Source: Aromatoleum anaerobium
Lineage (GTDB): Bacteria > Pseudomonadota > Gammaproteobacteria > Burkholderiales > Rhodocyclaceae
DNA length: 64,000 bases
Assembly: GCF_012910705.2 (NCBI RefSeq)
Contig: NZ_WTVG02000034.1
Span: forward strand, 1 to 64,000
Direction of reading: 5' to 3'
The notes below the pieces were generated by a model. It was given only the letters and a program-made list of their open reading frames with translations, ran no database searches and was not told the DNA's origin. The translations under genes and the position numbers were made by a program. Shown here piece by piece: positions 1-64,000 of this stretch (its first letter is position 1; the number at the start of each line of letters is the position of its first letter).

Positions 1-2
1 CC

Positions 3-827
3 AAAAAGGTCAGCGTCACCCGGCGACTCGTGGCCACGCTGTGCAGCGGCGTGCTGGCGTGGCAGCTCACCGGCATCGCGTTGCATCACCTCGACCTCGC
101 GCCGGCCGATTTCATCCTGCAGTGGCTGCCCGCGGCGGTGATCCTCACCGCGTTCGCGGCGGGCGGAATCGCCAACGCGGTCAACATGATCGACGGCTTC
201 AACGGTCTTGCCGGCGGCGCGCTGGTCATCATGTTCGGTGCGCTCGGCCTCGTGGCCTTCCAGGTGGACGACGTCGTCCTCGCGTCGGTGTGCTGGACTT
301 TCGCCGCCGCGTTCGCCGGCTTCCTCGCGATCAACTTTCCCGCCGGCAAGATCTTCCTCGGCGACGGCGGCGCCTATCTCGGGGGCTTCGCGCTCGCCTG
401 GCTCGCCATCCTGCTGCCCGAACGCAACACCGAAGTCTCGCCGTGGGTCAGCCTGCTGATCTGCGCCTACCCGGTGATGGAGCTGATCTTCAGCATCGCC
501 CGCCGGCGCCACCGCGAGCACCACCCCGGCGCGGCCGACCGCCTGCATCTGCACAGCCTCGTGCATGCGCGCGTCGTGCGCCATTTTGTCCACGCCGACC
601 ACCCGACCTTGCGCAACGCAGCCGTCTCGCCGCTGATGTGGCTGTTTGCGCTCGTCCCCGCCGGCTTCGCGCAGATCGGCTGGGACAGCCGCAGCCAGTG
701 CCTGGCCGCGGTCCTCCTCACGTTCGCGGCCTACCTGCTGTGCTACCTGCGGCTGGTGCGTTTCCGCTGGCCGTGGTCTCCCGCCTCCGCGGCCCTGGAC
801 AACGCCGAAGCGCTCGACCGCATCTGA
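3..827 (+). CDS. WecA/MraY-family UDP-sugar:undecaprenyl-phosphate sugar-1-phosphate transferase (5' end off window)
   Basis: The reading frame is open from base 3 leftwards off the window, so only the C-terminal ~274 residues are visible and the true start is missing. It is a polytopic membrane protein of glycosyltransferase family 4. The catalytic loop motifs NMIDGFNGLAGG and IFLGDGGAYLGG are both intact, and a His-rich cytoplasmic loop (RRRHREHHPGAADRLHLHSL) follows, as in WecA/WbpL-type enzymes. Such enzymes load a sugar phosphate onto undecaprenyl phosphate to begin O-antigen synthesis at the inner membrane. The gene probably belongs to the polysaccharide cluster that resumes at 8612. 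The exact sugar substrate cannot be told. Confidence 0.88.
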   Translation, partial: KKVSVTRRLVATLCSGVLAWQLTGIALHHLDLAPADFILQWLPAAVILTAFAAGGIANAVNMIDGFNGLAGGALVIMFGALGLVAFQVDDVVLASVCWTFAAAFAGFLAINFPAGKIFLGDGGAYLGGFALAWLAILLPERNTEVSPWVSLLICAYPVMELIFSIARRRHREHHPGAADRLHLHSLVHARVVRHFVHADHPTLRNAAVSPLMWLFALVPAGFAQIGWDSRSQCLAAVLLTFAAYLLCYLRLVRFRWPWSPASAALDNAEALDRI

Positions 828-864
828 GCGTTTTCCCCCCTTCGCGGCGATAATCCCGCCCCGG

Positions 865-916
865 CTTCCAGTCCCGCCAGCGACACAACCGCCGCGCCAC
901 CCAAAGACATGCACAC
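865..916 (+). pseudogene. leader and start codon of a lost tviB-like gene
   Basis: This non-coding stretch, ending in an ATG at 909 followed by CACAC, closely resembles the leader of the intact tviB gene (about 8567-8619). Shared blocks include TTCCAGTC, GCGACACAAC and ACATGCACAC. Only the first codons of the former gene remain. At about 916 the sequence switches abruptly to a Fic gene fragment. The matching 3' tail of a tviB-like gene lies at 2488-2538. Reading these as the two ends of one destroyed gene is inference; the similarity itself is visible. Confidence 0.55.
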
Positions 917-1070
917 AGTGACGATCTTGCGGGCCACCTGCTGTTTGCACTCAAGCACGAAACGCTCGACTTGCTCGTGCTCTCGCGCCTGTTCAGGCAC
1001 CTCGGGCGCGACGTAGTCGCGGGCATCGTCGGTGGCAACCCGGCGCGGCAGTACGTGCGGCGCCTGTGGT
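916..1070 (+). pseudogene. 155-bp fragment of the Fic gene
   Basis: The fragment matches 4558-4712 inside the intact Fic gene with only two differences in 155 bases. It corresponds to roughly residues 67-118 of that protein, has no start of its own and cannot encode a Fic active site. It begins directly after the tviB-like start codon remnant and ends at an unrelated sequence. The very high identity points to a recent duplication or conversion rather than an old relic. Bases 1071-1167 hold nothing recognisable. Confidence 0.85.
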
Positions 1071-1167
1071 ACGCGCGCTCAACGTCGAACTACGTATCAT
1101 CGTGGTCCTGGCATAAGTGGTCCGGATACCATGCCAAGCCATAACCAACAGCTTCAAGGTTCATCCA

Positions 1168-1425
1168 ATGCCTGAGATCAGTCGCTTCCTGGGAATCGTG
1201 ATCTACATGAACTGGGCCGATCATCCCTTGCCTCACTTTCATGCGCGGTACGGTGCCTACGAGATCATGGTGGAGATCGAAACCGGCGTCGTCCGGGGCG
1301 AGTTCCCCAAGCGCGCCCTTCGTGCAGTCCTTGACTGGCTGGACGAACATAAGGCCGAACTCGCAGAAGACTGGGAGCTTGCGCAGCTGCGTAAGCCGCT
1401 CAAACCGATTTCGCCTTTGGAGTAA
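1168..1425 (+). CDS. DUF4160 family protein, possible toxin-antitoxin component
   Basis: This 85-residue protein opens MPEISRFLGIVIYMNWADH and has the family core PLPHFHARYG near residues 22-31. DUF4160 genes are usually paired with a DUF2442 gene, as here with 4 bases between them. The pair is commonly considered a toxin-antitoxin-like module, although biochemical function is poorly established. The ATG at 1168 was chosen over upstream in-frame codons because it gives the normal family length and N-terminus. A different DUF4160/DUF2442 pair is at 42547-43260, so the window holds two unrelated examples. Confidence 0.75.
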   Translation: MPEISRFLGIVIYMNWADHPLPHFHARYGAYEIMVEIETGVVRGEFPKRALRAVLDWLDEHKAELAEDWELAQLRKPLKPISPLE

Positions 1426-1429
1426 GACC

Positions 1430-1687
1430 ATGTTCCTGCATACCACACGCGTTGAAGTGCGCCCCGGCTATCGGCTCTACCTACAGTTCAACAACGGCGC
1501 CGCCGGGGAAGTCGCCCTGTTCGATGAACTTTGGGGGGAAATGTTCGAGCCGCTCAAGGACGAAACGCTCTTCAGGACCGCCCATCAGGATGAAACGCTC
1601 GGCACCGTGGTCTGGGCCAACGGCGCCGACTTCGCGCCCGAGTTTCTGCTCGCGCTGCTACAGGCTCAGACCAGCCAGGTGGCATGA
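1430..1687 (+). CDS. DUF2442 family protein, partner of the DUF4160 gene
   Basis: This 85-residue protein opens MFLHTTRVEVRPGYRLYLQF and has the typical DUF2442 pattern: a beta-rich start, a central FDELWGEMFEPLKD segment and the ending VVWANGADFAPEFLL. It starts 4 bases after the DUF4160 stop and was probably co-transcribed and translationally coupled with it. The ATG lies within the spacing TAAGACCATG, so ribosomes terminating upstream could reinitiate. DUF2442 proteins often carry DNA- or protein-binding functions in such pairs, but the role here is inferred from pairing only. Confidence 0.75.
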   Translation: MFLHTTRVEVRPGYRLYLQFNNGAAGEVALFDELWGEMFEPLKDETLFRTAHQDETLGTVVWANGADFAPEFLLALLQAQTSQVA

Positions 1688-1734
1688 CTGCCTCCATCCC
1701 CGCTGATTAGGATCAGACCCCGGTATTGCTTGCC

Positions 1735-2487
1735 CTAACCACGCCCGCCCTCATGCTGTCCCGGCCCCTTCCCACCCTCACCTACGGCGACCGCGACCAC
1801 GAAGACCGCACCACCCGCCGCCACCGCCTTCAGGCCGTGCTCGAACATGCGCTGGCCGACGGCGGCACCGTGCTGATCCCGGCTTTCGCCATCGGCCGCA
1901 CGCAGGAACTGCTCTACGAAATCGAAGACATCATCTTCGAAGCCGGCGACGACCCACGCTGGAAACAGCTCGACATCGTCGTCGATTCGCTGCTCGCGGC
2001 CGAATTCACCCGCCTCTACCGCAAGCTCAAGCCGTACTGGGACGAAGAGGCCACTGCCCGCGTCCGCCAGGGCCGCCACCCGCTGTCGTTCGACCAGCTG
2101 CTCGTCCTCGACCGCCACGAAGACCACCTGAAGGCGGTCGATTACCTCACCCGCACCGGCCGCCCCGCGGTCGTCATCGCCGGCTCCGGGATGTGCGCCG
2201 GGGGCCGCGTCGTGAACTACCTCAAGGCGATGCTCGGCGACGCCCGCAACGACGTGCTCTTCGTCATGCGCTACCCGATCCGCGCGCAGATCCACCAGGT
2301 GGGCGGCTATTCCGCCCATGCGGGGCAGGCGGACCTGCTGCGGTTTGTGGCCGGCATCCCGGAGATGCCCGCGGAGATCCGCATCGTGCATGACGACGAC
2401 GCCAAGGCGGCGTTGAAGTGCAGGGTGGAAGAGGCCGGCGCTGGCCGCGTGCTCGTGCCCGGGGCGGCTATCGATCCGCTCTTGGTT
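1735..2487 (+). pseudogene. beta-CASP/MBL-fold RNase-like protein, truncated and internally deleted (copy A)
   Basis: The reading frame carries the beta-CASP half of an RNase J/CPSF73-like metallo-hydrolase: TYGDRDH, then IPAFAIGRTQELLYEIE, then GSGMCAGGRVVNYLKAML. The N-terminal half with the HxHxDH metal ligands is missing. A second deletion lies after NDVLFV, where the usual segment of about 40 residues is replaced by MRYP before RAQIHQVGGYSAHAGQ. No convincing start codon or ribosome site exists. N-terminal pieces of the same kind of gene occur at 5983 and 7118, and another C-terminal piece at 4055. The frame then runs into a tviB-like tail. Confidence 0.85.
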
Positions 2488-2538
2488 AATGACCTAAAAT
2501 GCGCAATTCCGCGTAACGCAGCTGATCTGCGCCTGTAA
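2488..2538 (+). pseudogene. C-terminal tail of a tviB-like nucleotide-sugar dehydrogenase
   Basis: The last 16 codons before the stop encode NDLKCAIPRNAADLRL. The intact TviB at 8612-9889 ends [16 protein letters not shown], identical at 11 of 16 positions and stopping at the same place. The beta-CASP pseudogene therefore reads in frame into the end of a different gene. With the tviB-like leader at 865-916 this looks like the far end of a destroyed second tviB copy. That link is inferred; the tail match is directly visible. Confidence 0.65.
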
Positions 2539-2566
2539 TCGCGGCACAAGATCCAGGAGGGTAACG

Positions 2567-3730
2567 ATGCCAGAGCGGATGTTGCTTCAACGGCTTTACA
2601 TACACAATTTTCGCTGTTTCGAGAATTTCGAATTCAAGCCGGGAGGCCAAACCGCATCCTTGCTGATTGGCAAGAACGGCAGCGGCAAATCGAGCCTCAT
2701 GCACACCCTGGCGCTGCTCCAGGCGATCGGGCGCGGGCGCACGCGGCTGGGTGAGCTTGTCACCCCCGCAGATTTCACGCGGGGTCGCAGCGACATTCCC
2801 ATGCGCTTCGAGCTCGAAGTGCTGCTTCACGGAAAGGCCTACGCCTACAGCCTCGTGCTGGAGCTACCAGAAAAGTTCCGTGAGCTTCGGGTTCTGCACG
2901 AACGCCTCACCGTAGACGGCGAACCGATCTTTACCCGCGAAAAAGCCGATATCACGATACCCCGCACAGCACAAAAGCGCGACGACACCGTCTTCTCCAT
3001 GGACTGGCATCTCATTGCGCTCCCCGTCATCCAGGACGCCACCACCGCCGCGGCCCTGCAAAACCTTCGCGACTGGTTGGCGGCAATGGTGCTGTTGTCG
3101 CCCATACCGCAAACCATACGCAGCGAGGCGCTCGGCAGCGATACCGCCATCGAACACAGCGCCCGCAACCTGCCCGACTGGCTGGCCGGATTGCTTGAAA
3201 GATACCCCGCTGCCTACACCACGGTTGTCGACCATCTGAAACAGGTCATCCCGGACCTCACCGCCCTGCGCTTCGAGCGTCTCGGTCGGGATGCGCGTGC
3301 ACTGATCATCCAGTTCGCCAGCGCCCCGGAAAGTATGGAACTCCCTATTTCCGCGCTCTCCGATGGTGAAAAGTGCTTCTTTATCGGCGCCATACTGCTT
3401 GCCGCCAATCAACAGGCCGGGCCGCTCCTCGCATTCTGGGACGAACCAGACAACAACATCGCGCCGCACGAAATCAACCAGCTGATTGTTGCCCTGAAAC
3501 GCAACTTCTTTCAAAACAAGGGCCAGCTCATCGTCAGCTCGCACAACCCTCAGGCCATTCAGTGTTTCTCTGACGACAGCATCTGGGTCATGGGGCGGCG
3601 GACGCATCTCGAACCTACCCAGATCCGCTGCCTGGACGAACTCCACCCCAGCACTGAAGGCAAAACTCACGCAAGCCAACCGCAGCTCCTGCAACGCCTG
3701 CTCGATGGGGATATCGACCCATGGCTCTGA
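2567..3730 (+). CDS. AAA_15/AAA_21-type ABC-like ATPase of a probable defence pair
   Basis: The product is a 387-residue ATPase. Its Walker A is GKNGSGKS at 35-42, a signature-like LSDGEK lies at about 264-269, Walker B ends WDEPDN with D292/E293, and a switch histidine sits in SSHNPQ (H326). This is the OLD/RecF-like layout seen in many anti-phage ATPases. A strong ribosome site, AGGAGGG, lies just before ATG 2567. The next gene overlaps it by 10 bases and has TOPRIM-like acidic motifs, suggesting an ATPase-TOPRIM defence unit. The unit is flanked by C-terminal pieces of the beta-CASP gene on both sides. Which named defence system it belongs to cannot be decided here. Confidence 0.85.
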   Translation: MPERMLLQRLYIHNFRCFENFEFKPGGQTASLLIGKNGSGKSSLMHTLALLQAIGRGRTRLGELVTPADFTRGRSDIPMRFELEVLLHGKAYAYSLVLELPEKFRELRVLHERLTVDGEPIFTREKADITIPRTAQKRDDTVFSMDWHLIALPVIQDATTAAALQNLRDWLAAMVLLSPIPQTIRSEALGSDTAIEHSARNLPDWLAGLLERYPAAYTTVVDHLKQVIPDLTALRFERLGRDARALIIQFASAPESMELPISALSDGEKCFFIGAILLAANQQAGPLLAFWDEPDNNIAPHEINQLIVALKRNFFQNKGQLIVSSHNPQAIQCFSDDSIWVMGRRTHLEPTQIRCLDELHPSTEGKTHASQPQLLQRLLDGDIDPWL

Positions 3731-4032
3731 ATCGGGAACGTCCACATCTGCTGGTCCTGCCCGAAGACGACGCAACGCGCTCGATTGCAAACGGCTTCAT
3801 CGATGCAACCACCGGACAGATGCAGGTGCTCAACCCGGTGCGTGGCTGGCCAAATGTTCTCCACCAGTTCGAGGTCGACCATGTCATCCAACTCCGCAAG
3901 TACCGGCATCGACATCTGGTGCTGCTGATCGACTTCGATGACGAATATCCCAACAGGCTCACCTATTTCCAGAGCGCGATTCCGAAAGATGTTGAAGACC
4001 GTGTTTACGTACTGCGGCATCTTCCAGGGTGA
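3721..4032 (+). CDS. TOPRIM-like partner of the ATPase, probably 3'-truncated
   Basis: The 103-residue product begins with a strand followed by acidic residues (LLVLPEDD, E15-D17) and later has LVLLIDFDDEY with D71/D73. This E...DxD arrangement is that of TOPRIM nuclease domains in ATPase-linked defence proteins. It overlaps the ATPase gene by 10 bases. Such partners are usually about twice as long, and here the sequence changes abruptly near 4030 to a piece of the beta-CASP gene. The C-terminal half is therefore probably lost and the system may be inactive. The TOPRIM assignment is by motif only. Confidence 0.6.
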   Translation: MALNRERPHLLVLPEDDATRSIANGFIDATTGQMQVLNPVRGWPNVLHQFEVDHVIQLRKYRHRHLVLLIDFDDEYPNRLTYFQSAIPKDVEDRVYVLRHLPG

Positions 4033-4054
4033 CGAAGCCGCCGGGCGCAGCGGG

Positions 4055-4255
4055 GCCGATGCGCGCGCAGATCCACCAGGTGGGCGGCTATTCTGCCCAC
4101 GCCGGGCAGTCGGACCTGCTGCGCTTTGTTGCCGGCATCCCGCACATGCCCGCGGAGATCCGCATCGTGCATGGCGAGGACGAGGCCAAGGCAGCGTTGA
4201 AGGGCAGGCTGAAAGAAGCCGGGGCCGGCCGACTGCTCGTGCCCGGGAGGCAGGA
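4055..4255 (+). pseudogene. C-terminal fragment of the beta-CASP/MBL gene (copy B)
   Basis: The frame MRAQIHQVGGYSAHAGQ onward closely matches copy A at about 2280-2465, including the tail KEAGAGRLLVPG. It covers only the last ~65 residues of the beta-CASP protein and has no start. Copies A and B are direct repeats flanking the ATPase/TOPRIM-like pair, so that pair sits between two pieces of one resident gene. Bases 4256-4357 hold no recognisable gene. Confidence 0.8.
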
Positions 4256-4357
4256 AGGATCCTTTAGCAGCACGAATTTTTTCGACAACCAAGCTTCAAA
4301 ACGTTAATTTTTCGACATCCACGCCACTTTTTCGACCGCCATCCCGCATTCCACCCA

Positions 4358-5914
4358 ATGTCTGCCCACCTGCCTTTCTTCGACACACACGCACTCGCAC
4401 TCGACGCCTCGCGGCGCTGGGTGGGGTACGCCGCCTTGTTGCGCGGGCTGGGGCTGGAAGCGCCACTGGGGCCCGCATGCGCGGTGGCGGACGGGCATGT
4501 CCGCGGCAGTGTGCGTGTCGAGGCCGGCGTACGGATCTTCGATCAGCGCTACCGGCCCAGTGACGATCTTGCGGGCCACCTGCTGTTTGCACTCAAGCAC
4601 GAAACGCTCGACTTGCTCGTGCTCTCGCGCCTGTTCAGGCACCTCGGGCGCGACGTGGTCGCGGGCATCGTCGGTGCCAACCCGGCGCGGCAGTACGTGC
4701 GGCGCCTGTGGTTTCTGTACGAATGGCTTACCGGAGAAGAACTACCGCTGGCCGATCTGCCCAGCGGCGGGCGCTACGTCCCGCTGCTCGACGCCTCGCA
4801 ATACTTCGTCGGCGAGCCGACGGGCTGGGTCCGCGTTGCCCGCCACAAGATCCTGAACAACCTGCCGGGCAGCGCTGCATTCTGCCCGCTCGTGCGCCGT
4901 ACCCCTGCGCTCGACAGCTTCGTCGAACAGACGCTCGGCGCGCAGGTACAAGCCGTCATGGGGCGCACGGCCCCGGACGTCTGGCGGCGAGCCGCAAGTT
5001 TTCTGCTGCTGGCCGACAGCCGCGCCTCGTTCGCGATCGAAGGCGAGCGTCCGGCGCGCAACCGCCTCGAACGCTGGGCCCAGGTCATCCAGCAGGCCGG
5101 CCGGCAAGCGCTGTCGATGGACGAGATCCTGCGCATGCACGACGCGCTCATCCACGACGACCGCTTCGTGGCCAAGGGGCTGCGCACCCAGGGCGTCTTC
5201 CTCGGCGACCGTGACCGCCTTGGCGACCCCATCCCGGAATTCATCGGCGCTCGCGCGCAGGATCTGCCGGGGCTGCTCGCCGGCCTGCTCGACGCCCACC
5301 GCTTGCACGGTGCCTGCGGAATCGATCCGGTCGTCCACGCCGCCGTCGTCGCCTTCGGTTTCGTCTTCATCCACCCGTTCGAAGACGGCAACGGCAGGCT
5401 GCATCGTGCGCTCATCCACCACATCCTGGCCGAACGCGGCTTCGCGCCGGCCGGGCTCGTGTTCCCGGTGTCGGCGGTCATGCTCGATCGCATCCACGAC
5501 TACCGCGACGCGTTGCGCGCCCACAGCGGCCGCCTCATGCCCTTTATCGACTGGGCACCCGACGCCCAGCGCAACGTGATCGTGCACAACGACACCGCCG
5601 AGCTCTATCGCTATGGCGACTACACCGAACTGGCGGAATTCCTCTACGGCTGCGTCGCACACACCGTCACCGACGTCCTGCCGCAAGAAGTGCGCTATCT
5701 GCAATGCCACGACGACGCACTCACCGCCATCGCTCAACACATCGACATGCCGCAAAGCCTCGCTCGCGACCTCATCATGTTCATCACGCAAAACGACATG
5801 AAACTGTCCGCCCGGCGACGGAAGAACGAATTCGCCGCACTCACCGACGACGAAGTCCGCACGCTGGAAACGGAAATCGCACGCGCCTTCGACCGCGAGC
5901 AGGCATCGAAATGA
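4358..5914 (+). CDS. Fic-domain AMPylase-type protein with N-terminal self-inhibitory motif
   Basis: This 518-residue protein has a canonical Fic motif, HPFEDGNGRLHR, starting at H339. Fic enzymes transfer AMP or another nucleotide group from a cofactor to protein hydroxyls. An inhibitory [S/T]xxxE[G/N] motif, SFAIEG at 224-229, lies upstream in the same chain. This is the class II arrangement, in which Glu (E228) blocks the cofactor until released. Residues 1-200 form a DUF4172-like N-terminal domain and the C-terminal ~130 residues look like a winged-helix extension. It is apparently intact. A 155-bp copy lies at 916-1070, and a relic of a different Fic gene lies at 7314. Confidence 0.88.
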   Translation: MSAHLPFFDTHALALDASRRWVGYAALLRGLGLEAPLGPACAVADGHVRGSVRVEAGVRIFDQRYRPSDDLAGHLLFALKHETLDLLVLSRLFRHLGRDVVAGIVGANPARQYVRRLWFLYEWLTGEELPLADLPSGGRYVPLLDASQYFVGEPTGWVRVARHKILNNLPGSAAFCPLVRRTPALDSFVEQTLGAQVQAVMGRTAPDVWRRAASFLLLADSRASFAIEGERPARNRLERWAQVIQQAGRQALSMDEILRMHDALIHDDRFVAKGLRTQGVFLGDRDRLGDPIPEFIGARAQDLPGLLAGLLDAHRLHGACGIDPVVHAAVVAFGFVFIHPFEDGNGRLHRALIHHILAERGFAPAGLVFPVSAVMLDRIHDYRDALRAHSGRLMPFIDWAPDAQRNVIVHNDTAELYRYGDYTELAEFLYGCVAHTVTDVLPQEVRYLQCHDDALTAIAQHIDMPQSLARDLIMFITQNDMKLSARRRKNEFAALTDDEVRTLETEIARAFDREQASK

Positions 5915-5982
5915 TGCAGATGCATGACCGAATCCATCTCGGCACTTCGGGTAAGCCCCCATTCTTGGCCCTGACACCCCCC

Positions 5983-6010
5983 ATGCTCACCCTCACTCAC
6001 CACGGCGCCG
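5983..6010 (+). repeat. first 27 bases of the beta-CASP/MBL gene (N-terminal scar A)
   Basis: Starting at ATG 5983, 27 bases encoding MLTLTHHGA are identical to the start of the longer N-terminal piece at 7118. They encode the first strand of an MBL-fold protein. The match ends abruptly, and no MBL sequence follows. The two copies bracket the MNT/HEPN pair as direct repeats. The rest of 5915-6097 contains nothing else recognisable. Confidence 0.7.
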
Positions 6011-6097
6011 TCGGACCTCCGGACCCGGACGTTTTCCGACACCCGCGCCGCTTTTTCCATCAAAATTGTTTTCCATTAAGCAACGTTTGTTTCTAAA

Positions 6098-6688
6098 TTG
6101 AAAACACAACCCTCCGTTTCTGATCTGCTCTTTCCGAACCAGTATCGGCGCAAAGTGCTGGGCCTTCTGATCATGAGGCCGGACCAGCAGATTCACTTGC
6201 GCGAACTGGCCAGGCTGATTGGCGCCGCCCCGGGCACCCTCAAGAAGGAGCTCGACGCGCTGTGCCATGCTGGCTTGCTGCACAGCCAACGCATCGGCAA
6301 TCAAATCCGATTCAGCGCGAATACAGATCATCCGGTGTTCGCCGAACTGCAGGCCCTGATCCGAAAAACCACCGGCATGGGCGACGCCCTGCAGCTCAGC
6401 CTGGTGCCACTGGCAGACAGGATCCATGCCGCCTTTGTGTTCGGCTCCATGGCCAGCGCCACAGAAAACGCCAACAGCGACATTGACTTGATGGTTATCG
6501 GAGATGTGACGTTCGCGGACATCATCAACGCCACCTACGAAACCCAAACCGCACTGGGCCGCGAGATCAACCCCAAAGTGATGAGTCCCGGCGAATGGCA
6601 GGACAAAAAGGCCGCCGGCAACGCCTTCCTGCAAGACGTGATGGCCAAGCCCAGGATCATGCTGATTGGAGACGCGCATGCCCTCTGA
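6098..6688 (+). CDS. winged-helix plus MNT-type nucleotidyltransferase, likely antitoxin of a HEPN/MNT pair
   Basis: The product has 196 residues. An N-terminal winged helix-turn-helix (about residues 10-75, IHLRELARLIGAAPGTLKKE) precedes a minimal nucleotidyltransferase domain. The catalytic pattern is GSMA...NSDIDL, with G116-S117 and D128/D130 intact. Members of this layout regulate or modify a HEPN partner, often by AMPylation. The start is TTG 6098, the first possible start after an in-frame stop at 6077; no clear ribosome site is visible. The gene overlaps the HEPN gene by 11 bases. The helix-turn-helix suggests autoregulation. Confidence 0.8.
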   Translation: MKTQPSVSDLLFPNQYRRKVLGLLIMRPDQQIHLRELARLIGAAPGTLKKELDALCHAGLLHSQRIGNQIRFSANTDHPVFAELQALIRKTTGMGDALQLSLVPLADRIHAAFVFGSMASATENANSDIDLMVIGDVTFADIINATYETQTALGREINPKVMSPGEWQDKKAAGNAFLQDVMAKPRIMLIGDAHAL

Positions 6689-7109
6689 CGCGCTCGACAA
6701 TCTGGCCCGCATCGGCCAGCTGGACAAGGTGCCCTTTTCCCAGGCTTTGATGAACAAGATGCTGACCACCGCCCAAAGCCGGCTGACCGACGCCCGGCGC
6801 ACCGAAAACAGTACCGAAACCCGGTTCGACTGCGCTTACACGGCCATCCGCGCCATCGCCGACGCCGCATTGCTCAAGCACGGCTACAGGACCTCCACCA
6901 GCAAGCCGGGGCACCACCAGATCACCATCCAGTGTCTGGTGCACACCTTGGGTGTGGACCTTGCAGTTGTACGTGTATTGGATGGCCTCAGAAAACAACG
7001 AAACCTGAGCGACTACGACGGCGAGCTGATCACCGGCCAGGCACTTGCCGAATGCATTGAGCAGGCCGTTCGCCTTCAACAATTAGCTGCAACCAGATTG
7101 GCACCCTGA
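6678..7109 (+). CDS. HEPN-domain protein, likely RNase toxin of the MNT pair
   Basis: This 143-residue, largely helical protein overlaps the upstream nucleotidyltransferase gene by 11 bases. The segment RKQRNLSDYDGE near 106-116 corresponds to the HEPN active-site region, with Arg108 and Tyr113; the usual RxxxxH histidine is not obvious, so catalytic competence is uncertain. HEPN/MNT pairs act as toxin-antitoxin or abortive-infection modules in which the HEPN protein cleaves RNA. ATG 6678 was preferred to TTG 6666 because it is a stronger start codon. Confidence 0.72.
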   Translation: MPSDALDNLARIGQLDKVPFSQALMNKMLTTAQSRLTDARRTENSTETRFDCAYTAIRAIADAALLKHGYRTSTSKPGHHQITIQCLVHTLGVDLAVVRVLDGLRKQRNLSDYDGELITGQALAECIEQAVRLQQLAATRLAP

Positions 7110-7117
7110 AAGCCCCC

Positions 7118-7222
7118 ATGCTCACCCTCACTCACCACGGCGCCATCACCGGCGTCACCGGCTCCTGCCACGAACTCACCCTGCACGGGCGGGGCACGGC
7201 GCCAACCAAAGCAAGCCACTGA
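7118..7222 (+). pseudogene. N-terminal fragment of the beta-CASP/MBL gene (N-terminal scar B)
   Basis: Thirty-four codons from ATG 7118 to TGA 7220 encode an MBL-fold N-terminus, with GAITGVTGSCHELTLHGRG matching the family's G-x-VTGSCH start. The HxHxDH metal-binding part is absent. The first 27 bases are identical to 5983-6009. Together with the C-terminal pieces at 1735 and 4055 this shows that one type of gene is scattered over more than 5 kb. Bases 7223-7313 are AT-rich and hold no gene. Confidence 0.8.
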
Positions 7223-7313
7223 CTCACGATTGATAAAATAAACGACAAAAATTTAACTAACGAAACACCTTAATAAAGCCAGCTTAACTAAGGCCGCCGT
7301 CTGCCAGCCGTCA

Positions 7314-7587
7314 ATGACCACCGAAACGCCTCCCAACGAGGACCGCCTCGGCCGCTACGTCACCACCGTCGCCTTCAACGAGACGGTGAGCGCCTACGTC
7401 CCGCTGCCGCTGCCGCTGCCGCCCTCGCCACCGCTGGTTTTCTCGAACCGGCTGCTGGGCATTCTGAGCCTGGCCGACCAGATGCGAGATCACCGGCAAG
7501 CAACGCGGCCGGGTCTTTGCCTACGACGCTTTCCTGCAAATCCTGGACGAGGGTACGTCATCGGCGGGCGAGCACGGTAATGCGTGA
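7314..7587 (+). pseudogene. Fic-family relic: N-terminus joined to C-terminus out of frame
   Basis: From ATG 7314 the frame gives a Fic-type N-terminus (DRLGRYVTTVAFNETVSAYV, a proline-rich PLPLPLPPSPP, then LLGILSLADQM). At about 7485 the coding frame shifts. The other frame, from 7486 to a stop at 7585, gives EITGKQRGRVFAYDAFLQIL and then DEGT, which is typical of the end of Fic proteins. The central catalytic part, including the HPFxxGNGR motif, is deleted. It differs from the intact Fic at 4358. It lies directly upstream of the vapBC operator. Confidence 0.72.
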
Positions 7588-7619
7588 TGCGCTAGCATCA
7601 TGATGCTTAATCATCACGC
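7582..7619 (+). promoter_or_regulatory. nested palindromic operator of the vapBC pair
   Basis: A perfect 14-bp palindrome, AGCATCATGATGCT (7594-7607), lies inside a larger inverted repeat with arms GCGTGATG (7582-7589) and CATCACGC (7612-7619). It ends 13 bases before the antitoxin ATG at 7633. Type II antitoxins usually bind such palindromes to autorepress. That it is the operator is inferred from symmetry and position. Confidence 0.65.
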
Positions 7620-7632
7620 TACGGAGATCAAC

Positions 7633-7878
7633 ATGCGCACTACGATCGACATCGAAAGCGACGTCCTTGCCGCCGCCAAGGAAATCGCACGTCAGCAACA
7701 CACCAGTGTCGGCAAAGTCATCTCCCAACTCGTTCGCCGAACCCTGATCGGTGCCGCTGCACCGCAAACCGTTGCCCGCCAGACACCCGCAGTCCCCGGC
7801 TTCGAACCCTTTCCGGCACGTGACGTCATCGTGACCAACGAGCTCATCGACCGTCTGCGCGACGCCGAGGGAATCTGA
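7633..7878 (+). CDS. ribbon-helix-helix VapB-type antitoxin
   Basis: This 81-residue protein begins MRTTIDIESDVLAAAKEIA, a ribbon-helix-helix DNA-binding start. An unstructured Pro-rich middle follows, then a C-terminal toxin-binding tail (FEPFPARDVIVTNELIDRLR). The stop overlaps the PIN toxin start by one base (TGATG), the usual coupling in vapBC operons. ATG 7633 follows ACGGAGATCAAC, with GGAG as ribosome site. It is probably autoregulated through the palindrome at 7582-7619. Confidence 0.85.
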   Translation: MRTTIDIESDVLAAAKEIARQQHTSVGKVISQLVRRTLIGAAAPQTVARQTPAVPGFEPFPARDVIVTNELIDRLRDAEGI

Positions 7879-8306
7879 TGCGTGCGCTGCTGGACGTGAA
7901 TGTCCTCATCGCGCTGCTCGACGGCAGCCACGTGCACCACGCACGCGCAAGCCGGTGGCTCGCACGTGAAATCGGGCATGGCTGGGCATCGTGTCCGCTG
8001 ACCCAAAACGGTTGCCTGCGCATCATGGCTCAACCTGCCTACCCGCAGGCTTTGCCACTGGGCGCCGTTGCAAGCCGTCTGGCCCAGGCCACCGCACACC
8101 CGGCGCACCAGTTCATCGCCGACGACTACAGTCTGCTCGATGGCGCACAGATCACCTGGCAAAACCTGCTCGGTCACCGGCAGATCACCGACACCTACCT
8201 GCTCGGCCTCGCGGTGCGGCACAACTGCCGCTTCGTCAGCTTCGATGCACGGATCAACCCCGCCACCGTGACCGGCGCCCAACCCAAACACTGGCGCACG
8301 CTTTGA
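7878..8306 (+). CDS. VapC-type PIN-domain ribonuclease toxin
   Basis: This 142-residue PIN-domain protein begins MRALLDVNVLIALLDGS, with the first catalytic Asp at position 6. Later acidic positions of the fold (ITDTYLLGLA and FVSFDARI) are present, consistent with a complete active site. VapC toxins cut tRNA or rRNA and are neutralised by the preceding antitoxin, whose stop codon overlaps this ATG. Length and layout are normal, and the module looks intact. Its RNA target cannot be predicted. Confidence 0.88.
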   Translation: MRALLDVNVLIALLDGSHVHHARASRWLAREIGHGWASCPLTQNGCLRIMAQPAYPQALPLGAVASRLAQATAHPAHQFIADDYSLLDGAQITWQNLLGHRQITDTYLLGLAVRHNCRFVSFDARINPATVTGAQPKHWRTL

Positions 8307-8611
8307 CGCAGCCCGCCCTCAGTACAAGCAGTACGGTACATAACCCTGCTCATGACACTACCTTAGATGCCTTACCGATAAGTACCCGCACTCTGCCGTG
8401 AAATATTTGCTTGCAAGGCATGTTTATGTTGATAACATCGCGCCCCATGCTTCGAAGAAGCCGCAGGGCCGCGCCCTCCGGGGACATCTCCGCCGATCCG
8501 AAACTTGTCGGCGCGGTGAGGGAGGGGAGCAGACCGCAAGCAAACAAGCCAAAAACGAGAAACGTCTGATTCCAGTCGCGTCCGCGACACAACACCCGCC
8601 CATCCAGAAAC
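8307..8611 (+). other. 305-bp leader region of the polysaccharide operon
   Basis: No gene is supported here. An AT-rich stretch near 8398-8440 stands out from the surrounding GC-rich DNA and is the likeliest promoter area for tviB, though no good -35/-10 pair can be named. The last ~45 bases before ATG 8612 are the sequence that recurs at 865-916. Confidence 0.4.
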
Positions 8612-9889
<1,278 letters not shown>

Positions 9890-9970
9890 TGCCCGGACCG
9901 CCTGGGAAACCTGCAATCCACTGAACTACGCCTCCCGGCTTGATTGTCCTCGAACGATTACACAAGTAAA

Positions 9971-10196
9971 ATGCCCAGCGTAAAACACACGCCTGAATTC
10001 GACGGCTGGCTCAACAGCTTACGGGACCGCCCCACGCGCTTCCGGTTGCTGCGCCGGCTCGAAAAGGCGCAGCGCGGACTGTTGGGCGACGTTGCTCCAG
10101 TTGGCGAAGGTGTTTTCGAGATGCGCGAGTTTTTTGGCCCCGGCTGGCGCATGTATTACATCCAGCGCGGCGAAGTGCTGATCGATGGACGGATAA
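9971..10196 (+). pseudogene. RelE/HigB-type toxin with internal deletion and frameshift
   Basis: From ATG 9971 the sequence encodes a HigB/RelE-like toxin: VKHTPEFDGWLNSLRDR, then FEMREFFGPGWRMYYIQRGE. After GEVLI the expected C-terminal ~20-25 residues are missing. The frame then changes, and the native-looking end SMDG with stop TAA at 10194 lies in another frame. The toxin is probably inactive. Left in its original frame it runs on to 10852 with meaningless sequence. The antitoxin gene begins 3 bases after the TAA. Confidence 0.75.
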
Positions 10197-10199
10197 GCC

Positions 10200-10604
10200 A
10201 TGAGCAAACCAGTGAAAATCAGCGACCTGCCCGAGTTCGACATGGCAGAGCACCTGAAGACCGATGCCGATGTTGCGGAATACCTGCGCCAGGTACTCGA
10301 AGACGGCGAGCCCGGCGAACTGGCCGCCGCGTTGGGGTATATCGCCAAAGCCCGCGGCATGAGCGAAATTGCCAAGGCCACCGGCATCAAACGCGAAGCC
10401 CTTTACAAAGCGCTGCGCCCGAATGCCCAGCCGCGCCTCGAAACCGTCCAGCGCGTATGCAAAGCCTTGGGCGTCAAACTGACCGTGACGGCAGCGGCTT
10501 CAACCGCATCCGCCAAGCGCTGCGTGACTACCCCGAAGTCCGCTTCAGCGTCGAAGAAAAATTCGGCGGCGTCATGGCCACGTTCGTGCGGCAGGGCGGA
10601 GTAA
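10200..10604 (+). CDS. HigA-like addiction-module antidote with foreign C-terminal tail
   Basis: Residues 1 to ~97 form a complete antidote protein: an N-terminal ISDLPEFDMAEHL toxin-binding part, and a helix-turn-helix in ALGYIAKARGMSEIAKATGI followed by LYKALRPNAQPRLETVQRVC. After LGVKLTV the natural stop is gone and the frame reads antisense-like sequence from an inserted fragment of another gene until 10604. It may still repress its promoter. Its toxin partner upstream is broken, so this is probably a decaying pair inside the tviB-ugd operon. Confidence 0.78.
   Translation: MSKPVKISDLPEFDMAEHLKTDADVAEYLRQVLEDGEPGELAAALGYIAKARGMSEIAKATGIKREALYKALRPNAQPRLETVQRVCKALGVKLTVTAAASTASAKRCVTTPKSASASKKNSAASWPRSCGRAE
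10490..10602 (+). pseudogene. fragment of an AlbA_2/RecG-like ATP-binding regulator
   Basis: Read in a frame different from the antitoxin, this stretch gives GSGFNRIRQALRDYPEV and then EEKFGGVMATFVRQGG. That pattern matches the C-terminal 'GTG..RI..A' region of putative transcriptional regulators with an AlbA/Schlafen-type domain. It has no start and is only ~37 codons long. It overlaps and replaces the antitoxin's 3' end. Assignment rests on motif recognition only. Bases 10605-10715 hold the leader of ugd. Confidence 0.5.
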
Positions 10605-10715
10605 GTGGCGGCCTCCACGACCCCAATGACTTGCTTGTTCTCATCCAGTCGCGCCCTGGGTTGAAAATCAAAAGCGGGGACAGAACCCAATTACCCGCCT
10701 CACGCCTCACTCCAT

Positions 10716-11882
10716 ATGAAAATCGCCATCGCCGGTACCGGCTACGTCGGCCTGTCCAACGCCGTCCTCCTCGCCCAGCACAACGAAGTGGTGGCGCTCG
10801 ACATTGTCCCGACCAAGGTCCAGATGCTCAACGACCGGTTGTCGCCCATTGAAGACGCCGAGATCGAGCAATACCTCAATGAGAAAAAACTCGACCTCAA
10901 GGCCACCCTCGACAAGCGGCAAGCCTACGCCGGCGCCGATTTCGTTGTCATCGCCACCCCCACCGACTACGATCCCGCCACCAACTACTTCAACACCCGC
11001 AGCGTCGAAGCGGTGATCGAGGACGTGCTCGTCATCAACCCGGATGCGGTGATGGTGATCAAATCCACCGTACCGGTCGGCTACACCCGCAGCGTGTGCG
11101 AGAAGTACAACACCCGGAACATCCTCTTCTCGCCGGAATTCCTGCGCGAAGGCAACGCGCTGTACGACAACCTGCACCCTTCGCGCATCGTCGTCGGCGA
11201 GCGCTCCGAGCGCGCCAAAGCGTTCGCCAACCTGCTGCAACAGGGTGCCATCAAGCGGGATATTCCCACACTGTTCACCGACAGTACCGAGGCTGAAGCG
11301 ATCAAGTTGTTCGCCAACACCTACCTCGCCATGCGCGTGGCTTACTTCAACGAGCTGGACACCTATGCCGCCACCCACGGCCTCGACACCCGTCAGATCA
11401 TCGATGGCGTGTGCCTGGACCCGCGCATCGGCAACCACTACAACAACCCCAGCTTTGGTTATGGTGGTTATTGCCTGCCCAAAGACACCAAACAGCTGCT
11501 GGCCAACTATCGGGATGTGCCGCAAAACCTCATCCATGCCATCGTCGAGGCCAACACCACGCGCAAGGACTTTATTGCCGACGAGCTTATCCGCCGCAAA
11601 CCAAAGGTCGTCGGCATCTACCGCCTGATCATGAAAGTCGGCTCGGACAACTTCCGAGCCTCCAGCATCCAGGGGATCATGAAGCGGATCAAGGCCAAGG
11701 GCGTCGACGTCATCGTCTACGAGCCAGCGCTGAAGGAAGCTGAATTCTTCCGATCCCGTGTCGTGAACGATCTGGCCGCCTTCAAACAGCAAGCCGACGT
11801 GATCGTCGCTAACCGCATGGCCCCGGTCCTCTCCGATGTCGAAACCAAGGTATTCACCCGCGATTTGTTTGGGCAAGACTAG
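10716..11882 (+). CDS. ugd: UDP-glucose 6-dehydrogenase
   Basis: This 388-residue enzyme makes UDP-glucuronate from UDP-glucose with NAD+. NAD binding is by GTGYVGLS at 7-14, substrate contacts lie in SPEFLREG (139-146), and the catalytic Cys is C253 in [12 protein letters not shown]. It belongs to the shorter Ugd group found in O-antigen and capsule loci (about 388 residues) and differs from the TviB type at 8612. It precedes wzx by 2 bases, which suggests one transcript. Confidence 0.93.
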
Positions 11883-11884
11883 GA

Positions 11885-13264
11885 ATGAGTAAGCCCCCCT
11901 TTTGGCTTCGATGCCTGCCTGCAGTCCTGCGCACCAAGATCGAACATCGCCCCAATCTGCTGAAAATCCTCGGCAATACCGGCTGGCTGTTTTTCGACAA
12001 GGTCCTGCGCATGGGCATGGGCCTGTTTGTGGGGGTGTGGGTCGCACGCTATCTCGGGCCGGAGCAGTTCGGCCTTTTCAACTACGCAACGGCCATTGTC
12101 GCGCTCTTCACCGCCGTGGCCACGCTGGGCCTCAACAATATCGTGGTGCGCGATCTGGTCAAAAATCCGGAAGACGCCAGCGCCACGCTAGGTACGGCTT
12201 TTCTGCTGCAACTGATCGGCGGCTGGCTCGCATTCATCTCGGCCGTCATCGCCGTTACCTTCATGCGCCCAGACGACACAACGGCAAGGGTCATCGTGGC
12301 GATATTCGGCTTCGCCATGGTGTTCAAGGCGACGGATGTGGTCAGGTACTGGTTCGAGTCGAAAGTACAGTCGAAATACATCGTCTGGGTAGAGAACGCC
12401 GCATTTCTGGTTTTTGCCGCCATCAAGGTGGCGCTCATTCTTGGTGCAGCGCCGCTGGTTGCCTTTGTGTGGATCGTGCTGGCAGAAGCGGCCCTGGTTG
12501 CGCTTTTACTTTTAGCCATATACGTGCATCTGGGCAACAAACTTGGCGCGTGGCGATACCAATATGCACGAGCTAAATCGCTTCTGCGCGACAGCTGGCC
12601 GCTGATTCTTTCCGGCCTTGCGGCAATGCTCTACATGCGCATCGACCAAGTCATGCTGGGGCAGATGTTAGGTAACCAAGCTGTTGGCGTCTACTCTGCT
12701 GCGGCCCGCATAAGCGAAATTTGGTACTTTGTCCCTGTCGCGATTGTGAGCTCTATATTTCCAGGGATCGTCAAATTGAAAGCGCAAAATAACGATTTAT
12801 ATCTCTCAAGACTACAAAAACTATATGACTCGCTGATTGCCATTTCAGTATTCGTTGCGCTTGCAACAACAGCCTCATCACATCTGATTGTAGGACTATT
12901 GTATGGGGCACATTATTCAGATGCCGCGACAATTCTATCTATTCAAATATGGGCTGGCATCTTTGTAACAATGGGCATCTCCAGAGGACCTTGGATAATA
13001 ACAGAGGGACTACAAAAATATACCTATCGCTATATCGGTTTAGCCATGCTCGTAAACATTGTATGCAACTCGTTCCTGATACCTGCATTCGGTGCAGTTG
13101 GTGCAGCCGTTAGCTCGATTGCCGCTCAGGCAACAACCGCCCTGTTAGCTCCAGCTTTGTTTGCGCCAACAAGAGTGTCAGTAATAATGCTGCTGAGATC
13201 TGCAAATCCTATAAGATGGTTTGTTGTGCTGAGAGAGCTCCTATTAGCGCGGAGCTCAATTTAG
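11885..13264 (+). CDS. wzx: Wzx-type polysaccharide repeat-unit flippase
   Basis: This 459-residue membrane protein has about 12-14 hydrophobic segments typical of the MATE/MOP-fold flippases that turn undecaprenyl-linked repeat units to the periplasmic face. Typical features are LFFDKVLRMGMGLFVGVWVA near the start, GPEQFGLFNYA, and SGLAAMLYMRIDQVMLGQML in the middle. It follows ugd by 2 bases. Base composition changes within the gene: the first ~750 bases are GC-rich like ugd and the rest becomes AT-rich, suggesting a recombination point inside wzx or a chimeric gene. Confidence 0.9.
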   Translation: MSKPPFWLRCLPAVLRTKIEHRPNLLKILGNTGWLFFDKVLRMGMGLFVGVWVARYLGPEQFGLFNYATAIVALFTAVATLGLNNIVVRDLVKNPEDASATLGTAFLLQLIGGWLAFISAVIAVTFMRPDDTTARVIVAIFGFAMVFKATDVVRYWFESKVQSKYIVWVENAAFLVFAAIKVALILGAAPLVAFVWIVLAEAALVALLLLAIYVHLGNKLGAWRYQYARAKSLLRDSWPLILSGLAAMLYMRIDQVMLGQMLGNQAVGVYSAAARISEIWYFVPVAIVSSIFPGIVKLKAQNNDLYLSRLQKLYDSLIAISVFVALATTASSHLIVGLLYGAHYSDAATILSIQIWAGIFVTMGISRGPWIITEGLQKYTYRYIGLAMLVNIVCNSFLIPAFGAVGAAVSSIAAQATTALLAPALFAPTRVSVIMLLRSANPIRWFVVLRELLLARSSI

Positions 13265-13282
13265 TGAGAATAATATTTCCGC

Positions 13283-13462
13283 ATGGGCAAACTCCTTGGG
13301 AAGCGGCGAACGCCCCGACGAAAGAAAGCGTCCGAGATTGTCGCAATTCCGGGTAGCACACGTACTGTTTCGCTCATGCCATCAAGTGAAGCTTTTAGCA
13401 AGCTAACCGATTACTGCGCCCGAGAGCGCAGGCTGACCGATATTCAGGAATACAGAAAATGA
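13283..13462 (+). CDS. possible 59-residue small protein
   Basis: An open frame from ATG 13283 to TGA 13460 encodes a basic 59-residue peptide (MGKLLGKRRTPRRKKASEI at its start, RERRLTDIQEYRK at its end). Its stop overlaps the next gene's ATG as ATGA, the classic coupling arrangement. This and the absence of any other content in the gap make it worth listing. No clear ribosome site or family is recognisable, and it could be chance. Confidence 0.35.
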   Translation: MGKLLGKRRTPRRKKASEIVAIPGSTRTVSLMPSSEAFSKLTDYCARERRLTDIQEYRK

Positions 13463-15216
13463 TTCAGGCATTTCTCGCAGCTAAACACCTAGATCCGGCG
13501 CTCTTGAAAAAATCAGTGAATCATCTGTCCATTATTGCAAAGAGGTACGGAAAGCATTTATCAATAACGCGAGTAAATGAATTCGATCTTGCTCTCGTAT
13601 CAGACGATCCAGAACCCAATTGCGACTTAACGTCTGATGGTCAACTTGAGTTTTTTCTCGGCAAATTGCATAACAATTCAGAAAAATGGGACAGATTTCT
13701 CCGTGCAAGAGTTTCACGTTCTGGCATAGAATTCGAAAATGATTATGCAGGATCCATACCTGTATTTTTTTCCACGCGAAACGGCTTTATTGCATCAAAT
13801 ATCGAACCGTGTACTTTTCTTGCTTCAGGCTCTTCGCTCGATGACTTGAGTCCGGAAAACATTTATGGGTTCATGCGATACTCTCATTTCATTTGGAATG
13901 AGACGGCGTGGAAACACATATTTCAACTACTCCCAGATTCTCGATATAAATTTTCCACTGGCGGCGAATTAACTTCAACTGAGAATCTTGAAAGCATAAG
14001 AACGTCAAGCGTAAGGGCATCGCATTCGGACAAGATGGTGGCGAACGAATTATTTGAGTTAAATCGCCATCTAGTTACCCGGTCACTAGCCCACGCGACG
14101 CAGATCGTGTTGCCATTAAGCAGTGGTTACGATTCGCGAATGATATTTGCCGTTCTTGCTTCGGACAAGGCCCTTGCCAGCAAAACACGCTGTTTCACTT
14201 ATGGCTCCGCTGGTTCAATTGAGGTCGAATCTGCAAAGCGTTTAGCCAAGCAGGGCAATATTGAATGGCGCCACATTGACCTTCCGTGCAAATTTTTAAC
14301 TAAAAATTATCTGAAAGATATATGTGATATATTTGGTTCGTCTGTCCACATGCACGGAATGTATCAAGTGGAGTTTGTGCATGAAATACAAAAAAAATTC
14401 GGCATAGCTGTTGACTCCCTATTTACATCGGGATTCATGACAGGGGTTCCGGCCGGGCAACATAGTGGTTTATTGAATATTGCAAATCCTGACGACGGCC
14501 TTTCAGAGGCAATGGGGAGGTTTAGTCAGAGCAAATTTTGGAACCGCGATGAGCTAAAAAAACTCCCGCTGTTCGGAGGTCGAGATTACGAAGACGAGGC
14601 GGAGAATAAATTCCGTTTAGCATTTGAACGGATGCCCGGCGATATTCATCATAAGGCAATAATTTTTGACGTTTGGACACGACAACGTAATTTTATTAGC
14701 TACTATCCACGAACAATTGAGTGGTTCTATCCCGTAGCCAGTCCGCACTTGTGTTCAGAATACGCAAATTTCTTTCTTTCGTTGAATGAAAAACATCTGC
14801 GTGACAGAAGAGCTGTGGAGCTGATGTTCAAACAACACTACCCAGGGTTCGGTAGTATTGCGTCAAACAGCAAAGGGATTTCTTCAATCGGAAGCCCGGT
14901 CGAAAGTTTTATGTTGCTTAGTGCACGGATACTCAATCGACTGGGTATGGGCTGCATTCTACCAAAGCAGTATCAACTCGCGCCGTTTGAGTTCAACCTT
15001 AGGGCGGTTTCTAATTGCGGAACAGACTCATTTTATCCCATGTGGAATAATAATGAGAGCGTAAGAGAATTTCTAGATCTCTTTGGCGGAACTGATTTCT
15101 TACGTGACCTGTACGAACGCACGACTGGTGGGAGTCTGCCAGCTTATGCGAAAACTTTAACCGTACAAGCAATTTCTAGCGATATAGAACGGCTGCGTAA
15201 AAATCCAGATGCCTAA
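13459..15216 (+). CDS. asparagine-synthetase-like ATP pyrophosphatase-domain protein
   Basis: This 585-residue protein has the C-terminal synthetase (AsnB-like) domain. The PP-loop reads LPLSSGYDSR (SSGYDS at 221-226; consensus SGGxDS), followed by RCFTYGSAGSIEVESAK. The N-terminal Cys needed for a glutamine-amidotransferase domain is absent, so it cannot draw ammonia from glutamine in the normal way. Residues 1-200 resemble the general fold only. Such genes in polysaccharide loci may amidate uronic acids, which TviB and Ugd could supply; this role is inferred. The DNA is AT-rich. Confidence 0.7.
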   Translation: MIQAFLAAKHLDPALLKKSVNHLSIIAKRYGKHLSITRVNEFDLALVSDDPEPNCDLTSDGQLEFFLGKLHNNSEKWDRFLRARVSRSGIEFENDYAGSIPVFFSTRNGFIASNIEPCTFLASGSSLDDLSPENIYGFMRYSHFIWNETAWKHIFQLLPDSRYKFSTGGELTSTENLESIRTSSVRASHSDKMVANELFELNRHLVTRSLAHATQIVLPLSSGYDSRMIFAVLASDKALASKTRCFTYGSAGSIEVESAKRLAKQGNIEWRHIDLPCKFLTKNYLKDICDIFGSSVHMHGMYQVEFVHEIQKKFGIAVDSLFTSGFMTGVPAGQHSGLLNIANPDDGLSEAMGRFSQSKFWNRDELKKLPLFGGRDYEDEAENKFRLAFERMPGDIHHKAIIFDVWTRQRNFISYYPRTIEWFYPVASPHLCSEYANFFLSLNEKHLRDRRAVELMFKQHYPGFGSIASNSKGISSIGSPVESFMLLSARILNRLGMGCILPKQYQLAPFEFNLRAVSNCGTDSFYPMWNNNESVREFLDLFGGTDFLRDLYERTTGGSLPAYAKTLTVQAISSDIERLRKNPDA

Positions 15217-16138
15217 TAATCATTCTCTCGATTTAGCCCCTATCGTTCTCTTCGTTTTCGTTCGGGCGGATCATGCAAAAAAAACCCTCGAAGCACTTGC
15301 AGGAAATGATCTGGCTGCAGAAAGCGATCTGATTGTCTATTCGGATGGTGCCCGTAATGATAAGGAAGAAACCGCCGTCAATGAAGTGCGCGCGTTGGTC
15401 AAATCTGCAAGAGGCTTTCGCAGTGTCCTGATAGTTGAGCGCCAGACCAATTATGGGTTGGCGCGAAATATCATCGAAGGCGTCACCGATGTTTGTAACC
15501 GCTACGGCCGGGTGATTGTGCTTGAGGATGACCTTGTCACCAGTCCGACCTTTCTGTCCTTCATGAATGCCGCTCTGGACAGACATAAGGCAGACAAGCA
15601 GGTATGGCATATCAGCGGCTGGAATTACCCAGTTGATCCTGCAGGGCTCGGCGATGCGTTTTTCCTGCGCGTGATGAACTGCTGGGGTTGGGCGACATGG
15701 GGGGACCGTTGGAAACATTTCGAAAAAAATACTGACAAGTTGATCGCGGAGTTCGACCGGAAAATGATCCGAAAATTCGATCTTGAGGATTCAGGCGTTT
15801 TCTGGAGCCAGATCTTGCTGAATCAGCAGGGACGAATCAATACCTGGGCGATTTATTGGTATGCCACAATCTTCAAAAATGGCGGCCTTTGTCTCAATCC
15901 TGCAATCAGTTATGTCGACAACATTGGTCATGACGGTTCCGGCACGCACGGCAGCAAGGCAGCTCAAGTTTACTCCACGGGGTTAAATAAAAATTCTTAC
16001 CCGCATTTCTCCGGGCACATTATTGAAAATTCGGTCGCAATTCAGCAAATCATACAGTTTTACGAAAATATTAAACCAACTCTGGCTCAACGGATTCGGT
16101 CAAAAATATTTTCGATACTACGGCGCATGGGGCTGTGA
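15209..16138 (+). CDS. GT-A-fold glycosyltransferase (GT2/GNT-I-like)
   Basis: This 309-residue protein opens IVLFVFVRADHAKKTLEAL, then LIVYSDGARN, and has VLEDDLVTSP with the acidic metal/nucleotide site at 106-108. NCWGWATWGDRW is characteristic of this bacterial sugar-transferase group. It probably adds one sugar to the growing lipid-linked unit on the cytoplasmic face. It overlaps the previous gene by 8 bases and the next begins in its stop codon, so the genes form one tightly packed operon. The sugar donor is unknown. Confidence 0.8.
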   Translation: MPNNHSLDLAPIVLFVFVRADHAKKTLEALAGNDLAAESDLIVYSDGARNDKEETAVNEVRALVKSARGFRSVLIVERQTNYGLARNIIEGVTDVCNRYGRVIVLEDDLVTSPTFLSFMNAALDRHKADKQVWHISGWNYPVDPAGLGDAFFLRVMNCWGWATWGDRWKHFEKNTDKLIAEFDRKMIRKFDLEDSGVFWSQILLNQQGRINTWAIYWYATIFKNGGLCLNPAISYVDNIGHDGSGTHGSKAAQVYSTGLNKNSYPHFSGHIIENSVAIQQIIQFYENIKPTLAQRIRSKIFSILRRMGL

Positions 16139-17391
16139 TGAGAGTTCTCTGGGTCGTCAATACTATCTTCCCAGATGCGGCAATCCATCTGGGCATGGAA
16201 CCACCTGTATATGGGGGCTGGATGTATGGACTGGCCTCCGATCTGGCAGCATCGGACGATGTCCAATTGTCTGTGGCCACGATCTATGCAGGCAAAGAAC
16301 TACAGTCATTCTCATTGTATGGCATACACTATTGCCTCATTCCCAAAAAGCGCGGGTCCGGGAGGCTAAAGGATAGCTGGCGAGAAATCATCGCCCATTT
16401 TGCGCCCGATCTTGTCCATATCCACGGTACGGAATTTGGCCATGGCATGGCCCTAATGAATGCTTGCCCTGACCTAAAGTATGTGGTTTCGATACAAGGT
16501 TTGGTATCGGTTTATCACCGCTATTTCATGGCAGGAATGACCTCATGGGATGTGCTGCGCAATATCACGTTTCGTGACGTCGTCCGCCGGAGCACACTAT
16601 TCCATGCCAGACACGATTTCTATAAACGCGGCCTAGTCGAGCAGGAATACATCCGGCGGGCAACAGCCGTAATAGGTCGTACCGATTGGGATCGCGCGCA
16701 TACGCGTGCCATTAACCCAAAAGTCCGCTATCACTTTTGCAACGAATCACTACGTGACGAATTCTACACCGGTGAAAAATGGTCTTTGGATAATTGTCGC
16801 CGTCACTCGATTTTCCTGAGCCAAGCAGGCTATCCGATCAAAGGACTACACCAAGTACTCAAAGCGGTTGCGCTGCTGAAGGAGGACTATCCAGATATTT
16901 TGGTTGAGGTTGCAGGTCAAGACATCACCAAGGCCATGACGTTGATGGACCGTTTCAAGCGTACTGGATATGGTAGTTATATCAGTTCGGTGATCAAGCA
17001 TTATGGGCTAACGAATCATGTGAAATTCCTTGGCCCCTTGCATTCAGAAGCCATCAAAGCGGCATACTTACGGGCGCATGTGTTTATTAGCCCATCAAGC
17101 ATTGAAAATAGCTCGAATTCGATAGGTGAGGCTCAAATTTTAGGGACACCGGTAATTGCCTCGTACGTTGGCGGAGTGATGGCGATATTAAAAAATTATC
17201 ATTTCGCCAAAACTTACGAGTTCCTTTCCTACGAAGTTCTCGCCTCTTATATCTCGAGCATATTTGAATCTACTGATTGCAGATTATTGGCTATGGATGC
17301 CCAAAATGCACAAGAAAGACACGATAGAAAAATTAACTGCACGCGCCAAATAGAAATTTATAGCAAAATTATAAAAGGCAAACTTAAGTAG
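16138..17391 (+). CDS. GT4-family glycosyltransferase
   Basis: This 417-residue GT-B protein carries the N-terminal start MRVLWVVNTIFPDAAIHLG. HFAPDLVHIHGTEFGHGMAL lies in the acceptor domain, and the donor-binding end has SPSSIENSSNSIGEAQILG, where the GT4 E(x7)E pattern is recognisable. ATG 16138 overlaps the previous stop (TGATG). Its role should be addition of one sugar to the repeat unit; specificity is not predictable. It is AT-richer than the flanking parts of the window. Confidence 0.85.
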   Translation: MRVLWVVNTIFPDAAIHLGMEPPVYGGWMYGLASDLAASDDVQLSVATIYAGKELQSFSLYGIHYCLIPKKRGSGRLKDSWREIIAHFAPDLVHIHGTEFGHGMALMNACPDLKYVVSIQGLVSVYHRYFMAGMTSWDVLRNITFRDVVRRSTLFHARHDFYKRGLVEQEYIRRATAVIGRTDWDRAHTRAINPKVRYHFCNESLRDEFYTGEKWSLDNCRRHSIFLSQAGYPIKGLHQVLKAVALLKEDYPDILVEVAGQDITKAMTLMDRFKRTGYGSYISSVIKHYGLTNHVKFLGPLHSEAIKAAYLRAHVFISPSSIENSSNSIGEAQILGTPVIASYVGGVMAILKNYHFAKTYEFLSYEVLASYISSIFESTDCRLLAMDAQNAQERHDRKINCTRQIEIYSKIIKGKLK

Positions 17392-17463
17392 TAAGGGTGT
17401 CCTCGTGCAGGCGGAGCAGGGCGATTCAAACCGTATGCTGCATCGGTCGAGAAGGAGTTGATA

Positions 17464-18681
17464 TTGAAGCTTCATGCGGTGACAAACCATGGCATGTCCA
17501 TCGGAAAATATAGTATTTCATTACTTCTATTTGCGGGATTGTTTTTTGGAAACGTGTTTACTGTCGCCAAAGCCATTCTGGCGCTTGTCGGAGCGGTGTC
17601 ACTTAATGGCAGGCGGATTGGTAAACTGGTGGATCGGAATGCCGTTCTTTGGCTGCTTTTCATAGGGGCATACTCCATTAACAGTTATGTTACTGGTTTC
17701 GGCATCGAGTCAGTCAACCTGCAGTTCTTAGTGCTACCAGTAGCGGCTATTTTTGCCGGCAGAGCTGTCGGGCTTAGATGTAAGTCGGACAAACAGTACC
17801 TTTCGATTCTGTTCTTGGTCGCTGTTTCTCTTTCGTTTTTTACTCTCCTTTCAATTTTCTTGAGTATTTACGAACAAGGATTCGCGGGATTGAGCAGGAA
17901 CATAAAGATTGTCGGGCTGGGTGATACAGAGGCAAGCGCAACGATTCTCGGCGGGTACCTCGTGATTTTGGTTTCCTTGGCCGGAGCGCTATTTTGTCCC
18001 AACGACGACGTGTCAGCGCTAAAACGCATTCTTTTGTTTTGCGCAGTAGGAATATCCGTAGTAGCCGCTCTTCGGCTCGGTTCCCGTACGCATCTTATTC
18101 TTCCTCTACTTTCGATGCTCATCGGTAGCACGTTGAATAGGGGGCGGGAAGGTCGTATGAGAAACGCTGTCTTCGTTGTGCTCTTAGCCATGCTACCGTT
18201 CGCAGTGAATGAAGTGGTTCAATCCGATAGCATGATTGCGAGCTACTTTATGGATAGGCTGAATGACGATACCTATTCCGCCGCGACAGCTGGAGGGCGA
18301 ATTGAACGTTGGTCGAATGCAACCGTGCTGATGTTGCAAAACCCGCAAGGTTGGAGTCTAGCGTTGAACGGATATTCACATAATTTTTGGCTCGATGCAG
18401 CCCGCAGTGGTGGTTGGCTTGCTTTTGTGCTTCTTTGTCTACATACGCTGTCCGGCATACATACATGCAAGAAAGCAATTGAACGTAACTGTTCGTGCCC
18501 GGTGTTTGTCACTTCAACGGCTTGTGTCGTAACCGGTTTTCTTTTGCTTTTTGCTCTTGAGCCGATTCTTGACGGATTTACCTACATAATTTCCGCATAT
18601 TGCGGATTCTTGAGTCTAGTGGCTTCAGCGACAGTCCGACGATCGTCAATCAAATTAGCCCATCGGGTGATGGCTAGGTAA
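17464..18681 (+). CDS. Wzy-type O-antigen polymerase/ligase-like membrane protein
   Basis: This ~405-residue protein has about 10-11 hydrophobic segments and a large periplasmic loop, as expected for Wzy/WaaL proteins that polymerise or ligate polysaccharide at the periplasmic face. Residues RLGSRTHLILPLLSML and NGYSHNFWLDAARSGGWLAF are typical of the conserved loops. TTG 17464 is preferred, being 6 bases after GGAG. TTG 17458 and ATG 17494 are alternatives. Within this cluster it is the natural candidate for wzy. It shows little sequence conservation, as is usual. Confidence 0.75.
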   Translation: MKLHAVTNHGMSIGKYSISLLLFAGLFFGNVFTVAKAILALVGAVSLNGRRIGKLVDRNAVLWLLFIGAYSINSYVTGFGIESVNLQFLVLPVAAIFAGRAVGLRCKSDKQYLSILFLVAVSLSFFTLLSIFLSIYEQGFAGLSRNIKIVGLGDTEASATILGGYLVILVSLAGALFCPNDDVSALKRILLFCAVGISVVAALRLGSRTHLILPLLSMLIGSTLNRGREGRMRNAVFVVLLAMLPFAVNEVVQSDSMIASYFMDRLNDDTYSAATAGGRIERWSNATVLMLQNPQGWSLALNGYSHNFWLDAARSGGWLAFVLLCLHTLSGIHTCKKAIERNCSCPVFVTSTACVVTGFLLLFALEPILDGFTYIISAYCGFLSLVASATVRRSSIKLAHRVMAR

Positions 18682-18742
18682 GTATCGCGGATGCGCCAGG
18701 CCGTAGTTTGTTATGGTCGACCAGAATAAATAGGATGCAGAA

Positions 18743-20008
18743 ATGAATGTTGGAATGACGCAGACGAAGTTGATCTTCGTTGGCGGGGTGACGCCTCGAT
18801 CCCAGTTCCAGACAGCGATTTCCAAGTCAAAGGTGCCGCTACAGTTTGCTGCGGAGAACTTTCAGTGGAGTTTTATCTTCGGCATTGAGGCGAATGTCGG
18901 AGAGCCTATGTCTTTAATATCGGCCCCCTTCTATGGAAGTTATCCGAAGAGTCATCGTGACTGGTATGTCAGGGGCTACTCTTTTTCGCATGCAAAAGGA
19001 GCAAGCGACTATAGTGTCGGATACTTAAACCTTCCTGTTATCAAGAACATCTTCAAGTTTGTTCAGCTCACGCGGCAAATTATGAAGTCGATATCTGGTG
19101 ATGGGCCAGGTAGTGTGGTGTTTGTCTACTCCGCTAACCTGCCATATGTTGCCGCCGCAGCTCTTGCAAAACGAAAACGCAGCGACGTTAAACTTTGCGT
19201 AATCGTTCCTGATCTGCCGGAGCACCCCGGCGACTGTAGTTGGCTGTATCGGGCGTACCTGAAGTGGGTCGAAGCCCCTATTTTCTACAGAATAGTACAG
19301 AGCGTCGACGCATTCGTAACGTTAACTGATTACATGTCCAATGCCCTCGGTGTTCCGCCCGAGAGGTGCGTGAGGGTCGAGGGAATGTTCGAATTCGCGA
19401 AGATAGTGCCAGGCTCGTGCTGCCAGCCGGGTGGAAATTCAGGAAAGGTTATACTATACACTGGCACTCTAGATAGACGGTACGGTGTGGTTGAGTTAAT
19501 AGAAGCGTTTAAAAGTATTGAGGATCAAGATATTGAACTGTGGATTTGTGGCGGCGGGAGTGCTGTTAAGGACGTCTTAAGGGAAGCTAGGCTCGATCGA
19601 AGACTAAAGTATTTAGGCTTGCGTGACCGCAGCGAGGTTCTTGAGTTACAGCGAAAAGCGGACCTCCTGATCAATCCCAGAAATAATAAAGGCACGTACA
19701 ATAAATTTTCTTTTCCGTCGAAACTTATTGAGTATATGGCGTCAGGAACTCCAGTTTTGGGATACCCACTAGATGGAGTTCCGCAAGAATACTATATGTA
19801 CATTCATTCTGTTGAAGAGAATGAGTCGCTCACCGGGGCTATTCTTCGCGTTTTGTCCATTGACGAGGAGCAGCTAAGAACCCGGGCATCCGCAGCAAGG
19901 AAATTTGTGCTGGAAAACAAGGGAAATATCGTCCAGACGAGGCGAGTCTTAGAGTCCGTTTTAAGCAAGGGTGGGCAGGAGTGCTTAGTGCGTATCGAAG
20001 GGCGTTGA
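18743..20008 (+). CDS. GT4-family glycosyltransferase
   Basis: This 421-residue GT-B glycosyltransferase contains VIPDLPEHPGDC in the N-domain. In the C-domain it has VILYTGTLDRRYGVVELIEA, then a donor-site region ADLLINPRNNKGTYNKFSFP and SKLIEYMASGTPVLGYP, with the glutamate typical of the family. It belongs to the AT-rich block between wzy and the next transferase. Substrates are unknown; presumably it adds a sugar to the repeat unit on the inner-membrane surface. ATG 18743 was chosen; a second ATG 12 bases later is possible. Confidence 0.82.
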   Translation: MNVGMTQTKLIFVGGVTPRSQFQTAISKSKVPLQFAAENFQWSFIFGIEANVGEPMSLISAPFYGSYPKSHRDWYVRGYSFSHAKGASDYSVGYLNLPVIKNIFKFVQLTRQIMKSISGDGPGSVVFVYSANLPYVAAAALAKRKRSDVKLCVIVPDLPEHPGDCSWLYRAYLKWVEAPIFYRIVQSVDAFVTLTDYMSNALGVPPERCVRVEGMFEFAKIVPGSCCQPGGNSGKVILYTGTLDRRYGVVELIEAFKSIEDQDIELWICGGGSAVKDVLREARLDRRLKYLGLRDRSEVLELQRKADLLINPRNNKGTYNKFSFPSKLIEYMASGTPVLGYPLDGVPQEYYMYIHSVEENESLTGAILRVLSIDEEQLRTRASAARKFVLENKGNIVQTRRVLESVLSKGGQECLVRIEGR

Positions 20009-20013
20009 GGACA

Positions 20014-21150
20014 ATGAAAAGAGTTCTGATTAATGCTTCAAATCTTCACGCGGGCGGCGGGGTGCAGGTTGCGGCATCTTTCATTCTCGAGCTATCCAAG
20101 ATGCTTCGCCGATTCACCTCGTACAAAATTTATGTTTTTGCATCTTCAGCAGTGAATGATAACCTAATGTCATGTGGTTTTAATCGGACAGATATTGAGA
20201 GATACCAAGTATTGGATGTGCGTGGAATGCAGGCACTTAAAGGATATATTGCTGAGCAGTTTTACGGCTTTGATTTGGTGTTTACAATATTCGGACCGTT
20301 GTACCTTCCGAGGAAAGTGCCGAACCATGTTGTAGGGTTCGCGCAGTCTTGGATCATCTACCCGCGTAACGAGACTGTTGGAAAATTACCGCTGCGGTCT
20401 CGACTCACTATGCGCATTAAGTTTTTGTTGCAATGGTGGTTTTTTAAGATGTCAGCCCGCCTCGTTGTTGAACAGGAGCACGTGAAGAAGGGAATTGAAA
20501 ATCTGAAGTCTTTCCCCTCGGATCAGATTGACGTTGTGAATAACTGTTTTTCTGAAATCTATTTGGATGAATCGCGTTGGCGTCCGCTAAGTACCCTCGA
20601 ATGCTTGGACGATGAGGCTATTAAGCTTGGTTATTTAACGCGAGACTATCCGCACAAGAACATCGATTTTCTCGACGATGTGTCGCGCGAGCTACAAAGA
20701 ATATCTACAAGGAAGTACCGCTTCGTTGTGACGTTGACCGAGACTGAGTGGCTGCGCCGCAGCCCCGAGTTTCGTTCGCATGTGTTCAATGTCGGTTCGA
20801 TTAGCGTTGCTCAGTGTCCAACGTTTTATCGTGCGATGGATGCTGTGTTTTTTCCGAGCCTGCTTGAGAGTTTTTCGGCGACGCCGTTGGAGGCTATGGT
20901 GATGCGGCTTCCGCTCTTTGCGTCGAACAGGGGCTTTGTCAGGGATTGCTGTGGCGACCATGCCCTGTATTTTGACCCGATTGATGCAGAGCAAGCGGCA
21001 AGGCGGATCGAAGACTGGTTCTCACGAACGCTCCAGGAGGTTCGTATGGCTCATATCGAAGATGCCTATCGACACGTCAGATCGTTGCCTGGAAGCCGGG
21101 AGCGCGCGGCTGCGTATGTCAAAATTATTAATAAGCAACTTGCTATCTAG
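20014..21150 (+). CDS. GT4-family (mannosyltransferase-like) glycosyltransferase
   Basis: This 378-residue protein begins MKRVLINASNLHAGGGVQVA, a motif frequent in O-antigen GT4 enzymes. In the C-domain, FFPSLLESFSATPLEAMVMR contains the conserved ExFxxxxxEAM donor-site pattern. ATG 20014 follows GTTGAGGACA, with GAGG as ribosome site, and fits family N-termini better than the upstream GTG at 19981. It is the last gene of the AT-rich block; base composition rises sharply at the start of the next gene. Confidence 0.83.
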   Translation: MKRVLINASNLHAGGGVQVAASFILELSKMLRRFTSYKIYVFASSAVNDNLMSCGFNRTDIERYQVLDVRGMQALKGYIAEQFYGFDLVFTIFGPLYLPRKVPNHVVGFAQSWIIYPRNETVGKLPLRSRLTMRIKFLLQWWFFKMSARLVVEQEHVKKGIENLKSFPSDQIDVVNNCFSEIYLDESRWRPLSTLECLDDEAIKLGYLTRDYPHKNIDFLDDVSRELQRISTRKYRFVVTLTETEWLRRSPEFRSHVFNVGSISVAQCPTFYRAMDAVFFPSLLESFSATPLEAMVMRLPLFASNRGFVRDCCGDHALYFDPIDAEQAARRIEDWFSRTLQEVRMAHIEDAYRHVRSLPGSRERAAAYVKIINKQLAI

Positions 21151-21175
21151 TTTGATTTTAATTTTGAGGTAAACA

Positions 21176-22219
21176 ATGTTTGCTCAGGGTATTCTATTAT
21201 TAACGGGTGGCACCGGATCGTTCGGCAATGCAGTGCTGAAGCGTTTTCTTTCGACCGATATCGGCGAAATCCGCATCTTCAGCCGCGACGAAAAGAAACA
21301 GGACGATATGCGCAAGCGTTACAACAACGCGAAGCTGAAGTTCTACATCGGCGACGTGCGCGACGAGCGCAGCGTCGCCGGCGCAATGCGCGGGGTGGAC
21401 TATGTGTTCCACGCCGCAGCGCTGAAGCAGGTGCCGTCGTGCGAGTTCCACCCGATGCAGGCGGTGCGCACGAACGTGCTGGGCACCGAGAACGTCCTCG
21501 GCGCCGCAATCACGGCCGGGGTGAAGCGGGTGGTGGTGCTGAGCACCGACAAGGCGGTGTACCCGATCAACGCCATGGGCATCAGCAAGGCGATGATGGA
21601 AAAGGTGATGGTCGCCGCCAGCCGCAACCTCGAAGGCACGGGCACGGTGATCTGCGGCACGCGCTACGGCAACGTGATGGCGTCGCGCGGGTCGGTGATT
21701 CCGCTGTTCGTCCAGCAGGTGCTGGAAGGCAAGCAGATTACGGTGACCGATCCGTCGATGACCCGCTTCATGATGACGCTGGCCGATGCGGTGGACTTGG
21801 TGCTGTACGCCTTCGAGCATGGCAACAACGGCGACATCTTCGTGCAGAAGGCGCCGGCGGCGACGGTGGAGGTGCTGACGCGGGCGATCCTGGAGCTGAT
21901 GGACAAGCTGAATCACCCGGTGGCGGTGATCGGCACGCGCCACGGCGAAAAGCTTTACGAATCGCTGCTGACACGGGAGGAGCGCGCCTGCGCCGAGGAC
22001 CGGGGCGACTACTTCCGGGTGCCCCCCGACGGGCGCGACCTGAACTACGCGAAGTTCGTCGAGGAGGGCGAACAGCGCATCACCCAGGCGCTGCACGGCG
22101 AGGAGTACAACTCGCACAACACGACACGGCTGGACGTGGAAGGCATGAAGACGCTGCTGCTGAAGCTCGACTTCATGCAGCGCATCGCGCGCGGCGAACA
22201 CGCCGACCCGCAGGACTGA
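21176..22219 (+). CDS. capE: UDP-GlcNAc 4,6-dehydratase/5-epimerase for UDP-L-FucNAc
   Basis: This 347-residue extended short-chain dehydrogenase has NAD(P) binding at GGTGSFG (11-17) and the CapE/WbjB/FnlA active-site stretch STDKAVYPINAMGISK. In this group the usual YxxxK is replaced by MxxxK (M134, K138). It catalyses the first step from UDP-GlcNAc toward UDP-N-acetyl-L-fucosamine, together with the products of the genes at 22224 and 25268. It is GC-rich, in contrast to the preceding gene. Confidence 0.9.
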   Translation: MFAQGILLLTGGTGSFGNAVLKRFLSTDIGEIRIFSRDEKKQDDMRKRYNNAKLKFYIGDVRDERSVAGAMRGVDYVFHAAALKQVPSCEFHPMQAVRTNVLGTENVLGAAITAGVKRVVVLSTDKAVYPINAMGISKAMMEKVMVAASRNLEGTGTVICGTRYGNVMASRGSVIPLFVQQVLEGKQITVTDPSMTRFMMTLADAVDLVLYAFEHGNNGDIFVQKAPAATVEVLTRAILELMDKLNHPVAVIGTRHGEKLYESLLTREERACAEDRGDYFRVPPDGRDLNYAKFVEEGEQRITQALHGEEYNSHNTTRLDVEGMKTLLLKLDFMQRIARGEHADPQD

Positions 22220-22223
22220 GCCG

Positions 22224-23351
22224 ATGAAGGTGCTGATCACCGGGGCGAACGGCTTCGTCGGCAGGAACCTGCAGCTGCACCTGGCCGAGCGCAGGGACGT
22301 GGAGGTGGTGTGCTTCACGCGCGGGCAGGACGTGTCGGCGCTGCCCGCGCTGCTGCAGGGGGTGGACTTCGTGTTCCACTTGGCCGGGATCAACCGGCCG
22401 CAGGACCCGCACGAGTTCGTCACCGGCAATGTGGACCTGACGCAGGCGCTGTGCGAGGCGGTGTGCGCGGCCGCTGATTCCGGCGGCAAGCGGGTGCCGA
22501 TCGTCTATACGTCGTCGATCCAGGCCGCGCGCGACAATCCGTATGGCCAGAGCAAGCGCCGGGCGGAGGAAGCCTTGCTGGCTGCGGCGCGCAGCCACCG
22601 GCTGCCGGTGCATGTGTTCCGGCTGCCGAATGTGTTCGGCAAATGGTGCAGGCCGAATTACAACTCGGCGGTGGCGACGTTCTGCCACAACATCGCGCGC
22701 GACTTGCCGATCCACATCAACGACCCGGCCGCGCCGGTGACGCTGGTGTATGTGGATGACGTGATCGAGCGCTTCGTGCAGCTGATGGATGGCGCCGATG
22801 CCGCGGCGGATGCGGACGGGTTCGCGACCGTCGCGCCGCAGTACACGACGACCGTGGGCGAGCTGGCCCGGCTGATCCGGACTTTCCGGGACAGCCGCGA
22901 CACGCTGATGATCGAGCGCGTCGGCACCGGCCTGGTGCGCGCGCTGTATGCGACCTACGTGAGCTGCCTGCCGCCGGAAGCTTTCACCTACACCGTGCCG
23001 CAGCACGGCGATGCGCGCGGCGTGTTCGTCGAGATGCTGAAGACGCCCGATTGCGGCCAGTTCTCGTTCTTCACCGCGCACCCGGGCATCACCCGCGGCG
23101 GCCACTACCACCACACCAAGACCGAGAAGTTCCTGGTGATCAGGGGCGAGGCCCGCTTCAGGTTCCGCCACATGCAGACCGGCGAGACGCACGAACTGGT
23201 GACCCGCGGCGACAAGGCGGAGATCGTCGAGACGGTGCCGGGGTGGACGCACGACATCACCAACATCGGCAGCGACGAGATGGTGGTGATGCTGTGGGCG
23301 AACGAGGTTTTTGATCGGGCGCGGCCGGATACGTATGCTTGCCCACTGTAA
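22224..23351 (+). CDS. capF: CapF/WbjC/FnlB-type bifunctional reductase/epimerase with C-terminal cupin
   Basis: This 375-residue protein has an N-terminal short-chain dehydrogenase domain (GANGFVGRN at 7-15; Y107xxxK111). Its C-terminal cupin (~245-375) has the metal-binding GGHYHHTKTEKFLV. CapF epimerises and then reduces the CapE product using NADPH. It ends RPDTYACPL, an end reused in scar fragments at 40603-40635. It follows capE by 4 bases. The next biosynthetic step (capG) is separated by a two-gene insertion. Confidence 0.92.
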   Translation: MKVLITGANGFVGRNLQLHLAERRDVEVVCFTRGQDVSALPALLQGVDFVFHLAGINRPQDPHEFVTGNVDLTQALCEAVCAAADSGGKRVPIVYTSSIQAARDNPYGQSKRRAEEALLAAARSHRLPVHVFRLPNVFGKWCRPNYNSAVATFCHNIARDLPIHINDPAAPVTLVYVDDVIERFVQLMDGADAAADADGFATVAPQYTTTVGELARLIRTFRDSRDTLMIERVGTGLVRALYATYVSCLPPEAFTYTVPQHGDARGVFVEMLKTPDCGQFSFFTAHPGITRGGHYHHTKTEKFLVIRGEARFRFRHMQTGETHELVTRGDKAEIVETVPGWTHDITNIGSDEMVVMLWANEVFDRARPDTYACPL

Positions 23352-23375
23352 ATTTCGGGGCGCAGGAGGAGTGTC

Positions 23376-24665
23376 ATGCTGAAATCGCTGCACCTTGCCG
23401 GTGTCGGGCCCGCCCGGGAGTTCGGGCCGGTGGAGTTTGCTCCCCGGCTCAATTTCATTACGGGTGACAACGGCTTGGGCAAGAGCTTTCTGCTCGATGC
23501 TGCATGGTGGGTGTTGACCCGTACCTGGGCGCGTGGGGTGGAGGCGGTGCCGCAACGGGACGCTAAGCGCGCGAGCATTGCCTATGCGTACACGAAATCG
23601 ACCAAGGGTGATTTTGTCGAGGAAAGCGTTTTCAGCAGGGTTGATCAGGTCTGGCCGGTCAAGCAGGGACGGCCGCCGATTCCCGGGGTGGTGATCTACG
23701 CGGGTGTCGATGGCAGTTTTTCGGCGTGGGACCCGGCGCGTAATTACTGGAGCGACAAGGAGGCGCTGGCGGGGGAGCGGTTGAGGGCGTTCAACTTTAC
23801 GCCCGAACAGGTCTGGAAAGGGCTGCATGGGAAAGACGGCATTCGCCACTGCAACGGCCTGATCCATGACTGGGTGCTGTGGCAGAAGGGGGCCGACCCG
23901 GCTTTCGATGACCTGATCAAGGTGCTGGATGCGCTGTCGCCTTCCGGCAACGAAAAGCTGGTGCCGGGCAAGCCTGTCAGGCTCGGGCTGGATGTGACCG
24001 ATTACCCCTCGCTGCGTATGCCCTATGGGCAGGACGTCGCGCTGATTCACGCCTCGGCGGGCATGCGCCGTATCGCCGCCCTGGCCTATCTGCTGGTGTG
24101 GACCTGGCGTGAGCATCAATTGGCGTGCGAGCAGACCGGACGGAAGCCGGCCAGGGAGATCATCTTCCTGATTGATGAAATCGAGTGCCACCTGCACCCG
24201 CAGTGGCAGCGTCGCATTGTGCCGGCCCTGCTGAAGGTGATGCAGGCACTGACAGGCAGGAAGGTGCTGGTGCAGCTCATCGTGGCAACGCATTCGCCCC
24301 TGGTGTTGGCCTCGGCCGAGCCGTTGTTCGACGGTGAGGAGGATGCGGTATTTACCATTGGCCTGCGCGAAGGGCAGGCGGTGATCGTGCGTGAAACCTG
24401 GGCGAAGCAGGGGGATGTAGTCAACTGGCTGGTGTCGGATGCCTTCGGCCTGCAGCAGGCGCGCTCGGTGGAAGCAGAAGAGGCCATCGAGGCGGCTGAG
24501 GCCTGGATGCGGGGCGAGCGTGATCCGCTGCCGCCGCACCTGACCAACGAACGGACCATCCATAAGGCGCTGGAGCGTGCGCTGCCCGGCGGCGACCATT
24601 TCTGGCCGCGCTGGGTCGTTTGGGTGGAAAACCACCAGGTAGCCAAGAAGGATAAGCGTTCGTGA
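23376..24665 (+). CDS. AAA/ABC-like ATPase of a Septu-like ATPase-HNH pair (pair 1)
   Basis: This 429-residue P-loop ATPase has Walker A GDNGLGKS (30-37), Walker B FLIDEIECHLHP (D267/E268) and a switch-type VATHSP (H306). These match RecF/PtuA-like defence ATPases. The stop overlaps the next gene's GTG start (GTGA), and that gene has an HNH-like motif. It sits between capF and capG, which belong to the same pathway, so it is an insertion into a biosynthetic operon. The family is clear. Assignment to Septu rather than a related ATPase/HNH system is inference. Confidence 0.82.
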   Translation: MLKSLHLAGVGPAREFGPVEFAPRLNFITGDNGLGKSFLLDAAWWVLTRTWARGVEAVPQRDAKRASIAYAYTKSTKGDFVEESVFSRVDQVWPVKQGRPPIPGVVIYAGVDGSFSAWDPARNYWSDKEALAGERLRAFNFTPEQVWKGLHGKDGIRHCNGLIHDWVLWQKGADPAFDDLIKVLDALSPSGNEKLVPGKPVRLGLDVTDYPSLRMPYGQDVALIHASAGMRRIAALAYLLVWTWREHQLACEQTGRKPAREIIFLIDEIECHLHPQWQRRIVPALLKVMQALTGRKVLVQLIVATHSPLVLASAEPLFDGEEDAVFTIGLREGQAVIVRETWAKQGDVVNWLVSDAFGLQQARSVEAEEAIEAAEAWMRGERDPLPPHLTNERTIHKALERALPGGDHFWPRWVVWVENHQVAKKDKRS

Positions 24666-25243
24666 TTCCGGTGCCCAACCCCATCCCGGAACCTGCAGCT
24701 TTCGACGAACGGTGCCGTAAGAGAGGCCGGAAGTGGCTGGAGAAGAACCCGGGGGGCAAACGCCCGCCTGATTATTGGTCCGATTTTCGGCTGGATCTCG
24801 CCGCGAGCTTTCACGACCGCTGCGGTTACGGCGCGATGTGGATTTCCAGTGGAACGGTCGATCACTTCGTGAGCTGCGATGAAGACAGAACGCAGGCTTA
24901 TGAATGGTCGAACTACCGTTATCTGGATGGCTGGATCAACAGTTCGAAGAACAAGAAGCGGTCACGGGATTTCCTCGATCCCTTTGAAGTGGGTGATGGG
25001 TGGTTCGAGGTCGACCTGCCCTCTCTGCAACTGAAGCTGACCGATGCGGTACCGGACGCGTATCGGGCCCGCGCCGAGTACACCTTGCGCAATCTGCCGA
25101 TCCGGGATGACGAACGCCTGATCCGGCAGCGTCGTGCGTGGTACCAACTGTATGAGCAGGGCAAACTGACCCTCGATGGGCTTCGTGAGAGGGCGCCGCT
25201 GATTGCGACGGCCGTTGAGAAGAAGGTGGCTGCCAAGCCCTGA
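24662..25243 (+). CDS. HNH-like nuclease partner (pair 1)
   Basis: This 193-residue protein has a metal-finger-like pattern: CGYGAMW (C54), then GTVDHFVS with D67/H68, then YEWSNYRY with N84 and WINSSK with N93. This resembles the spaced H-N-H arrangement of PtuB/TIGR02646-type nucleases, although the N-terminal cysteines are reduced. It starts with GTG 24662 inside the ATPase stop. In ATPase-HNH systems the nuclease cuts nucleic acid after the ATPase senses infection. Pair 1 differs in sequence from pair 2 at 27757-29738. Confidence 0.65.
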   Translation: MIPVPNPIPEPAAFDERCRKRGRKWLEKNPGGKRPPDYWSDFRLDLAASFHDRCGYGAMWISSGTVDHFVSCDEDRTQAYEWSNYRYLDGWINSSKNKKRSRDFLDPFEVGDGWFEVDLPSLQLKLTDAVPDAYRARAEYTLRNLPIRDDERLIRQRRAWYQLYEQGKLTLDGLRERAPLIATAVEKKVAAKP

Positions 25244-25267
25244 TGATTTATTAAAACCCTTGCGAAT

Positions 25268-26404
25268 ATGAAAAAACTAAAAGTCATGTCCGTGGTCGGC
25301 ACCCGGCCCGAGATCATCCGCCTGTCGCGCGTGCTGGCCGCGCTCGATCGGCATTGCGAGCACGTGCTGGTGCATACCGGCCAGAACTACGACTACGAGC
25401 TGAACCAGGTCTTCTTCGATGACCTGGGGGTGCGCAAGCCGGATCACTTCCTCAACAGCGCGGCCGGCAGCAGCGGGGCGGCGCACACGATCGGCAACCT
25501 CATCATCGGCGTGGACCAGGTGCTGGCCGAAGTCCTGCCCGAAGCGATGTTGGTGCTGGGCGACACGAACAGCTGCCTGGCGGTGATCCCGGCCAAGCGG
25601 CGCAAGATCCCGATCTTCCATATGGAAGCGGGCAACCGCTGCTTCGACCAGCGCGTGCCGGAAGAAACCAACCGCCGCATCGTCGACCACACCGCCGACA
25701 TCAACCTGACCTACAGCACGATCGCGCGCGACTACCTGCTGCGCGAAGGCCTGCCGCCGGACCAGGTGATCAAGACCGGCAGCCCGATGTTCGAGGTGCT
25801 GACGCACTACCGGCCGCGCATCGACGCGTCCGACGTGCTGCAGCGGCTGGAGCTGGAGGAGGGGCGCTACTTCGTTGTCAGCGCGCACCGCGAGGAAAAC
25901 ATCGAATCCGAGCGCGCGTTCACCAAGCTCGTGGCAGTGTTGAACGCGGTGGCCGAGGACCACGACCTGCCGGTGATCGTGTCGACCCATCCGCGCACGC
26001 AAAAGCGCGTCGATGCGACCGGCGCGAAGTTCCATCCGATGGTGCGGCTGCTGAAACCGCTGGGGTTTCACGACTATGTGAAGCTGCAGATGTCGGCCAA
26101 GGCCGTGCTGTCGGACAGCGGCACGATCAACGAGGAGTCGTCGATCCTGAACTTCCCGGCGCTGAACCTGCGCGAAGCGCACGAGCGGCCGGAAGGCATG
26201 GAAGAGGCGGCGGTGATGATGGTGGGGCTGGAAGTGGAGCGCGTGCGCCAGGGGCTGGCGATCCTCGGATCGCAATCCCGCGGCGAATTGCGCAGCCTGC
26301 GCCAGGTGGCCGACTACAGCATGCCGAACGTGTCGGACAAGGTCGTGCGCATCATTCACAGTTATACGGATTACGTGAATCGCGTGGTCTGGAAGAAGTA
26401 TTGA
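25268..26404 (+). CDS. capG: non-hydrolysing UDP-GlcNAc 2-epimerase-type enzyme completing UDP-L-FucNAc
   Basis: This 378-residue WecB-like epimerase begins [19 protein letters not shown] and contains [36 protein letters not shown] and [19 protein letters not shown], the standard motifs of the family. In the CapE-CapF-CapG pathway it converts the intermediate to UDP-L-FucNAc by C2 epimerisation. In an uninterrupted operon it would directly follow capF; here the ATPase/HNH pair 1 lies between them. It starts at ATG 25268, before a GT gene. Confidence 0.9.
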
Positions 26405-26408
26405 CAGA

Positions 26409-27638
26409 ATGGCTACCCGAGTTCTGCTGCTGACCCAGTGGTTCGATCCCGAGCCGACTTTCAAGGGCATTGTCTTTGCCCGGGAACTGGTGCGCCAAGG
26501 CTTCGAAGTCGAGGTCGTGACCGGCTTTCCGAACTATCCGGGCGGAAAGGTGTATCCGGGCTACCGGATAAAACACTTGCAGCGAGAGGAGATCGACGGC
26601 GTACACGTCACCCGCCTCCCTCTTTACCCAAGTCATGATCAAGGCGCTGTGGGGCGGGTCCTCAACTATGTCAGCTTCGGGGCTTCTTCGGCCTTGTATG
26701 GCTTGTTCGGTGCGAAGCGACCGGATGTGATCTATGCCTATCATCCCCCGTTGACGGTGGGCATTGCAGCAGTGTTGATTCGGCTGTTTCGTCGCGTTCC
26801 GGTCGTGTACGACATACAGGACATGTGGCCCGATACGCTGCGTGCGACGGGAATGTTCTCGAATCAACGCGCGTTGAAAGCCGTGTCGTGGGTTTGCGAC
26901 TGCGTTTATCGTCACGTCGACCGTCTGGTTGTGTTGTCACCGGGCTTCCGGCGTCTGCTGATCGAACGTGGCGTGCCAAAAGACAAGATCGACGTCATCT
27001 ACAACTGGTGCGCCGAAGATGCGATCGGGGTTCCAACCGGTGAAGTCCCTCCGGGATTTCCTGGCCCTCAGCACTTTCGTGTGCTCTTTGCCGGGAACAT
27101 GGGCAAGGCGCAGGCTCTCGACTCAGTGCTGGAGGCTGCGGCTTTGGTGCGCGACGTGGCGCCCACATTGCGCTTCGTGTTTCTTGGCGGCGGAGTCGAG
27201 GTAGCGCAGCTTCGACAGATTGCCAGCGATCGGCAATTGCACAATGTTGTCTTCCTGCCACCCGTGCCGATGGCAGAAGTAGGAAGCTATCTCGCGGCGG
27301 CGGATGCCCTGATGGTCCACCTGAAAAAAGACCCGCTTTTCAAAATCACAATTCCCTCGAAGACTCAGGCCTATATGGCGGCTGGCAAGCCGGTCCTGAT
27401 GGCAGTCGAGGGCGACGCAGCGGATTTGGTCAGAGAAAGCGGCTGCGGGCGGGTTTCTGATTCTGAAGATCCCCGCGCGATCGCCGATGCCGCCCTGACG
27501 CTGATGCGTGCGACATGCGAAGAGCGGGCCTTGATGGCTCGTAACGCTCGCCAGTTTTATCAGGAGAAGCTGTCCCTCAGTGTCGGCGTGAGCAGGTTCG
27601 CGTCGATTTTTCGAACCTTGGGCGCGCAGCAAGCGTAG
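26409..27638 (+). CDS. WbuB/WcaI-like GT4 glycosyltransferase, probably FucNAc transferase
   Basis: This 409-residue protein starts ATRVLLLTQWFDPEPTFKG and has FPNYPGGKVYPGYR, VYDIQDMWPDTLRATG and FKITIPSKTQAYMAAGKPVL, diagnostic of the WbuB/WcaI group. In several bacteria WbuB follows fnlABC and transfers L-FucNAc, and this gene lies 4 bases after capG. That specificity is inferred from neighbourhood. A damaged piece of a protein of this group occurs at 41420-41617. Confidence 0.85.
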   Translation: MATRVLLLTQWFDPEPTFKGIVFARELVRQGFEVEVVTGFPNYPGGKVYPGYRIKHLQREEIDGVHVTRLPLYPSHDQGAVGRVLNYVSFGASSALYGLFGAKRPDVIYAYHPPLTVGIAAVLIRLFRRVPVVYDIQDMWPDTLRATGMFSNQRALKAVSWVCDCVYRHVDRLVVLSPGFRRLLIERGVPKDKIDVIYNWCAEDAIGVPTGEVPPGFPGPQHFRVLFAGNMGKAQALDSVLEAAALVRDVAPTLRFVFLGGGVEVAQLRQIASDRQLHNVVFLPPVPMAEVGSYLAAADALMVHLKKDPLFKITIPSKTQAYMAAGKPVLMAVEGDAADLVRESGCGRVSDSEDPRAIADAALTLMRATCEERALMARNARQFYQEKLSLSVGVSRFASIFRTLGAQQA

Positions 27639-27756
27639 ATCTGGGCTTACAAACTCTTGGTATGACGTTCATCGGGTCAATACAGTGATGCTTGCTGAGA
27701 TGGGCATTCCCGAAAGCAGCCCTAAAATCCCCTCTCACATGATCGAGGGCTGAATC

Positions 27757-29055
27757 ATGCATATCGATACGCTTCGGGTAGAGAACTTCCGCTGCTTTAA
27801 GCAGGAGACGTTCGAGTTCCAGTCTGGATTCAACCTGCTTGTCGGTGTCAATGGCAGCGGCAAGACATCGCTGCTGAAGGCGATTGCAGCCGGGTTGGCA
27901 ACTCCGATCAACGGGTTGGGAAAAAGCCCACGTTGGCCGCATGCCGAGGAGGCGAACGCCCGCCTTGCCTTGATCGAACTGCAGGGGCGGGTTCGGTATG
28001 AGCGGTGTTACCCCGTGCGTATCGAGCTCGAAGGCGAAGTTTGCGGGTCTGCACGAAGTTGGTGGGTGGAACAACCCGGGCCGGCTAGCCAATCAAAATT
28101 CGAACACACGGTTTTTTCTGCAATCGCGGACGAGTCTGCCCGCATCGCTCAGGGAGGACAGGGCGCTTTGCCTCTAGCGGCGTTCTATGGAGCCGAACGG
28201 CAGTGGCGGCTGAGCGGGGTGGGCGCTGACACCGCCGTGCGGCATCAGGATTCGCGCCTGGATGCTTATGCCTCATGGTTCGATGCCGCCCTCGACATGA
28301 AAGGGCTCGAAACCTGGGTCATCGGCAAATCACTGGAACGCCTGGAAGCCGAATCGGACAGCCGCGATGTAGACAACGGCGGTGCGCTCGATGAGCTGGC
28401 GCTGGTCAACCGCGCCGTGGCGCTTGCGATACCGGGGGCGAAAGGCTTGCGGTACGACATCAAGTACCGGCGCTTGGTCCTGGAGTGGCAGGACGCCGAC
28501 CCCGTACCGTTCGAGACCCTGAGCGATGGCCAGCGCGCCTTGGCTGCACTGGTGGCCGACATCGCGCGACGCATGTGCCTGCTCAATCCCCAATTGGGGG
28601 CGCGTGTGCTGGACGAAACGCCTGGCGTGGTCCTGATCGACGAACTCGACATGCATTTGCATCCGGCGTGGCAACGCAGGGTCTGCGGCGTGCTGAAGAC
28701 TGCGTTTCCGTGCATCCAGTTCATCGCCGCCTCGCATTCGCCGCAGATCATCGGCGAGCTCGTGGCCGACGAAATCCTGCTGATGAAGGGCGGCCAGGTA
28801 GTGGGCCATCCAGAGCGGGCGCTGGGTTTGCCAAGCAGCGAAGTGCTTGCCGAGATCATGGGTACCGAACCGCAGAATACGGAGGTCGCGGCCGCACTGC
28901 GACGAATCCATCAGGCGCTGGACAACGAGCAACTCGACGTGGCCGAGCGGGAAATCGTGGCGCTGGAGTCGAAGGTCGGGGCGATTCCCGATGTGATCGA
29001 GGTGCGTAGTGAGCTCGACAGCCTGCGTTGGCTGGGCGAGGAGGACCAGCCTTGA
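27757..29055 (+). CDS. PtuA-like ATPase of a Septu-type defence pair (pair 2)
   Basis: This 432-residue ATPase has Walker A GVNGSGKT (30-37), LSDGQRALAALVADIARRM as signature region, VVLIDELDMHLHPAWQRR as Walker B, and FIAASHSPQIIGE with the switch His. It is followed by a TIGR02646-type HNH gene that begins within its stop codon. PtuA-PtuB (Septu) protects against phage, with PtuA binding ATP and assembling with the HNH nuclease. The pair lies between the WbuB-like gene and the aminotransferase gene, inside the polysaccharide operon and on the same strand. Confidence 0.85.
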   Translation: MHIDTLRVENFRCFKQETFEFQSGFNLLVGVNGSGKTSLLKAIAAGLATPINGLGKSPRWPHAEEANARLALIELQGRVRYERCYPVRIELEGEVCGSARSWWVEQPGPASQSKFEHTVFSAIADESARIAQGGQGALPLAAFYGAERQWRLSGVGADTAVRHQDSRLDAYASWFDAALDMKGLETWVIGKSLERLEAESDSRDVDNGGALDELALVNRAVALAIPGAKGLRYDIKYRRLVLEWQDADPVPFETLSDGQRALAALVADIARRMCLLNPQLGARVLDETPGVVLIDELDMHLHPAWQRRVCGVLKTAFPCIQFIAASHSPQIIGELVADEILLMKGGQVVGHPERALGLPSSEVLAEIMGTEPQNTEVAAALRRIHQALDNEQLDVAEREIVALESKVGAIPDVIEVRSELDSLRWLGEEDQP

Positions 29056-29738
29056 GATGCATCGTGAAAGGGCCGGAACCACGCGAGTTGCTGGATTGGA
29101 AGCGCCAGAATCGAGCAAGCCCGCAGAATCTGACCTACACGGGGGGCGGGTTTCCGCGTGAAGCGGTCAAGCATGCGTTGATGGTTGAACAGCATCATCT
29201 GTGCGCTTATACGATGCGCGGGCTGAAGTCTGCGGCCGATTGCCACATCGAGCATGTGTTGCCGCAGGCACGAAAAAACCCGGAAGAAACGATCGACTAC
29301 CACAATATGTTGGCCTGCTACCCAGGCAGCAACAGCAAGACGGTATGCGAGTTCGGCGCCCATGCAAAGGGCGACTACGACCCGGAACGGGGTCCGTTCT
29401 GTTCCCCATTGCACAAAGCGACACCTTCGAAGTTCAGATTCTCTGAGACGGGAGAGGTGACTGGTCGTGATGATGTGGCACAGGCAACGATCGAGGTGCT
29501 GCGGCTCAACCACCCGATCCTGGTCCATGACCGCGAAGCTGCCATTCGAGGCGGTTTGAAGCCGGGCAGACGACGGCAGTTCTCTGCAGCGGCTGCGCGG
29601 CGTCTGGCTGCCGAGGTCCGAAAGCCGGACTTCGAGGGGCGATTGCGGCCGTACTGCGAGGCGATTGCGCAGGCGGCGCTGAAGTATGCCGATAAGGAAG
29701 AGCGCAAAGCGCGCCGGCTACGTCAGCGCCGTGTTTAG
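29052..29738 (+). CDS. PtuB-like HNH endonuclease, TIGR02646 family (pair 2)
   Basis: This 228-residue protein begins MRCIVKGPEPRELLDWKRQ, the typical TIGR02646/PtuB N-terminus, read from TTG 29052 that overlaps the ATPase stop. The nuclease core is HHLCAYTM (C51), CHIEHVLPQ (H65, E67, H68) and DYHNMLACYP (N85). This is the HNH arrangement of PtuB, also found with retron Ec78. The C-terminus is Arg-rich. With the preceding ATPase it forms a probable two-gene Septu system. No reverse transcriptase or retron RNA was seen nearby. Confidence 0.85.
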   Translation: MRCIVKGPEPRELLDWKRQNRASPQNLTYTGGGFPREAVKHALMVEQHHLCAYTMRGLKSAADCHIEHVLPQARKNPEETIDYHNMLACYPGSNSKTVCEFGAHAKGDYDPERGPFCSPLHKATPSKFRFSETGEVTGRDDVAQATIEVLRLNHPILVHDREAAIRGGLKPGRRRQFSAAAARRLAAEVRKPDFEGRLRPYCEAIAQAALKYADKEERKARRLRQRRV

Positions 29739-29786
29739 CCTTCCCGAACCGAACCATCAGGAATCCAATAATCAACGCTTCTTGTC

Positions 29787-30965
29787 ATGACAGATAACGA
29801 TACCCACTTTGCCGCCCTCGTCGATTTGGTTGGCACCCTCTACGGCGGCGACCCGACGCCCTTGCATCGCCCCGTTTTCGAAGGCAACGAAAAGCAATAC
29901 CTGGTCGACTGCATCGACTCGAACTTCGTGTCCTCGGTGGGCGCGCGCGTGACCGAGTTCGAAGAGCGGATCGCCGGCTTCACCGGCGCACGGTTTGCGG
30001 TTGCCACGGTAAACGGCACGGCCGCGCTGCACGTCGCCCTGCAACTCGCCGGCGTGGAGCGGGGCGATGAGGTGATCAGCCAGGCGCTCACGTTCATCGC
30101 GACCTGCAATGCGCTCACATACGCCGGTGCCCGGCCGGTCTTTATCGACGTCGACCGGGACACCCTGGGCCTGAGTCCGCGGGCGCTGAGAACCTGGCTT
30201 GCGGCCAACGCTGTAATGCGTGACGGGCAGACCTTCAATCGGGCCACGGGCGCGCGGATCGCGGCATGTGTGCCGATGCACACGTTCGGCTTGCCTTGCC
30301 GCATCGAAGAGATCGTCGCGCTCTGTGACGAGTACGCGATACCCGTCGTGGAAGATGCCGCGGAATCGCTCGGTAGCTACGTCGGCGAACGGCATACGGG
30401 CACCTTCGGAAGGCTCGCGACGCTCAGCTTCAACGGCAACAAGATCATCACCACCGGCGGGGGCGGGATGATCGTCACCAACGATGAAGAACTGGCCAGG
30501 CGCGCCAAGCACTTGACCACGACGGCCAAGATTCCGCATCCCTACGAGTTCGAGCACGACGAAGTGGGCTACAACTACCGCCTGCCCAACGTCAATGCCG
30601 CGCTCGGCTGCGCGCAGATGGAAAAGCTGCCCGCAATGCTGACGATCAAGGCCGATGTGGCGCAGCGCTACGCGGCGTTTTGCGAACAGCATGGCCTCCG
30701 CTATGTCGGCGCGCCGCCGGGCACGCGGCCGAATTTCTGGCTGAACGCGGTCGTGCTCGACTCGCGAGCGGAACGTGATGCGCTCCTCGAATACACCAAC
30801 AGCCGGGGCGTCATGACGCGGCCGATCTGGCGTTTGATGTCTTCGTTGGAGATGTTCAAGGACTGCCAGCACGATGGGCTGGAAAACTCGCGCTGGCTCG
30901 AGGATCGCGTCGTGAATCTTCCTTCCAGCGTGCCTGAAAGCGAATTCTGGAGACTCCAGCAATGA
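29787..30965 (+). CDS. LegC/DegT-family PLP-dependent sugar aminotransferase
   Basis: This 392-residue aminotransferase of the DegT/DnrJ/EryC1 fold has VNGTAALHVALQLAG near the N-terminus, the PLP-site VVEDAAESLGS, and the Schiff-base lysine K219 in FNGNKIITTGGGG. The LegC branch installs the amino group at C4 of UDP-4-keto-6-deoxy-GlcNAc. The following gene, overlapping as ATGA, encodes the dehydratase that makes that keto sugar. The product would be a UDP-4-amino-4,6-dideoxy-GlcNAc (QuiNAc4N) type sugar. Catalytic specificity is inferred from pairing. Confidence 0.88.
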   Translation: MTDNDTHFAALVDLVGTLYGGDPTPLHRPVFEGNEKQYLVDCIDSNFVSSVGARVTEFEERIAGFTGARFAVATVNGTAALHVALQLAGVERGDEVISQALTFIATCNALTYAGARPVFIDVDRDTLGLSPRALRTWLAANAVMRDGQTFNRATGARIAACVPMHTFGLPCRIEEIVALCDEYAIPVVEDAAESLGSYVGERHTGTFGRLATLSFNGNKIITTGGGGMIVTNDEELARRAKHLTTTAKIPHPYEFEHDEVGYNYRLPNVNAALGCAQMEKLPAMLTIKADVAQRYAAFCEQHGLRYVGAPPGTRPNFWLNAVVLDSRAERDALLEYTNSRGVMTRPIWRLMSSLEMFKDCQHDGLENSRWLEDRVVNLPSSVPESEFWRLQQ

Positions 30966-32149
30966 ATGTGCTTCAACTGATCGGGCGCGAGCGCCTGTTG
31001 TTCGATACCGACCTCGCGCGCGAGGAAAAGCGCTTGACCGAGCTGGTGAAAGGCAGCCGCTTTCTGGTGATCGGCGGGGCGGGGTCGATTGGCCAGGCGG
31101 TCACGCGCGAGATCTTCAAGCGTGGGCCGCGCGTGCTGCATGTCGTCGACATCAGCGAGAACAACATGGTCGAGCTGGTGCGCGACATCCGCAGCACGCT
31201 CGGCTACATCGACGGCGACTTCCGCACTTTCGCAATCGACTGCGGCGGGCGTGAGTTCGACGCGCTGATGAACGCCGGGGACGGTTACGACTATGTGCTG
31301 AACCTGTCGGCACTCAAGCACGTGCGCAGCGAGAAGGACCCGTTCACGCTGATGCGCTTGATCGAGGTGAACGTGCTCAACACGATCGCGACCATCGCCC
31401 AGGCGCGTACCAAGGGGGCGCGCAAGTACTTTTGCGTGTCGACCGACAAGGCGGCCAACCCGGTGAACATGATGGGCGCGAGCAAGCGGATCATGGAGAT
31501 GTTCCTGATGCGCGAGAGTCTGAGCCTGCCGATTTCGACCGCGCGGTTTGCCAACGTCGCGTTTTCCGACGGTTCCTTGCTGCATGGCTTCAACCAGCGC
31601 TTTGCCAAGCGCCAGCCGATTTCGGCGCCGAACGACGTGCGCCGTTATTTCGTGACGCCGCAGGAGTCGGGCGAGCTGTGCCTGATGTCGTGCCTGCTCG
31701 GGGACAATCGCGACATCTTCTTCCCGAAGCTGAGCGAGGCGCTGCATCTGACGCGCTTTTCCGACATCGCGGTGCGCTACCTCGAATCGCTGGGTTACGA
31801 GCCGCATGAATGCGGCAGCGAGGACGAGGCGCGCGAACGCGGCGCGGAGCTGATCGCGAAGCGCAAGTGGCCGGTGTATTTCTTCGCCAGCGACACCACC
31901 GGCGAAAAGGGCTTCGAGGAGTTCTTTACCGAGCGCGAAACGCTGGACATGGCGCGTTTCGACACCGTCGGGGTGATCAAGAACGCGGCCGAGTTCGACG
32001 GCGCCCGTCTGGATCGATTCACTGCGCGCATTAACGAGATTCGCGCCCGGCCGACCTGGGACAAGGCGGAGATCGTCGCGCTCTTCAACGAGATGATCCC
32101 GGAGTTCGATCACAAGGAAACCGGCAAGTATCTGGACAACAGGATGTGA
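30962..32149 (+). CDS. UDP-GlcNAc 4,6-dehydratase, LegB-like
   Basis: This 395-residue short-chain dehydrogenase has NAD binding at GGAGSIGQ (38-45), LSALKHVRSEKDPFTL, and STDKAANPVNMMGASK with the MxxxK catalytic pair. It resembles the dehydratases that precede LegC-type aminotransferases in legionaminic acid and bacillosamine pathways. The start overlaps the aminotransferase stop (ATGA), so the two are translated together. Its C-terminal ~90 residues are longer than in capE-type enzymes. It is one of three 4,6-dehydratases in the cluster. Confidence 0.86.
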   Translation: MNVLQLIGRERLLFDTDLAREEKRLTELVKGSRFLVIGGAGSIGQAVTREIFKRGPRVLHVVDISENNMVELVRDIRSTLGYIDGDFRTFAIDCGGREFDALMNAGDGYDYVLNLSALKHVRSEKDPFTLMRLIEVNVLNTIATIAQARTKGARKYFCVSTDKAANPVNMMGASKRIMEMFLMRESLSLPISTARFANVAFSDGSLLHGFNQRFAKRQPISAPNDVRRYFVTPQESGELCLMSCLLGDNRDIFFPKLSEALHLTRFSDIAVRYLESLGYEPHECGSEDEARERGAELIAKRKWPVYFFASDTTGEKGFEEFFTERETLDMARFDTVGVIKNAAEFDGARLDRFTARINEIRARPTWDKAEIVALFNEMIPEFDHKETGKYLDNRM

Positions 32150-32150
32150 C

Positions 32151-32828
32151 ATGCAGCGAATTCTGGACATTCTTTTTTCGGGCCTGGCGTTGCTGGTGTT
32201 GTCGCCGCTTCTGGTGCCGGTGATGATCGCGCTGCGCCTGACCGGCGAGGGCGAGATCTTCTACGTGCAGCAGCGCGTCGGCCGTGGCGGCAAGTCGTTC
32301 GGCCTGTACAAGTTCGCGACGATGCTGAAGAACAGCCCCCACCTCGGCACCGGCACGGTCACGTTGAAGAACGACCCGCGCGTGCTGCCGCTGGGCAGTT
32401 TCCTGCGCAAGACGAAGATCAACGAGCTGCCGCAACTGCTCAACATCCTGTTCGGCGACATGAGCATCGTCGGCCCGCGACCGCAGACGCAACGCTGCTT
32501 CGATGCGTTTCCGCCGGCGTCGCAGGCACAGATCGTGAAGGTGCGGCCCGGGCTGTCGGGAATCGGCTCGATCGTCTTCAGGGGCGAGGAGGACATGCTG
32601 CACGCCAGCGCCGCGCCCGAGCGCTTCTACGATGAAGTGATCATGCCGTACAAGGGCAAGCTGGAAGAATGGTACGTGGCGAACCAGGGGCTGCGGACGT
32701 ATTTCGCATGTATTTTGGTGACGGTGTGGGTGGTGCTCTTTCCCTCGTCGCGCGTGGTGTGGAAAGCATTGCCAACGCTACCTAATCCTCCGCGAAATCT
32801 TGCAACCTCTATCCAATTCGAAAATTGA
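32151..32828 (+). CDS. PglC/WcaJ-type initiating phosphoglycosyl transferase
   Basis: This 225-residue monotopic membrane enzyme has an N-terminal re-entrant helix (LDILFSGLALLVLSPLLVP), VQQRVGRGGKSFGLYKF, then LRKTKINELPQLLNILFGDM and SIVGPRPQ. These are the marks of the bacterial sugar transferase family. It would transfer a sugar phosphate, likely QuiNAc4N-type, from UDP to undecaprenyl phosphate. The cluster thus has two candidate initiating enzymes, this one and the WecA-like protein at the left edge. It starts 1 base after the dehydratase stop. Confidence 0.9.
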   Translation: MQRILDILFSGLALLVLSPLLVPVMIALRLTGEGEIFYVQQRVGRGGKSFGLYKFATMLKNSPHLGTGTVTLKNDPRVLPLGSFLRKTKINELPQLLNILFGDMSIVGPRPQTQRCFDAFPPASQAQIVKVRPGLSGIGSIVFRGEEDMLHASAAPERFYDEVIMPYKGKLEEWYVANQGLRTYFACILVTVWVVLFPSSRVVWKALPTLPNPPRNLATSIQFEN

Positions 32829-32837
32829 GATGACATC

Positions 32838-33614
32838 ATGCAATTAATTTTTGATCATCGATTGATCCGACATATTATTGACGCGTCGGAAAAAGAGCAT
32901 GGGCGTTCATCGCATGCGCTACAGTTGGCGGAGAGGCTTTTGCAAAAATCGTTCGTGAAAGTGCCCTTGTGGCTTTTCGAGCGAGTTGTGGGATTTCTTT
33001 TGGCGCTGCCTATTCCCATTTACAGCTCGGCAGTGTACGGCCTTGTGACAAACATGCGCGGACTGCCTCATATGCTGGGTATGTACATCCGAGGATTGTA
33101 CTATCGGCAAAAACTCGGCTTGATGGAGCCAAACGTTTTTATTGATCAAGGTGTTTTCTTTGCATATCCGCAAGGGGTTGAGCTGAAAGAATTTAGCTAT
33201 ATCGACAAAAATGTGCTCGTGATGAGCAAGACAGCGAAGGTTGGCAGGCGTGTCCACATTGCGCCTCGTGTTTTTATCAGTGGTGGCGGTGATTTCGAAA
33301 TCGAAAACTACGCTTGCATCGCAACCAACTCAAATATCATCACCTCAACTGAGGTGCTTAAAGACGGCGCGCGATGTTCCGGGCCAATGGTAAGCGCTGA
33401 TCAACGGAAAGTTTTTCGGGGTAAGGTGCGGATCAAGAAAGATGCATTCATTGGAGCGAACGCGACCTTGTTGCCCGGGGTTACGATCGAACCGGGTACA
33501 GTAGTTGGGGCGGGGGTGACCGTGGCAAAATCGTCCGAGCCTTGGGGCATTTACGTAGGTGAGCGTGCTCAACGAGTAGGTACTCGTGAGTCGGTTCTTT
33601 GGCCCGATAACTGA
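32838..33614 (+). CDS. hexapeptide-repeat (LbH) acyltransferase
   Basis: This 258-residue protein has an N-terminal helical part (~1-90) and a left-handed beta-helix with imperfect hexapeptide repeats. These are visible as YIDKNVLVMSKTAKVGRRV, then IKKDAFIGANATLLPGVTIE and PGTVVGAGVTVAK. The terminal TVVGAGVTVAK coil is typical of LacA/CysE/WbbJ acetyltransferases. It probably O- or N-acetylates a sugar of the repeat unit. Codon use is less GC-rich than its neighbours, suggesting separate acquisition. Bases 33615-33869 hold no clear gene. Confidence 0.75.
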   Translation: MQLIFDHRLIRHIIDASEKEHGRSSHALQLAERLLQKSFVKVPLWLFERVVGFLLALPIPIYSSAVYGLVTNMRGLPHMLGMYIRGLYYRQKLGLMEPNVFIDQGVFFAYPQGVELKEFSYIDKNVLVMSKTAKVGRRVHIAPRVFISGGGDFEIENYACIATNSNIITSTEVLKDGARCSGPMVSADQRKVFRGKVRIKKDAFIGANATLLPGVTIEPGTVVGAGVTVAKSSEPWGIYVGERAQRVGTRESVLWPDN

Positions 33615-33869
33615 TACCTAGCTTTTCTTTGGCAGTGACGCTTTGTTTTGCGATGTAGATGGTGAAGGGAGAGCATTTCGTAGGCAGCCATTGAGGCAGT
33701 CGTTCGTGTGCCCACTCTGTTAGCATCACGGCCTTCGCAACTGCCGAGCCGGGGTAGTGTGTCATTGCTGCATGGATTGGGTGAGCTTGGGGCGCGCGCG
33801 CGCCGCATGCTGTCGAACGCATCGGGTCTCGTCGGGGCCGACGGTGCGGGCGGCGGTGGATCGGTTTTC

Positions 33870-35774
33870 ATGGGTCGTTGGTTCCAGCGCATGCGCTCGC
33901 GCGTGCTGGTGCTCGCCTACGACCTCGTCATGCTCGCGCTGGCGTGGGCGCTGGCGTATTGGACGCGCTTCAACCTGGCCCACGTACCTGCCGAATTCAT
34001 CGCCGAGGCCGGGCGGATGTTGCCGCTGGTGTTGCTGGTGGTGGGCTCGGTGTATTGGGGCTTCGGACTTTATCGCGGGGTGTGGCGCTTCGCGTCGCTG
34101 ACCGACCTGGCGAAGATCGTCCAGGCGGTGCTGATCGGCACCACGCTGCTGCTCGCCATCCTGTTCGTATTCAACCGCATGGCCTATGTGCCGCGGTCGC
34201 TGCCGATGCTGTTCGTGGTCTACCAGATCATGCTGCTGGCCGGCCCGCGCCTGATGTACCGCTGGGTGAAGGACCGGCGCATCGACCCCGGCACCGGTAA
34301 GCGCGTGTTGATCGTGGGCGCCGGGTCGGATGGCGAGATGCTGGTGCGGGATCTGTTGCAGGACCGCGACGCGGGCTACCTGCCCATCGCCTTCGTCGAT
34401 GATCACGACCGCCGCTTGGGACGAACCGTGCATGGCGTGCCGATTCGCGGCACCATCGACGAGCTGCCGCGGGTGGTGGATGTCTTCGGCATCGATCTGA
34501 TCCTGCTCGCCAGGCCGAACGCGACGGCAAGGCAGATGCAGCACATGGTCGATCTGTGCGAGGCCACCGGCAAGCCCTTCCGTACGGTGCCGCCGACCAA
34601 GGACCTGGTCGCCGGGCGGGTCGCGGCGGGGCAGTTGCGGCAGGTTTCGATCGAGGATTTGCTCGGGCGCGACCCGGTGTCGCTCGACTGGCCGGGGATC
34701 CGCCGCAGCCTGAGCGACCACGTGGTGCTGGTGAGCGGGGCTGGAGGTTCGATCGGTGCGGAGCTGTGCCGGCAACTGTGCCGATGCAATCCGCGCCTGC
34801 TGATTCTGATCGATCACAGCGAGTTCAACCTTTACAGCATCGAAACCGAGCTGCTGGAGCTGCCCGACGCGCCGCCGATCGTGCGCCATCTGCTCTCCGT
34901 GACCGATGTGATGGGTGTGCGGCAGGTGTTCGAGCGCTACCGGCCGCAGGTGGTGTTCCATGCCGCCGCGTACAAGCACGTGCCCTTGCTGGAAGACCAG
35001 GTGGAGGCGGCCGTGCGGAACAACGTGGTCGGCACGCAAGTGATGGCACAAGCGGCCGCGGCGTGCGCGTGCGAGCGCTTCGTGCTGATTTCCACCGACA
35101 AGGCGGTGAACCCGACCAGCGTGATGGGCGCGACCAAGCGGCTGGCCGAGCTGATCTGCCAGGCGCAGGACAGCCGCGCTGGCAGCCGCTTCATGACCGT
35201 GCGCTTCGGCAACGTGCTCGGCTCGGCCGGCAGCGTGGTGCCGCGTTTTCAGCGGCAGATCGAGCGCGGCGGCCCGGTGACGGTGACGCATCCGGACATC
35301 GAGCGCTTTTTCATGACGATTCCCGAAGCCTGCCAGTTGATCATGCAGGCGGCAGCGATCGGCGACGACGCGGATACCTTCGTGCTCGACATGGGCGAGC
35401 CGGTAAAGATCCGTTACCTGGCCGAGCAGATGATCCTGCTGTCCGGTCGCCAGCCGGGGCGCGACATCCGGATCGAATACATCGGGCTGCGCCCCGGCGA
35501 GAAGCTGTACGAGGATCTGTTCTACCCGGCGGAGATTTTCGCCGACACGCCCCACCCGCGCATCCACATCGCCCGCCAGACGCTGCCCGTCGACCGCAGG
35601 CAACTTGCATTTGCTCTGCAGGCGCTCCATGCCGCGCTGCAGGCGCGGGACCGTGATGGACTGGTGGCGGCATTGAAACACGCGGTTCCGGCGTGGGAAT
35701 GCAGCGGGGGTGAGGACTATTGCGCTTCAACAGGGCAACAAAGACATTCGGACGGGGAGTGTCTTGCAGGCTGA
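33870..35774 (+). CDS. WbpM/PglF-type membrane-bound UDP-HexNAc 4,6-dehydratase
   Basis: This ~634-residue protein has four N-terminal transmembrane helices (about 10-130), a first Rossmann-like CoA-binding-type domain with VLIVGAGSDGEMLVRDLL, and a catalytic SDR domain with GAGGSIG at 290-296. STDKAVNPTSVMGATK carries T409-D410-K411, M419 and K423. WbpM-like enzymes convert UDP-GlcNAc to UDP-4-keto-6-deoxy sugars. ATG 33870 is preferred because the membrane domain starts at once and GGTGGA precedes it; the longer frame from 33708 reads low-quality sequence. Pieces of this gene recur at 37422-37648 and 39381-39502. Confidence 0.9.
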   Translation: MGRWFQRMRSRVLVLAYDLVMLALAWALAYWTRFNLAHVPAEFIAEAGRMLPLVLLVVGSVYWGFGLYRGVWRFASLTDLAKIVQAVLIGTTLLLAILFVFNRMAYVPRSLPMLFVVYQIMLLAGPRLMYRWVKDRRIDPGTGKRVLIVGAGSDGEMLVRDLLQDRDAGYLPIAFVDDHDRRLGRTVHGVPIRGTIDELPRVVDVFGIDLILLARPNATARQMQHMVDLCEATGKPFRTVPPTKDLVAGRVAAGQLRQVSIEDLLGRDPVSLDWPGIRRSLSDHVVLVSGAGGSIGAELCRQLCRCNPRLLILIDHSEFNLYSIETELLELPDAPPIVRHLLSVTDVMGVRQVFERYRPQVVFHAAAYKHVPLLEDQVEAAVRNNVVGTQVMAQAAAACACERFVLISTDKAVNPTSVMGATKRLAELICQAQDSRAGSRFMTVRFGNVLGSAGSVVPRFQRQIERGGPVTVTHPDIERFFMTIPEACQLIMQAAAIGDDADTFVLDMGEPVKIRYLAEQMILLSGRQPGRDIRIEYIGLRPGEKLYEDLFYPAEIFADTPHPRIHIARQTLPVDRRQLAFALQALHAALQARDRDGLVAALKHAVPAWECSGGEDYCASTGQQRHSDGECLAG

Positions 35775-35778
35775 GCTG

Positions 35779-35900
35779 TACCCGGATGAACGCTCGTGCT
35801 TACCTGTTGGTTTTCTGGATGAGCGGGGCTATGCTGGGTGGCAACAGCGCCCAAACCTCTGATGCCAGCTCGTCCGGCATTATGTTTGGGCCTTCTTTTG
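35779..35900 (+). repeat. 122-bp sequence after the WbpM-like gene, repeated at 39499-39620
   Basis: This stretch, immediately downstream of the dehydratase stop, recurs at 39499-39620 with about three differences. It includes the start of an open frame from ATG 35786 to 36004 (72 residues, opening MNARAYLLVFWMSGAMLGGN), which has no recognisable family and no strong ribosome site. The frame may be a small gene or chance. The repeat helps define the mosaic region downstream. Confidence 0.8.
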
Positions 35901-36029
35901 TCGCTCTTGTGCGACGTTGCATGACAGTTTCAACTCGCGGAGGACCCCCGATGCTGCGCGCCATCGTGACAGAAGAACTCAGGCTGAGCGGGTCGAAAAT
36001 TTGAGAACAACATGAATGGAGCAGGCGCA

Positions 36030-36365
36030 ATGAGCACTTATCAGGAAATCCTCGCGCAGATCGAAGCGCTCAAGCAGCAGGCGGAAGAAATGCGGCAGGC
36101 CGAGATTGCCGGCGTGATCGCCGATATCCGGCAGAAGATCAGCGACTACAACCTGAGCGCGGCCGATCTTGGCTTCGGCGCGCCGGCGCGGGCCGAGAAA
36201 CCGGCGTCGGGCAAGCGCGGAACGGTCAAGGCGAAATACCGCAACCCGGCCACCGGCACGAGTTGGTCCGGCCGCGGCGTGATGCCGAAGTGGCTGAAAG
36301 CCGAGCTGGATGCGGGCAAGGCGAAGGAGGCGTTCCTGATTGCGGATGAAGGGGCGCAAGTGTGA
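36030..36365 (+). CDS. H-NS family nucleoid-associated protein
   Basis: This 111-residue protein has an N-terminal coiled-coil dimerisation part (EILAQIEALKQQAEEMRQAE) and a C-terminal DNA-binding motif KYRNPATGTSWSGRGVMPKW. That matches the betaproteobacterial H-NS consensus with the GRGxxPxW loop. H-NS proteins bind AT-rich DNA and silence horizontally acquired genes. It sits just beyond the cluster containing an AT-rich cassette, so local silencing is plausible but inferred. ATG 36030 follows GGAGCAGG; the upstream ATG 36012 is less likely. Confidence 0.9.
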   Translation: MSTYQEILAQIEALKQQAEEMRQAEIAGVIADIRQKISDYNLSAADLGFGAPARAEKPASGKRGTVKAKYRNPATGTSWSGRGVMPKWLKAELDAGKAKEAFLIADEGAQV

Positions 36366-36409
36366 TGAATCGCGTCTGCTTGCGCGCTGTGAGCGCTTGA
36401 CCTTTGCCA

Positions 36410-36453
36410 CTGTCTATATAAGAGAACTCACGAACAAGGAGATGCATGATGGC
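36410..36453 (+). repeat. 44-bp leader sequence repeated at 41611-41654
   Basis: The segment from CTGTCTATATAAGAGAA through the ribosome site ACAAGGAG to ATGGC recurs at 41611-41654 with seven differences. Here it is the promoter/leader of the DUF2281 gene (a TATATAAG box and AAGGAG at 36436-36441). At the second site no intact DUF2281 gene follows, showing an abandoned leader. Confidence 0.7.
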
Positions 36454-36676
36454 TACCATCACAGAGCGGTTGTTGGAAACCGCTCGTTCCCTGCCGGAGC
36501 CTCTGCTGGCCGAAGTGCTCGATTTCGCCGAGTTCTTGCGGGCCAGGCACGCCAGTCTCGAGGCTGAGACGGTGGATCACGATTTGCTCGACCTGTGCGG
36601 CGGGCTGGAGAATTCGACGACGTTCAGTGAGGCCCCCGACGTTATTCAGCAGCGGTTGCGCGATGAGTGGCGTTAA
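36449..36676 (+). CDS. DUF2281 antitoxin
   Basis: This 75-residue protein begins MATITERLLETARSLPEPL, then LAEVLDFAEFL, the conserved DUF2281 (VapB-like) opening. The rest is an acidic tail that would bind a PIN toxin. The start at ATG 36449 is 7 bases after AAGGAG; ATG 36446 is the alternative. The stop overlaps the next ATG by 14 bases, where a PIN toxin begins but is cut after ~21 codons. It is therefore an antitoxin without its own functional toxin. Confidence 0.78.
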   Translation: MATITERLLETARSLPEPLLAEVLDFAEFLRARHASLEAETVDHDLLDLCGGLENSTTFSEAPDVIQQRLRDEWR

Positions 36677-36728
36677 GTTCCTGCTGGATACCAACTTCAT
36701 CCTGGGGATGCTCAAGTCGTCGCCGATC
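36663..36728 (+). pseudogene. VapC PIN toxin reduced to its first ~21 codons
   Basis: The frame from ATG 36663 encodes MSGVKFLLDTNFILGMLKSS, a typical PIN-domain beginning with the first catalytic Asp in LLDTN. After this the PIN sequence stops. The frame continues without a break into the following ribbon-helix-helix gene, so a fusion polypeptide to 37004 is formally possible. No catalytic domain remains. The toxin's loss may explain why the upstream antitoxin survives alone. Confidence 0.75.
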
Positions 36729-36746
36729 GTCACGGAGGAAATCACA

Positions 36747-37004
36747 ATGAGCCGTATCACGATCACCCTGGAAGATTCACTCCATCGGGCGCTGAAGGAG
36801 ACAGCGGCACGTCAAGGGCGCTCGATCACGAAGATCATTGAGGAAAGCCTCGTTCTGCGGGGCATCAAGCCCGTGGAAAGTGCTCGGGAACTCGTCGCCC
36901 GGGCGCGCAGCCGGTCGACGTTGTCCGAGGGCGAGGCCACGGACCTGGCCAGGCCGGATGGGATTGGAGGTGAGGAACATGTTGTATCCCGTGTACGTGC
37001 ATAA
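36747..37004 (+). CDS. ribbon-helix-helix antitoxin, 3' end replaced
   Basis: The 85-residue product begins MSRITITLEDSLHRALKETA, a ribbon-helix-helix fold, and continues with the VapB-like ESARELVARARSRSTLSEGE tail. After about LARPD the sequence no longer fits and the frame runs into the next gene's leader, so the natural end is lost. ATG 36747 follows GGAGGAAATCAC, a good ribosome site. No toxin follows. A HicB-like gene overlaps its end by 26 bases. Confidence 0.72.
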   Translation: MSRITITLEDSLHRALKETAARQGRSITKIIEESLVLRGIKPVESARELVARARSRSTLSEGEATDLARPDGIGGEEHVVSRVRA

Positions 37005-37368
37005 GGACGAGGGCAGCGCCTACGGGCTGACCTTCCCGGATTTTCCGGGCTGCTTTTCCGCTGCGGACGAATTGGCTGACCTGCCGCGCATGGCGCAGGA
37101 GGCCGTGGAGGTGCATTTCGAGGGGGAGGACATGGCGATCCCGAAGCCGTCCGCCCCCGAGCAATGGGGCGATGATGAGCGCTTCCACGGCGGGTACTGG
37201 ATGCTGGTGGAAATCGACCTGGCGCGGGTGAGCGCAAAGCCCGTGCGGCTGAATATCTCGCTTCCGGAATACCTGGTGCGGCAGATCGACGCCTATGCCG
37301 CGTCCCATCATCAAAGCCGGTCGGGCTTTCTTGCCCGGGCGGCAGAAGAGGCGATGCGCGCGCGATAG
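36979..37368 (+). CDS. HicB-family antitoxin without a HicA partner
   Basis: This 129-residue protein has the HicB RNase H-like part YPVYVHKDEGSAYGLTFPDF, PGCFSAADELADL and EAVEVHFEGEDMAIP. A C-terminal ribbon-helix-helix DNA-binding part follows (VRLNISLPEYLVRQIDAYAA). GGAGGTGAGG precedes ATG 36979. HicA toxins (about 60-80 residues) normally lie directly next to hicB. None is seen on either side, where fragments of other genes lie instead. It may be a solitary regulator or a remnant. Confidence 0.83.
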   Translation: MLYPVYVHKDEGSAYGLTFPDFPGCFSAADELADLPRMAQEAVEVHFEGEDMAIPKPSAPEQWGDDERFHGGYWMLVEIDLARVSAKPVRLNISLPEYLVRQIDAYAASHHQSRSGFLARAAEEAMRAR

Positions 37369-37421
37369 CCAGTTCGTACCCCCATCGTAAACAGGGGGAT
37401 ACCCACTTTCTTTCGTTCTCG

Positions 37422-37648
37422 GATATCTTCGGCATCGATCTGGTTCTGCTCGCCAAGCCGAACGCCACGGCAAGGCAGATGCAGCACGTGGTCGATCTGT
37501 GCGAGGCCACCGGCAAGCCCTTCCGCACGGTGCCGCCGACCAAGGACCTGGTCGCCGGGCGGGTTGCGGCGGGGCAGTTGCGGCAGGTTTCGATCGAGGA
37601 TTTGCTCGGGCGCGATCCGGTGTCGCTGGATTGGGAGGCGATCCGCCC
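37422..37648 (+). pseudogene. internal fragment of the WbpM-like dehydratase gene (copy 1)
   Basis: The fragment matches 34479-34705 of the intact gene over about 227 bases at roughly nine identities in ten, covering the linker between its two Rossmann domains (IDLVLLAKPNATARQMQHVV and onward). The flanks are unrelated. Most differences are silent or conservative, so this piece diverged while still under selection, or came from a related gene. Bases 37649-37806 hold no recognisable gene. Confidence 0.88.
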
Positions 37649-37806
37649 CATGCGTCATCAACCGCATCGGTTCGACAAGCGTCTGCGCCACCAGAATCCG
37701 GTCGAACGGATCTTGGTGGTGTGCGGGCAGATCCTCGGGCGCCACAACAGGAGGCGCGCCGGGGCAGAACAGTAATGATGAAAGATCTGGCCCCGTTTGC
37801 TCATTT

Positions 37807-37830
37807 TAACCGTTATGATCATTATGGTTA
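37807..37830 (+). promoter_or_regulatory. palindromic operator of the Phd/PIN pair
   Basis: A 24-bp imperfect palindrome with half-sites TAACCGTTATGA and TCATTATGGTTA is symmetrical at 10 of 12 positions. It lies 15 bases before the Phd-type antitoxin ATG and close to AT-rich promoter-like DNA. Antitoxins of this family bind such sites to autorepress; the role is inferred from position and symmetry. Confidence 0.6.
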
Positions 37831-37845
37831 GAGAGGAGGGCGGCA

Positions 37846-38136
37846 ATGATTACCCAGACCAGTGCAGTGGCATTCAGGCAGAACCTTGGCGAGATGCTCA
37901 ATCAGGTGCAGTACCGCCACGACAGCGTGGTGATCAACAAGGACGGGAAGCCGGTGGCGGCCCTGGTCGATGCGCGCCTGTTCGAGCGCATTCGGCGTAT
38001 GCAGGGGCGTTTCGAGGCTTTGTGCGAGCGCATCGAAGCCGGATTCGCTGCCGTGCCCGAGGCGCAGGGCCTGGACGAGATCGACGCGGCAGTTGCGCTC
38101 GAGCGTGCGCAGCATCGCTCGTCAACGCCGCGCTGA
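37846..38136 (+). CDS. Phd/YefM-type antitoxin
   Basis: This 96-residue protein has the Phd fold start MITQTSAVAFRQNLGEMLNQ and DSVVINKDGKPVAALVDARL. A long helical C-terminal part (QGRFEALCERIEAGFA) should wrap the toxin. GAGAGGAGGGCGGCAATG gives a strong ribosome site. Its stop TGA shares a base with the ATG of the PIN gene. The palindrome upstream supports autoregulation. Layout and length look intact. Confidence 0.86.
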   Translation: MITQTSAVAFRQNLGEMLNQVQYRHDSVVINKDGKPVAALVDARLFERIRRMQGRFEALCERIEAGFAAVPEAQGLDEIDAAVALERAQHRSSTPR

Positions 38137-38573
38137 TGGCGTCGCACACGCTGCGCGTCGTTCTCGATACGAATGTGCTGCTCTCGGGCATTGCCTACCC
38201 GGGTAGCGTGCCGGGCAAGATCATGGCCGCCTGGCGCCACGGCTCGGTCGATGTGGTGCTGTCGTCCTTCATTCTGGACGAGTTGCGACGCGTTCTCCCT
38301 CGACTCGCCAATCGACACGGATTGTCGGCCACCGAGATTGACGACCTGGTGGACATTCTCTCCATCCTCGCCGTGGTGATCGACCCCTTGCCGGCGGCCG
38401 AAGCAGAACTGCGGGATATCGATGACCTCCCGGTGCTGGGCACCCTGCTTGCGGCACGCCAGAACGAGGGCGCCGATTACCTGGTGACCGGCGACAAGGA
38501 CCTGCTCGTTTTGGCCGACCGTTTTCCGATCGTCACCCCCGCGGAGTTCTGGAAAAGGCATGGCAGTTTGTGA
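38136..38573 (+). CDS. PIN-domain toxin (COG1569-like)
   Basis: This 145-residue protein begins LRVVLDTNVLLSGIAYPG with catalytic Asp at 11. The family-typical SSFILDELRRVL (Glu) and YLVTGDKDLLVL (two Asp) motifs complete the active site. PIN_3 family toxins are endoribonucleases. The preceding Phd-type antitoxin overlaps by one base. The pair appears functional and is flanked by WbpM-like and DUF4160 fragments. Confidence 0.87.
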   Translation: MASHTLRVVLDTNVLLSGIAYPGSVPGKIMAAWRHGSVDVVLSSFILDELRRVLPRLANRHGLSATEIDDLVDILSILAVVIDPLPAAEAELRDIDDLPVLGTLLAARQNEGADYLVTGDKDLLVLADRFPIVTPAEFWKRHGSL

Positions 38574-38644
38574 GGTGGATTCAGCCGTCGCTCCGTTCGT
38601 GCAAGCCCTGTTCAAGGAACTCCCTGCCGCCATGTTGGGATATG

Positions 38645-39359
38645 CAAATTGCGCGCTGGACGGGAAGGCACGGTGGACATCGCCTCACTTGAGATCAAGG
38701 GCCGCACTGCGCCACGCGAGATCAAGGAGGAGTTGGATCGAAACCAACCGGGCATTCCTGCTCGGCGAATGGCGGAGGTATAACCCGTGAGCAACTACTT
38801 TTTCCCCAAGCTGTTGGCTGTGGAAGCCCTCGCCCCTTATCGCCTGCGCACGAACTGGAGCACCGGCGAGTCGCTGGAGGTCGATGTAGAAGGCGTATTG
38901 CGTTCAATCTCCCCGCTCACCGCCATCCTCAACCCGGAGGTGTTTGCCCGGGTTCATGTCGGCGAATGGGGTAACAGCGTCGAATGGATCGACGAGGAGT
39001 TCGGTGCGGACAACGTCTACGCCTGGGCCAAGGAACAGGCCGGCGATGTCAGCCATCAGATGTTCGACGAGTGGATGCACCGCAACGCGTTGTCGCTCAA
39101 CACGGCGGCCGAGGCCCTGGGCATCAGCCGTCGCATGGTCAGCTACTACCGCACGGCGCACAAAGCCATCCCGCGTGCGATCTGGCTGGCCTGCCTCGGC
39201 TGGGAAGCGACCCGACCAAAGACCAAGACGCTTCCGCGTGCTTTGCCCACGGCTCGCGAGTATGCAGCACTCCACGCTTGACGAAAACGGACCTCTGCGA
39301 TCCCACCGCGAGCGGTGCCTTGTTTGGTCGCGACTGGCCCGGTGCGCGCGCTGTAGGTG
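38645..39359 (+). repeat. 715-bp exact direct repeat, copy 1 (partner 42624-43338)
   Basis: All bases compared between 38645-39359 and 42624-43338 are identical, including a complete DUF2442 gene and the 3' two-thirds of a DUF4160 gene. The offset is constant at 3979 bases. Both ends break sharply. Here the DUF4160 gene lacks its 5' end (38645-38783 is a fragment), and the right end joins a vanZ scrap at 39360. Confidence 0.92.
38787..39281 (+). CDS. DUF2442 protein with C-terminal helix-turn-helix (copy 1)
   Basis: This 164-residue protein has a DUF2442 fold (~1-80, [20 protein letters not shown]) joined to a helix-turn-helix-like part ([20 protein letters not shown]). It starts with GTG 38787, 7 bases after GGAGGT. 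It is identical in sequence to the gene at 42766. Its DUF4160 partner upstream is 5'-truncated here, so this copy may act only as a DNA-binding regulator or be non-functional. Bases 38574-38644 hold no supported gene. Confidence 0.82.
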
Positions 39360-39380
39360 TGGCACGATTGGCTGGCCGAT
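39360..39380 (+). pseudogene. 21-bp vanZ-like gene scrap
   Basis: These 21 bases are identical to 43588-43608 inside the intact VanZ-like gene (encoding WHDWLAD). They begin where the 715-bp repeat ends. In copy 2 the full vanZ-like gene follows the repeat, so copy 1 has lost ~250 bases from the start of that gene up to this point. Confidence 0.7.
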
Positions 39381-39502
39381 CATCGATCGCTTTTTCATGA
39401 CGATTCCCGAAGCCTGCCAGTTGATCATGCAGGCGGCAGCGATCGGCGACGACGCGGACACCTTCGTGCTCGACATGGGCGAGCCGGTGAAGATCCGTTA
39501 CC
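39381..39502 (+). pseudogene. internal fragment of the WbpM-like dehydratase gene (copy 2)
   Basis: The fragment is 122 bases matching 35297-35418 with only three differences, encoding [20 protein letters not shown] and onward. It is joined on the left to the vanZ scrap and on the right, through shared TACC bases, to a copy of the sequence that follows the WbpM-like gene. It covers a different part of the gene from copy 1 at 37422. Confidence 0.9.
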
Positions 39503-39620
39503 CGGATGAACGCTCGTGCTGACCTGTTGGTTTTCTGGATGAGCGGGGCTATGCTGGGTGGCAACAGCGCCCAAACCTCTGATGTCGGCTCGTCCGGCAT
39601 TATGTTTGGGCCTTCTTTTG
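39499..39620 (+). repeat. second copy of the 122-bp post-wbpM sequence
   Basis: It matches 35779-35900 with about three differences and ends at the same GGGCCTTCTTTTG, after which the two sites diverge. It is fused directly to the WbpM-like fragment at 39381-39502, while at the original locus the two pieces are ~360 bases apart. A deletion between them is therefore recorded here. Confidence 0.85.
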
Positions 39621-39630
39621 GGCGCGCGCG

Positions 39631-40302
39631 ATGAGCGCCTGCCCCCAGCCCCGCAGCGCGAGGAACCGATCGAACCGGCGCCTGGTATCTATTCCATACG
39701 GCGGCGACGACTACCAGCAGTTGAAGGCGGCGATCGGCATCCACCTGCTCGACTTCGAACTCTTCAGCGCGCCCGAGCATCAAAGCCAGGCGCTGTGGTG
39801 CTTTGAGCTGCGCGACCGGGCACAGCCGCAGGTGAAACTCGGCGACGAGCTACAATTGAACCTGATCGAACTGCCCAAGGCCGACCGCCTGGGCAGCGGC
39901 ACTCCCGCGCTGGCGGCATGGGTCGCCTTCCTCGAACACTGGCAGGAGGAAACCAGGATGTCTCGAATCACCTACGCACCGGTACAACAGGCGCTCGAGC
40001 ACATCAAGAACCTGAGCGCCGACGACGAAACCCGCCGGCTGGCCTTCGTGCGCGAACGGGCCCTGCGCGACGAGCGCAGCGAAATCCGCGCCGCGCGGGA
40101 GGAAGGGAAGCTCGAAGGGAAACTTGAAGGGAAGCTCGAAGGCGAGGTCGCGGTGCTCGCGCGCCTGCTCACCCGCCGCTTTGGCCCGCTGTCGCCCGAA
40201 ACCCGCCTGCACTTGCAGGACGCGACCACCGAACAGCTTGAGCGCTGGGCTGACCGGATTCTGGATGCGCAGTGCATTGATGAGGTGTTTGCGGAAAGCT
40301 GA
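39631..40302 (+). pseudogene. Rpn/PDDEXK-family nuclease-transposase protein, N-terminus missing
   Basis: From about 39697 the frame gives the middle and end of an Rpn-type (recombination-promoting nuclease, PF12784-like) protein: YGGDDYQQLKAAIGIHLLDF, ALWCFELRDR and WVAFLEHW. A Lys/Glu-rich EGKLEGKLEGKLEG and the terminal RFGPLSPETRLHLQDATTEQ follow. The N-terminal part with the catalytic D...ExK residues is absent, and the first ~20 codons read unrelated sequence. It is presumed inactive. Rpn proteins stimulate RecA-independent recombination and some act as anti-phage toxins. Confidence 0.75.
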
Positions 40303-40307
40303 CGCCT

Positions 40308-40381
40308 GACTTCCGCCACAACATCGCGCACGGCGGGCATGACCACCACACCAAGACGGAGAAGTTCCTGGTGATCAAGGG
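40308..40381 (+). pseudogene. two capF pieces fused (scar)
   Basis: The in-frame product DFRHNIAHGGHDHHTKTEK, then FLVIKG, combines a piece like CapF FCHNIARD with the cupin piece GGHYHHTKTEKFLVIRG. In intact CapF these lie ~130 residues apart. The remainder of capF is absent. A third piece of the gene's end lies at 40603-40635, so a diverged capF copy was cut down here. Confidence 0.72.
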
Positions 40382-40602
40382 AGCGGTTTGGCGATGAATT
40401 CACAAAAATTTTCGGCATCGAGCCCGACGCGCTCACGGCCAACGAAGCCCAGTACCTGGTTGGCTTCAAATCGATTGACGCCATCCGAAATCGCCTTGCT
40501 GCAGCAGAGCAAGAAATCGATCGCCGACTACGTTCAAAAGGAATTACCCGAGCGTCTGAAGCAACGGCATCTGGAGCACATGCTGACAAAGGTGTGACGC
40601 CT
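40382..40602 (+). other. unidentified coding remnant between capF pieces
   Basis: One frame is open through this stretch (RFGDEFTKIFGIEPDALTAN, then AQYLVGFKSIDAIRNRL and further) and runs into the capF tail. An overlapping 69-residue frame from 40388 is an alternative. No family is recognised. The first frame has protein-like composition, so it is probably the end of a broken gene rather than non-coding DNA. Confidence 0.4.
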
Positions 40603-40635
40603 TCCCACCCCGACACGTTCGCGTGCCCGCTGTAA
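40603..40635 (+). pseudogene. 3' end of a capF-like gene
   Basis: The codons HPDTFACPL followed by TAA match the end of CapF (RPDTYACPL) at 23322-23351. They lie in frame with the unidentified remnant upstream. The next module, MNT/HEPN, begins 32 bases later. This is the third capF-derived piece in ~330 bases. Confidence 0.7.
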
Positions 40636-40667
40636 ACTGCAAGATGCCCCAGGAACGGAGTGCGCAC

Positions 40668-40949
40668 ATGCGAATTTCTGCCGACAAGGCTCACCTTGCT
40701 TCCGACATTATCGCCAGGCAATACGGCGAAAATGCCCGGATATGGTTATTTGGCTCTCGCGCTGATGACAACCAGCACGGTGGCGATGTGGACCTCTACG
40801 TGGAAGCTGACTCCACGGACGTCATGCGAAAGGTTCGCTGCAAGGCAGCGCTTACCGAGTTGTTCGACCTGAAAGTGGACCTGATCGTAGGCACAGGCGA
40901 CAAACCGATTCATCGCATTGCAAGATCAACTGGAGTGCGTTTGAAATGA
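40668..40949 (+). CDS. MntA-like minimal nucleotidyltransferase antitoxin
   Basis: This 93-residue protein has WLFGSRADDNQHGGDVDLYV, a complete GS-x9-DxD nucleotidyltransferase site (G29-S30, D40/D42). MntA proteins neutralise HepT by adding AMP groups to a Tyr near its active site. The next gene overlaps as ATGA and is HEPN-like. ATG 40668 lies after GGAACGGAG; ATG 40644 is an upstream alternative. It differs from the winged-helix MNT protein at 6098. Confidence 0.83.
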   Translation: MRISADKAHLASDIIARQYGENARIWLFGSRADDNQHGGDVDLYVEADSTDVMRKVRCKAALTELFDLKVDLIVGTGDKPIHRIARSTGVRLK

Positions 40950-41419
40950 CCGAAAACCTCAGGATCATTCACAAGAAGCTCGGCTACCTGGCTCGCATGC
41001 AAACCGACTTGCAGCACTCCATTGGAAAGATGGCTTCTCCGCTCCGGAAGATACAGCTTGGCGATATTGCCGGAATGACGCCTGACGAGCGCGAGACGGT
41101 CTCCGCCTTCACGACCCGATTTGCCACGTATCAGGAGCAGATCGGCAAGACCATGCGAAGCATCGCAATTGAAGAGGAAAGCGCTACCACCCCGTTCGGA
41201 GCAATTCTTGCGCTGATGGAAAAGCTTGGGATCCTTGACAGTGGAGAGAAATGGAAGGAACTCCGAGAACTTCGCAATCTGGTCAGTCACGAATATGAGG
41301 ACGATCCGGACGAACTGTTTCAGGTGCTCAACAAGCTGGTAGAGAACGCTCCGTACCTCACGGCTATCCACGAAAGAATCCAGGACTTTGTCACGCAAGC
41401 CTACCCGGCTGCTTCCTGA
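40946..41419 (+). CDS. HepT-like HEPN toxin
   Basis: This 157-residue helical protein has a HEPN catalytic motif RELRNLVSHEYEDD: R110-x4-H115 followed by Tyr117, the residue AMPylated by MntA in characterised pairs. The ATGA overlap with the nucleotidyltransferase gene supports a MntA-HepT toxin-antitoxin module, in which HepT is an RNase. Unlike the HEPN protein at 6678, the RxxxxH motif is complete here. Confidence 0.83.
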   Translation: MTENLRIIHKKLGYLARMQTDLQHSIGKMASPLRKIQLGDIAGMTPDERETVSAFTTRFATYQEQIGKTMRSIAIEEESATTPFGAILALMEKLGILDSGEKWKELRELRNLVSHEYEDDPDELFQVLNKLVENAPYLTAIHERIQDFVTQAYPAAS

Positions 41420-41617
41420 TTCGAGGTACTGGCGAGCATCAACCCGGGTAACGATCTGGCCGACCTGATCGACCAGGAACGTGTGGGGCGCGTGACGACG
41501 GACGCCTCGGCCGATTCGCTCGCGCAGGCCGCAACCGAACTGGCCGATGCGCTCGAAGGCCCATCCCGGCTTCGCAGCGCGCTGCAAGTCTCTGTCGGCA
41601 CGACTGTTCTCTGTCTA
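41420..41617 (+). pseudogene. frameshifted C-terminal fragment of a WbuB/WcaI-like glycosyltransferase
   Basis: One frame reads FEVLASINPGNDLADLIDQE, then RVGRVTTDASADSLAQAATE, the donor-domain end typical of WbuB/WcaI proteins. After about 41560 a different frame continues with FAARCKSLSARLFSV, the usual final helix. This indicates a frameshift. It does not match the intact gene at 26409 closely enough to be a recent copy. The fragment runs into the duplicated DUF2281 leader at 41611. Confidence 0.6.
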
Positions 41618-41654
41618 CGCAAGAGAATCCACGAACAAGGAGACGCACGATGGC
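41611..41654 (+). repeat. second copy of the DUF2281 leader
   Basis: The segment resembles 36410-36453 with seven differences and keeps the ACAAGGAG ribosome site and an ATGGC start. Only a 12-codon frame (MAKLSLRHRTGR) follows before a stop, so the gene it once served has been lost. It joins a glycosyltransferase fragment on the left. Confidence 0.65.
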
Positions 41655-41706
41655 CAAACTGTCTTTGCGGCATCGAACAGGGCGGTGACAAGCAGCTTGT
41701 ACAGCT

Positions 41707-41739
41707 CTGAATTGGGCTCTATATTTAGAGCTAATTCAG
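41707..41739 (+). promoter_or_regulatory. nested palindromic operator of the Phd/RelE pair
   Basis: A perfect inner inverted repeat GCTCTA-TATT-TAGAGC lies inside outer arms CTGAATT and AATTCAG, all within 41707-41739. The antitoxin ATG at 41754 follows AAGGAGAAATGAA. The position right over the expected promoter suggests autorepression by the antitoxin. It is AT-rich against a GC-rich background. Confidence 0.65.
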
Positions 41740-41753
41740 AAAGGAGAAATGAA

Positions 41754-42005
41754 ATGGACGCGATCTACGCCGACTTCTCGGTCAGCATGTCCGAGTTCAA
41801 GAAGAACCCGGCCCAGGTGCTGCGCACCGCTGGCGAAAAACCCGTGGCGGTGCTCAACCATAACCGCCCGGCCTTCTACATGGTGACGCCCAAGCTCTTC
41901 GAGGCGCTGCTCGATGAGTTGGCCGACCGCGACTTGGTGGAACTTGCACGGCAGCGAGTGGCGCGCAAGGAAACCGCAGTCGAGGTGGACATTGACACTC
42001 TCTGA
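41754..42005 (+). CDS. Phd/RelB-like antitoxin
   Basis: This 83-residue protein begins MDAIYADFSVSMSEFKKNPA, then KPVAVLNHNRPAFYMV, a Phd/YefM fold. The C-terminal RQRVARKETAVEVDIDTL is the toxin-binding segment. AAGGAG at 41741-41746 is a good ribosome site. The RelE gene begins 14 bases before this stop. Both genes are intact, and the pair has its own palindromic operator. Confidence 0.85.
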   Translation: MDAIYADFSVSMSEFKKNPAQVLRTAGEKPVAVLNHNRPAFYMVTPKLFEALLDELADRDLVELARQRVARKETAVEVDIDTL

Positions 42006-42321
42006 CCCGTCCTCGACACCCACGCGCTACCGCCTGAAGTTTCTGCCCGAGGCCCTCGCCGAGTGGAACGCGTTGGATGGCAGCGTCAAGGAGGTGCTGA
42101 AGAAGCTCCTGCGGAAGCGACTGGAGCAACCCCGCCTGCCCGGGGCCGAACTTCATGGCGATCTGCGCGACTGCTACAAGATCAAGCTGCTCAAGCAGGG
42201 CTATCGGTTGGTTTACCAAGTCGAAGATGATGTGCTGGTAGTACTCGTCCTGGCAGTAGCCAAACGCGAGGATATGGCGGTTTACCGGGCAGCGGTAGAT
42301 CGTTTGCTGTCCCGACAGTAA
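41992..42321 (+). CDS. RelE-family mRNA interferase toxin
   Basis: This ~109-residue protein has the RelE/ParE fold pattern YRLKFLPEALAEWNALDGSV, then LRDCYKIKLLKQGYRLVYQV and LVVLVLAVAKREDMAVY. Basic residues are placed for ribosome-dependent mRNA cleavage. TTG 41992 is the most likely start and gives a 14-base overlap with the antitoxin. Bases 42322-42546 hold only a 29-codon remnant (MQRIPTNVTAYAGEFLDKD and onward) and no supported gene. Confidence 0.84.
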   Translation: MTLSDPSSTPTRYRLKFLPEALAEWNALDGSVKEVLKKLLRKRLEQPRLPGAELHGDLRDCYKIKLLKQGYRLVYQVEDDVLVVLVLAVAKREDMAVYRAAVDRLLSRQ

Positions 42322-42546
42322 CCCCCACGCTGCTTTGCCTATGCAGCGCATTCCGACGAACGTGACCGCCTACGCCGGCGAGTTTCTCGACAAGGACCGC
42401 ATCCTGGAACGCTTTCTGGCGGAGCTTTGAGCGCGATGTGGCTGAGCGACGAGATCCGGACAAGCGCGAACTGCTGTAGGGGCGGAGGGGCACAAAACTG
42501 GGAATCTCCTTGCAGTGGAGCAACCATTGCACCTACATTTGATGTC

Positions 42547-42762
42547 ATGCCGATACTTCGACGCTTTCCTGCGTCACGCGTACTGATGTATGCCGGTGAT
42601 CACCTGCTTCCCCACGTCGATGTCAAATTGCGCGCTGGACGGGAAGGCACGGTGGACATCGCCTCACTTGAGATCAAGGGCCGCACTGCGCCACGCGAGA
42701 TCAAGGAGGAGTTGGATCGAAACCAACCGGGCATTCCTGCTCGGCGAATGGCGGAGGTATAA
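42547..42762 (+). CDS. DUF4160-like protein, partner of DUF2442 (copy 2)
   Basis: This 71-residue protein begins MPILRRFPASRVLMYAGDHL, then LPHVDVKLRAGREGTVDIAS, a DUF4160-like pattern of strands around a conserved His. It ends 3 bases before the GTG of the DUF2442 gene. From 42624 onward it lies in the exact repeat; copy 1 has lost its beginning. The pair is presumed toxin-antitoxin-like from context. Family membership is weaker than for the gene at 1168. Confidence 0.6.
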   Translation: MPILRRFPASRVLMYAGDHLLPHVDVKLRAGREGTVDIASLEIKGRTAPREIKEELDRNQPGIPARRMAEV

Positions 42763-43338
42763 CCCGTGAGCAACTACTTTTTCCCCAAGCTGTTGGCTGT
42801 GGAAGCCCTCGCCCCTTATCGCCTGCGCACGAACTGGAGCACCGGCGAGTCGCTGGAGGTCGATGTAGAAGGCGTATTGCGTTCAATCTCCCCGCTCACC
42901 GCCATCCTCAACCCGGAGGTGTTTGCCCGGGTTCATGTCGGCGAATGGGGTAACAGCGTCGAATGGATCGACGAGGAGTTCGGTGCGGACAACGTCTACG
43001 CCTGGGCCAAGGAACAGGCCGGCGATGTCAGCCATCAGATGTTCGACGAGTGGATGCACCGCAACGCGTTGTCGCTCAACACGGCGGCCGAGGCCCTGGG
43101 CATCAGCCGTCGCATGGTCAGCTACTACCGCACGGCGCACAAAGCCATCCCGCGTGCGATCTGGCTGGCCTGCCTCGGCTGGGAAGCGACCCGACCAAAG
43201 ACCAAGACGCTTCCGCGTGCTTTGCCCACGGCTCGCGAGTATGCAGCACTCCACGCTTGACGAAAACGGACCTCTGCGATCCCACCGCGAGCGGTGCCTT
43301 GTTTGGTCGCGACTGGCCCGGTGCGCGCGCTGTAGGTG
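42624..43338 (+). repeat. 715-bp exact direct repeat, copy 2 (partner 38645-39359)
   Basis: This copy has the intact surroundings: a full DUF4160-like gene on the left and a full vanZ-like gene on the right. It is therefore likely the source of copy 1. Identity with copy 1 appears complete. Homologous recombination between the copies would delete or invert the ~4-kb module region between them; as they are direct repeats, deletion or amplification is expected. Confidence 0.92.
42766..43260 (+). CDS. DUF2442 protein with C-terminal helix-turn-helix (copy 2)
   Basis: This 164-residue protein is identical to the one at 38787. DUF2442 fold (~1-80) and the helix-turn-helix segment [20 protein letters not shown] are followed by a Pro/Thr-rich tail. 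GTG 42766 follows the DUF4160 stop by 3 bases, with GGAGGT at 42753-42758. This copy has an intact partner, so it is the likelier functional one. The helix-turn-helix suggests that it represses its own operon. Confidence 0.83.
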   Translation: MSNYFFPKLLAVEALAPYRLRTNWSTGESLEVDVEGVLRSISPLTAILNPEVFARVHVGEWGNSVEWIDEEFGADNVYAWAKEQAGDVSHQMFDEWMHRNALSLNTAAEALGISRRMVSYYRTAHKAIPRAIWLACLGWEATRPKTKTLPRALPTAREYAALHA

Positions 43339-43683
43339 ATGCGTAGCGCGGTGTTTGTGTTCGCGTGCCTGGCGGTGGCGGTGTTGTCGCTGCTGCCCGG
43401 CACGGCGCTGCCGCCGGTGGCGTTCAACGTGTGGGACAAGGCGCAGCACGCCGCCGCCTTTGCGGCGCTGGCCGCGCTGGGCCTGTGGGCGTTTCCGCGC
43501 CAGCCGGTGGCGGTGGTGGGGGCCTTGCTGGGGTATGGCGTGTTGATCGAGCTGGCCCAAGGCGCCACCGGCTGGCGCTACGGCGACTGGCACGATTGGC
43601 TGGCCGATGCGGTGGGGGTGACGCTGGGCTGGGCGGCGTGGCGCTGCGGCGGGGTTGTGCGGGGAAGGATGGGCGTGGCGTAG
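43339..43683 (+). CDS. VanZ-like membrane protein
   Basis: This 114-residue protein has three to four hydrophobic segments and the VanZ-family signatures FNVWDKAQHAAAFAALAALG and GYGVLIELAQGATGWRYGDW, then HDWLADAVGVTLGW. The conserved H/E/D residues of the membrane face are present. The VanZ-family function is mostly unknown; the namesake gives low-level teicoplanin resistance. Such genes frequently lie near polysaccharide export genes. ATG 43339 follows GTG 43336 directly. Confidence 0.82.
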   Translation: MRSAVFVFACLAVAVLSLLPGTALPPVAFNVWDKAQHAAAFAALAALGLWAFPRQPVAVVGALLGYGVLIELAQGATGWRYGDWHDWLADAVGVTLGWAAWRCGGVVRGRMGVA

Positions 43684-43723
43684 CGGCTACAATCGGGGCT
43701 TCGCTGTTCCGGAGCCGGCCCTC

Positions 43724-45301
43724 ATGTCCCGCAAGAAGCTGCCCATCGGTATTCAGACCTTCGCACGCATTCGCGAGGATGGCTGTTATTACGTCGACAA
43801 GACGGGCTTCGCGCTGCAGCTGATCGAGGAAGGCAATTACTACTTCCTGTCGCGCCCGCGGCGCTTTGGCAAGAGCTTGCTGCTCGACACGCTGGCCGAG
43901 CTGTTCGAGGGGAATGAGCCGCTGTTTCGCGGGCTGGCGGCGCATGGGAAATGGGACTGGACCCGGCGGTTTCCGGTGCTGCGGATCAGCTTTGGCGATG
44001 GGGTGTTGCAAAGCCGCGCGGCGCTGGATGAGCGGATCGACGAACTCTTGACGGAAAACGAGCAGCGACTGGGTTTGAGCGTCGAGCGCGCCAGCGTTGC
44101 CGGCCGCTTCGGGGCGCTGATTCGCCAGGCCGGGCAGGTGCATGGCCAGCGGGTGGTGGTGCTGGTCGATGAGTACGACAAGCCGATCCTGGACAACCTG
44201 ACCCGGCCCGAGATCGCGCGCGAGATGCGCGACGGGTTGCGCAACCTGTATTCGGTGATCAAGGGCCAGGATGCCCACATCCGCTTCGCGATGCTCACCG
44301 GGGTGTCGAAGTTCAGCAAGGTGAGTTTGTTCTCGGGGCTGAACAACCTCAACGACATCACCCTGGATGAACGCTACTCGGCCCTCTGTGGCTATACCGA
44401 CGAGGACGTCGACACGGTGTTCGCCCCGGAGCTGCCCGGGCTGGATCGGGACGAGATCCGCGCCTGGTACAACGGCTACAACTGGACGGGGACATCGGTC
44501 CATAACCCGTTCGATCTGTTGTTGCTGTTCCAGAAGCGGCAGTTCCGGCCGTTCTGGTTCGAGACGGGGACGCCGACTTTTCTGGTCGATTTGCTGACGG
44601 CACGGCGTACCTTTACGCCGGACCTGGAAAGGGTGGTGGCGCTCGAGTCGCTGCTCTCGAGCTTCGATGTCGACCGGATTCCGACCGAGGCGCTGATGTT
44701 CCAGGCGGGCTATCTGACCATCGATTCGGTGCGCTATCTGCCCGGCCTGATGCAGCTGACGCTGCGCTACCCGAACCTGGAGGTGCGCAGCAGCCTCAAC
44801 AATGCCCTGCTGGAGGTGCTCTCCGACGACCCGGCGCGACACGGCGTGCACCTGCCCCAGCTCTACGACCTGCTGACGGCAAACGATTTCCCCGGCCTGC
44901 AGCAGCTGTTTACCGCCTTCTTCGCCAGCATTCCGCACGACTGGTACCGCAACAACCCGATCGCCCAGTACGAGGGCTACTACGCCAGCGTGTTCTACAG
45001 CCACTTCGCCGCGCTGGGGCTGGATATTCGGCTGGAGGATGTGACGAATCGCGGTCGGATCGACATGGTGGTGCTGTTCAACCGCAACGTCTATCTGTTC
45101 GAGTTCAAGGTGGTGGAGCTGGTGCCCGAAGGCAAGGCGCTGCAGCAGCTGCGCGACCGCGCCTACGCCGACAAGTACCGCGCCCGCGGTGAGCCGATCC
45201 ACCTGATTGGGGTGGAGTTCAGCCGCGACAGCCGCAGTGTGGTGGGGTTCGAGGTCGAGCGGGTCGATGCGGCCTCCCAACATGGAAGCATCCATTCGTA
45301 G
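43724..45301 (+). CDS. AAA-ATPase-like protein with C-terminal PDDEXK nuclease (DUF1703 type)
   Basis: This 525-residue protein has the YYVDKTGFALQLIEEGNYYF, then LSRPRRFGKSLLLDTLAELF start (P-loop-like RPRRFGKS, 44-51) and VVVLVDEYDKPILDN as Walker B. A C-terminal restriction-like nuclease part has NRGRIDMVVLFNRNVYLFEF, then KVVE, with the D...ExK residues. The family (AAA-ATPase_like plus PDDEXK_9) is common in Bacteroidetes and scattered in Proteobacteria. It is suspected of defence or mobile-element roles; the function is not established. It looks complete. Confidence 0.83.
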   Translation: MSRKKLPIGIQTFARIREDGCYYVDKTGFALQLIEEGNYYFLSRPRRFGKSLLLDTLAELFEGNEPLFRGLAAHGKWDWTRRFPVLRISFGDGVLQSRAALDERIDELLTENEQRLGLSVERASVAGRFGALIRQAGQVHGQRVVVLVDEYDKPILDNLTRPEIAREMRDGLRNLYSVIKGQDAHIRFAMLTGVSKFSKVSLFSGLNNLNDITLDERYSALCGYTDEDVDTVFAPELPGLDRDEIRAWYNGYNWTGTSVHNPFDLLLLFQKRQFRPFWFETGTPTFLVDLLTARRTFTPDLERVVALESLLSSFDVDRIPTEALMFQAGYLTIDSVRYLPGLMQLTLRYPNLEVRSSLNNALLEVLSDDPARHGVHLPQLYDLLTANDFPGLQQLFTAFFASIPHDWYRNNPIAQYEGYYASVFYSHFAALGLDIRLEDVTNRGRIDMVVLFNRNVYLFEFKVVELVPEGKALQQLRDRAYADKYRARGEPIHLIGVEFSRDSRSVVGFEVERVDAASQHGSIHS

Positions 45302-45357
45302 CGAAAGCCATTCGCCCTCGTTCGCCACGCTGCGCAAGTACGTTTTGATGCGTTTGC

Positions 45358-45395
45358 TATGATTGTACAAATCAAAGTCAGAAGTTTAGATTTGT
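45358..45395 (+). promoter_or_regulatory. promoter-like box and inverted repeat before the DUF4143 ATPase gene
   Basis: TATGAT at 45358-45363 resembles a -10 box, and a perfect 7-bp inverted repeat ACAAATC (45367-45373) / GATTTGT (45389-45395) lies between it and ATG 45400. The region is AT-rich in a GC-rich window. No convincing -35 is seen. It may bind a regulator. Confidence 0.4.
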
Positions 45396-45399
45396 AAAA

Positions 45400-46578
45400 A
45401 TGATTCCTCGCCGTGCTCTTGCAACCCTTCATCGTCTGGCAAAGGGCTTTCCGGTGCTTGCCTTGACAGGCCCCCGGCAGGCCGGGAAGACGACGCTGGC
45501 GCGGCTCGCCTTCCCCGCCAAAAACTACGTCTCGCTCGAGAATCCGGACGAACGCGCGTTCGCTGGGGAGGACCCGAGGAGGTTCCTGCAACGCTTTCCG
45601 GACGGCGCGATTCTGGACGAAGTGCAGCGGTGCCCGGCGCTGCTTTCGTGGCTGCAGGGGATGGTTGATGGCCGCCGGCGCATGGGCGATTTTGTCCTTA
45701 CCGGTTCGCAGCAATTCGAGCTGATATCGGGCATGACGCAGTCGTTGGCGGGGCGCGTGGGGCGGGTCGAGCTGCTGGCACTTTCGGCGGCGGAGCTCGA
45801 GCTTGCCGGACGCCTGCCCGATACCCTGGAGGGGTGCTTGTGGCGAGGGGGCTACCCGGCGCTCTATGATCGGGAGCTGGCGCCCGGTGACTGGTTTGCG
45901 AATTATGTCGCCACCTACGTGGAACGGGATGTGCGCCAGTTGATTGCGGTGCGTGACCTGGTGCAGTTCCAGCGGTTCGTGAAGATGTGTGCGGCGCGCT
46001 CGGGTCAGTTGCTGAATCTGACGTCGCTGGGGGCGGACTGCGGTGTTTCGGCAGTGACCGCACGGGAGTGGTTGTCGGTGCTGGAAGCGAGCTATCTGGT
46101 GATGAGGATGCCACCTTACCATCGTAATTTCGGCAAACGGTTGGTCAGGACACCCAAGCTCTACTTTCTGGATGTGGGGCTTATGGCTTGGTTGCTCGGC
46201 ATCCGCAACGCGGACGAGATCGAAACGCATGCGGTGCGAGGGGCATTGTTCGAATCGTGGGTGGTGTCCGAACTGGCCAAGGAGCGGCTGAATGCTGGCG
46301 AGCCGCTCGACTTGTATTTTTGGCGCGACCACATCGGGCATGAAGTCGACGTCGTGTTCGAGACGCCGGCGGGCTTGCAGGCGGTGGAGATCAAGTCGGG
46401 GGCGACGTTTGCGTCCGACTGGCCGGGCCCGATACGCAAGTGGCAGGCGCTGGCCGGTGATGCCACGCCGTTGCCATGGATCGTCTTCGGTGGTGAGGGC
46501 GATTACGAACGGCAGGGATGCAGAGTTCTTGGCTGGCGGGATCTGGTGCAGCAGACAGCTGCACCCAGTAACGAATGA
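45400..46578 (+). CDS. AAA_14/DUF4143 ATPase
   Basis: This 392-residue protein has Walker A GPRQAGKT (24-31), Walker B AILDEVQRCP, a sensor-like FVLTGSQQFELISGM, and the C-terminal DUF4143 domain with FRDH-like FWRDHIGHEVDVVFETPAGL, then QAVEIKSGAT. The last motif (D...E-K) is typical of a restriction-like nuclease core. These proteins are common, often strain-specific, and without a settled role. The preceding AT-rich promoter suggests its own transcript. It looks intact. Confidence 0.86.
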   Translation: MIPRRALATLHRLAKGFPVLALTGPRQAGKTTLARLAFPAKNYVSLENPDERAFAGEDPRRFLQRFPDGAILDEVQRCPALLSWLQGMVDGRRRMGDFVLTGSQQFELISGMTQSLAGRVGRVELLALSAAELELAGRLPDTLEGCLWRGGYPALYDRELAPGDWFANYVATYVERDVRQLIAVRDLVQFQRFVKMCAARSGQLLNLTSLGADCGVSAVTAREWLSVLEASYLVMRMPPYHRNFGKRLVRTPKLYFLDVGLMAWLLGIRNADEIETHAVRGALFESWVVSELAKERLNAGEPLDLYFWRDHIGHEVDVVFETPAGLQAVEIKSGATFASDWPGPIRKWQALAGDATPLPWIVFGGEGDYERQGCRVLGWRDLVQQTAAPSNE

Positions 46579-46599
46579 CGTCTGGAAGGTTGTGATCGG

Positions 46600-48147
46600 A
46601 TGAATGGTTTGACGATGGACGGGACGGGGCAGCGGTCGGCGGGCTGGGTGGCGTGGGTCGCGGGCTTGATGCTGGTGTTCGCGCCGCTGGTGCGCGGGGC
46701 GAACCGGCCGCTCGCGTTGCTGGCGCTGGAACTGCTGGCGCTGTTGCTGCTGGCGGGCGCGGTGGCGCGGCCGGTGTTCATGGAGCGGCTGTCGCGGCCG
46801 TTGCTGCTGGCGTTGGCGATGATGGTCGCGGTGCCGTTGCTGCAGCTCGCGCCGCTGCCGTTCGAACTCGGGGCGACGCTGCCGGGGCACGGAGCGTATG
46901 CCGTCGCGCAGTTGGAAGCGGGGGCGGCGCCGGAGTGGCTGGCGCTGTCGACGGTGCCTTATCTCACCGAGCAGGCGCTGTGGGCGCTGCTGCCGCCGCT
47001 GGCGGTGTTCCTGGTCGTGGTCGGGCTGGACGAGGCGCAGGTGCGGCGGCTGGTGATGGTGTTTGTCGCGGTCGCGGTGTTCCAGGCGGTGATGGGCCTG
47101 ATGCAGTACGGCGCGGGGCCGGAATCCGCGCTGCGCTTCGGTTACGAGTCGTCCGGCGATAGCGCGATCGGCACCTATGCGAACCGCGGTCACCTCGCGG
47201 GCCTGCTGCTGATGGCGCTGCCGATCGGCCTCGCGCTGCTCGCGTCGACAATCTTTTCGCTGGACGAATCGGCGAGCCGCCGCCAGCGGCGGGGCGGGGC
47301 GCTGCACCGGCTGAAGGCGCTCGTCGGCGGCGAGGGCGAGATGAACCGCACGGCCGTGTATGCGGCGGTGTGCGTCGCGCTCCTGCTCGGCATCGTGTTC
47401 GCGCGCTCGCGTAGCGGGATCGCGCTCGGCATGGTCGGCGTGGTGCTGTCGGCGGTGGTGCTGATGCGCAATTTCGGCGCCGGTTTTGCGACGCGCATGG
47501 TCGGCGCGGTGTCGGCGCTCGGGGTCGCGCTGGCGGTGGCGGTCGGGCTCGCACCGGTGTTCGCGCGCTTCGCGCAGGACGCGACGGCAGATGCACGCTG
47601 GCCGATCCTCGACGCGACGCTGGAGGCGGCGTTGGCGTTCTTCCCGTTCGGCAGCGGCATGGGGACTTTTCCGGCGGTGATCCGGGCGTTCCATCCGGCT
47701 GAAATCGGCGGCGAAGCCTACATCAACCACGCGCACAACGACTTCGCCGAGTGGTGGATGGAAGGCGGCGTGCCGGCGCTCGTGCTGATGCTGACGCTGG
47801 CGGCGATCTACCTGCTGCGCTGGCGCGCGGTGTGGGCGGTGCGCAACTGGCGGCCGCTGCACATGATGCAGGTCGGCGCGGGGCTGGGCGTGCTGCTGAT
47901 CCTGCTGTTCGGGCTGACGGACTACAACCTGCGCATTCCCGCGAATGCGATGTACTTCGCGTTCCTCGCGGCGGTGTTCTTCCACCCCGGCGAGCGGGAG
48001 CGGGTGCGCCGGCGCGGGGAGCGTCGTCGGCCGGCAGCGGTTGCGGAACCTGTCGCCGCGCAGGCGAGGGCGGAGCCTGTCGTGCCGCCGGGGACCCGGG
48101 CGGGGGAGGCCGGCGCGGGAGCGCGGCGCAATCCGTTTGCGGATTGA
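46600..48147 (+). CDS. O-antigen ligase/polymerase-like membrane protein
   Basis: This 515-residue protein has ~10-12 hydrophobic segments and the Wzy_C domain pattern: GTYANRGHLAGLLLMALPIG, FARSRSGIALGMVGVVL, and the large periplasmic loop ending INHAHNDFAEWWMEGGVPAL. The H-x-D/N-F/Y-E motif is characteristic of WaaL/PglL-type ligases. It could ligate the polysaccharide to lipid A or another carrier, or serve exopolysaccharide export. The C-terminal ~40 residues are an Ala/Arg-rich tail. It is outside the main cluster. Confidence 0.83.
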   Translation: MNGLTMDGTGQRSAGWVAWVAGLMLVFAPLVRGANRPLALLALELLALLLLAGAVARPVFMERLSRPLLLALAMMVAVPLLQLAPLPFELGATLPGHGAYAVAQLEAGAAPEWLALSTVPYLTEQALWALLPPLAVFLVVVGLDEAQVRRLVMVFVAVAVFQAVMGLMQYGAGPESALRFGYESSGDSAIGTYANRGHLAGLLLMALPIGLALLASTIFSLDESASRRQRRGGALHRLKALVGGEGEMNRTAVYAAVCVALLLGIVFARSRSGIALGMVGVVLSAVVLMRNFGAGFATRMVGAVSALGVALAVAVGLAPVFARFAQDATADARWPILDATLEAALAFFPFGSGMGTFPAVIRAFHPAEIGGEAYINHAHNDFAEWWMEGGVPALVLMLTLAAIYLLRWRAVWAVRNWRPLHMMQVGAGLGVLLILLFGLTDYNLRIPANAMYFAFLAAVFFHPGERERVRRRGERRRPAAVAEPVAAQARAEPVVPPGTRAGEAGAGARRNPFAD

Positions 48148-48174
48148 GCGTGGAGCCGGAAGCACTACGCGCCG

Positions 48175-48199
48175 TGGGATATACTTCCGCCGTATCCCA
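48175..48199 (+). promoter_or_regulatory. inverted-repeat operator before vapBC (second pair)
   Basis: Perfect 7-bp arms TGGGATA (48175-48181) and TATCCCA (48193-48199) are separated by 11 bases and lie 21 bases before ATG 48221. Position and symmetry fit an antitoxin binding site. No -35/-10 pair is assigned. Confidence 0.55.
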
Positions 48200-48220
48200 T
48201 TCCATGAACTGGAGACTTCC

Positions 48221-48454
48221 ATGACCACAAGCACCGTCTTCACGAATAATCGCAGCCAGGCCGTGCGACTGCCGGCAGACATGCGCTTGCCCGCGAACGT
48301 CAAGCAAGTGGACATCCGCGCCCGCGGGTTGGAGCGAATCATCGCGCCGCTGGGCCATACGTGGGATTCGTTCTTCATCGATGGGCCGCAGGTTGCCGAC
48401 GATTTCATGGAAACCCGCGCCAGCCAGGAACAGCAGGAACGCGAAGCCCTCTGA
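48221..48454 (+). CDS. vapB: VapB antitoxin, AbrB/SpoVT type
   Basis: This 77-residue protein begins TTSTVFTNNRSQAVRLPADM, the swapped-hairpin AbrB-like DNA-binding fold of VapB. ERIIAPLGHTWDSFFIDG and a Glu-rich end should occupy the VapC active site. ACTGGAGACTTCC gives the ribosome site. The stop TGA overlaps the VapC ATG by one base, as in most enteric-type vapBC pairs. The inverted repeat upstream supports autoregulation. Confidence 0.88.
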   Translation: MTTSTVFTNNRSQAVRLPADMRLPANVKQVDIRARGLERIIAPLGHTWDSFFIDGPQVADDFMETRASQEQQEREAL

Positions 48455-48855
48455 TGCTGCGCTATCTGCTCGATACGAACATCGTGATCTACGTGATCAA
48501 GCGCCGGCCACTGTCCGCATTGGCACTGTTCAACGAGAACGCGGGACATATGGCGATCTCGTCGATCACCCTCGCAGAGCTGATGCACGGCGCCGAGAAA
48601 AGCAACGCGCCGGGACGTTCGCTTGCCGCCGTAGAGGATTTTTGCAGCCGCCTCGAGGTGCTGCCCTACGGTCCGAAGGCCGCAATGCACTATGGCAACA
48701 TCCGCGCACGACTCGAGTCTCGCGGCCAGACAATCGGTGTCAATGACCTGCACATCGCGGCCCACGCACGCAGCGAGGGTCTGACGCTCGTGTCGAACAA
48801 CTTGCGCGAGTTCGAGCGGGTGGAAGCATTGCAACTGGCGAACTGGGCAGTCTGA
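48454..48855 (+). CDS. vapC: VapC PIN-domain toxin
   Basis: This 133-residue protein begins MLRYLLDTNIVIYVIKRRPL, typical of the VapC subgroup that cleaves initiator tRNA. ISSITLAELMHGAEKS supplies the conserved Glu, and VNDLHIAAHARSEGLTLVSN supplies further acidic residues. All catalytic positions seem intact. The target is inferred from similarity to enteric VapC. A short gap (48856-48939) separates it from the convergent LysR gene. Confidence 0.9.
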   Translation: MLRYLLDTNIVIYVIKRRPLSALALFNENAGHMAISSITLAELMHGAEKSNAPGRSLAAVEDFCSRLEVLPYGPKAAMHYGNIRARLESRGQTIGVNDLHIAAHARSEGLTLVSNNLREFERVEALQLANWAV

Positions 48856-48939
48856 GAAATGACGCTGCGGAAAATGGGAGACGTCGTCGTGCCCGACATC
48901 CCTGGAGGGGGCAGCCGAAGCCGCGTTCGCCCCGCTTCC

Positions 48940-49830
48940 TCAGCTGCGTAGCTGGCGGGCGAACAGGGCTGCCAGGGGGCGGGCGGCAACGCTCAGCGGC
49001 ACGCCGCGCAGGGTCAGGATGCCGAGCGACATCGCGGGCGGCAGCGGTTCGACGGCAAACTGCTGCAGCCCGGCACCGAACAGGGAATCGCCGATCAGCC
49101 TCGTCGGACCGAAGCCGATGTGGTCAGTGCGACGCATCAGTTCCAGCATCAGCATTGGCGAGGCGCAGCGCACCGTGTGGGCCGGCACCTCGATGCCCTG
49201 GGCTTCGAGCCAGCGTATGAGATGGTTGCCCTGGCTGGCCTCGGTGAGATTGAGCACCCAGCTGGCTCCCCGCAACTCGTCCCAGCTGCGCGCCTTCTGC
49301 AGGGGATGGCCGACGCGGCCGGCGGGCGCAGCCGGGACCTCCGCCAACGCCTCGAATTCGATCTCGTACGGCAGGTCGCCCGGATTGGCCAGCGCGACGG
49401 CGAAATCGAGCCGCCCTTCGATGAGGCCGGGCAACACGTTCGTCAGGAGTCCTTCCTCCAGACTCAGCGCGGCATCGGGCTGGATGCGGCGAAAATCGCC
49501 CAGCACGCGCGGCAGCACCAATGCCGCCACGAGCGGCGTCAGCGCGATTGCGATGCGCGCCCCCGCGCCGCCGCGCAACAGGCGGATTTCCTCCCGGGCC
49601 TTGTCCAGCGTCGCCAGGGCGAGGCGCGCACGCACCAGCAGCGCACGACCTGCCGGGGTGAAATCCACCCCCCTGTAACTGCGCGTCAACAGTTCGGCGC
49701 CGACGTCTTCCTCGAGCTCGCGCAGCGCCTTCGTCAGCGCGCTCTGGCTGAGATTCATCGCGCGTGCCGCAGCGCGGATCGAACCCGCTTCGGCGACCTG
49801 GACGAGCGCCTTGAGCTGGTGGTCCTTCAT
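48940..49830 (-). CDS. LysR-family transcriptional regulator
   Basis: This 296-residue protein has an N-terminal winged helix-turn-helix (MKDHQLKALVQVAEAGSIRA, then AARAMNLSQSALTKALRELE) and a C-terminal periplasmic-binding-like effector domain. It is read leftwards. It diverges from the M20 amidohydrolase/MHS transporter operon (gap ~81 bp), so it most likely controls that operon in response to its substrate. The effector is unknown. No clear T-N11-A operator was picked out. Confidence 0.9.
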   Translation of the reverse strand: MKDHQLKALVQVAEAGSIRAAARAMNLSQSALTKALRELEEDVGAELLTRSYRGVDFTPAGRALLVRARLALATLDKAREEIRLLRGGAGARIAIALTPLVAALVLPRVLGDFRRIQPDAALSLEEGLLTNVLPGLIEGRLDFAVALANPGDLPYEIEFEALAEVPAAPAGRVGHPLQKARSWDELRGASWVLNLTEASQGNHLIRWLEAQGIEVPAHTVRCASPMLMLELMRRTDHIGFGPTRLIGDSLFGAGLQQFAVEPLPPAMSLGILTLRGVPLSVAARPLAALFARQLRS

Positions 49831-49911
49831 CGCGTGAGGTGATTACCTTGGGTTGTCATTGCGGAAAAAGTACTGCCTTCCGTCGTTCACTGCAAATCCT
49901 ATTATCGACTC

Positions 49912-51120
49912 ATGAACATCGTTGATCGATTCCTCCCCGACGAAGCCGCGATGAAGACCTGGCGGCGCACGATCCACCAGCAGCCTGAACTCGGCTTCAA
50001 CGAAGTCGCGACCAGCCGCCTGGTCGCCGAGTGCCTCGCGCAATGGGGCTTCGAGGTGCATGGCGGCATCGCGGCGACCGGCGTCGTTGGCACCCTGAGC
50101 TGGGGGCAGGGCGGCCCGCGTCTGGGCCTGCGGGCCGACATGGACGCGCTGCCGATCCAGGAACAGACCGGCCTGGCGTGGGCGAGCCGCACGCCGGGCC
50201 AGATGCACGCCTGCGGCCACGACGGCCACACCGCGATGCTGCTCGGCGCCGCGGAAGTCTTCGGGCGCATGCACAGGGAAGGGCGCCTGCCGGGGAGCGG
50301 TGCGCTCAATCTCATCTTCCAGCCTGCCGAAGAACTGGGCGGTGGGGGCGGGGCGAAGCGCATGCTCGACGAGGGCCTGTTCGAACGCTTCCCGTGCGAC
50401 GCGATCTTCGCAATGCACAACTATCCCGGCGTCCCGACAGGCCACTTCCGCTTCCGCGCCGGCCCCTTCATGGCTTCCTCCGACAAGGTGCTGATCCGCT
50501 TTACGGGCAAGGGCGGCCACGGCGCGCTGCCGCACATGGCGGCCGACCCGACGCTGCCCGCTGCGGCGACGGTGCTCGCGCTGCAGGGCATCGTCGGACG
50601 CAACGTCGATCCGGTCGACATGGCCGTCATCAGCGTGGGGCGCATCGCGGCGGGTAACACCTACAACGTGATCCCGGAGATGGCCGAGATCGAACTGAGC
50701 GTGCGCGCCCTGCGACCCGAGGTGCGCGATCTCCTCGAAGCGCGCATTCGGGCGCTCGTCGCGGGGCAGGCGGCGTCCTTCGGGGTGGGCTGCGACGTGC
50801 ACTACGAGCGCGGCTATCCGGTGCTGGTGAACAGCGCAGCCGAGACGCGCCTCGCCGTGGAGGTCGCTCGCGAACTGGCCGGCGACGCGCAAGTGGATGA
50901 TGAGGCCGCGCCGCTGAGCGGCAGCGAGGATTTCGCCTTCATGCTGCAGCAGGTGCCCGGCTGTTATCTGCTGATTGGCAACGGCGACAACGGTTTCGGC
51001 GGGGGTGAGCACCTCGGGCCGTGCAGCGTGCATAACCCGCATTACGACTTCAATGACGCCTGCCTGGCACCCGGCGCCGCCTTCTGGGTGGCACTCGCCG
51101 GACGTTTCTTTGGCGCGTGA
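49912..51120 (+). CDS. M20-family amidohydrolase (hippurate hydrolase/N-acyl amino acid hydrolase type)
   Basis: This 402-residue zinc peptidase-like enzyme has RRTIHQQPELGFNE, GLRADMDALPIQEQTG and MHACGHDGHTAMLLGAA (metal-binding Cys/His/Asp), then IFQPAEELGGGGGAKRML and EDFAFMLQQVPG. It should cleave N-acyl or N-aroyl amino acids in the cytosol. It is followed by an MHS transporter, so the pair likely imports and degrades one such compound. ATG 49912 has no strong ribosome site; TATTAT at 49900 may be part of the promoter. Confidence 0.9.
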   Translation: MNIVDRFLPDEAAMKTWRRTIHQQPELGFNEVATSRLVAECLAQWGFEVHGGIAATGVVGTLSWGQGGPRLGLRADMDALPIQEQTGLAWASRTPGQMHACGHDGHTAMLLGAAEVFGRMHREGRLPGSGALNLIFQPAEELGGGGGAKRMLDEGLFERFPCDAIFAMHNYPGVPTGHFRFRAGPFMASSDKVLIRFTGKGGHGALPHMAADPTLPAAATVLALQGIVGRNVDPVDMAVISVGRIAAGNTYNVIPEMAEIELSVRALRPEVRDLLEARIRALVAGQAASFGVGCDVHYERGYPVLVNSAAETRLAVEVARELAGDAQVDDEAAPLSGSEDFAFMLQQVPGCYLLIGNGDNGFGGGEHLGPCSVHNPHYDFNDACLAPGAAFWVALAGRFFGA

Positions 51121-51194
51121 AGGGTATCCGCCACGGGCATTCACAAGCCGCATTCAAAACGATAAATACCGCACTACCGGAGGAGACGAGACCC

Positions 51195-52565
51195 ATGAGC
51201 ATCAGCAGCGAAAAGGCAGCACCCCGCACCAGCCAGGTCATTGCGGCCGTCATCGGCAACGCGCTGGAATGGTATGACTTCATCGTCTTCGGCTTTCTCG
51301 CCGTGGTCATTTCGCGCCTGTTCTTTCCGTCGGACAGCGAATACAGCTCGCTCTTGATGACGACCGCGACCTTCGGCGTCGGCTTTTTCATGCGCCCCGT
51401 CGGCGGCATCCTGCTCGGCATCTATGCCGACCGCAAAGGGCGCAAGGCTGCGCTGCAGCTCATCATAGGCATGATGACGGTGGCGATCGCGCTGATCGCC
51501 TTCGCCCCGCCCTACGCCGCGATCGGCATCGCCGCGCCGCTCGTGCTCGTGCTCGCGCGCCTGCTGCAGGGCTTTGCCACCGGCGGCGAGTTCGCCAGCG
51601 CGACCGCCTTCCTGATCGAGAGCGCACCGCCCAATCGCCGCGGGCTGTACGGTTCGTGGCAGATGTTCGGCCAGGGGCTGGCGGTGTTCTGCGGCGCCGG
51701 GGTCACGGCCTTGGTCACGCGCGGCCTGTCGCCCGAGGCGCTCGACGCCTGGGGCTGGCGCATCCCCTTCCTGATCGGCCTGCTGATCGGCCCGGTCGGC
51801 CTGTGGATCCGCCGCCACCTGTCGGAGACCGAGGCCTTCCTCGAAGCGCATCAGGCGCCGAAGGAAAAGCAGTCCCTCGCGCGCATGCTGCGCAATCACC
51901 TGCGCGAGGTGTTCGCGGTGATGGGCGTCTCCGTGTGCGGCACGGTCGGCTTCTACGTGATCCTGGTGTACATGCCGACTTTCGCCAACAAGCAGCTGGG
52001 TTTGCCGCTCAACGACGCCTTCACCGCCCAGGTCATCGCGGTCGCGCTGCTGACCGCCCTGATGCCGGTGTTCGGCGCGCTGTCCGACCGCATCGGACGG
52101 CGGATCATGGTCATCGCCGCAACGGCCGGGCTGCTCATCGTGCTGTATCCGCTGTTCAGCTGGGTGCATGCCGCGCCGTCCTTCGGCCGCCTCATGACCA
52201 TGCAGGTGGTGTTGTGCACGCTCCTCGCCGTGTATTTCGGGCCGATCTCCGCCGTGATGGCCGAGCAGTTCCCCGCCGGCGTGCGCTCGACGGGGCTGGC
52301 GCTGGCGTACAACGTCGCGGTGATGGTGTTCGGCGGCTTCGCGCAATTCATCGTGACCTGGTTGATCCACACCACCGGCGTGGCGATCGCTCCAGTGTTC
52401 TATGTGATGTTCGCCGCGGCCCTGGGCTTCGTGGCGGCGCTCTTCCTGACCGACCGCACGCATGTGGTGCACCTGGCGGCCGTCGATGAAGAGGTGCCGG
52501 AAATCCCGCTGCAGCGGAAAGCGGGTAATAGCTTGACGCGGCGTCTCGCGGCTCGCGGCGCGTAA
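51195..52565 (+). CDS. MHS-family (MFS) metabolite:proton symporter
   Basis: This 456-residue transporter has 12 predicted helices. The MHS/proline-betaine-type opening VIGNALEWYDFIVFGFLAVV and loop motif GIYADRKGRKAALQLIIGMM are followed by the second-half motif GALSDRIGRRIMVIAA. GGAGGAGACGAGACCC precedes ATG 51195. The family carries organic acids and betaines with protons. The neighbouring amidohydrolase suggests an N-acyl amino acid or related acid as substrate; this is inferred. It converges on jetD with a 112-bp gap (52566-52677) without clear content. Confidence 0.9.
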   Translation: MSISSEKAAPRTSQVIAAVIGNALEWYDFIVFGFLAVVISRLFFPSDSEYSSLLMTTATFGVGFFMRPVGGILLGIYADRKGRKAALQLIIGMMTVAIALIAFAPPYAAIGIAAPLVLVLARLLQGFATGGEFASATAFLIESAPPNRRGLYGSWQMFGQGLAVFCGAGVTALVTRGLSPEALDAWGWRIPFLIGLLIGPVGLWIRRHLSETEAFLEAHQAPKEKQSLARMLRNHLREVFAVMGVSVCGTVGFYVILVYMPTFANKQLGLPLNDAFTAQVIAVALLTALMPVFGALSDRIGRRIMVIAATAGLLIVLYPLFSWVHAAPSFGRLMTMQVVLCTLLAVYFGPISAVMAEQFPAGVRSTGLALAYNVAVMVFGGFAQFIVTWLIHTTGVAIAPVFYVMFAAALGFVAALFLTDRTHVVHLAAVDEEVPEIPLQRKAGNSLTRRLAARGA

Positions 52566-52677
52566 TCTCCACGGCGGCCGATCGGCTGCTTCAGCTTTCA
52601 CGGCGGGGCGGTCTCGGAGAAGCGTTCGGCACTGGTCTGCTTTCGCCAGGTTCCCGACCGGCGTTCGCAGGCGTTGC

Positions 52678-53886
52678 TCAGCGCCGCAGGTCGGCGAGCA
52701 GCGCGTCGGCCAGTGCCTCCTCGTCGATCGCCAGCCGTTCGGCAAGCATCGCGTCCGCGAGCGCGTCGTCCCACAGGGCGCCGACGGCGGCATCGTCGAG
52801 GGGGCGCCCGGGCCGCGGCGCGCCGACGACGGCCGCGCGGTAGTCGGCTGCCGAAAAGCGCCACGGCCGGGCTTCGTGTTCGCGGACCATGTGGTTGCCG
52901 ATGCGCAGGCCCGGCCAGTCGAAATCGCCGTGGTAGTGCAGCGTCGCGCCGGCGGCGCGCAATTGCGCGAGCAGGGTGCGCTGGGCCGCGGCCGGCATGC
53001 CGTCGGTGCACACCAGCGGTGCACAGCGCGGCCCCAACTGGTCGGCGGCGATCGCGAGCAGGTTCGGATTCTCGCAGACGAAGACCGGGCGGCCATCGAC
53101 GGGCCAGGCCTGCGGCGAACGTACCAGGCTGCGCAGCGAGAGATAGGCCGGTTCGCCCGGTTGGGTGCCGGTCGGCCCGGGGAGGTTGAGGGCCAGCGCC
53201 GGCCGCGCCAGCTCGTTGACCAGCACGCCGGCCGCAGCCCACAGATCCCGCGCGCGTTCGCCGTCGCCGTCGCCGTCGTTGTCGTTGGCGGCTGCGGCCT
53301 TTTGGCGCAGCGCCGTGAGGACCAGCGTGCCGACCGGGCTGCCGGCGTCGAGCGCGTGTGCATCGCCGAGCGCGGCAACGGCCAGCTGCGCGCGCGGAAT
53401 GCCCGCTGCGGGCAGCCGCCGCAACACCTGATCAGCGTCGCGGACGAGGCGGGTGCCGGCCTCGGGCCGGCTGGCGCACAGCCGCTTCAGCAGCCCGAGT
53501 CCGATGGATGTCTGGAGTGCCGAATGCAGGTCGGGGTGTTCGCAGTCCTCGACCACCCCCTGCCAGTGCGAGCGAACCCGCAGGCGTTGGGCCGCGGTGT
53601 CGATGATCGGTCCGTCGAGCTGCTCGAGGGCGTCGCGCAAGGACGGGGCGAGACCCGCACGGGCGAGCGCGGCGTCGATCTCCGCCACGTCGATCTGCAT
53701 CGATCGCACATGGCGCGCCGGGCGGCCGGCGAGCGCCGCGAGGGCTGCATGTTCGGCTTCGCTCAGCGCGCCCAGACGCAGAACACCGGCCGGTGCGCCG
53801 CGCTCATAGCGCTGGCGCAGCCGCCTGCGCAGCCCCGCAAGGGTTTCGCCGCCGAGCAGCCGTTGCAGCCGGGCATCGATCGTCAT
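52678..53886 (-). CDS. jetD: Wadjet type II JetD, TIGR02679-family TOPRIM nuclease
   Basis: This 402-residue protein has an N-terminal arm domain and a C-terminal TOPRIM part. VFVCENPNLLAIAADQLG (Glu) and then ATLHYHGDFDWPGLRIGNHM (DxD) provide the metal site for DNA cleavage. In Wadjet systems JetD cuts closed circular DNA that the JetABC SMC-like complex has extruded. It is the last of four overlapping minus-strand genes and overlaps jetC by 4 bases (ATGA). The domain and order match the type II subclass. Confidence 0.92.
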   Translation of the reverse strand: MTIDARLQRLLGGETLAGLRRRLRQRYERGAPAGVLRLGALSEAEHAALAALAGRPARHVRSMQIDVAEIDAALARAGLAPSLRDALEQLDGPIIDTAAQRLRVRSHWQGVVEDCEHPDLHSALQTSIGLGLLKRLCASRPEAGTRLVRDADQVLRRLPAAGIPRAQLAVAALGDAHALDAGSPVGTLVLTALRQKAAAANDNDGDGDGERARDLWAAAGVLVNELARPALALNLPGPTGTQPGEPAYLSLRSLVRSPQAWPVDGRPVFVCENPNLLAIAADQLGPRCAPLVCTDGMPAAAQRTLLAQLRAAGATLHYHGDFDWPGLRIGNHMVREHEARPWRFSAADYRAAVVGAPRPGRPLDDAAVGALWDDALADAMLAERLAIDEEALADALLADLRR

Positions 53887-56800
53887 TCAGGGGGAAAGCG
53901 TCGATCCGGATCGTCTTCGCGCCGCCGGGCGCGACCATCCCAGGTCCAGCGCGAGACATGCACCGCATCGACGCCTTCGCGCCGCTGCAGCTGGCAGATC
54001 GCCACGCCCGGCAGCTCCGCGTAACAGGCCCACTCACGCTCGCTGGTGATGACGAAGTCGAGGTCGAACTCGTGGATCAGGCCCATGCAGTGCGCGCGGG
54101 CGGCATCGTCGATGCCGGCGAACGCTTCGTCGAGCAGCACCAGGCGCGGAGCAAAGGCATATCCCCCCTGGCTGTAATAGCTCGACACCGCGGCGAAGAG
54201 CGGCACCGTCAGGCCCAGCGCGCGTTCGCCGCTCGAGGCCGGGCCGGACAGCGGGCGCCACTCGCCGTCCTGCCAGCGCTGCACGCGAAAGCGGTGCCAG
54301 CGCCGGTAGTCGAGCGCCTGGGCGAGCTGTTCGAGCAGGCTGCCGCCGGCCGCGTCGGCCCTCATGCGTTCGGCGGCGATGCGCTGGTGCAGCATCGCGC
54401 CGACCACCCGCCGGTCTTCGGCCGACCACAGGTCGGTGCTGGTATTGAGCAGCCGCTTGCGCGCAGCTTCGAGGCCGACCGGCGCGCCCTCGGCGCCCTC
54501 CGGCAGCGGCTGCCACAGCAGGCGGAATTTCACGCCGGTGGACGTGGGGCGCTTGTGCAGTTCCTTGTTGATCGCGTCGACCTGGCGCTCGGCCGCCTGC
54601 ATGAGCCGCTGTACTTCGGCGGCGATCTCCGCCTGCAAGTGGTTTTCGAGCAGCGTGCGCTCGCGCGCCGTCAGGAGTTCCCGGCGCTGGGCGATCTCGG
54701 CATCGAGTCGGGCGGTGAGCTGGTCGGGGCGCTGCGGGCGGTTCTGATAGACGACGCTGACGACCATGCCGTAGTCGCTGGTGTCGGCCTGCGCCTGCTG
54801 GCCGAGCGCGGTCAGCGCGCGACCGAGTTCGCTGTAATCGTGCGAGATCTGGCTCTGGATGCGCGTCCACGCGTCGTCGTCGTCTGCCACGTGCGCGAGC
54901 GCTTGCTCGGTGCGGCGGGCAAGGTTGAGCGCCGGCTCGATCGTCCACGGCGTACCCGGGCCGGGCAGCTCGGCATCGGGCAGCGCGGCGGACAGCAAGC
55001 CGGTGGCGGCGAAGCCCTGCAGCTGTGCGATGGCGCGTTGGCGTGCATCGGCGCGTTCCTGCAAGGTGGCGTCGGCGTCCTGCATCTTCTGCTCGCCGCG
55101 GGCGCGCGCTTCGCCGGCCGCGCGCCAGGCCTCGAAGGCGGCTTTGGACTGGCGCTCGCCGTCGGTCACGGCGTTGCGCGCCTCCCGCAGGCGCTGGTGC
55201 AGTTCGTCGACCTGGGCGCCGATCGATTCGCGCAAGGTGGCGAGCCGAACCTGCGCGTCGTCGCTCTGCAGGCGGCGCTCGGCGACCTGCTCGGCGCGCT
55301 GGCGCGCGTCGGCCTCGGCTTCGTGGCTGCGCGCCTGCTGCTGCGCCAGTTCGCTCGCCGCCAGCCGCAATTCGTGCGCCGCCTGGACGAGCATGTGCAG
55401 CATTTCGTTGAAGTGCATGAGGGCGACGCCGACGGCGTCCAGCGCCGCGGCAGTCGTCGGCAGGTGCAGGTCCGTCGCATCCGCCGCCAGCGCATCGCGG
55501 CGGCTTTGCAAGGCATCGTTGGCTGTGCGCAACTGTCGTTCGGCCTCGTCGAGCCGGCTGCGGGCGGCCTGGAACTCGCGTTCGCGGGCGGCGGCATCGG
55601 CGTGCGCGGCGCGCAGGGCGTCGTCGGACGGTGCGCACTGCCATTCGGCGGCCGCCCGGGTCTGGCGCTGCGTGAGCGTGGTGAGGTCGAGGTCGATCGC
55701 CCGCAATGCCTCGGCGATCGCCTGCCGGCGCTGCGCGATCTCGGCGAGTCGCCGGGTGCGGGCCGCGGCGCGGGCGGCGTAGCCAATGTAGGCGGCCTGG
55801 GGCTTGTGCCAGGCCCCGGCCAGTGCGCCGAGGCGAAAGCGGCCGTCGGGCGCGACCCAGCCTTCGGCCCGGCCGTCGTCTTCGGCGGTGCAGGCGATGC
55901 CTTCGAGCAGGCGTGTCAGCAGCGCGGCATCGACGTCGGCGGGCTCGGCGCCGGCGGCCGGGGCCAGCCACGCGGCGAGCGAGGCGCCCTGGCACGGCCG
56001 TTTGAGCCACTGGGTGTCGTGCAGCGGCGCGCCGCCGGCAGGCTGCAGCCGGCCGTCGGGTGCGACCCAGGCGTCGAGCAGGCCCGCCGCTTCGAGCGCG
56101 GCTTCGAGACCGGCCCGCTCGGGCGCGCCGACGTGCGCGCGAAAATCGACCAGCTGCCACAGCGGCGCGCCGGCGCGCTGCGTTCGTGCGTCGGCAGCAC
56201 GGGTAGGCGGCATTGGTGGTGCGGCATCCTCGCCCTGCAGCAGCCGTTCGCGCTCGGCATCCAGCGCGAGCTGTTCATCGACCAGTGTCTGCTGCGCGGC
56301 AAGGTGGCTGGCGCGCAGTTGTGCCAGCACGTCGGCGGCGCGCTGCTGCGCCTGCAGCAAGACGGCGCGGGCCGGGTTGTCGCCTTGCAGGCTGCCGACC
56401 CACAGCGTCAGGGCGGGCAAGGGCGGCTCATCGATGTGCAACTCCGCCAGACTCGCGAAGTGCTCCTGCCAGGCCGCGATCAGGCGCTTGCCTTCGGTCT
56501 CGACGGTGGCGTCGGCGGCGCTGCGGCGGGCCGCGGCGGCTTCAGTTTCGTCCAGGCGTTCGTCACGGGCCTGTTGCCGGCCTGTGTGCGCCGCCTCGGC
56601 CTGCGTCACGTCGCCGACGCGGCGCTGCACCAGCGCGAGCTGTTCGCGCCGCGTCGCCGTCGCGTGGCGCAGATCGTTGCGGGCGGTGTCGAAGGGCAGG
56701 GGGTCGAGCGTCGCCACCTCGGCCGCCGGCAGCGCCGCGAGCGGATTGAGCTGCCACGGCTCGCCGATGCCGCTCGCCCGTGCTGCGGTGGCGGCCTCTT

Positions 56801-58052
56801 CGCGTGCCGCGGCGAGGGATCCTTCGGCCAGCGTCCGGCGTGCGTCGCGTTCCTGCAGCGCGCGGCATTCGCGCTCGAAGCGGGCCGCGGCCTCATCGGC
56901 CATGCGCGTCGCGGTGGCGAGGTCGGCGGTGCGTGCCTGGGCGTCGCGTTCGGCCTGGGCGAGGCGATTCGCGTCCTTCATCGCCGGGTCGGACTGCAAC
57001 TGCTCGAGCCGGGTGCGCCCGGCCTGCAGGGCGGCGTCGGCGGCCTCGGCGCGGCTCTTCGCCTCGCGCTCGGCGTCCTGCGCGGCCTGCCAGGCCGTGC
57101 GCGCTTCGTTGAGGGCACGGCTGGCGCCGTCGTAGCCGGTTTGCGCGCTGCGCAGGGCACGGGACTGACGCCGCGCGTTGGTTGCGGCATAACGCTGGTA
57201 GCGCTGGTTGAACGTCCCGACCGCCTTCGCCAGGAGTTCGTAATCCTGCAACTCGCGGCGATATTCCTCGAGCTGGTTCAGCGCGTCGGCGACGTCGGTC
57301 AGCAGGTCGGCCGACATCGGCGGCAGCGCCTCGGTCAGCGCATCGGAGAGGTTGCCTTCGTCGGGCTTCTTGGAAAGCTGCGGCTGGCGCAACTGGACCA
57401 GCGTGTCCATCAAGGCCGCATAGCGCGCGGCCCCCAACTGGAACAGCCGCTCGTCGACGGCGCGGCGGTACGCGGTAGCCGTATCGAACACCTGGCCGTG
57501 GTCCTGCAACGCCTCCCGCAGGCGCTCTCTGGTGAGCACGTGGCGCGCCGGACTGGTGAGCCACAGATCCTGGCCGAGGCGCCGCGCCTCCAGCACGAAG
57601 AACCACGCCTCCACCTGCGCCCGCGCGGCGGCCGCCGACAGGCCGCAGCCGAGGCTCAGGTAGGCGGGCTGGCCGTCTTCGGCGATCCGACCGAACTCGA
57701 TCCATGCGTAGCCGATGCGCCTGTCGAGCTTGCCGAGCAGCAGGTTCCACGCCATTTTCTTGCCGGCATCGCCGTCGGGCTCGATGCGCGAGGGTTTCAA
57801 CTGCGCATCGAACAGGAACGGCAGGGTCAGCGACAGCACCTTCGACTTGCCGGTGCCGTTGTTGCCGCGCAGCAGCAGGTGGCCGTCGCGGAACCAGAAT
57901 TCCTCGCTGTCGTAGTGAAAGAGCTCGACGAGGCCGAGTCGCAGCGGTTGCCAGCGGGCCAGCGTCGGCACCGGCAGTGCCGGGCGGGCGCCGGCGACCG
58001 GGAGAGCGGGCGGAAGGTCGATCAGGGTATCCGGAGTATTCAAGGGGCACAT
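53883..58052 (-). CDS. jetC: Wadjet type II JetC, TIGR02680-family SMC-like ATPase
   Basis: This ~1389-residue MukB/SbcC-like protein has Walker A GNNGTGKS at 63-70 near the N-terminus, long Arg/Ala/Glu-rich coiled coils through about 250-1150, and a C-terminal SSGERALGLTVPLFAAVSSY signature. Walker B RLVLLDEAFAGIDDAARA and an SEREW end follow. It is the DNA-translocating motor that recognises plasmid-sized circles. ATG 58052 directly follows the jetB stop; longer N-termini read low-quality Pro-rich sequence. A large opposite-strand frame of 1434 codons is an artefact of codon bias. Confidence 0.93.
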   Translation of the reverse strand: MCPLNTPDTLIDLPPALPVAGARPALPVPTLARWQPLRLGLVELFHYDSEEFWFRDGHLLLRGNNGTGKSKVLSLTLPFLFDAQLKPSRIEPDGDAGKKMAWNLLLGKLDRRIGYAWIEFGRIAEDGQPAYLSLGCGLSAAAARAQVEAWFFVLEARRLGQDLWLTSPARHVLTRERLREALQDHGQVFDTATAYRRAVDERLFQLGAARYAALMDTLVQLRQPQLSKKPDEGNLSDALTEALPPMSADLLTDVADALNQLEEYRRELQDYELLAKAVGTFNQRYQRYAATNARRQSRALRSAQTGYDGASRALNEARTAWQAAQDAEREAKSRAEAADAALQAGRTRLEQLQSDPAMKDANRLAQAERDAQARTADLATATRMADEAAARFERECRALQERDARRTLAEGSLAAAREEAATAARASGIGEPWQLNPLAALPAAEVATLDPLPFDTARNDLRHATATRREQLALVQRRVGDVTQAEAAHTGRQQARDERLDETEAAAARRSAADATVETEGKRLIAAWQEHFASLAELHIDEPPLPALTLWVGSLQGDNPARAVLLQAQQRAADVLAQLRASHLAAQQTLVDEQLALDAERERLLQGEDAAPPMPPTRAADARTQRAGAPLWQLVDFRAHVGAPERAGLEAALEAAGLLDAWVAPDGRLQPAGGAPLHDTQWLKRPCQGASLAAWLAPAAGAEPADVDAALLTRLLEGIACTAEDDGRAEGWVAPDGRFRLGALAGAWHKPQAAYIGYAARAAARTRRLAEIAQRRQAIAEALRAIDLDLTTLTQRQTRAAAEWQCAPSDDALRAAHADAAAREREFQAARSRLDEAERQLRTANDALQSRRDALAADATDLHLPTTAAALDAVGVALMHFNEMLHMLVQAAHELRLAASELAQQQARSHEAEADARQRAEQVAERRLQSDDAQVRLATLRESIGAQVDELHQRLREARNAVTDGERQSKAAFEAWRAAGEARARGEQKMQDADATLQERADARQRAIAQLQGFAATGLLSAALPDAELPGPGTPWTIEPALNLARRTEQALAHVADDDDAWTRIQSQISHDYSELGRALTALGQQAQADTSDYGMVVSVVYQNRPQRPDQLTARLDAEIAQRRELLTARERTLLENHLQAEIAAEVQRLMQAAERQVDAINKELHKRPTSTGVKFRLLWQPLPEGAEGAPVGLEAARKRLLNTSTDLWSAEDRRVVGAMLHQRIAAERMRADAAGGSLLEQLAQALDYRRWHRFRVQRWQDGEWRPLSGPASSGERALGLTVPLFAAVSSYYSQGGYAFAPRLVLLDEAFAGIDDAARAHCMGLIHEFDLDFVITSEREWACYAELPGVAICQLQRREGVDAVHVSRWTWDGRARRREDDPDRRFPPE

Positions 58053-58053
58053 C

Positions 58054-59301
58054 TCAATCGAATAGGTTGGCGGTGGCGGCGGGTGCTGCCGGCTTGAGCT
58101 CGGCTTCGCCGACCGCAAAACGCGCCAGCGCCGGCAGCGTTCGCACCCGGGTGCCGTCGCGCGTCACCAACTGGAGGCGCTGCAGGCGTTCGAGCGCCGT
58201 TACCGCCAGCTCGTGCTCGGAGCCGGCTTCGCGGGCCGACTTGCGCCAGAAGCTGCCGAAGCGTTGGCGCGCAGCGGCGATGAACGCGGCGACGTCGGCC
58301 TCGCTCACGCTGCTGGCCGCGCGGGCGCTCAGGAACTCTGCGACCAGCAGCGTGACGTGCGCTTCGGTGCCTTCGGCCGGCATCGCGACGTCGGTCAGTT
58401 CGCCGTCCTCGTCGGCCAGCGCGAGACCTTCCGCACGCTGTTCGGCGACCAGCCCGGTGGCTTCGCACAGGCGGGCGGCCATCGTGCCGCGCTGGTTCAT
58501 GAAGTAGGCGCGCAGTTCGGCATCGAGGCGGTCGAAGTAGATCACCGGGTCGTCGAGCAGCCGGCGCGCGAGGTGATGGCGCAGCGCCGTGCGCCGGCCT
58601 TCGTCGCTGTCGGGAACGTGTTCTGCGACCAGCGCGGCGAGCCGCGCTTCGAGGGTCGTCGGCGCTTCGTCCGCAGGCCAGGTGGACGGCCCGCGCGACG
58701 CCGCGAGCACATTCGAGAGGACTCGCCGCTGGACGTCGTAGAGGGCGTCGTGCAAGGCGTCCGACCCTTCCGCGCCGCCGCGCACGAAGCCCTCTTCATC
58801 ACCGGCCACGCGCTGCAGTACGCCGAGTTCGAGCAGCGTGCGGCAGACTGCGACCAGTTCGCGCCGCTCGTGCTGCGCCTGGAGGGTGAACGTGAAGCCG
58901 AGCGCGGCCAGCGCCGGGTCGGCCGCCAGCGCGAGCAGCCGGTCGCCGAGGACCCGTAGCGTGATCTGCGGATCGGCCCGCTCCAGCGCCGCGCAGGCCA
59001 GGCACAGCAATACGTAGCGGCGGCGCTCGTAGCCGGGCAGCCCGCGCGTCGCGTCGTCGAGATCGGCCGGGCGCTTGTACAGGCGCGCCGCATCGCGTTC
59101 GATGTGCAGGGGCCAGCCGGTTTCGCGCGCGAACCACTCGCGCAGCGCGTCGGCATGACGGCGCACGGCGGCGAACCCGGCCTGCGCGGGGGTCATCAGC
59201 GGCGTCATCAGCAGGGCTCGCAGCGCGCCGGTAAACTCCTCGCGCTGGTGGCGGGCCTGCTGTTCGCCGATCGCGGCGCTGTCGAATTTCATCAGCGTCA
59301 T
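58054..59301 (-). CDS. jetB: Wadjet type II JetB, TIGR02678-family kite-like subunit
   Basis: This 415-residue winged-helix-rich protein has GYERRRYVLLCLACAALERA and RTLLELGVLQRVAGDEEGFV, the recognisable core of TIGR02678/DUF2398 proteins. In type I Wadjet the corresponding subunit bridges the kleisin and SMC heads. Its ATG overlaps the jetA stop (ATGA), and its stop directly precedes the jetC start. Function is assigned by gene order and family. Confidence 0.9.
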   Translation of the reverse strand: MTLMKFDSAAIGEQQARHQREEFTGALRALLMTPLMTPAQAGFAAVRRHADALREWFARETGWPLHIERDAARLYKRPADLDDATRGLPGYERRRYVLLCLACAALERADPQITLRVLGDRLLALAADPALAALGFTFTLQAQHERRELVAVCRTLLELGVLQRVAGDEEGFVRGGAEGSDALHDALYDVQRRVLSNVLAASRGPSTWPADEAPTTLEARLAALVAEHVPDSDEGRRTALRHHLARRLLDDPVIYFDRLDAELRAYFMNQRGTMAARLCEATGLVAEQRAEGLALADEDGELTDVAMPAEGTEAHVTLLVAEFLSARAASSVSEADVAAFIAAARQRFGSFWRKSAREAGSEHELAVTALERLQRLQLVTRDGTRVRTLPALARFAVGEAELKPAAPAATANLFD

Positions 59302-60809
59302 GGCGTAGCGGTGATCGTGATGTGGTGGTCGCGGCCGGCGAACACGCCGGCATCGGTGACCACTTCGGCATGCGACTGCGCACCCATCGGCTCGAGGCGA
59401 ATGTGCAGCAGCCCGTCGCCGGTCTGGCGCTCGACCACGTCGTCGGGCGAGGCTTGCACGGTCAGGGCCTCGCCGAGCAGGCTCAGCAACAGCGCAAAGG
59501 CGTGCGGATCGAGCCGCCCGATCTCGGACAGGCGCGTCCTGCGCCCCGTGGCCAGGCGTTCGCGAGCGGCTTCGACCTGCCGGTGCTCTTCATCCAATTG
59601 GCGGGCGAGCAGGGCGCGTTCCTCGTTGCGCTCGCGCACCTTGGGCAGCGGCCCGCGCGGGGCGGCCTCGCCGTACTCGCGCAGGCGCGGATGAATGCGC
59701 AGCGGCGGCGCCTCGGCCCACGGCGTGGTAGCAGGCAGCTCGATGCCGGCGCCCGGCTTCAGCGAGAAATGCCGCGCCGGGTTGAGGGCGAACGCGGCGC
59801 GGCCCAGGCGGTGCGCCTCGTCATCGTTGGCGCACGCGGCGAACCAGCCGGCCAGCACGCGGAAGTCGGCCGAACGATCGCTGCGCCCGCTGCGCCGCTC
59901 GTTGAGCGCCGCGACCGCCGCGAGCAGCTGCGGAATCGCTGCCCGCGCCTTCGAGCGCAGCACTTCGGCCTGCGGCGGTTCATGCTGCGTGCTGACGAAC
60001 CAGCCGCGCAGGCCCTTCCAGCGTTCGCGCCAGGCTTCGTGGCGCTGCGCGAGCGCGTCGGCCTGCGCCAGCGAATCGCCGGGCGCCGCGTCGCGCGCTT
60101 CGCGTTGTGCGGCCGCCCACAGCAGCGGATCGATCCGCGGGTGGAGCAAGGCGATGTGCTGCGCGATCTCGCCGGAGCGCCCGACCAGGTCGCCGATGAA
60201 ACGTTCGAGGTAGTCGATCAGCCGCTTCTTGTAGGCCACCACCGCGGTGGCATCGGCTTGCTGGAGTTCGATGCTGCGTGCCATGCCCGCCATGAAGGCC
60301 TGGGCGTTGTCGGCCAGGCTCTCGAACACACGCACCAGGTCGCGCAGCGTTTCGTGCACCTTCGCCGCATCGGGCGTCGGCGAGTCGGCGAGTGCGAGCA
60401 AGGTCTTCAGCCGGCTGGCGATGTCTTCGAGCGCGATGGTCTGCAACTCGGCCCGCCGGCCGAGCGCCCTGGCGAAGGCCGCGAGTGCCGTCTCGACTGC
60501 CTCCCCACCATGCGAGAGCCGGTAGAGGAAGCGGGCCCGGTAGAAGTCGCCGATGCTCGCGACGCGTGCCGTGTCGGGTTGGGCTTCGAGGTTGCCCCAC
60601 TCGACGAGCTGGGCGAGCGCGGCCTGCACCTCTTCAAGCTTCGGCACGCCGTCGGTCCACCGGGCCTCGGCCAGCACCTCGTCAGGCCGCATATGCAGGC
60701 GGAACTGGCGCTTCGCTGCAGCAAAGCTGTTCATGATGCTGCGGTAGACGCTGGCCTTCTCGGCGCTGACGTGTCGGAACAGCTCGGCCGGTGTGTTCGC
60801 AGACGGCAT
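59298..60809 (-). CDS. jetA: Wadjet type II JetA, TIGR02677-family kleisin-like subunit
   Basis: This 503-residue protein opens FRHVSAEKASVYRSIMNSFA, typical of TIGR02677/DUF2397, with a largely helical body and a C-terminal LRPDEV-like winged domain. It is the kleisin-like subunit of Wadjet. It is the first gene of the minus-strand jetABCD operon, and its start faces the BrnT gene across an 88-bp shared promoter region. The four-gene set is complete and ordered A-B-C-D. Confidence 0.9.
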   Translation of the reverse strand: MPSANTPAELFRHVSAEKASVYRSIMNSFAAAKRQFRLHMRPDEVLAEARWTDGVPKLEEVQAALAQLVEWGNLEAQPDTARVASIGDFYRARFLYRLSHGGEAVETALAAFARALGRRAELQTIALEDIASRLKTLLALADSPTPDAAKVHETLRDLVRVFESLADNAQAFMAGMARSIELQQADATAVVAYKKRLIDYLERFIGDLVGRSGEIAQHIALLHPRIDPLLWAAAQREARDAAPGDSLAQADALAQRHEAWRERWKGLRGWFVSTQHEPPQAEVLRSKARAAIPQLLAAVAALNERRSGRSDRSADFRVLAGWFAACANDDEAHRLGRAAFALNPARHFSLKPGAGIELPATTPWAEAPPLRIHPRLREYGEAAPRGPLPKVRERNEERALLARQLDEEHRQVEAARERLATGRRTRLSEIGRLDPHAFALLLSLLGEALTVQASPDDVVERQTGDGLLHIRLEPMGAQSHAEVVTDAGVFAGRDHHITITATP

Positions 60810-60897
60810 GGACTGGATTCTGGGAGTTCTGGCCGCCCGATGTTGGCAACAATGCGAGCGATTGTCGAGTATTTCCGTGCTTGTTCTTGGTAGGCCA

Positions 60898-61176
60898 ATG
60901 AACTACATTGATCCCATGGATTTTGAATGGGATGAGGCGAAGAGCGAAGCGTGCTTTCAGGGGCGCGGATTTGATTTCGCCTACGCGGTCAGAGCGTTTT
61001 TCGATCCCAATCGGCTCATTCGGGCCGACTCCCGTTATAGCTACGGCGAAGAGCGCTATCAGCTGATGGGCAGGATCGAGCACAGGCTGTTTGTGGTCAT
61101 CTACACGCCGAGAAACACGGCGATGCGCATCATCTCGGCACGCAAAAGCCAACCAGAGAGAGGTCAAGCATTATGA
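60898..61176 (+). CDS. BrnT-family ribonuclease toxin
   Basis: This 92-residue protein has the DUF497/BrnT core MDFEWDEAKSEACFQGRGFD, then ERYQLMGRIEHRLFVVIYT and MRIISARKSQPER. The conserved terminal R-I-I-S-A-R is present. BrnT has a RelE-like fold and cuts RNA. The downstream gene overlaps as ATGA and encodes an XRE protein rather than the usual BrnA ribbon-helix-helix antitoxin. ATG 60898 was chosen; ATG 60916 is an alternative giving 86 residues. Confidence 0.86.
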   Translation: MNYIDPMDFEWDEAKSEACFQGRGFDFAYAVRAFFDPNRLIRADSRYSYGEERYQLMGRIEHRLFVVIYTPRNTAMRIISARKSQPERGQAL

Positions 61177-61508
61177 AAACCGTACGCGTGACAATTGATC
61201 CCGCCGTGCCAGAGTCGCTCGCACAGGGGCGCATCGACCCGGCACGCGTCGACGCCACGTCGGAAGCAGAACTTGTGCGCCAGCGGGCGGCTGATGATGC
61301 CGAGGCGATGCAGGATGCTGCGAAGTTCGCGCGCCGCGTGCGTAAACGCCTGGGTTTGAGCCAGGCCGAATTCGCTGAACGCATCGATGTGCCGCTCGAC
61401 ACGATACGCAACTGGGAGCAAGGCAAACGTTGCCCCACCGGTGCAGCCAAGGCATTGCTGAAGGTGCTGGACAGAGCGCCCGAGGTTGCGCTGGCCGCCT
61501 TGCATTGA
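61173..61508 (+). CDS. XRE-family antitoxin paired with BrnT
   Basis: This 111-residue protein has a C-terminal helix-turn-helix of the Cro/CI type (FARRVRKRLGLSQAEFAERI, then DVPLDTIRNWEQGKRCPTGA) and an acidic N-terminal segment that may bind the toxin. The overlap of its ATG with the brnT stop (ATGA) shows a pair. It probably neutralises the toxin and represses the operon. An IS200/IS605 element begins immediately after its stop codon. Confidence 0.84.
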   Translation: MKTVRVTIDPAVPESLAQGRIDPARVDATSEAELVRQRAADDAEAMQDAAKFARRVRKRLGLSQAEFAERIDVPLDTIRNWEQGKRCPTGAAKALLKVLDRAPEVALAALH

Positions 61509-61527
61509 TCAGTTGCGCGGCAAACCT

Positions 61528-61541
61528 CGCCCTTCAGGGCG
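61528..61541 (+). repeat. left-end hairpin of the IS element
   Basis: The stem CGCCC/GGGCG with loop TTCA lies close to the proposed left terminus. TnpA of this family recognises such imperfect subterminal hairpins in single-stranded DNA. A second hairpin, GGACGGC-GCA-GCCGTCC, lies at 61556-61572 and may instead terminate tnpA transcription. Confidence 0.6.
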
Positions 61542-61583
61542 GGGAAGGATAGCGCGGACGGCGCAGCCGTCCTTGCCTTTGCC

Positions 61584-62000
61584 TCAATGTGGCGTCTGCT
61601 GCTGCTCGATGTATTGGCGGATGGCTTCGATGGGTGCGCCCCCACAGCTACCGGCAAAATAGCTGGGCGACCATAGTGCACCGCCCCACAGCTTCTTGCG
61701 GATGCTCGGGTAGTTCTGCTTGCGGATCATGCGGCTGGATACCCCTTTCAAGCTGTTGACCAGCGCTGACACTGCAACTTTCGGCGGATAGTTCACCCGC
61801 AAATGCACATGGTCGTCCTCGCCGTCGAACTCCACCAGTTCCGCTTCGAAGTCGGCGCAGACACCCGAGAAGATGCCGTGCAGCGCGTCGAGGATTTCCT
61901 TGGTGAACACTTCGTGGCGATATTTTGTCACAAAGACCAAGTGAACGTGCATCAGGAACACGCAGTGCCGCCCGTGCCGAATATCGTTTTCATTGCTCAT
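61584..62000 (-). CDS. tnpA: TnpA, HUH-type Y1 transposase of the IS200/IS605 family
   Basis: This 138-residue protein has the metal-binding HVHLRVNYPP (H64-V65-H66) and the nucleophilic tyrosine in AIRQYIEQQ (Y130). These are the active-site elements for single-strand 'peel and paste' transposition. Its length is normal for TnpA, and no disruption is visible. It is transcribed away from tnpB, and the starts are separated by 23 bases. ATG 62000 (MSNENDIRHGRHCVFLMH) was chosen over the longer frame. Confidence 0.92.
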   Translation of the reverse strand: MSNENDIRHGRHCVFLMHVHLVFVTKYRHEVFTKEILDALHGIFSGVCADFEAELVEFDGEDDHVHLRVNYPPKVAVSALVNSLKGVSSRMIRKQNYPSIRKKLWGGALWSPSYFAGSCGGAPIEAIRQYIEQQQTPH

Positions 62001-62023
62001 AGACCAAGAGTATAATTCCAACT

Positions 62024-63238
62024 ATGCAACGTCTCCAAGCCTTCAAATTCGAGCTGATGCCGACCGGCGAGCAGCAGCGCGACATGCGCCGCTTTTCTGG
62101 CTCGTGCCGCTTCGTGTTCAACAAGGCGCTGGCGTTGCAGCAGAGCAACCACGAGGCCGGTGGCAAGTTCATCGGCTATGTCGCGATGGCGAAGCATCTG
62201 ACGGCGTGGCGCAACAGCCTGGAAACGTCCTGGCTGAAGGATGCGCCCGTCCATCCGTTGCAACACGCCCTCAAAGACCTCGAAAAAGCCTACAAGAACT
62301 TCTTCGAGAAACGCGCCGATTTCCCGCGTTTCAAGCGCAAGGGGCAAAGCGACAGCTTCCGCTATCCCGACCCGAAACAGATCAAGCTCGATCAGGCCAA
62401 CGGCCGCATTTTTCTGCCCAAGCTGGGCTGGCTGCGTTACCGCAACAGTCGGGAAGCGCTGGGCGAACTGCGCAACGTCACGGTCAGCCTGAGCGGCGGC
62501 AAATGGTTCGTCAGCATTCAGACACGGCGCGACGTTGAAACCCAACTGCCGCACGGCGGCGCGATCGGCATCGACATGGGGATTGCCCGCTTCGCCACGC
62601 TGTCGGACGGCACGTTCTACGCGCCGCTTCACAGCTTCAAGCGACACGAAACCGCTTTGCGCCGCGCGCAGCGGGCGATGAGCCGCAAGACCAAGTTCAG
62701 CAACAACTGGAGGAAGGCGAAAGTCCGCGTCCAGCGTATCCATTCCCGCATCGGCAATGCCCGCCGCGACTACCTGCACAAGTGCTCAACCACGATCAGC
62801 CAAAACCACGCGATGGTGTGTATCGAGGACTTGCAGGTGCGGAACATGTCCAGGTCGGCGGCAGGCACGGCAGACGCGCCGGGAAGAAACGTTCGGGCCA
62901 AATCCGGCCTGAACAAAGCCATCCTCGATCAAGGCTGGGCCGAGTTCCGACGACAACTGGACTACAAGCTGGCGTGGAACGGCGGACACCTCATCGCCGT
63001 GCCGCCACGCAACACCAGTCGCACTTGTCCGTGCTGCGGCCATGTATCAGCGGACAGCCGTCAGACGCAGGCGCGGTTTCTGTGCGTCGAATGCGGTTTC
63101 GAGGAGAACGCCGATGTGGTCGGCGCGATCAATGTGCTAAGGGCGGGACACGCCCGGTTAGCTTGTGCAGATACTTCGCCTGAAGTCAGGGCGTCGGGCC
63201 AAGAACCCACCGAAGCGACTATACAGTTCAGCGTATAG
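62024..63238 (+). CDS. tnpB: TnpB, RNA-guided RuvC nuclease of the IS605 family
   Basis: This 404-residue protein is intact, with the RuvC triad D184 (GIDMGI), E268 (CIEDLQV) and D364 (NADVVGAIN). A zinc finger CPCC...CVEC (C335, C338, C354, C357) is complete, and the N-terminal wedge/REC part begins MQRLQAFKFELMPTGEQQ. TnpB with an omega RNA made from the element's right end cuts target DNA next to a motif matching the insertion target and promotes retention of the element. All needed residues are present, so activity is plausible. Confidence 0.92.
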   Translation: MQRLQAFKFELMPTGEQQRDMRRFSGSCRFVFNKALALQQSNHEAGGKFIGYVAMAKHLTAWRNSLETSWLKDAPVHPLQHALKDLEKAYKNFFEKRADFPRFKRKGQSDSFRYPDPKQIKLDQANGRIFLPKLGWLRYRNSREALGELRNVTVSLSGGKWFVSIQTRRDVETQLPHGGAIGIDMGIARFATLSDGTFYAPLHSFKRHETALRRAQRAMSRKTKFSNNWRKAKVRVQRIHSRIGNARRDYLHKCSTTISQNHAMVCIEDLQVRNMSRSAAGTADAPGRNVRAKSGLNKAILDQGWAEFRRQLDYKLAWNGGHLIAVPPRNTSRTCPCCGHVSADSRQTQARFLCVECGFEENADVVGAINVLRAGHARLACADTSPEVRASGQEPTEATIQFSV

Positions 63239-63310
63239 CGCCGTAGGAATCCCCCTCCTTTCCGGTCTCAAGGCCGGCGAGCGTTAGCGAGAGGTGGGGG
63301 AGGATGTCAA
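63150..63310 (+). ncRNA. probable omega RNA scaffold at the IS right end
   Basis: In IS605 elements the guide RNA overlaps the 3' part of tnpB and the right end, with the guide portion just outside the element. Here the GC-rich fold includes TCCCCCTCC (about 63249-63257) pairing with GGTGGGGGA, and it ends at 63310. The adjacent outside sequence (63311 onward, AAGACGGTCTGTCCGCG) would be the guide. The boundaries are inferred from the family. Confidence 0.45.
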
Positions 63311-63447
63311 AAGACGGTCTGTCCGCGCTGCGACGCGTGCTGCCTTGATCCGCCTCCAGGCCGGACGTATGCAAAGCAGCATCGACGCCGCCTCGCGAAG
63401 CCTCGGGCTGCTAGAATTCGGCGCCCTGACCTTGCGCGAGTGAATGC

Positions 63448-63954
63448 ATGAAACGCCTCGAATCGGCCTTCGAACACTTCCTCTTCAGCAGCCGCTGGCT
63501 GATGGCGCCGGTGTATGCGGGATTGATCTTTGCGCTGCTGGTGCTGCTCGTGAAGTTCGGCAAGGAGGTCTGGCAGCTGTCGAGCCATGTCATGACGGCG
63601 AGCGGCAGCGAGGTGATCATCGGCGTGCTGTCGCTGGTGGATATCTCGCTGATCATGAGCCTGCTGATCATCATCATGCTGAGCGGCTACGAGAACTTCG
63701 TCTCGAAAATGGAGGATCTGCACGCCCACACCGACCGGCCGGAATGGATGGGGCATATCGGCTTTTCCGACCTGAAGATCAAGCTGATCGGCTCGATCGT
63801 CGCGATCTCGGGGATCGAGCTGCTGAAGGCGTTCATGAATGTCGGCAATCTTTCCGACCGCCATCTCGCGTGGATGGTCGGCATCCACCTGACCTTCGTG
63901 CTGTCGGGCCTGCTCTATGCGCTGATGGACCGGCTGCAGGGCAAGGGGCATTGA
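63448..63954 (+). CDS. UPF0114 (YqhA-like) membrane protein
   Basis: This 168-residue protein has four hydrophobic segments. The family sequence LESAFEHFLFSSRWLMAPVY, VLSLVDISLIMSLLIIIMLS and GYENFVSKMEDLHAHTDRPE is well conserved. The function of the family is unknown. It is read from ATG 63448 after GCGCGAGTGA, with no strong ribosome site. TAGAAT near 63412 may be part of its promoter. Bases 63311-63447 hold nothing else recognisable. The gene seems to belong to conserved chromosome beyond the accessory region. Confidence 0.88.
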   Translation: MKRLESAFEHFLFSSRWLMAPVYAGLIFALLVLLVKFGKEVWQLSSHVMTASGSEVIIGVLSLVDISLIMSLLIIIMLSGYENFVSKMEDLHAHTDRPEWMGHIGFSDLKIKLIGSIVAISGIELLKAFMNVGNLSDRHLAWMVGIHLTFVLSGLLYALMDRLQGKGH

Positions 63955-64000
63955 CGGTCGCAACGCCCGGCGGATAGCGCTGCGAACGCCTGTGGCTCAT

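Follow-up and report, generated by a model that had tools for sequence, protein, structure and literature searches.

The window analysed here is a stretch of 64,000 nucleotides from Aromatoleum anaerobium (contig NZ_WTVG02000034.1, positions 1 to 64,000), and it contains a polysaccharide operon in which two pairs of ATPase and HNH nuclease genes are embedded. The Pfam scan showed, in this order, an fnlA-like gene, an fnlB-like gene with epimerase and Polysacc_synt_C domains (22224–23351), the first ATPase/HNH pair (pair A, 23376–25243), an fnlC-like gene of the UDP-GlcNAc 2-epimerase family (25268–26404; Epimerase_2, 2.7e-92), a glycosyltransferase gene of the GT4 type (26409–27638), the second pair (pair B, 27757–29738) and a DegT-type aminotransferase gene (29787–30965; DegT_DnrJ_EryC1, 4.5e-83), all of those with coordinates being on the forward strand. 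Beyond degT there are a second CapD-like gene, a sugar transferase gene, an acetyltransferase-like gene (outside the Pfam scan) and, on the same forward strand, a wbpM-type dehydratase gene recognized by Pfam (33708–35774). The names fnl, wbp and the like are those that we presume to apply to the genes of this cluster. The flanking genes covered by the Pfam scan are polysaccharide genes, which agrees with the initial annotation in placing pair B, together with pair A, inside a polysaccharide operon.

Several other genes surround the cluster. Upstream of it, the product of a gene at 4358–5914 matches the PADLOC candidate PDC-S24 over nearly the full length (2.5e-177) and, more weakly, SoFic; near this gene, an AAA ATPase (2567–3730) has matches to AbiLi and HEC-01A (about 1e-25). 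Downstream of wbpM, a toxin-antitoxin-like array (35780–45300) is composed of HicB-like, Phd-like, PIN-domain and H-NS-like genes and of a gene for an AAA-ATPase/PD-(D/E)XK protein. Fragments of wbpM (37421–37647 and 39381–39502) are found amid this array, as is a 719-bp duplication at 99.9% identity (38642–39359 and 42620–43338). An ATPase encoded at 45400–46578 matches the PADLOC candidate PDC-S01 (2.4e-100).

The first gene of pair B, ptuA (27757–29055, forward strand), encodes an ABC-type ATPase of 432 aa, of the kind found in Septu type I. The presence of all nucleotide motifs, noticed in the initial annotation, was confirmed by alignment, in that the motifs which we take to be Walker A (GVNGSGKT), the signature (LSDGQR) and Walker B (VVLIDELD), as well as SHSPQ, are kept across the aligned relatives. 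The protein matches the PADLOC PtuA profile PDLC00277 from end to end (positions 1–423 of 423, E 1.3e-167), and both its full length and its motifs are those of the PtuA family. It also exceeds the Pfam cut-offs for AAA_21 and AAA_15, and the nearest solved sequence is the E. coli Septu PtuA 8ee4 (E 4.1e-42).

In the list of open reading frames, the second gene, ptuB, starts with the TTG at 29028 and encodes 236 aa. Another TTG in the same frame, at 29052, overlaps the ptuA stop codon by four bases (TTGA, 29052–29055) and leaves 228 aa; this overlap, and a PADLOC match that starts at residue 10 of the 236-aa form, make 29052 the more probable start, and the gene would span 29052–29738 on the forward strand. 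The product, an HNH nuclease, matches the PADLOC PtuB profile PDLC00346 (E 1.4e-49, positions 2–212 of 214), and the TIGR02646 core that had been read from the sequence scores 58.9 bits over a cut-off of 52.15, while the Pfam scan of this protein gave no match. By sequence, the best solved relative is the E. coli PtuB 8ee7 (E 1.8e-6), and the identity to the nearest solved PtuB is just 20–25%. Residues H68 and N85 are invariant among ten aligned PtuB sequences, and the alignment with 8ee7 and the spacing suggest that they correspond to H75 and N91 of Septu Ec-B88, which the PtuB of that system requires according to an excerpt of PMC13096335.

The two genes are adjacent and on one strand, which is the gene layout of Septu type I, and the predicted fold of PtuB, modelled alone, resembles that of solved Septu PtuB; in the structure comparison, retron PtuB structures rank alongside the Septu ones. 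The Septu identity proposed at the outset, for which a search with PtuA/PtuB profiles had been suggested as a check, is thus supported by the profiles, the motifs, the gene layout and the predicted fold. As judged from its sequence, pair B is a real and intact Septu type I system, and as a defence system it is one more Septu, ordinary in itself.

Pair A lies upstream, and 2,513 bp separate it from ptuA of pair B. It is composed of a ptuA gene (23376–24665; PDLC00307, 4.2e-187) and a ptuB-like gene (24662–25243; PDLC00348, 4.9e-70), both on the forward strand. BLASTP aligned the ATPases of the two pairs over no more than 79 columns at a time, at 35%, and gave no significant match between the two nucleases; the description of two divergent ATPase/HNH pairs about 2.5 kb apart is therefore accurate. 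The further statement that pair B is the better-matching one holds for TIGR02646, to which the pair A nuclease scores 13.2 bits against 58.9, but not in general, as pair A has strong PADLOC profiles of its own. The pair A nuclease keeps D67-H68 and N84 in all three aligned sequences, and its structure model is poor (mean pLDDT 58). By its profiles, pair A belongs to another PtuA/PtuB branch, and it is barely alignable with pair B.

The pair A ATPase was found in two of the 17 genomes of the genus, the window's own (G000) and that of a sister species (G100). The sister species also has a 63% relative of this ATPase, located 3' of a PglX/type IIG-like methylase gene and 5' of an AriA/AriB-like pair. 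Since this relative stands among PglX/type IIG-like and AriA/AriB-like genes, a defence role of the pair A branch is supported. The methylase, the pair A relative and the AriA/AriB-like pair make up a combined defence locus (L058, 5781–13802).

A search for fnlB in 399 genomes of the order matched 17, the window's genome included, and in all 16 others fnlC lies within about 40 bp 3' of fnlB; the two are neighbours also in G301, a genome of the same genus. At one of these loci (L170) the fnlB gene runs across two reading frames, and at another (L158 of genome G588, 721–1501) a gap of about 780 bp separates fnlA from fnlB, two genes that adjoin each other in most other fnlB loci. In the window this junction holds pair A, and in the sister species pair A is replaced there by an AbiD-type gene (L043, 4061–5071; Abi_2 PF07751, 1.6e-53; PADLOC AbiD PDLC02344, 1.5e-53). 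The homology between the two genomes stops 13 bp before the end of fnlB and restarts one base before the start of fnlC.

The copy of pair A in the sister species is found downstream of wbpM, with its ptuB broken by a 238-bp deletion (as measured between fixed points), and has about 40 bp from the end of fnlB and about 50 bp from the start of fnlC as its borders. These borders indicate that pair A once stood between fnlB and fnlC in the lineage of the sister species, or in that of a donor. Two further scars of the fnlC start exist in the same genome: one comes after a nucleotidyltransferase/HepT-like pair (the Pfam matches are weak, that to HepT being below the cut-off), the other, at 35182 of the joined stretch, after an IS21-type IstB gene. 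As the latter follows IstB and no defence module, not all scars are former defence slots. In another stretch of the same genome (L057, 4175–6217), an fnlC fragment is interrupted by about 1.7 kb and its halves overlap by five bases (window positions 25447–25451), the pattern expected for an insertion sequence; the longest open reading frame of the interruption has no Pfam match. A defence gene is thus present between fnlB and fnlC in two genomes of the genus, of a different kind in each, and by this comparison of sequences the fnlB–fnlC junction is a local defence slot within the genus.

The pair B ATPase occurs at 93–100% identity in three of the 17 genomes of the genus, namely the window's genome itself, the sister species and a third species (G137), while a further genome (G300) has a 33% relative. 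In the first three genomes the pair lies before degT, as a wreck in the third species. The window and the sister species are nearly identical over 26402–29836, a tract which comprises the glycosyltransferase gene (no mismatches) and pair B: only two differences were counted in 3,435 bp, where about 110 would be expected at a divergence of about 3.2%, and the flanking fnlC and degT genes differ by 3.1%. It should be noted that the divergence between the two genomes is uneven elsewhere, some 250-base stretches of 31517–33266 having 0–2 differences, but no stretch as long as this tract is equally uniform. The contrast with the flanks points to a recent passage of the tract between the two species, or from a common source to both, and the glycosyltransferase gene and pair B have therefore probably been transferred together.

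Pair B is a part of the locus that moves. A 102-bp sequence (27661–27762, forward strand), which reaches the ptuA start, is 86% identical to the end of a different glycosyltransferase gene (GT-X) that is intact in the third species and lies there immediately 5' of ptuA; in the window and in the sister species, this 3' remnant is now preceded by the glycosyltransferase gene of the tract. The third species has lost, by deletion, 757 bp between the two copies of a 7-bp repeat (measured, like the deletion in pair A, between fixed points), so that its ptuA is without its end and little of its ptuB is left. According to an excerpt of PMC11555353, toxicity of the retron Eco7 needs both PtuA and PtuB, and by analogy the remaining copy in the third species should be inert; the locus was nevertheless kept. 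In a fourth genome (G276), the right half of the locus is present, rearranged and without pair B, and to the left of its degT a 56-bp sequence matches, at 77%, the terminal 32 bp of the window's glycosyltransferase gene and 20 bp beyond it. This flank is possibly an empty site, though so short a match gives no certainty.

The reading that we favour, with a probability of roughly 0.78, is that a complete Septu type I, with a PtuA ATPase and a PtuB HNH nuclease, is a passenger in the polysaccharide operon and is probably expressed from it. Septu is controlled by the ATP level. As in the solved and tested relatives, PtuA would assemble with PtuB and restrain it; infection would free the nuclease, which would cut nucleic acid, either phage DNA or host tRNA, and thereby stop the phage. 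Complex formation is seen in the solved structures 8ee4, 8ee7 and 8eea. According to PMC13096335, immunity by Septu depends on both enzyme activities, and Septu Ec-B88 cuts tRNA-Tyr in the variable loop. The E. coli Septu of ATCC 25922 reportedly cleaves nicked DNA (earlier work, cited in PMC11555353), and the target, DNA or tRNA, varies among tested PtuAB systems (PMC11555353). For pair B the complex, the trigger and the target would be those of its relatives. The genes of the pair overlap by their stop and start codons and are on the strand of the sugar genes, and this strand and spacing suggest that they are co-expressed with the latter. A promoter scan over 9 kb gave one match, which ends 28 bp before ptuA, while shuffled sequence averages two; both a promoter of its own and co-transcription with the operon are thus putative for pair B. 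As for the placement, the best reading is that modular shuffling of the surface-antigen locus would have caught defence genes in this genus, Septu twice and AbiD once, rather than that polysaccharide loci are a general habitat of Septu.

It appears unlikely that pair B is instead a functionless passenger, retained with the transferred polysaccharide segment and heading for decay. Loss does occur in the genus, as is seen from the deletion in the third species and from the broken pair A ptuB of the sister species, but pair B is intact and keeps its motifs in both the window and the sister species, the dN/dS ratio against the third species is 0.13, and in a Limnohabitans the relatives, 65% identical for PtuA, have open reading frames as well.

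The initial annotation had gone further and suggested that such systems have a favoured niche in O-antigen loci. TIGR02646 matched 29 of the 399 genomes of the order, in 32 loci, five of which had no PtuA panel match (L106, L111, L112, L119 and L120) and four of which were shortened by contig ends (L094, L101, L104 and L108). These loci, 33 PtuA relatives (several on short contigs) and 32 control stretches (40 were sought, 32 existed; hand-picked and therefore non-random) were compared with a panel of 17 polysaccharide proteins of the window (phmmer, E 1e-6), which misses distant sugar genes. The stretches were of up to about 21 kb and came from a single order and a single list of relatives. 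At least two panel matches were found in 1/32 TIGR02646 loci, 1/33 PtuA relatives and 1/32 controls, and at least one in two of each; the panel found the known clusters in all three positive controls, which are all close relatives of the window. No enrichment of Septu near polysaccharide genes over the controls was therefore found, with a narrow panel and hand-picked controls that a modest enrichment could escape.

The converse survey considered 33 other wbpM or fnlB loci, that is, 17 wbpM places in the genus (13 genomes, and a second wbpM copy in G000, G100, G137 and G276) and the 16 fnlB loci of the order. With the same narrow panel, and AbiD in addition, no relatives of PtuA, PtuB or AbiD were matched in any of them; five of the stretches (L196, L198, L201, L204 and L224) are incomplete, and 7 of the 17 wbpM places match the polysaccharide panel by wbpM alone and four by a weak fnlB-like match only, so that some may not be polysaccharide clusters. 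As a general rule, the preferred niche is thus unsupported. The pairs are not confined to a single O-antigen locus, since sister species carry them, and a weaker, local version of the idea holds within the genus, where two genomes have a defence gene between fnlB and fnlC, of a different kind in each, and three have the downstream pair, one of them as a wreck.

It is very improbable that the ATPase/HNH pair works for the benefit of the polysaccharide locus, for instance by promoting recombination or allele exchange. The mosaic structure of the locus, whose junctions around the two pairs lie at gene edges, and the reported cutting of nicked DNA by an E. coli Septu (as cited in PMC11555353) would fit such a role; against it, none of the 33 other wbpM/fnlB loci matched such a pair, few Septu relatives are near polysaccharide genes, and in G276 the locus was rearranged though free of the pair.

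That pair B is a reverse transcriptase-associated effector of a retron type I-A, with the reverse transcriptase lost or elsewhere, is hardly credible: PtuA and PtuB are common to retrons and Septu, TIGR02646 is described as the HNH protein of retron systems and retron structures rank beside Septu ones for this PtuB, but the six RVT_1 matches of the genome are on contigs C13, C24 and C37 and none on that of the window (C39), the Rfam search of 20000–46000 gave no match at the gathering score, PtuA scores 202.2 bits and PtuB 76.6 where the NCBI equivalog models made for retron Ec78 (NF041760 and NF041761) demand 500 and 150, and PtuA, with 432 aa, is nearer in length to Septu PtuA (465) than to retron PtuA (mostly 542–552). 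Pair B accordingly has the composition of a Septu, a pair with neither retron reverse transcriptase on its contig nor Rfam-recognized RNA in 20000–46000. Retron type I-A was rejected as a class for it, since the reverse transcriptase and the msr-msd RNA were not found beside the pair and the cut-offs were not reached. Neither a plasmid nor a phage origin was seen; the best plasmid match was 37% (eight records at E 1e-30), and among phages the top match reached 29%, with 98% of the query covered (four records at E 1e-20).

Two things are unusual here, both seen in two to three species of a single genus: the probable recent transfer of the Septu pair jointly with a glycosyltransferase gene, and a sugar-operon slot in which one defence gene has taken the place of another. 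The edges of the tract are near gene borders, and in two species a sugar-nucleotide operon that is normally contiguous is interrupted by different defence genes. Judged by title and abstract opening, none of the papers listed by the literature searches deals with defence genes in such slots. It is possible, though rather doubtful, that the surface-antigen operon of this genus is an exchange unit, in which interchangeable defence modules (Septu, AbiD and perhaps the nucleotidyltransferase/HepT-like pair) sit in gene-edge slots such as fnlB–fnlC and pass from species to species along with glycosyltransferase genes, so that one recombination changes both the phage receptor and the defence. If this were general, the swapping of phage-receptor genes would be physically linked to intracellular immunity, and defence surveys would have to include the interiors of polysaccharide loci. 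As the surveys gave no sign of generality for Septu, this is for now a local case.

Among known systems, the retron type I-A effectors (Ec78/Eco7 and Ec83) have the same two protein families and the same PtuB fold as pair B, which differs from them by its shorter PtuA, by the lack of a reverse transcriptase or Rfam RNA found alongside and by its scores below the equivalog cut-offs. The Septu type I systems of E. coli (8ee4, 8ee7, 8eea and Septu Ec-B88) are far off in sequence, with a PtuB only 20–25% identical, and pair B differs from them in its position inside a polysaccharide operon. The closest named relative, from Limnohabitans sp. 2KL-1 (L011), has 65% identity in PtuA and 53% in PtuB and the same gene order, but no polysaccharide-panel match within 10 kb of it. 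The AbiD (Abi_2) gene of the sister species, finally, takes the same position between fnlB and fnlC as pair A does in the window, but belongs to a one-gene abortive-infection family which is unrelated to the Septu pair.
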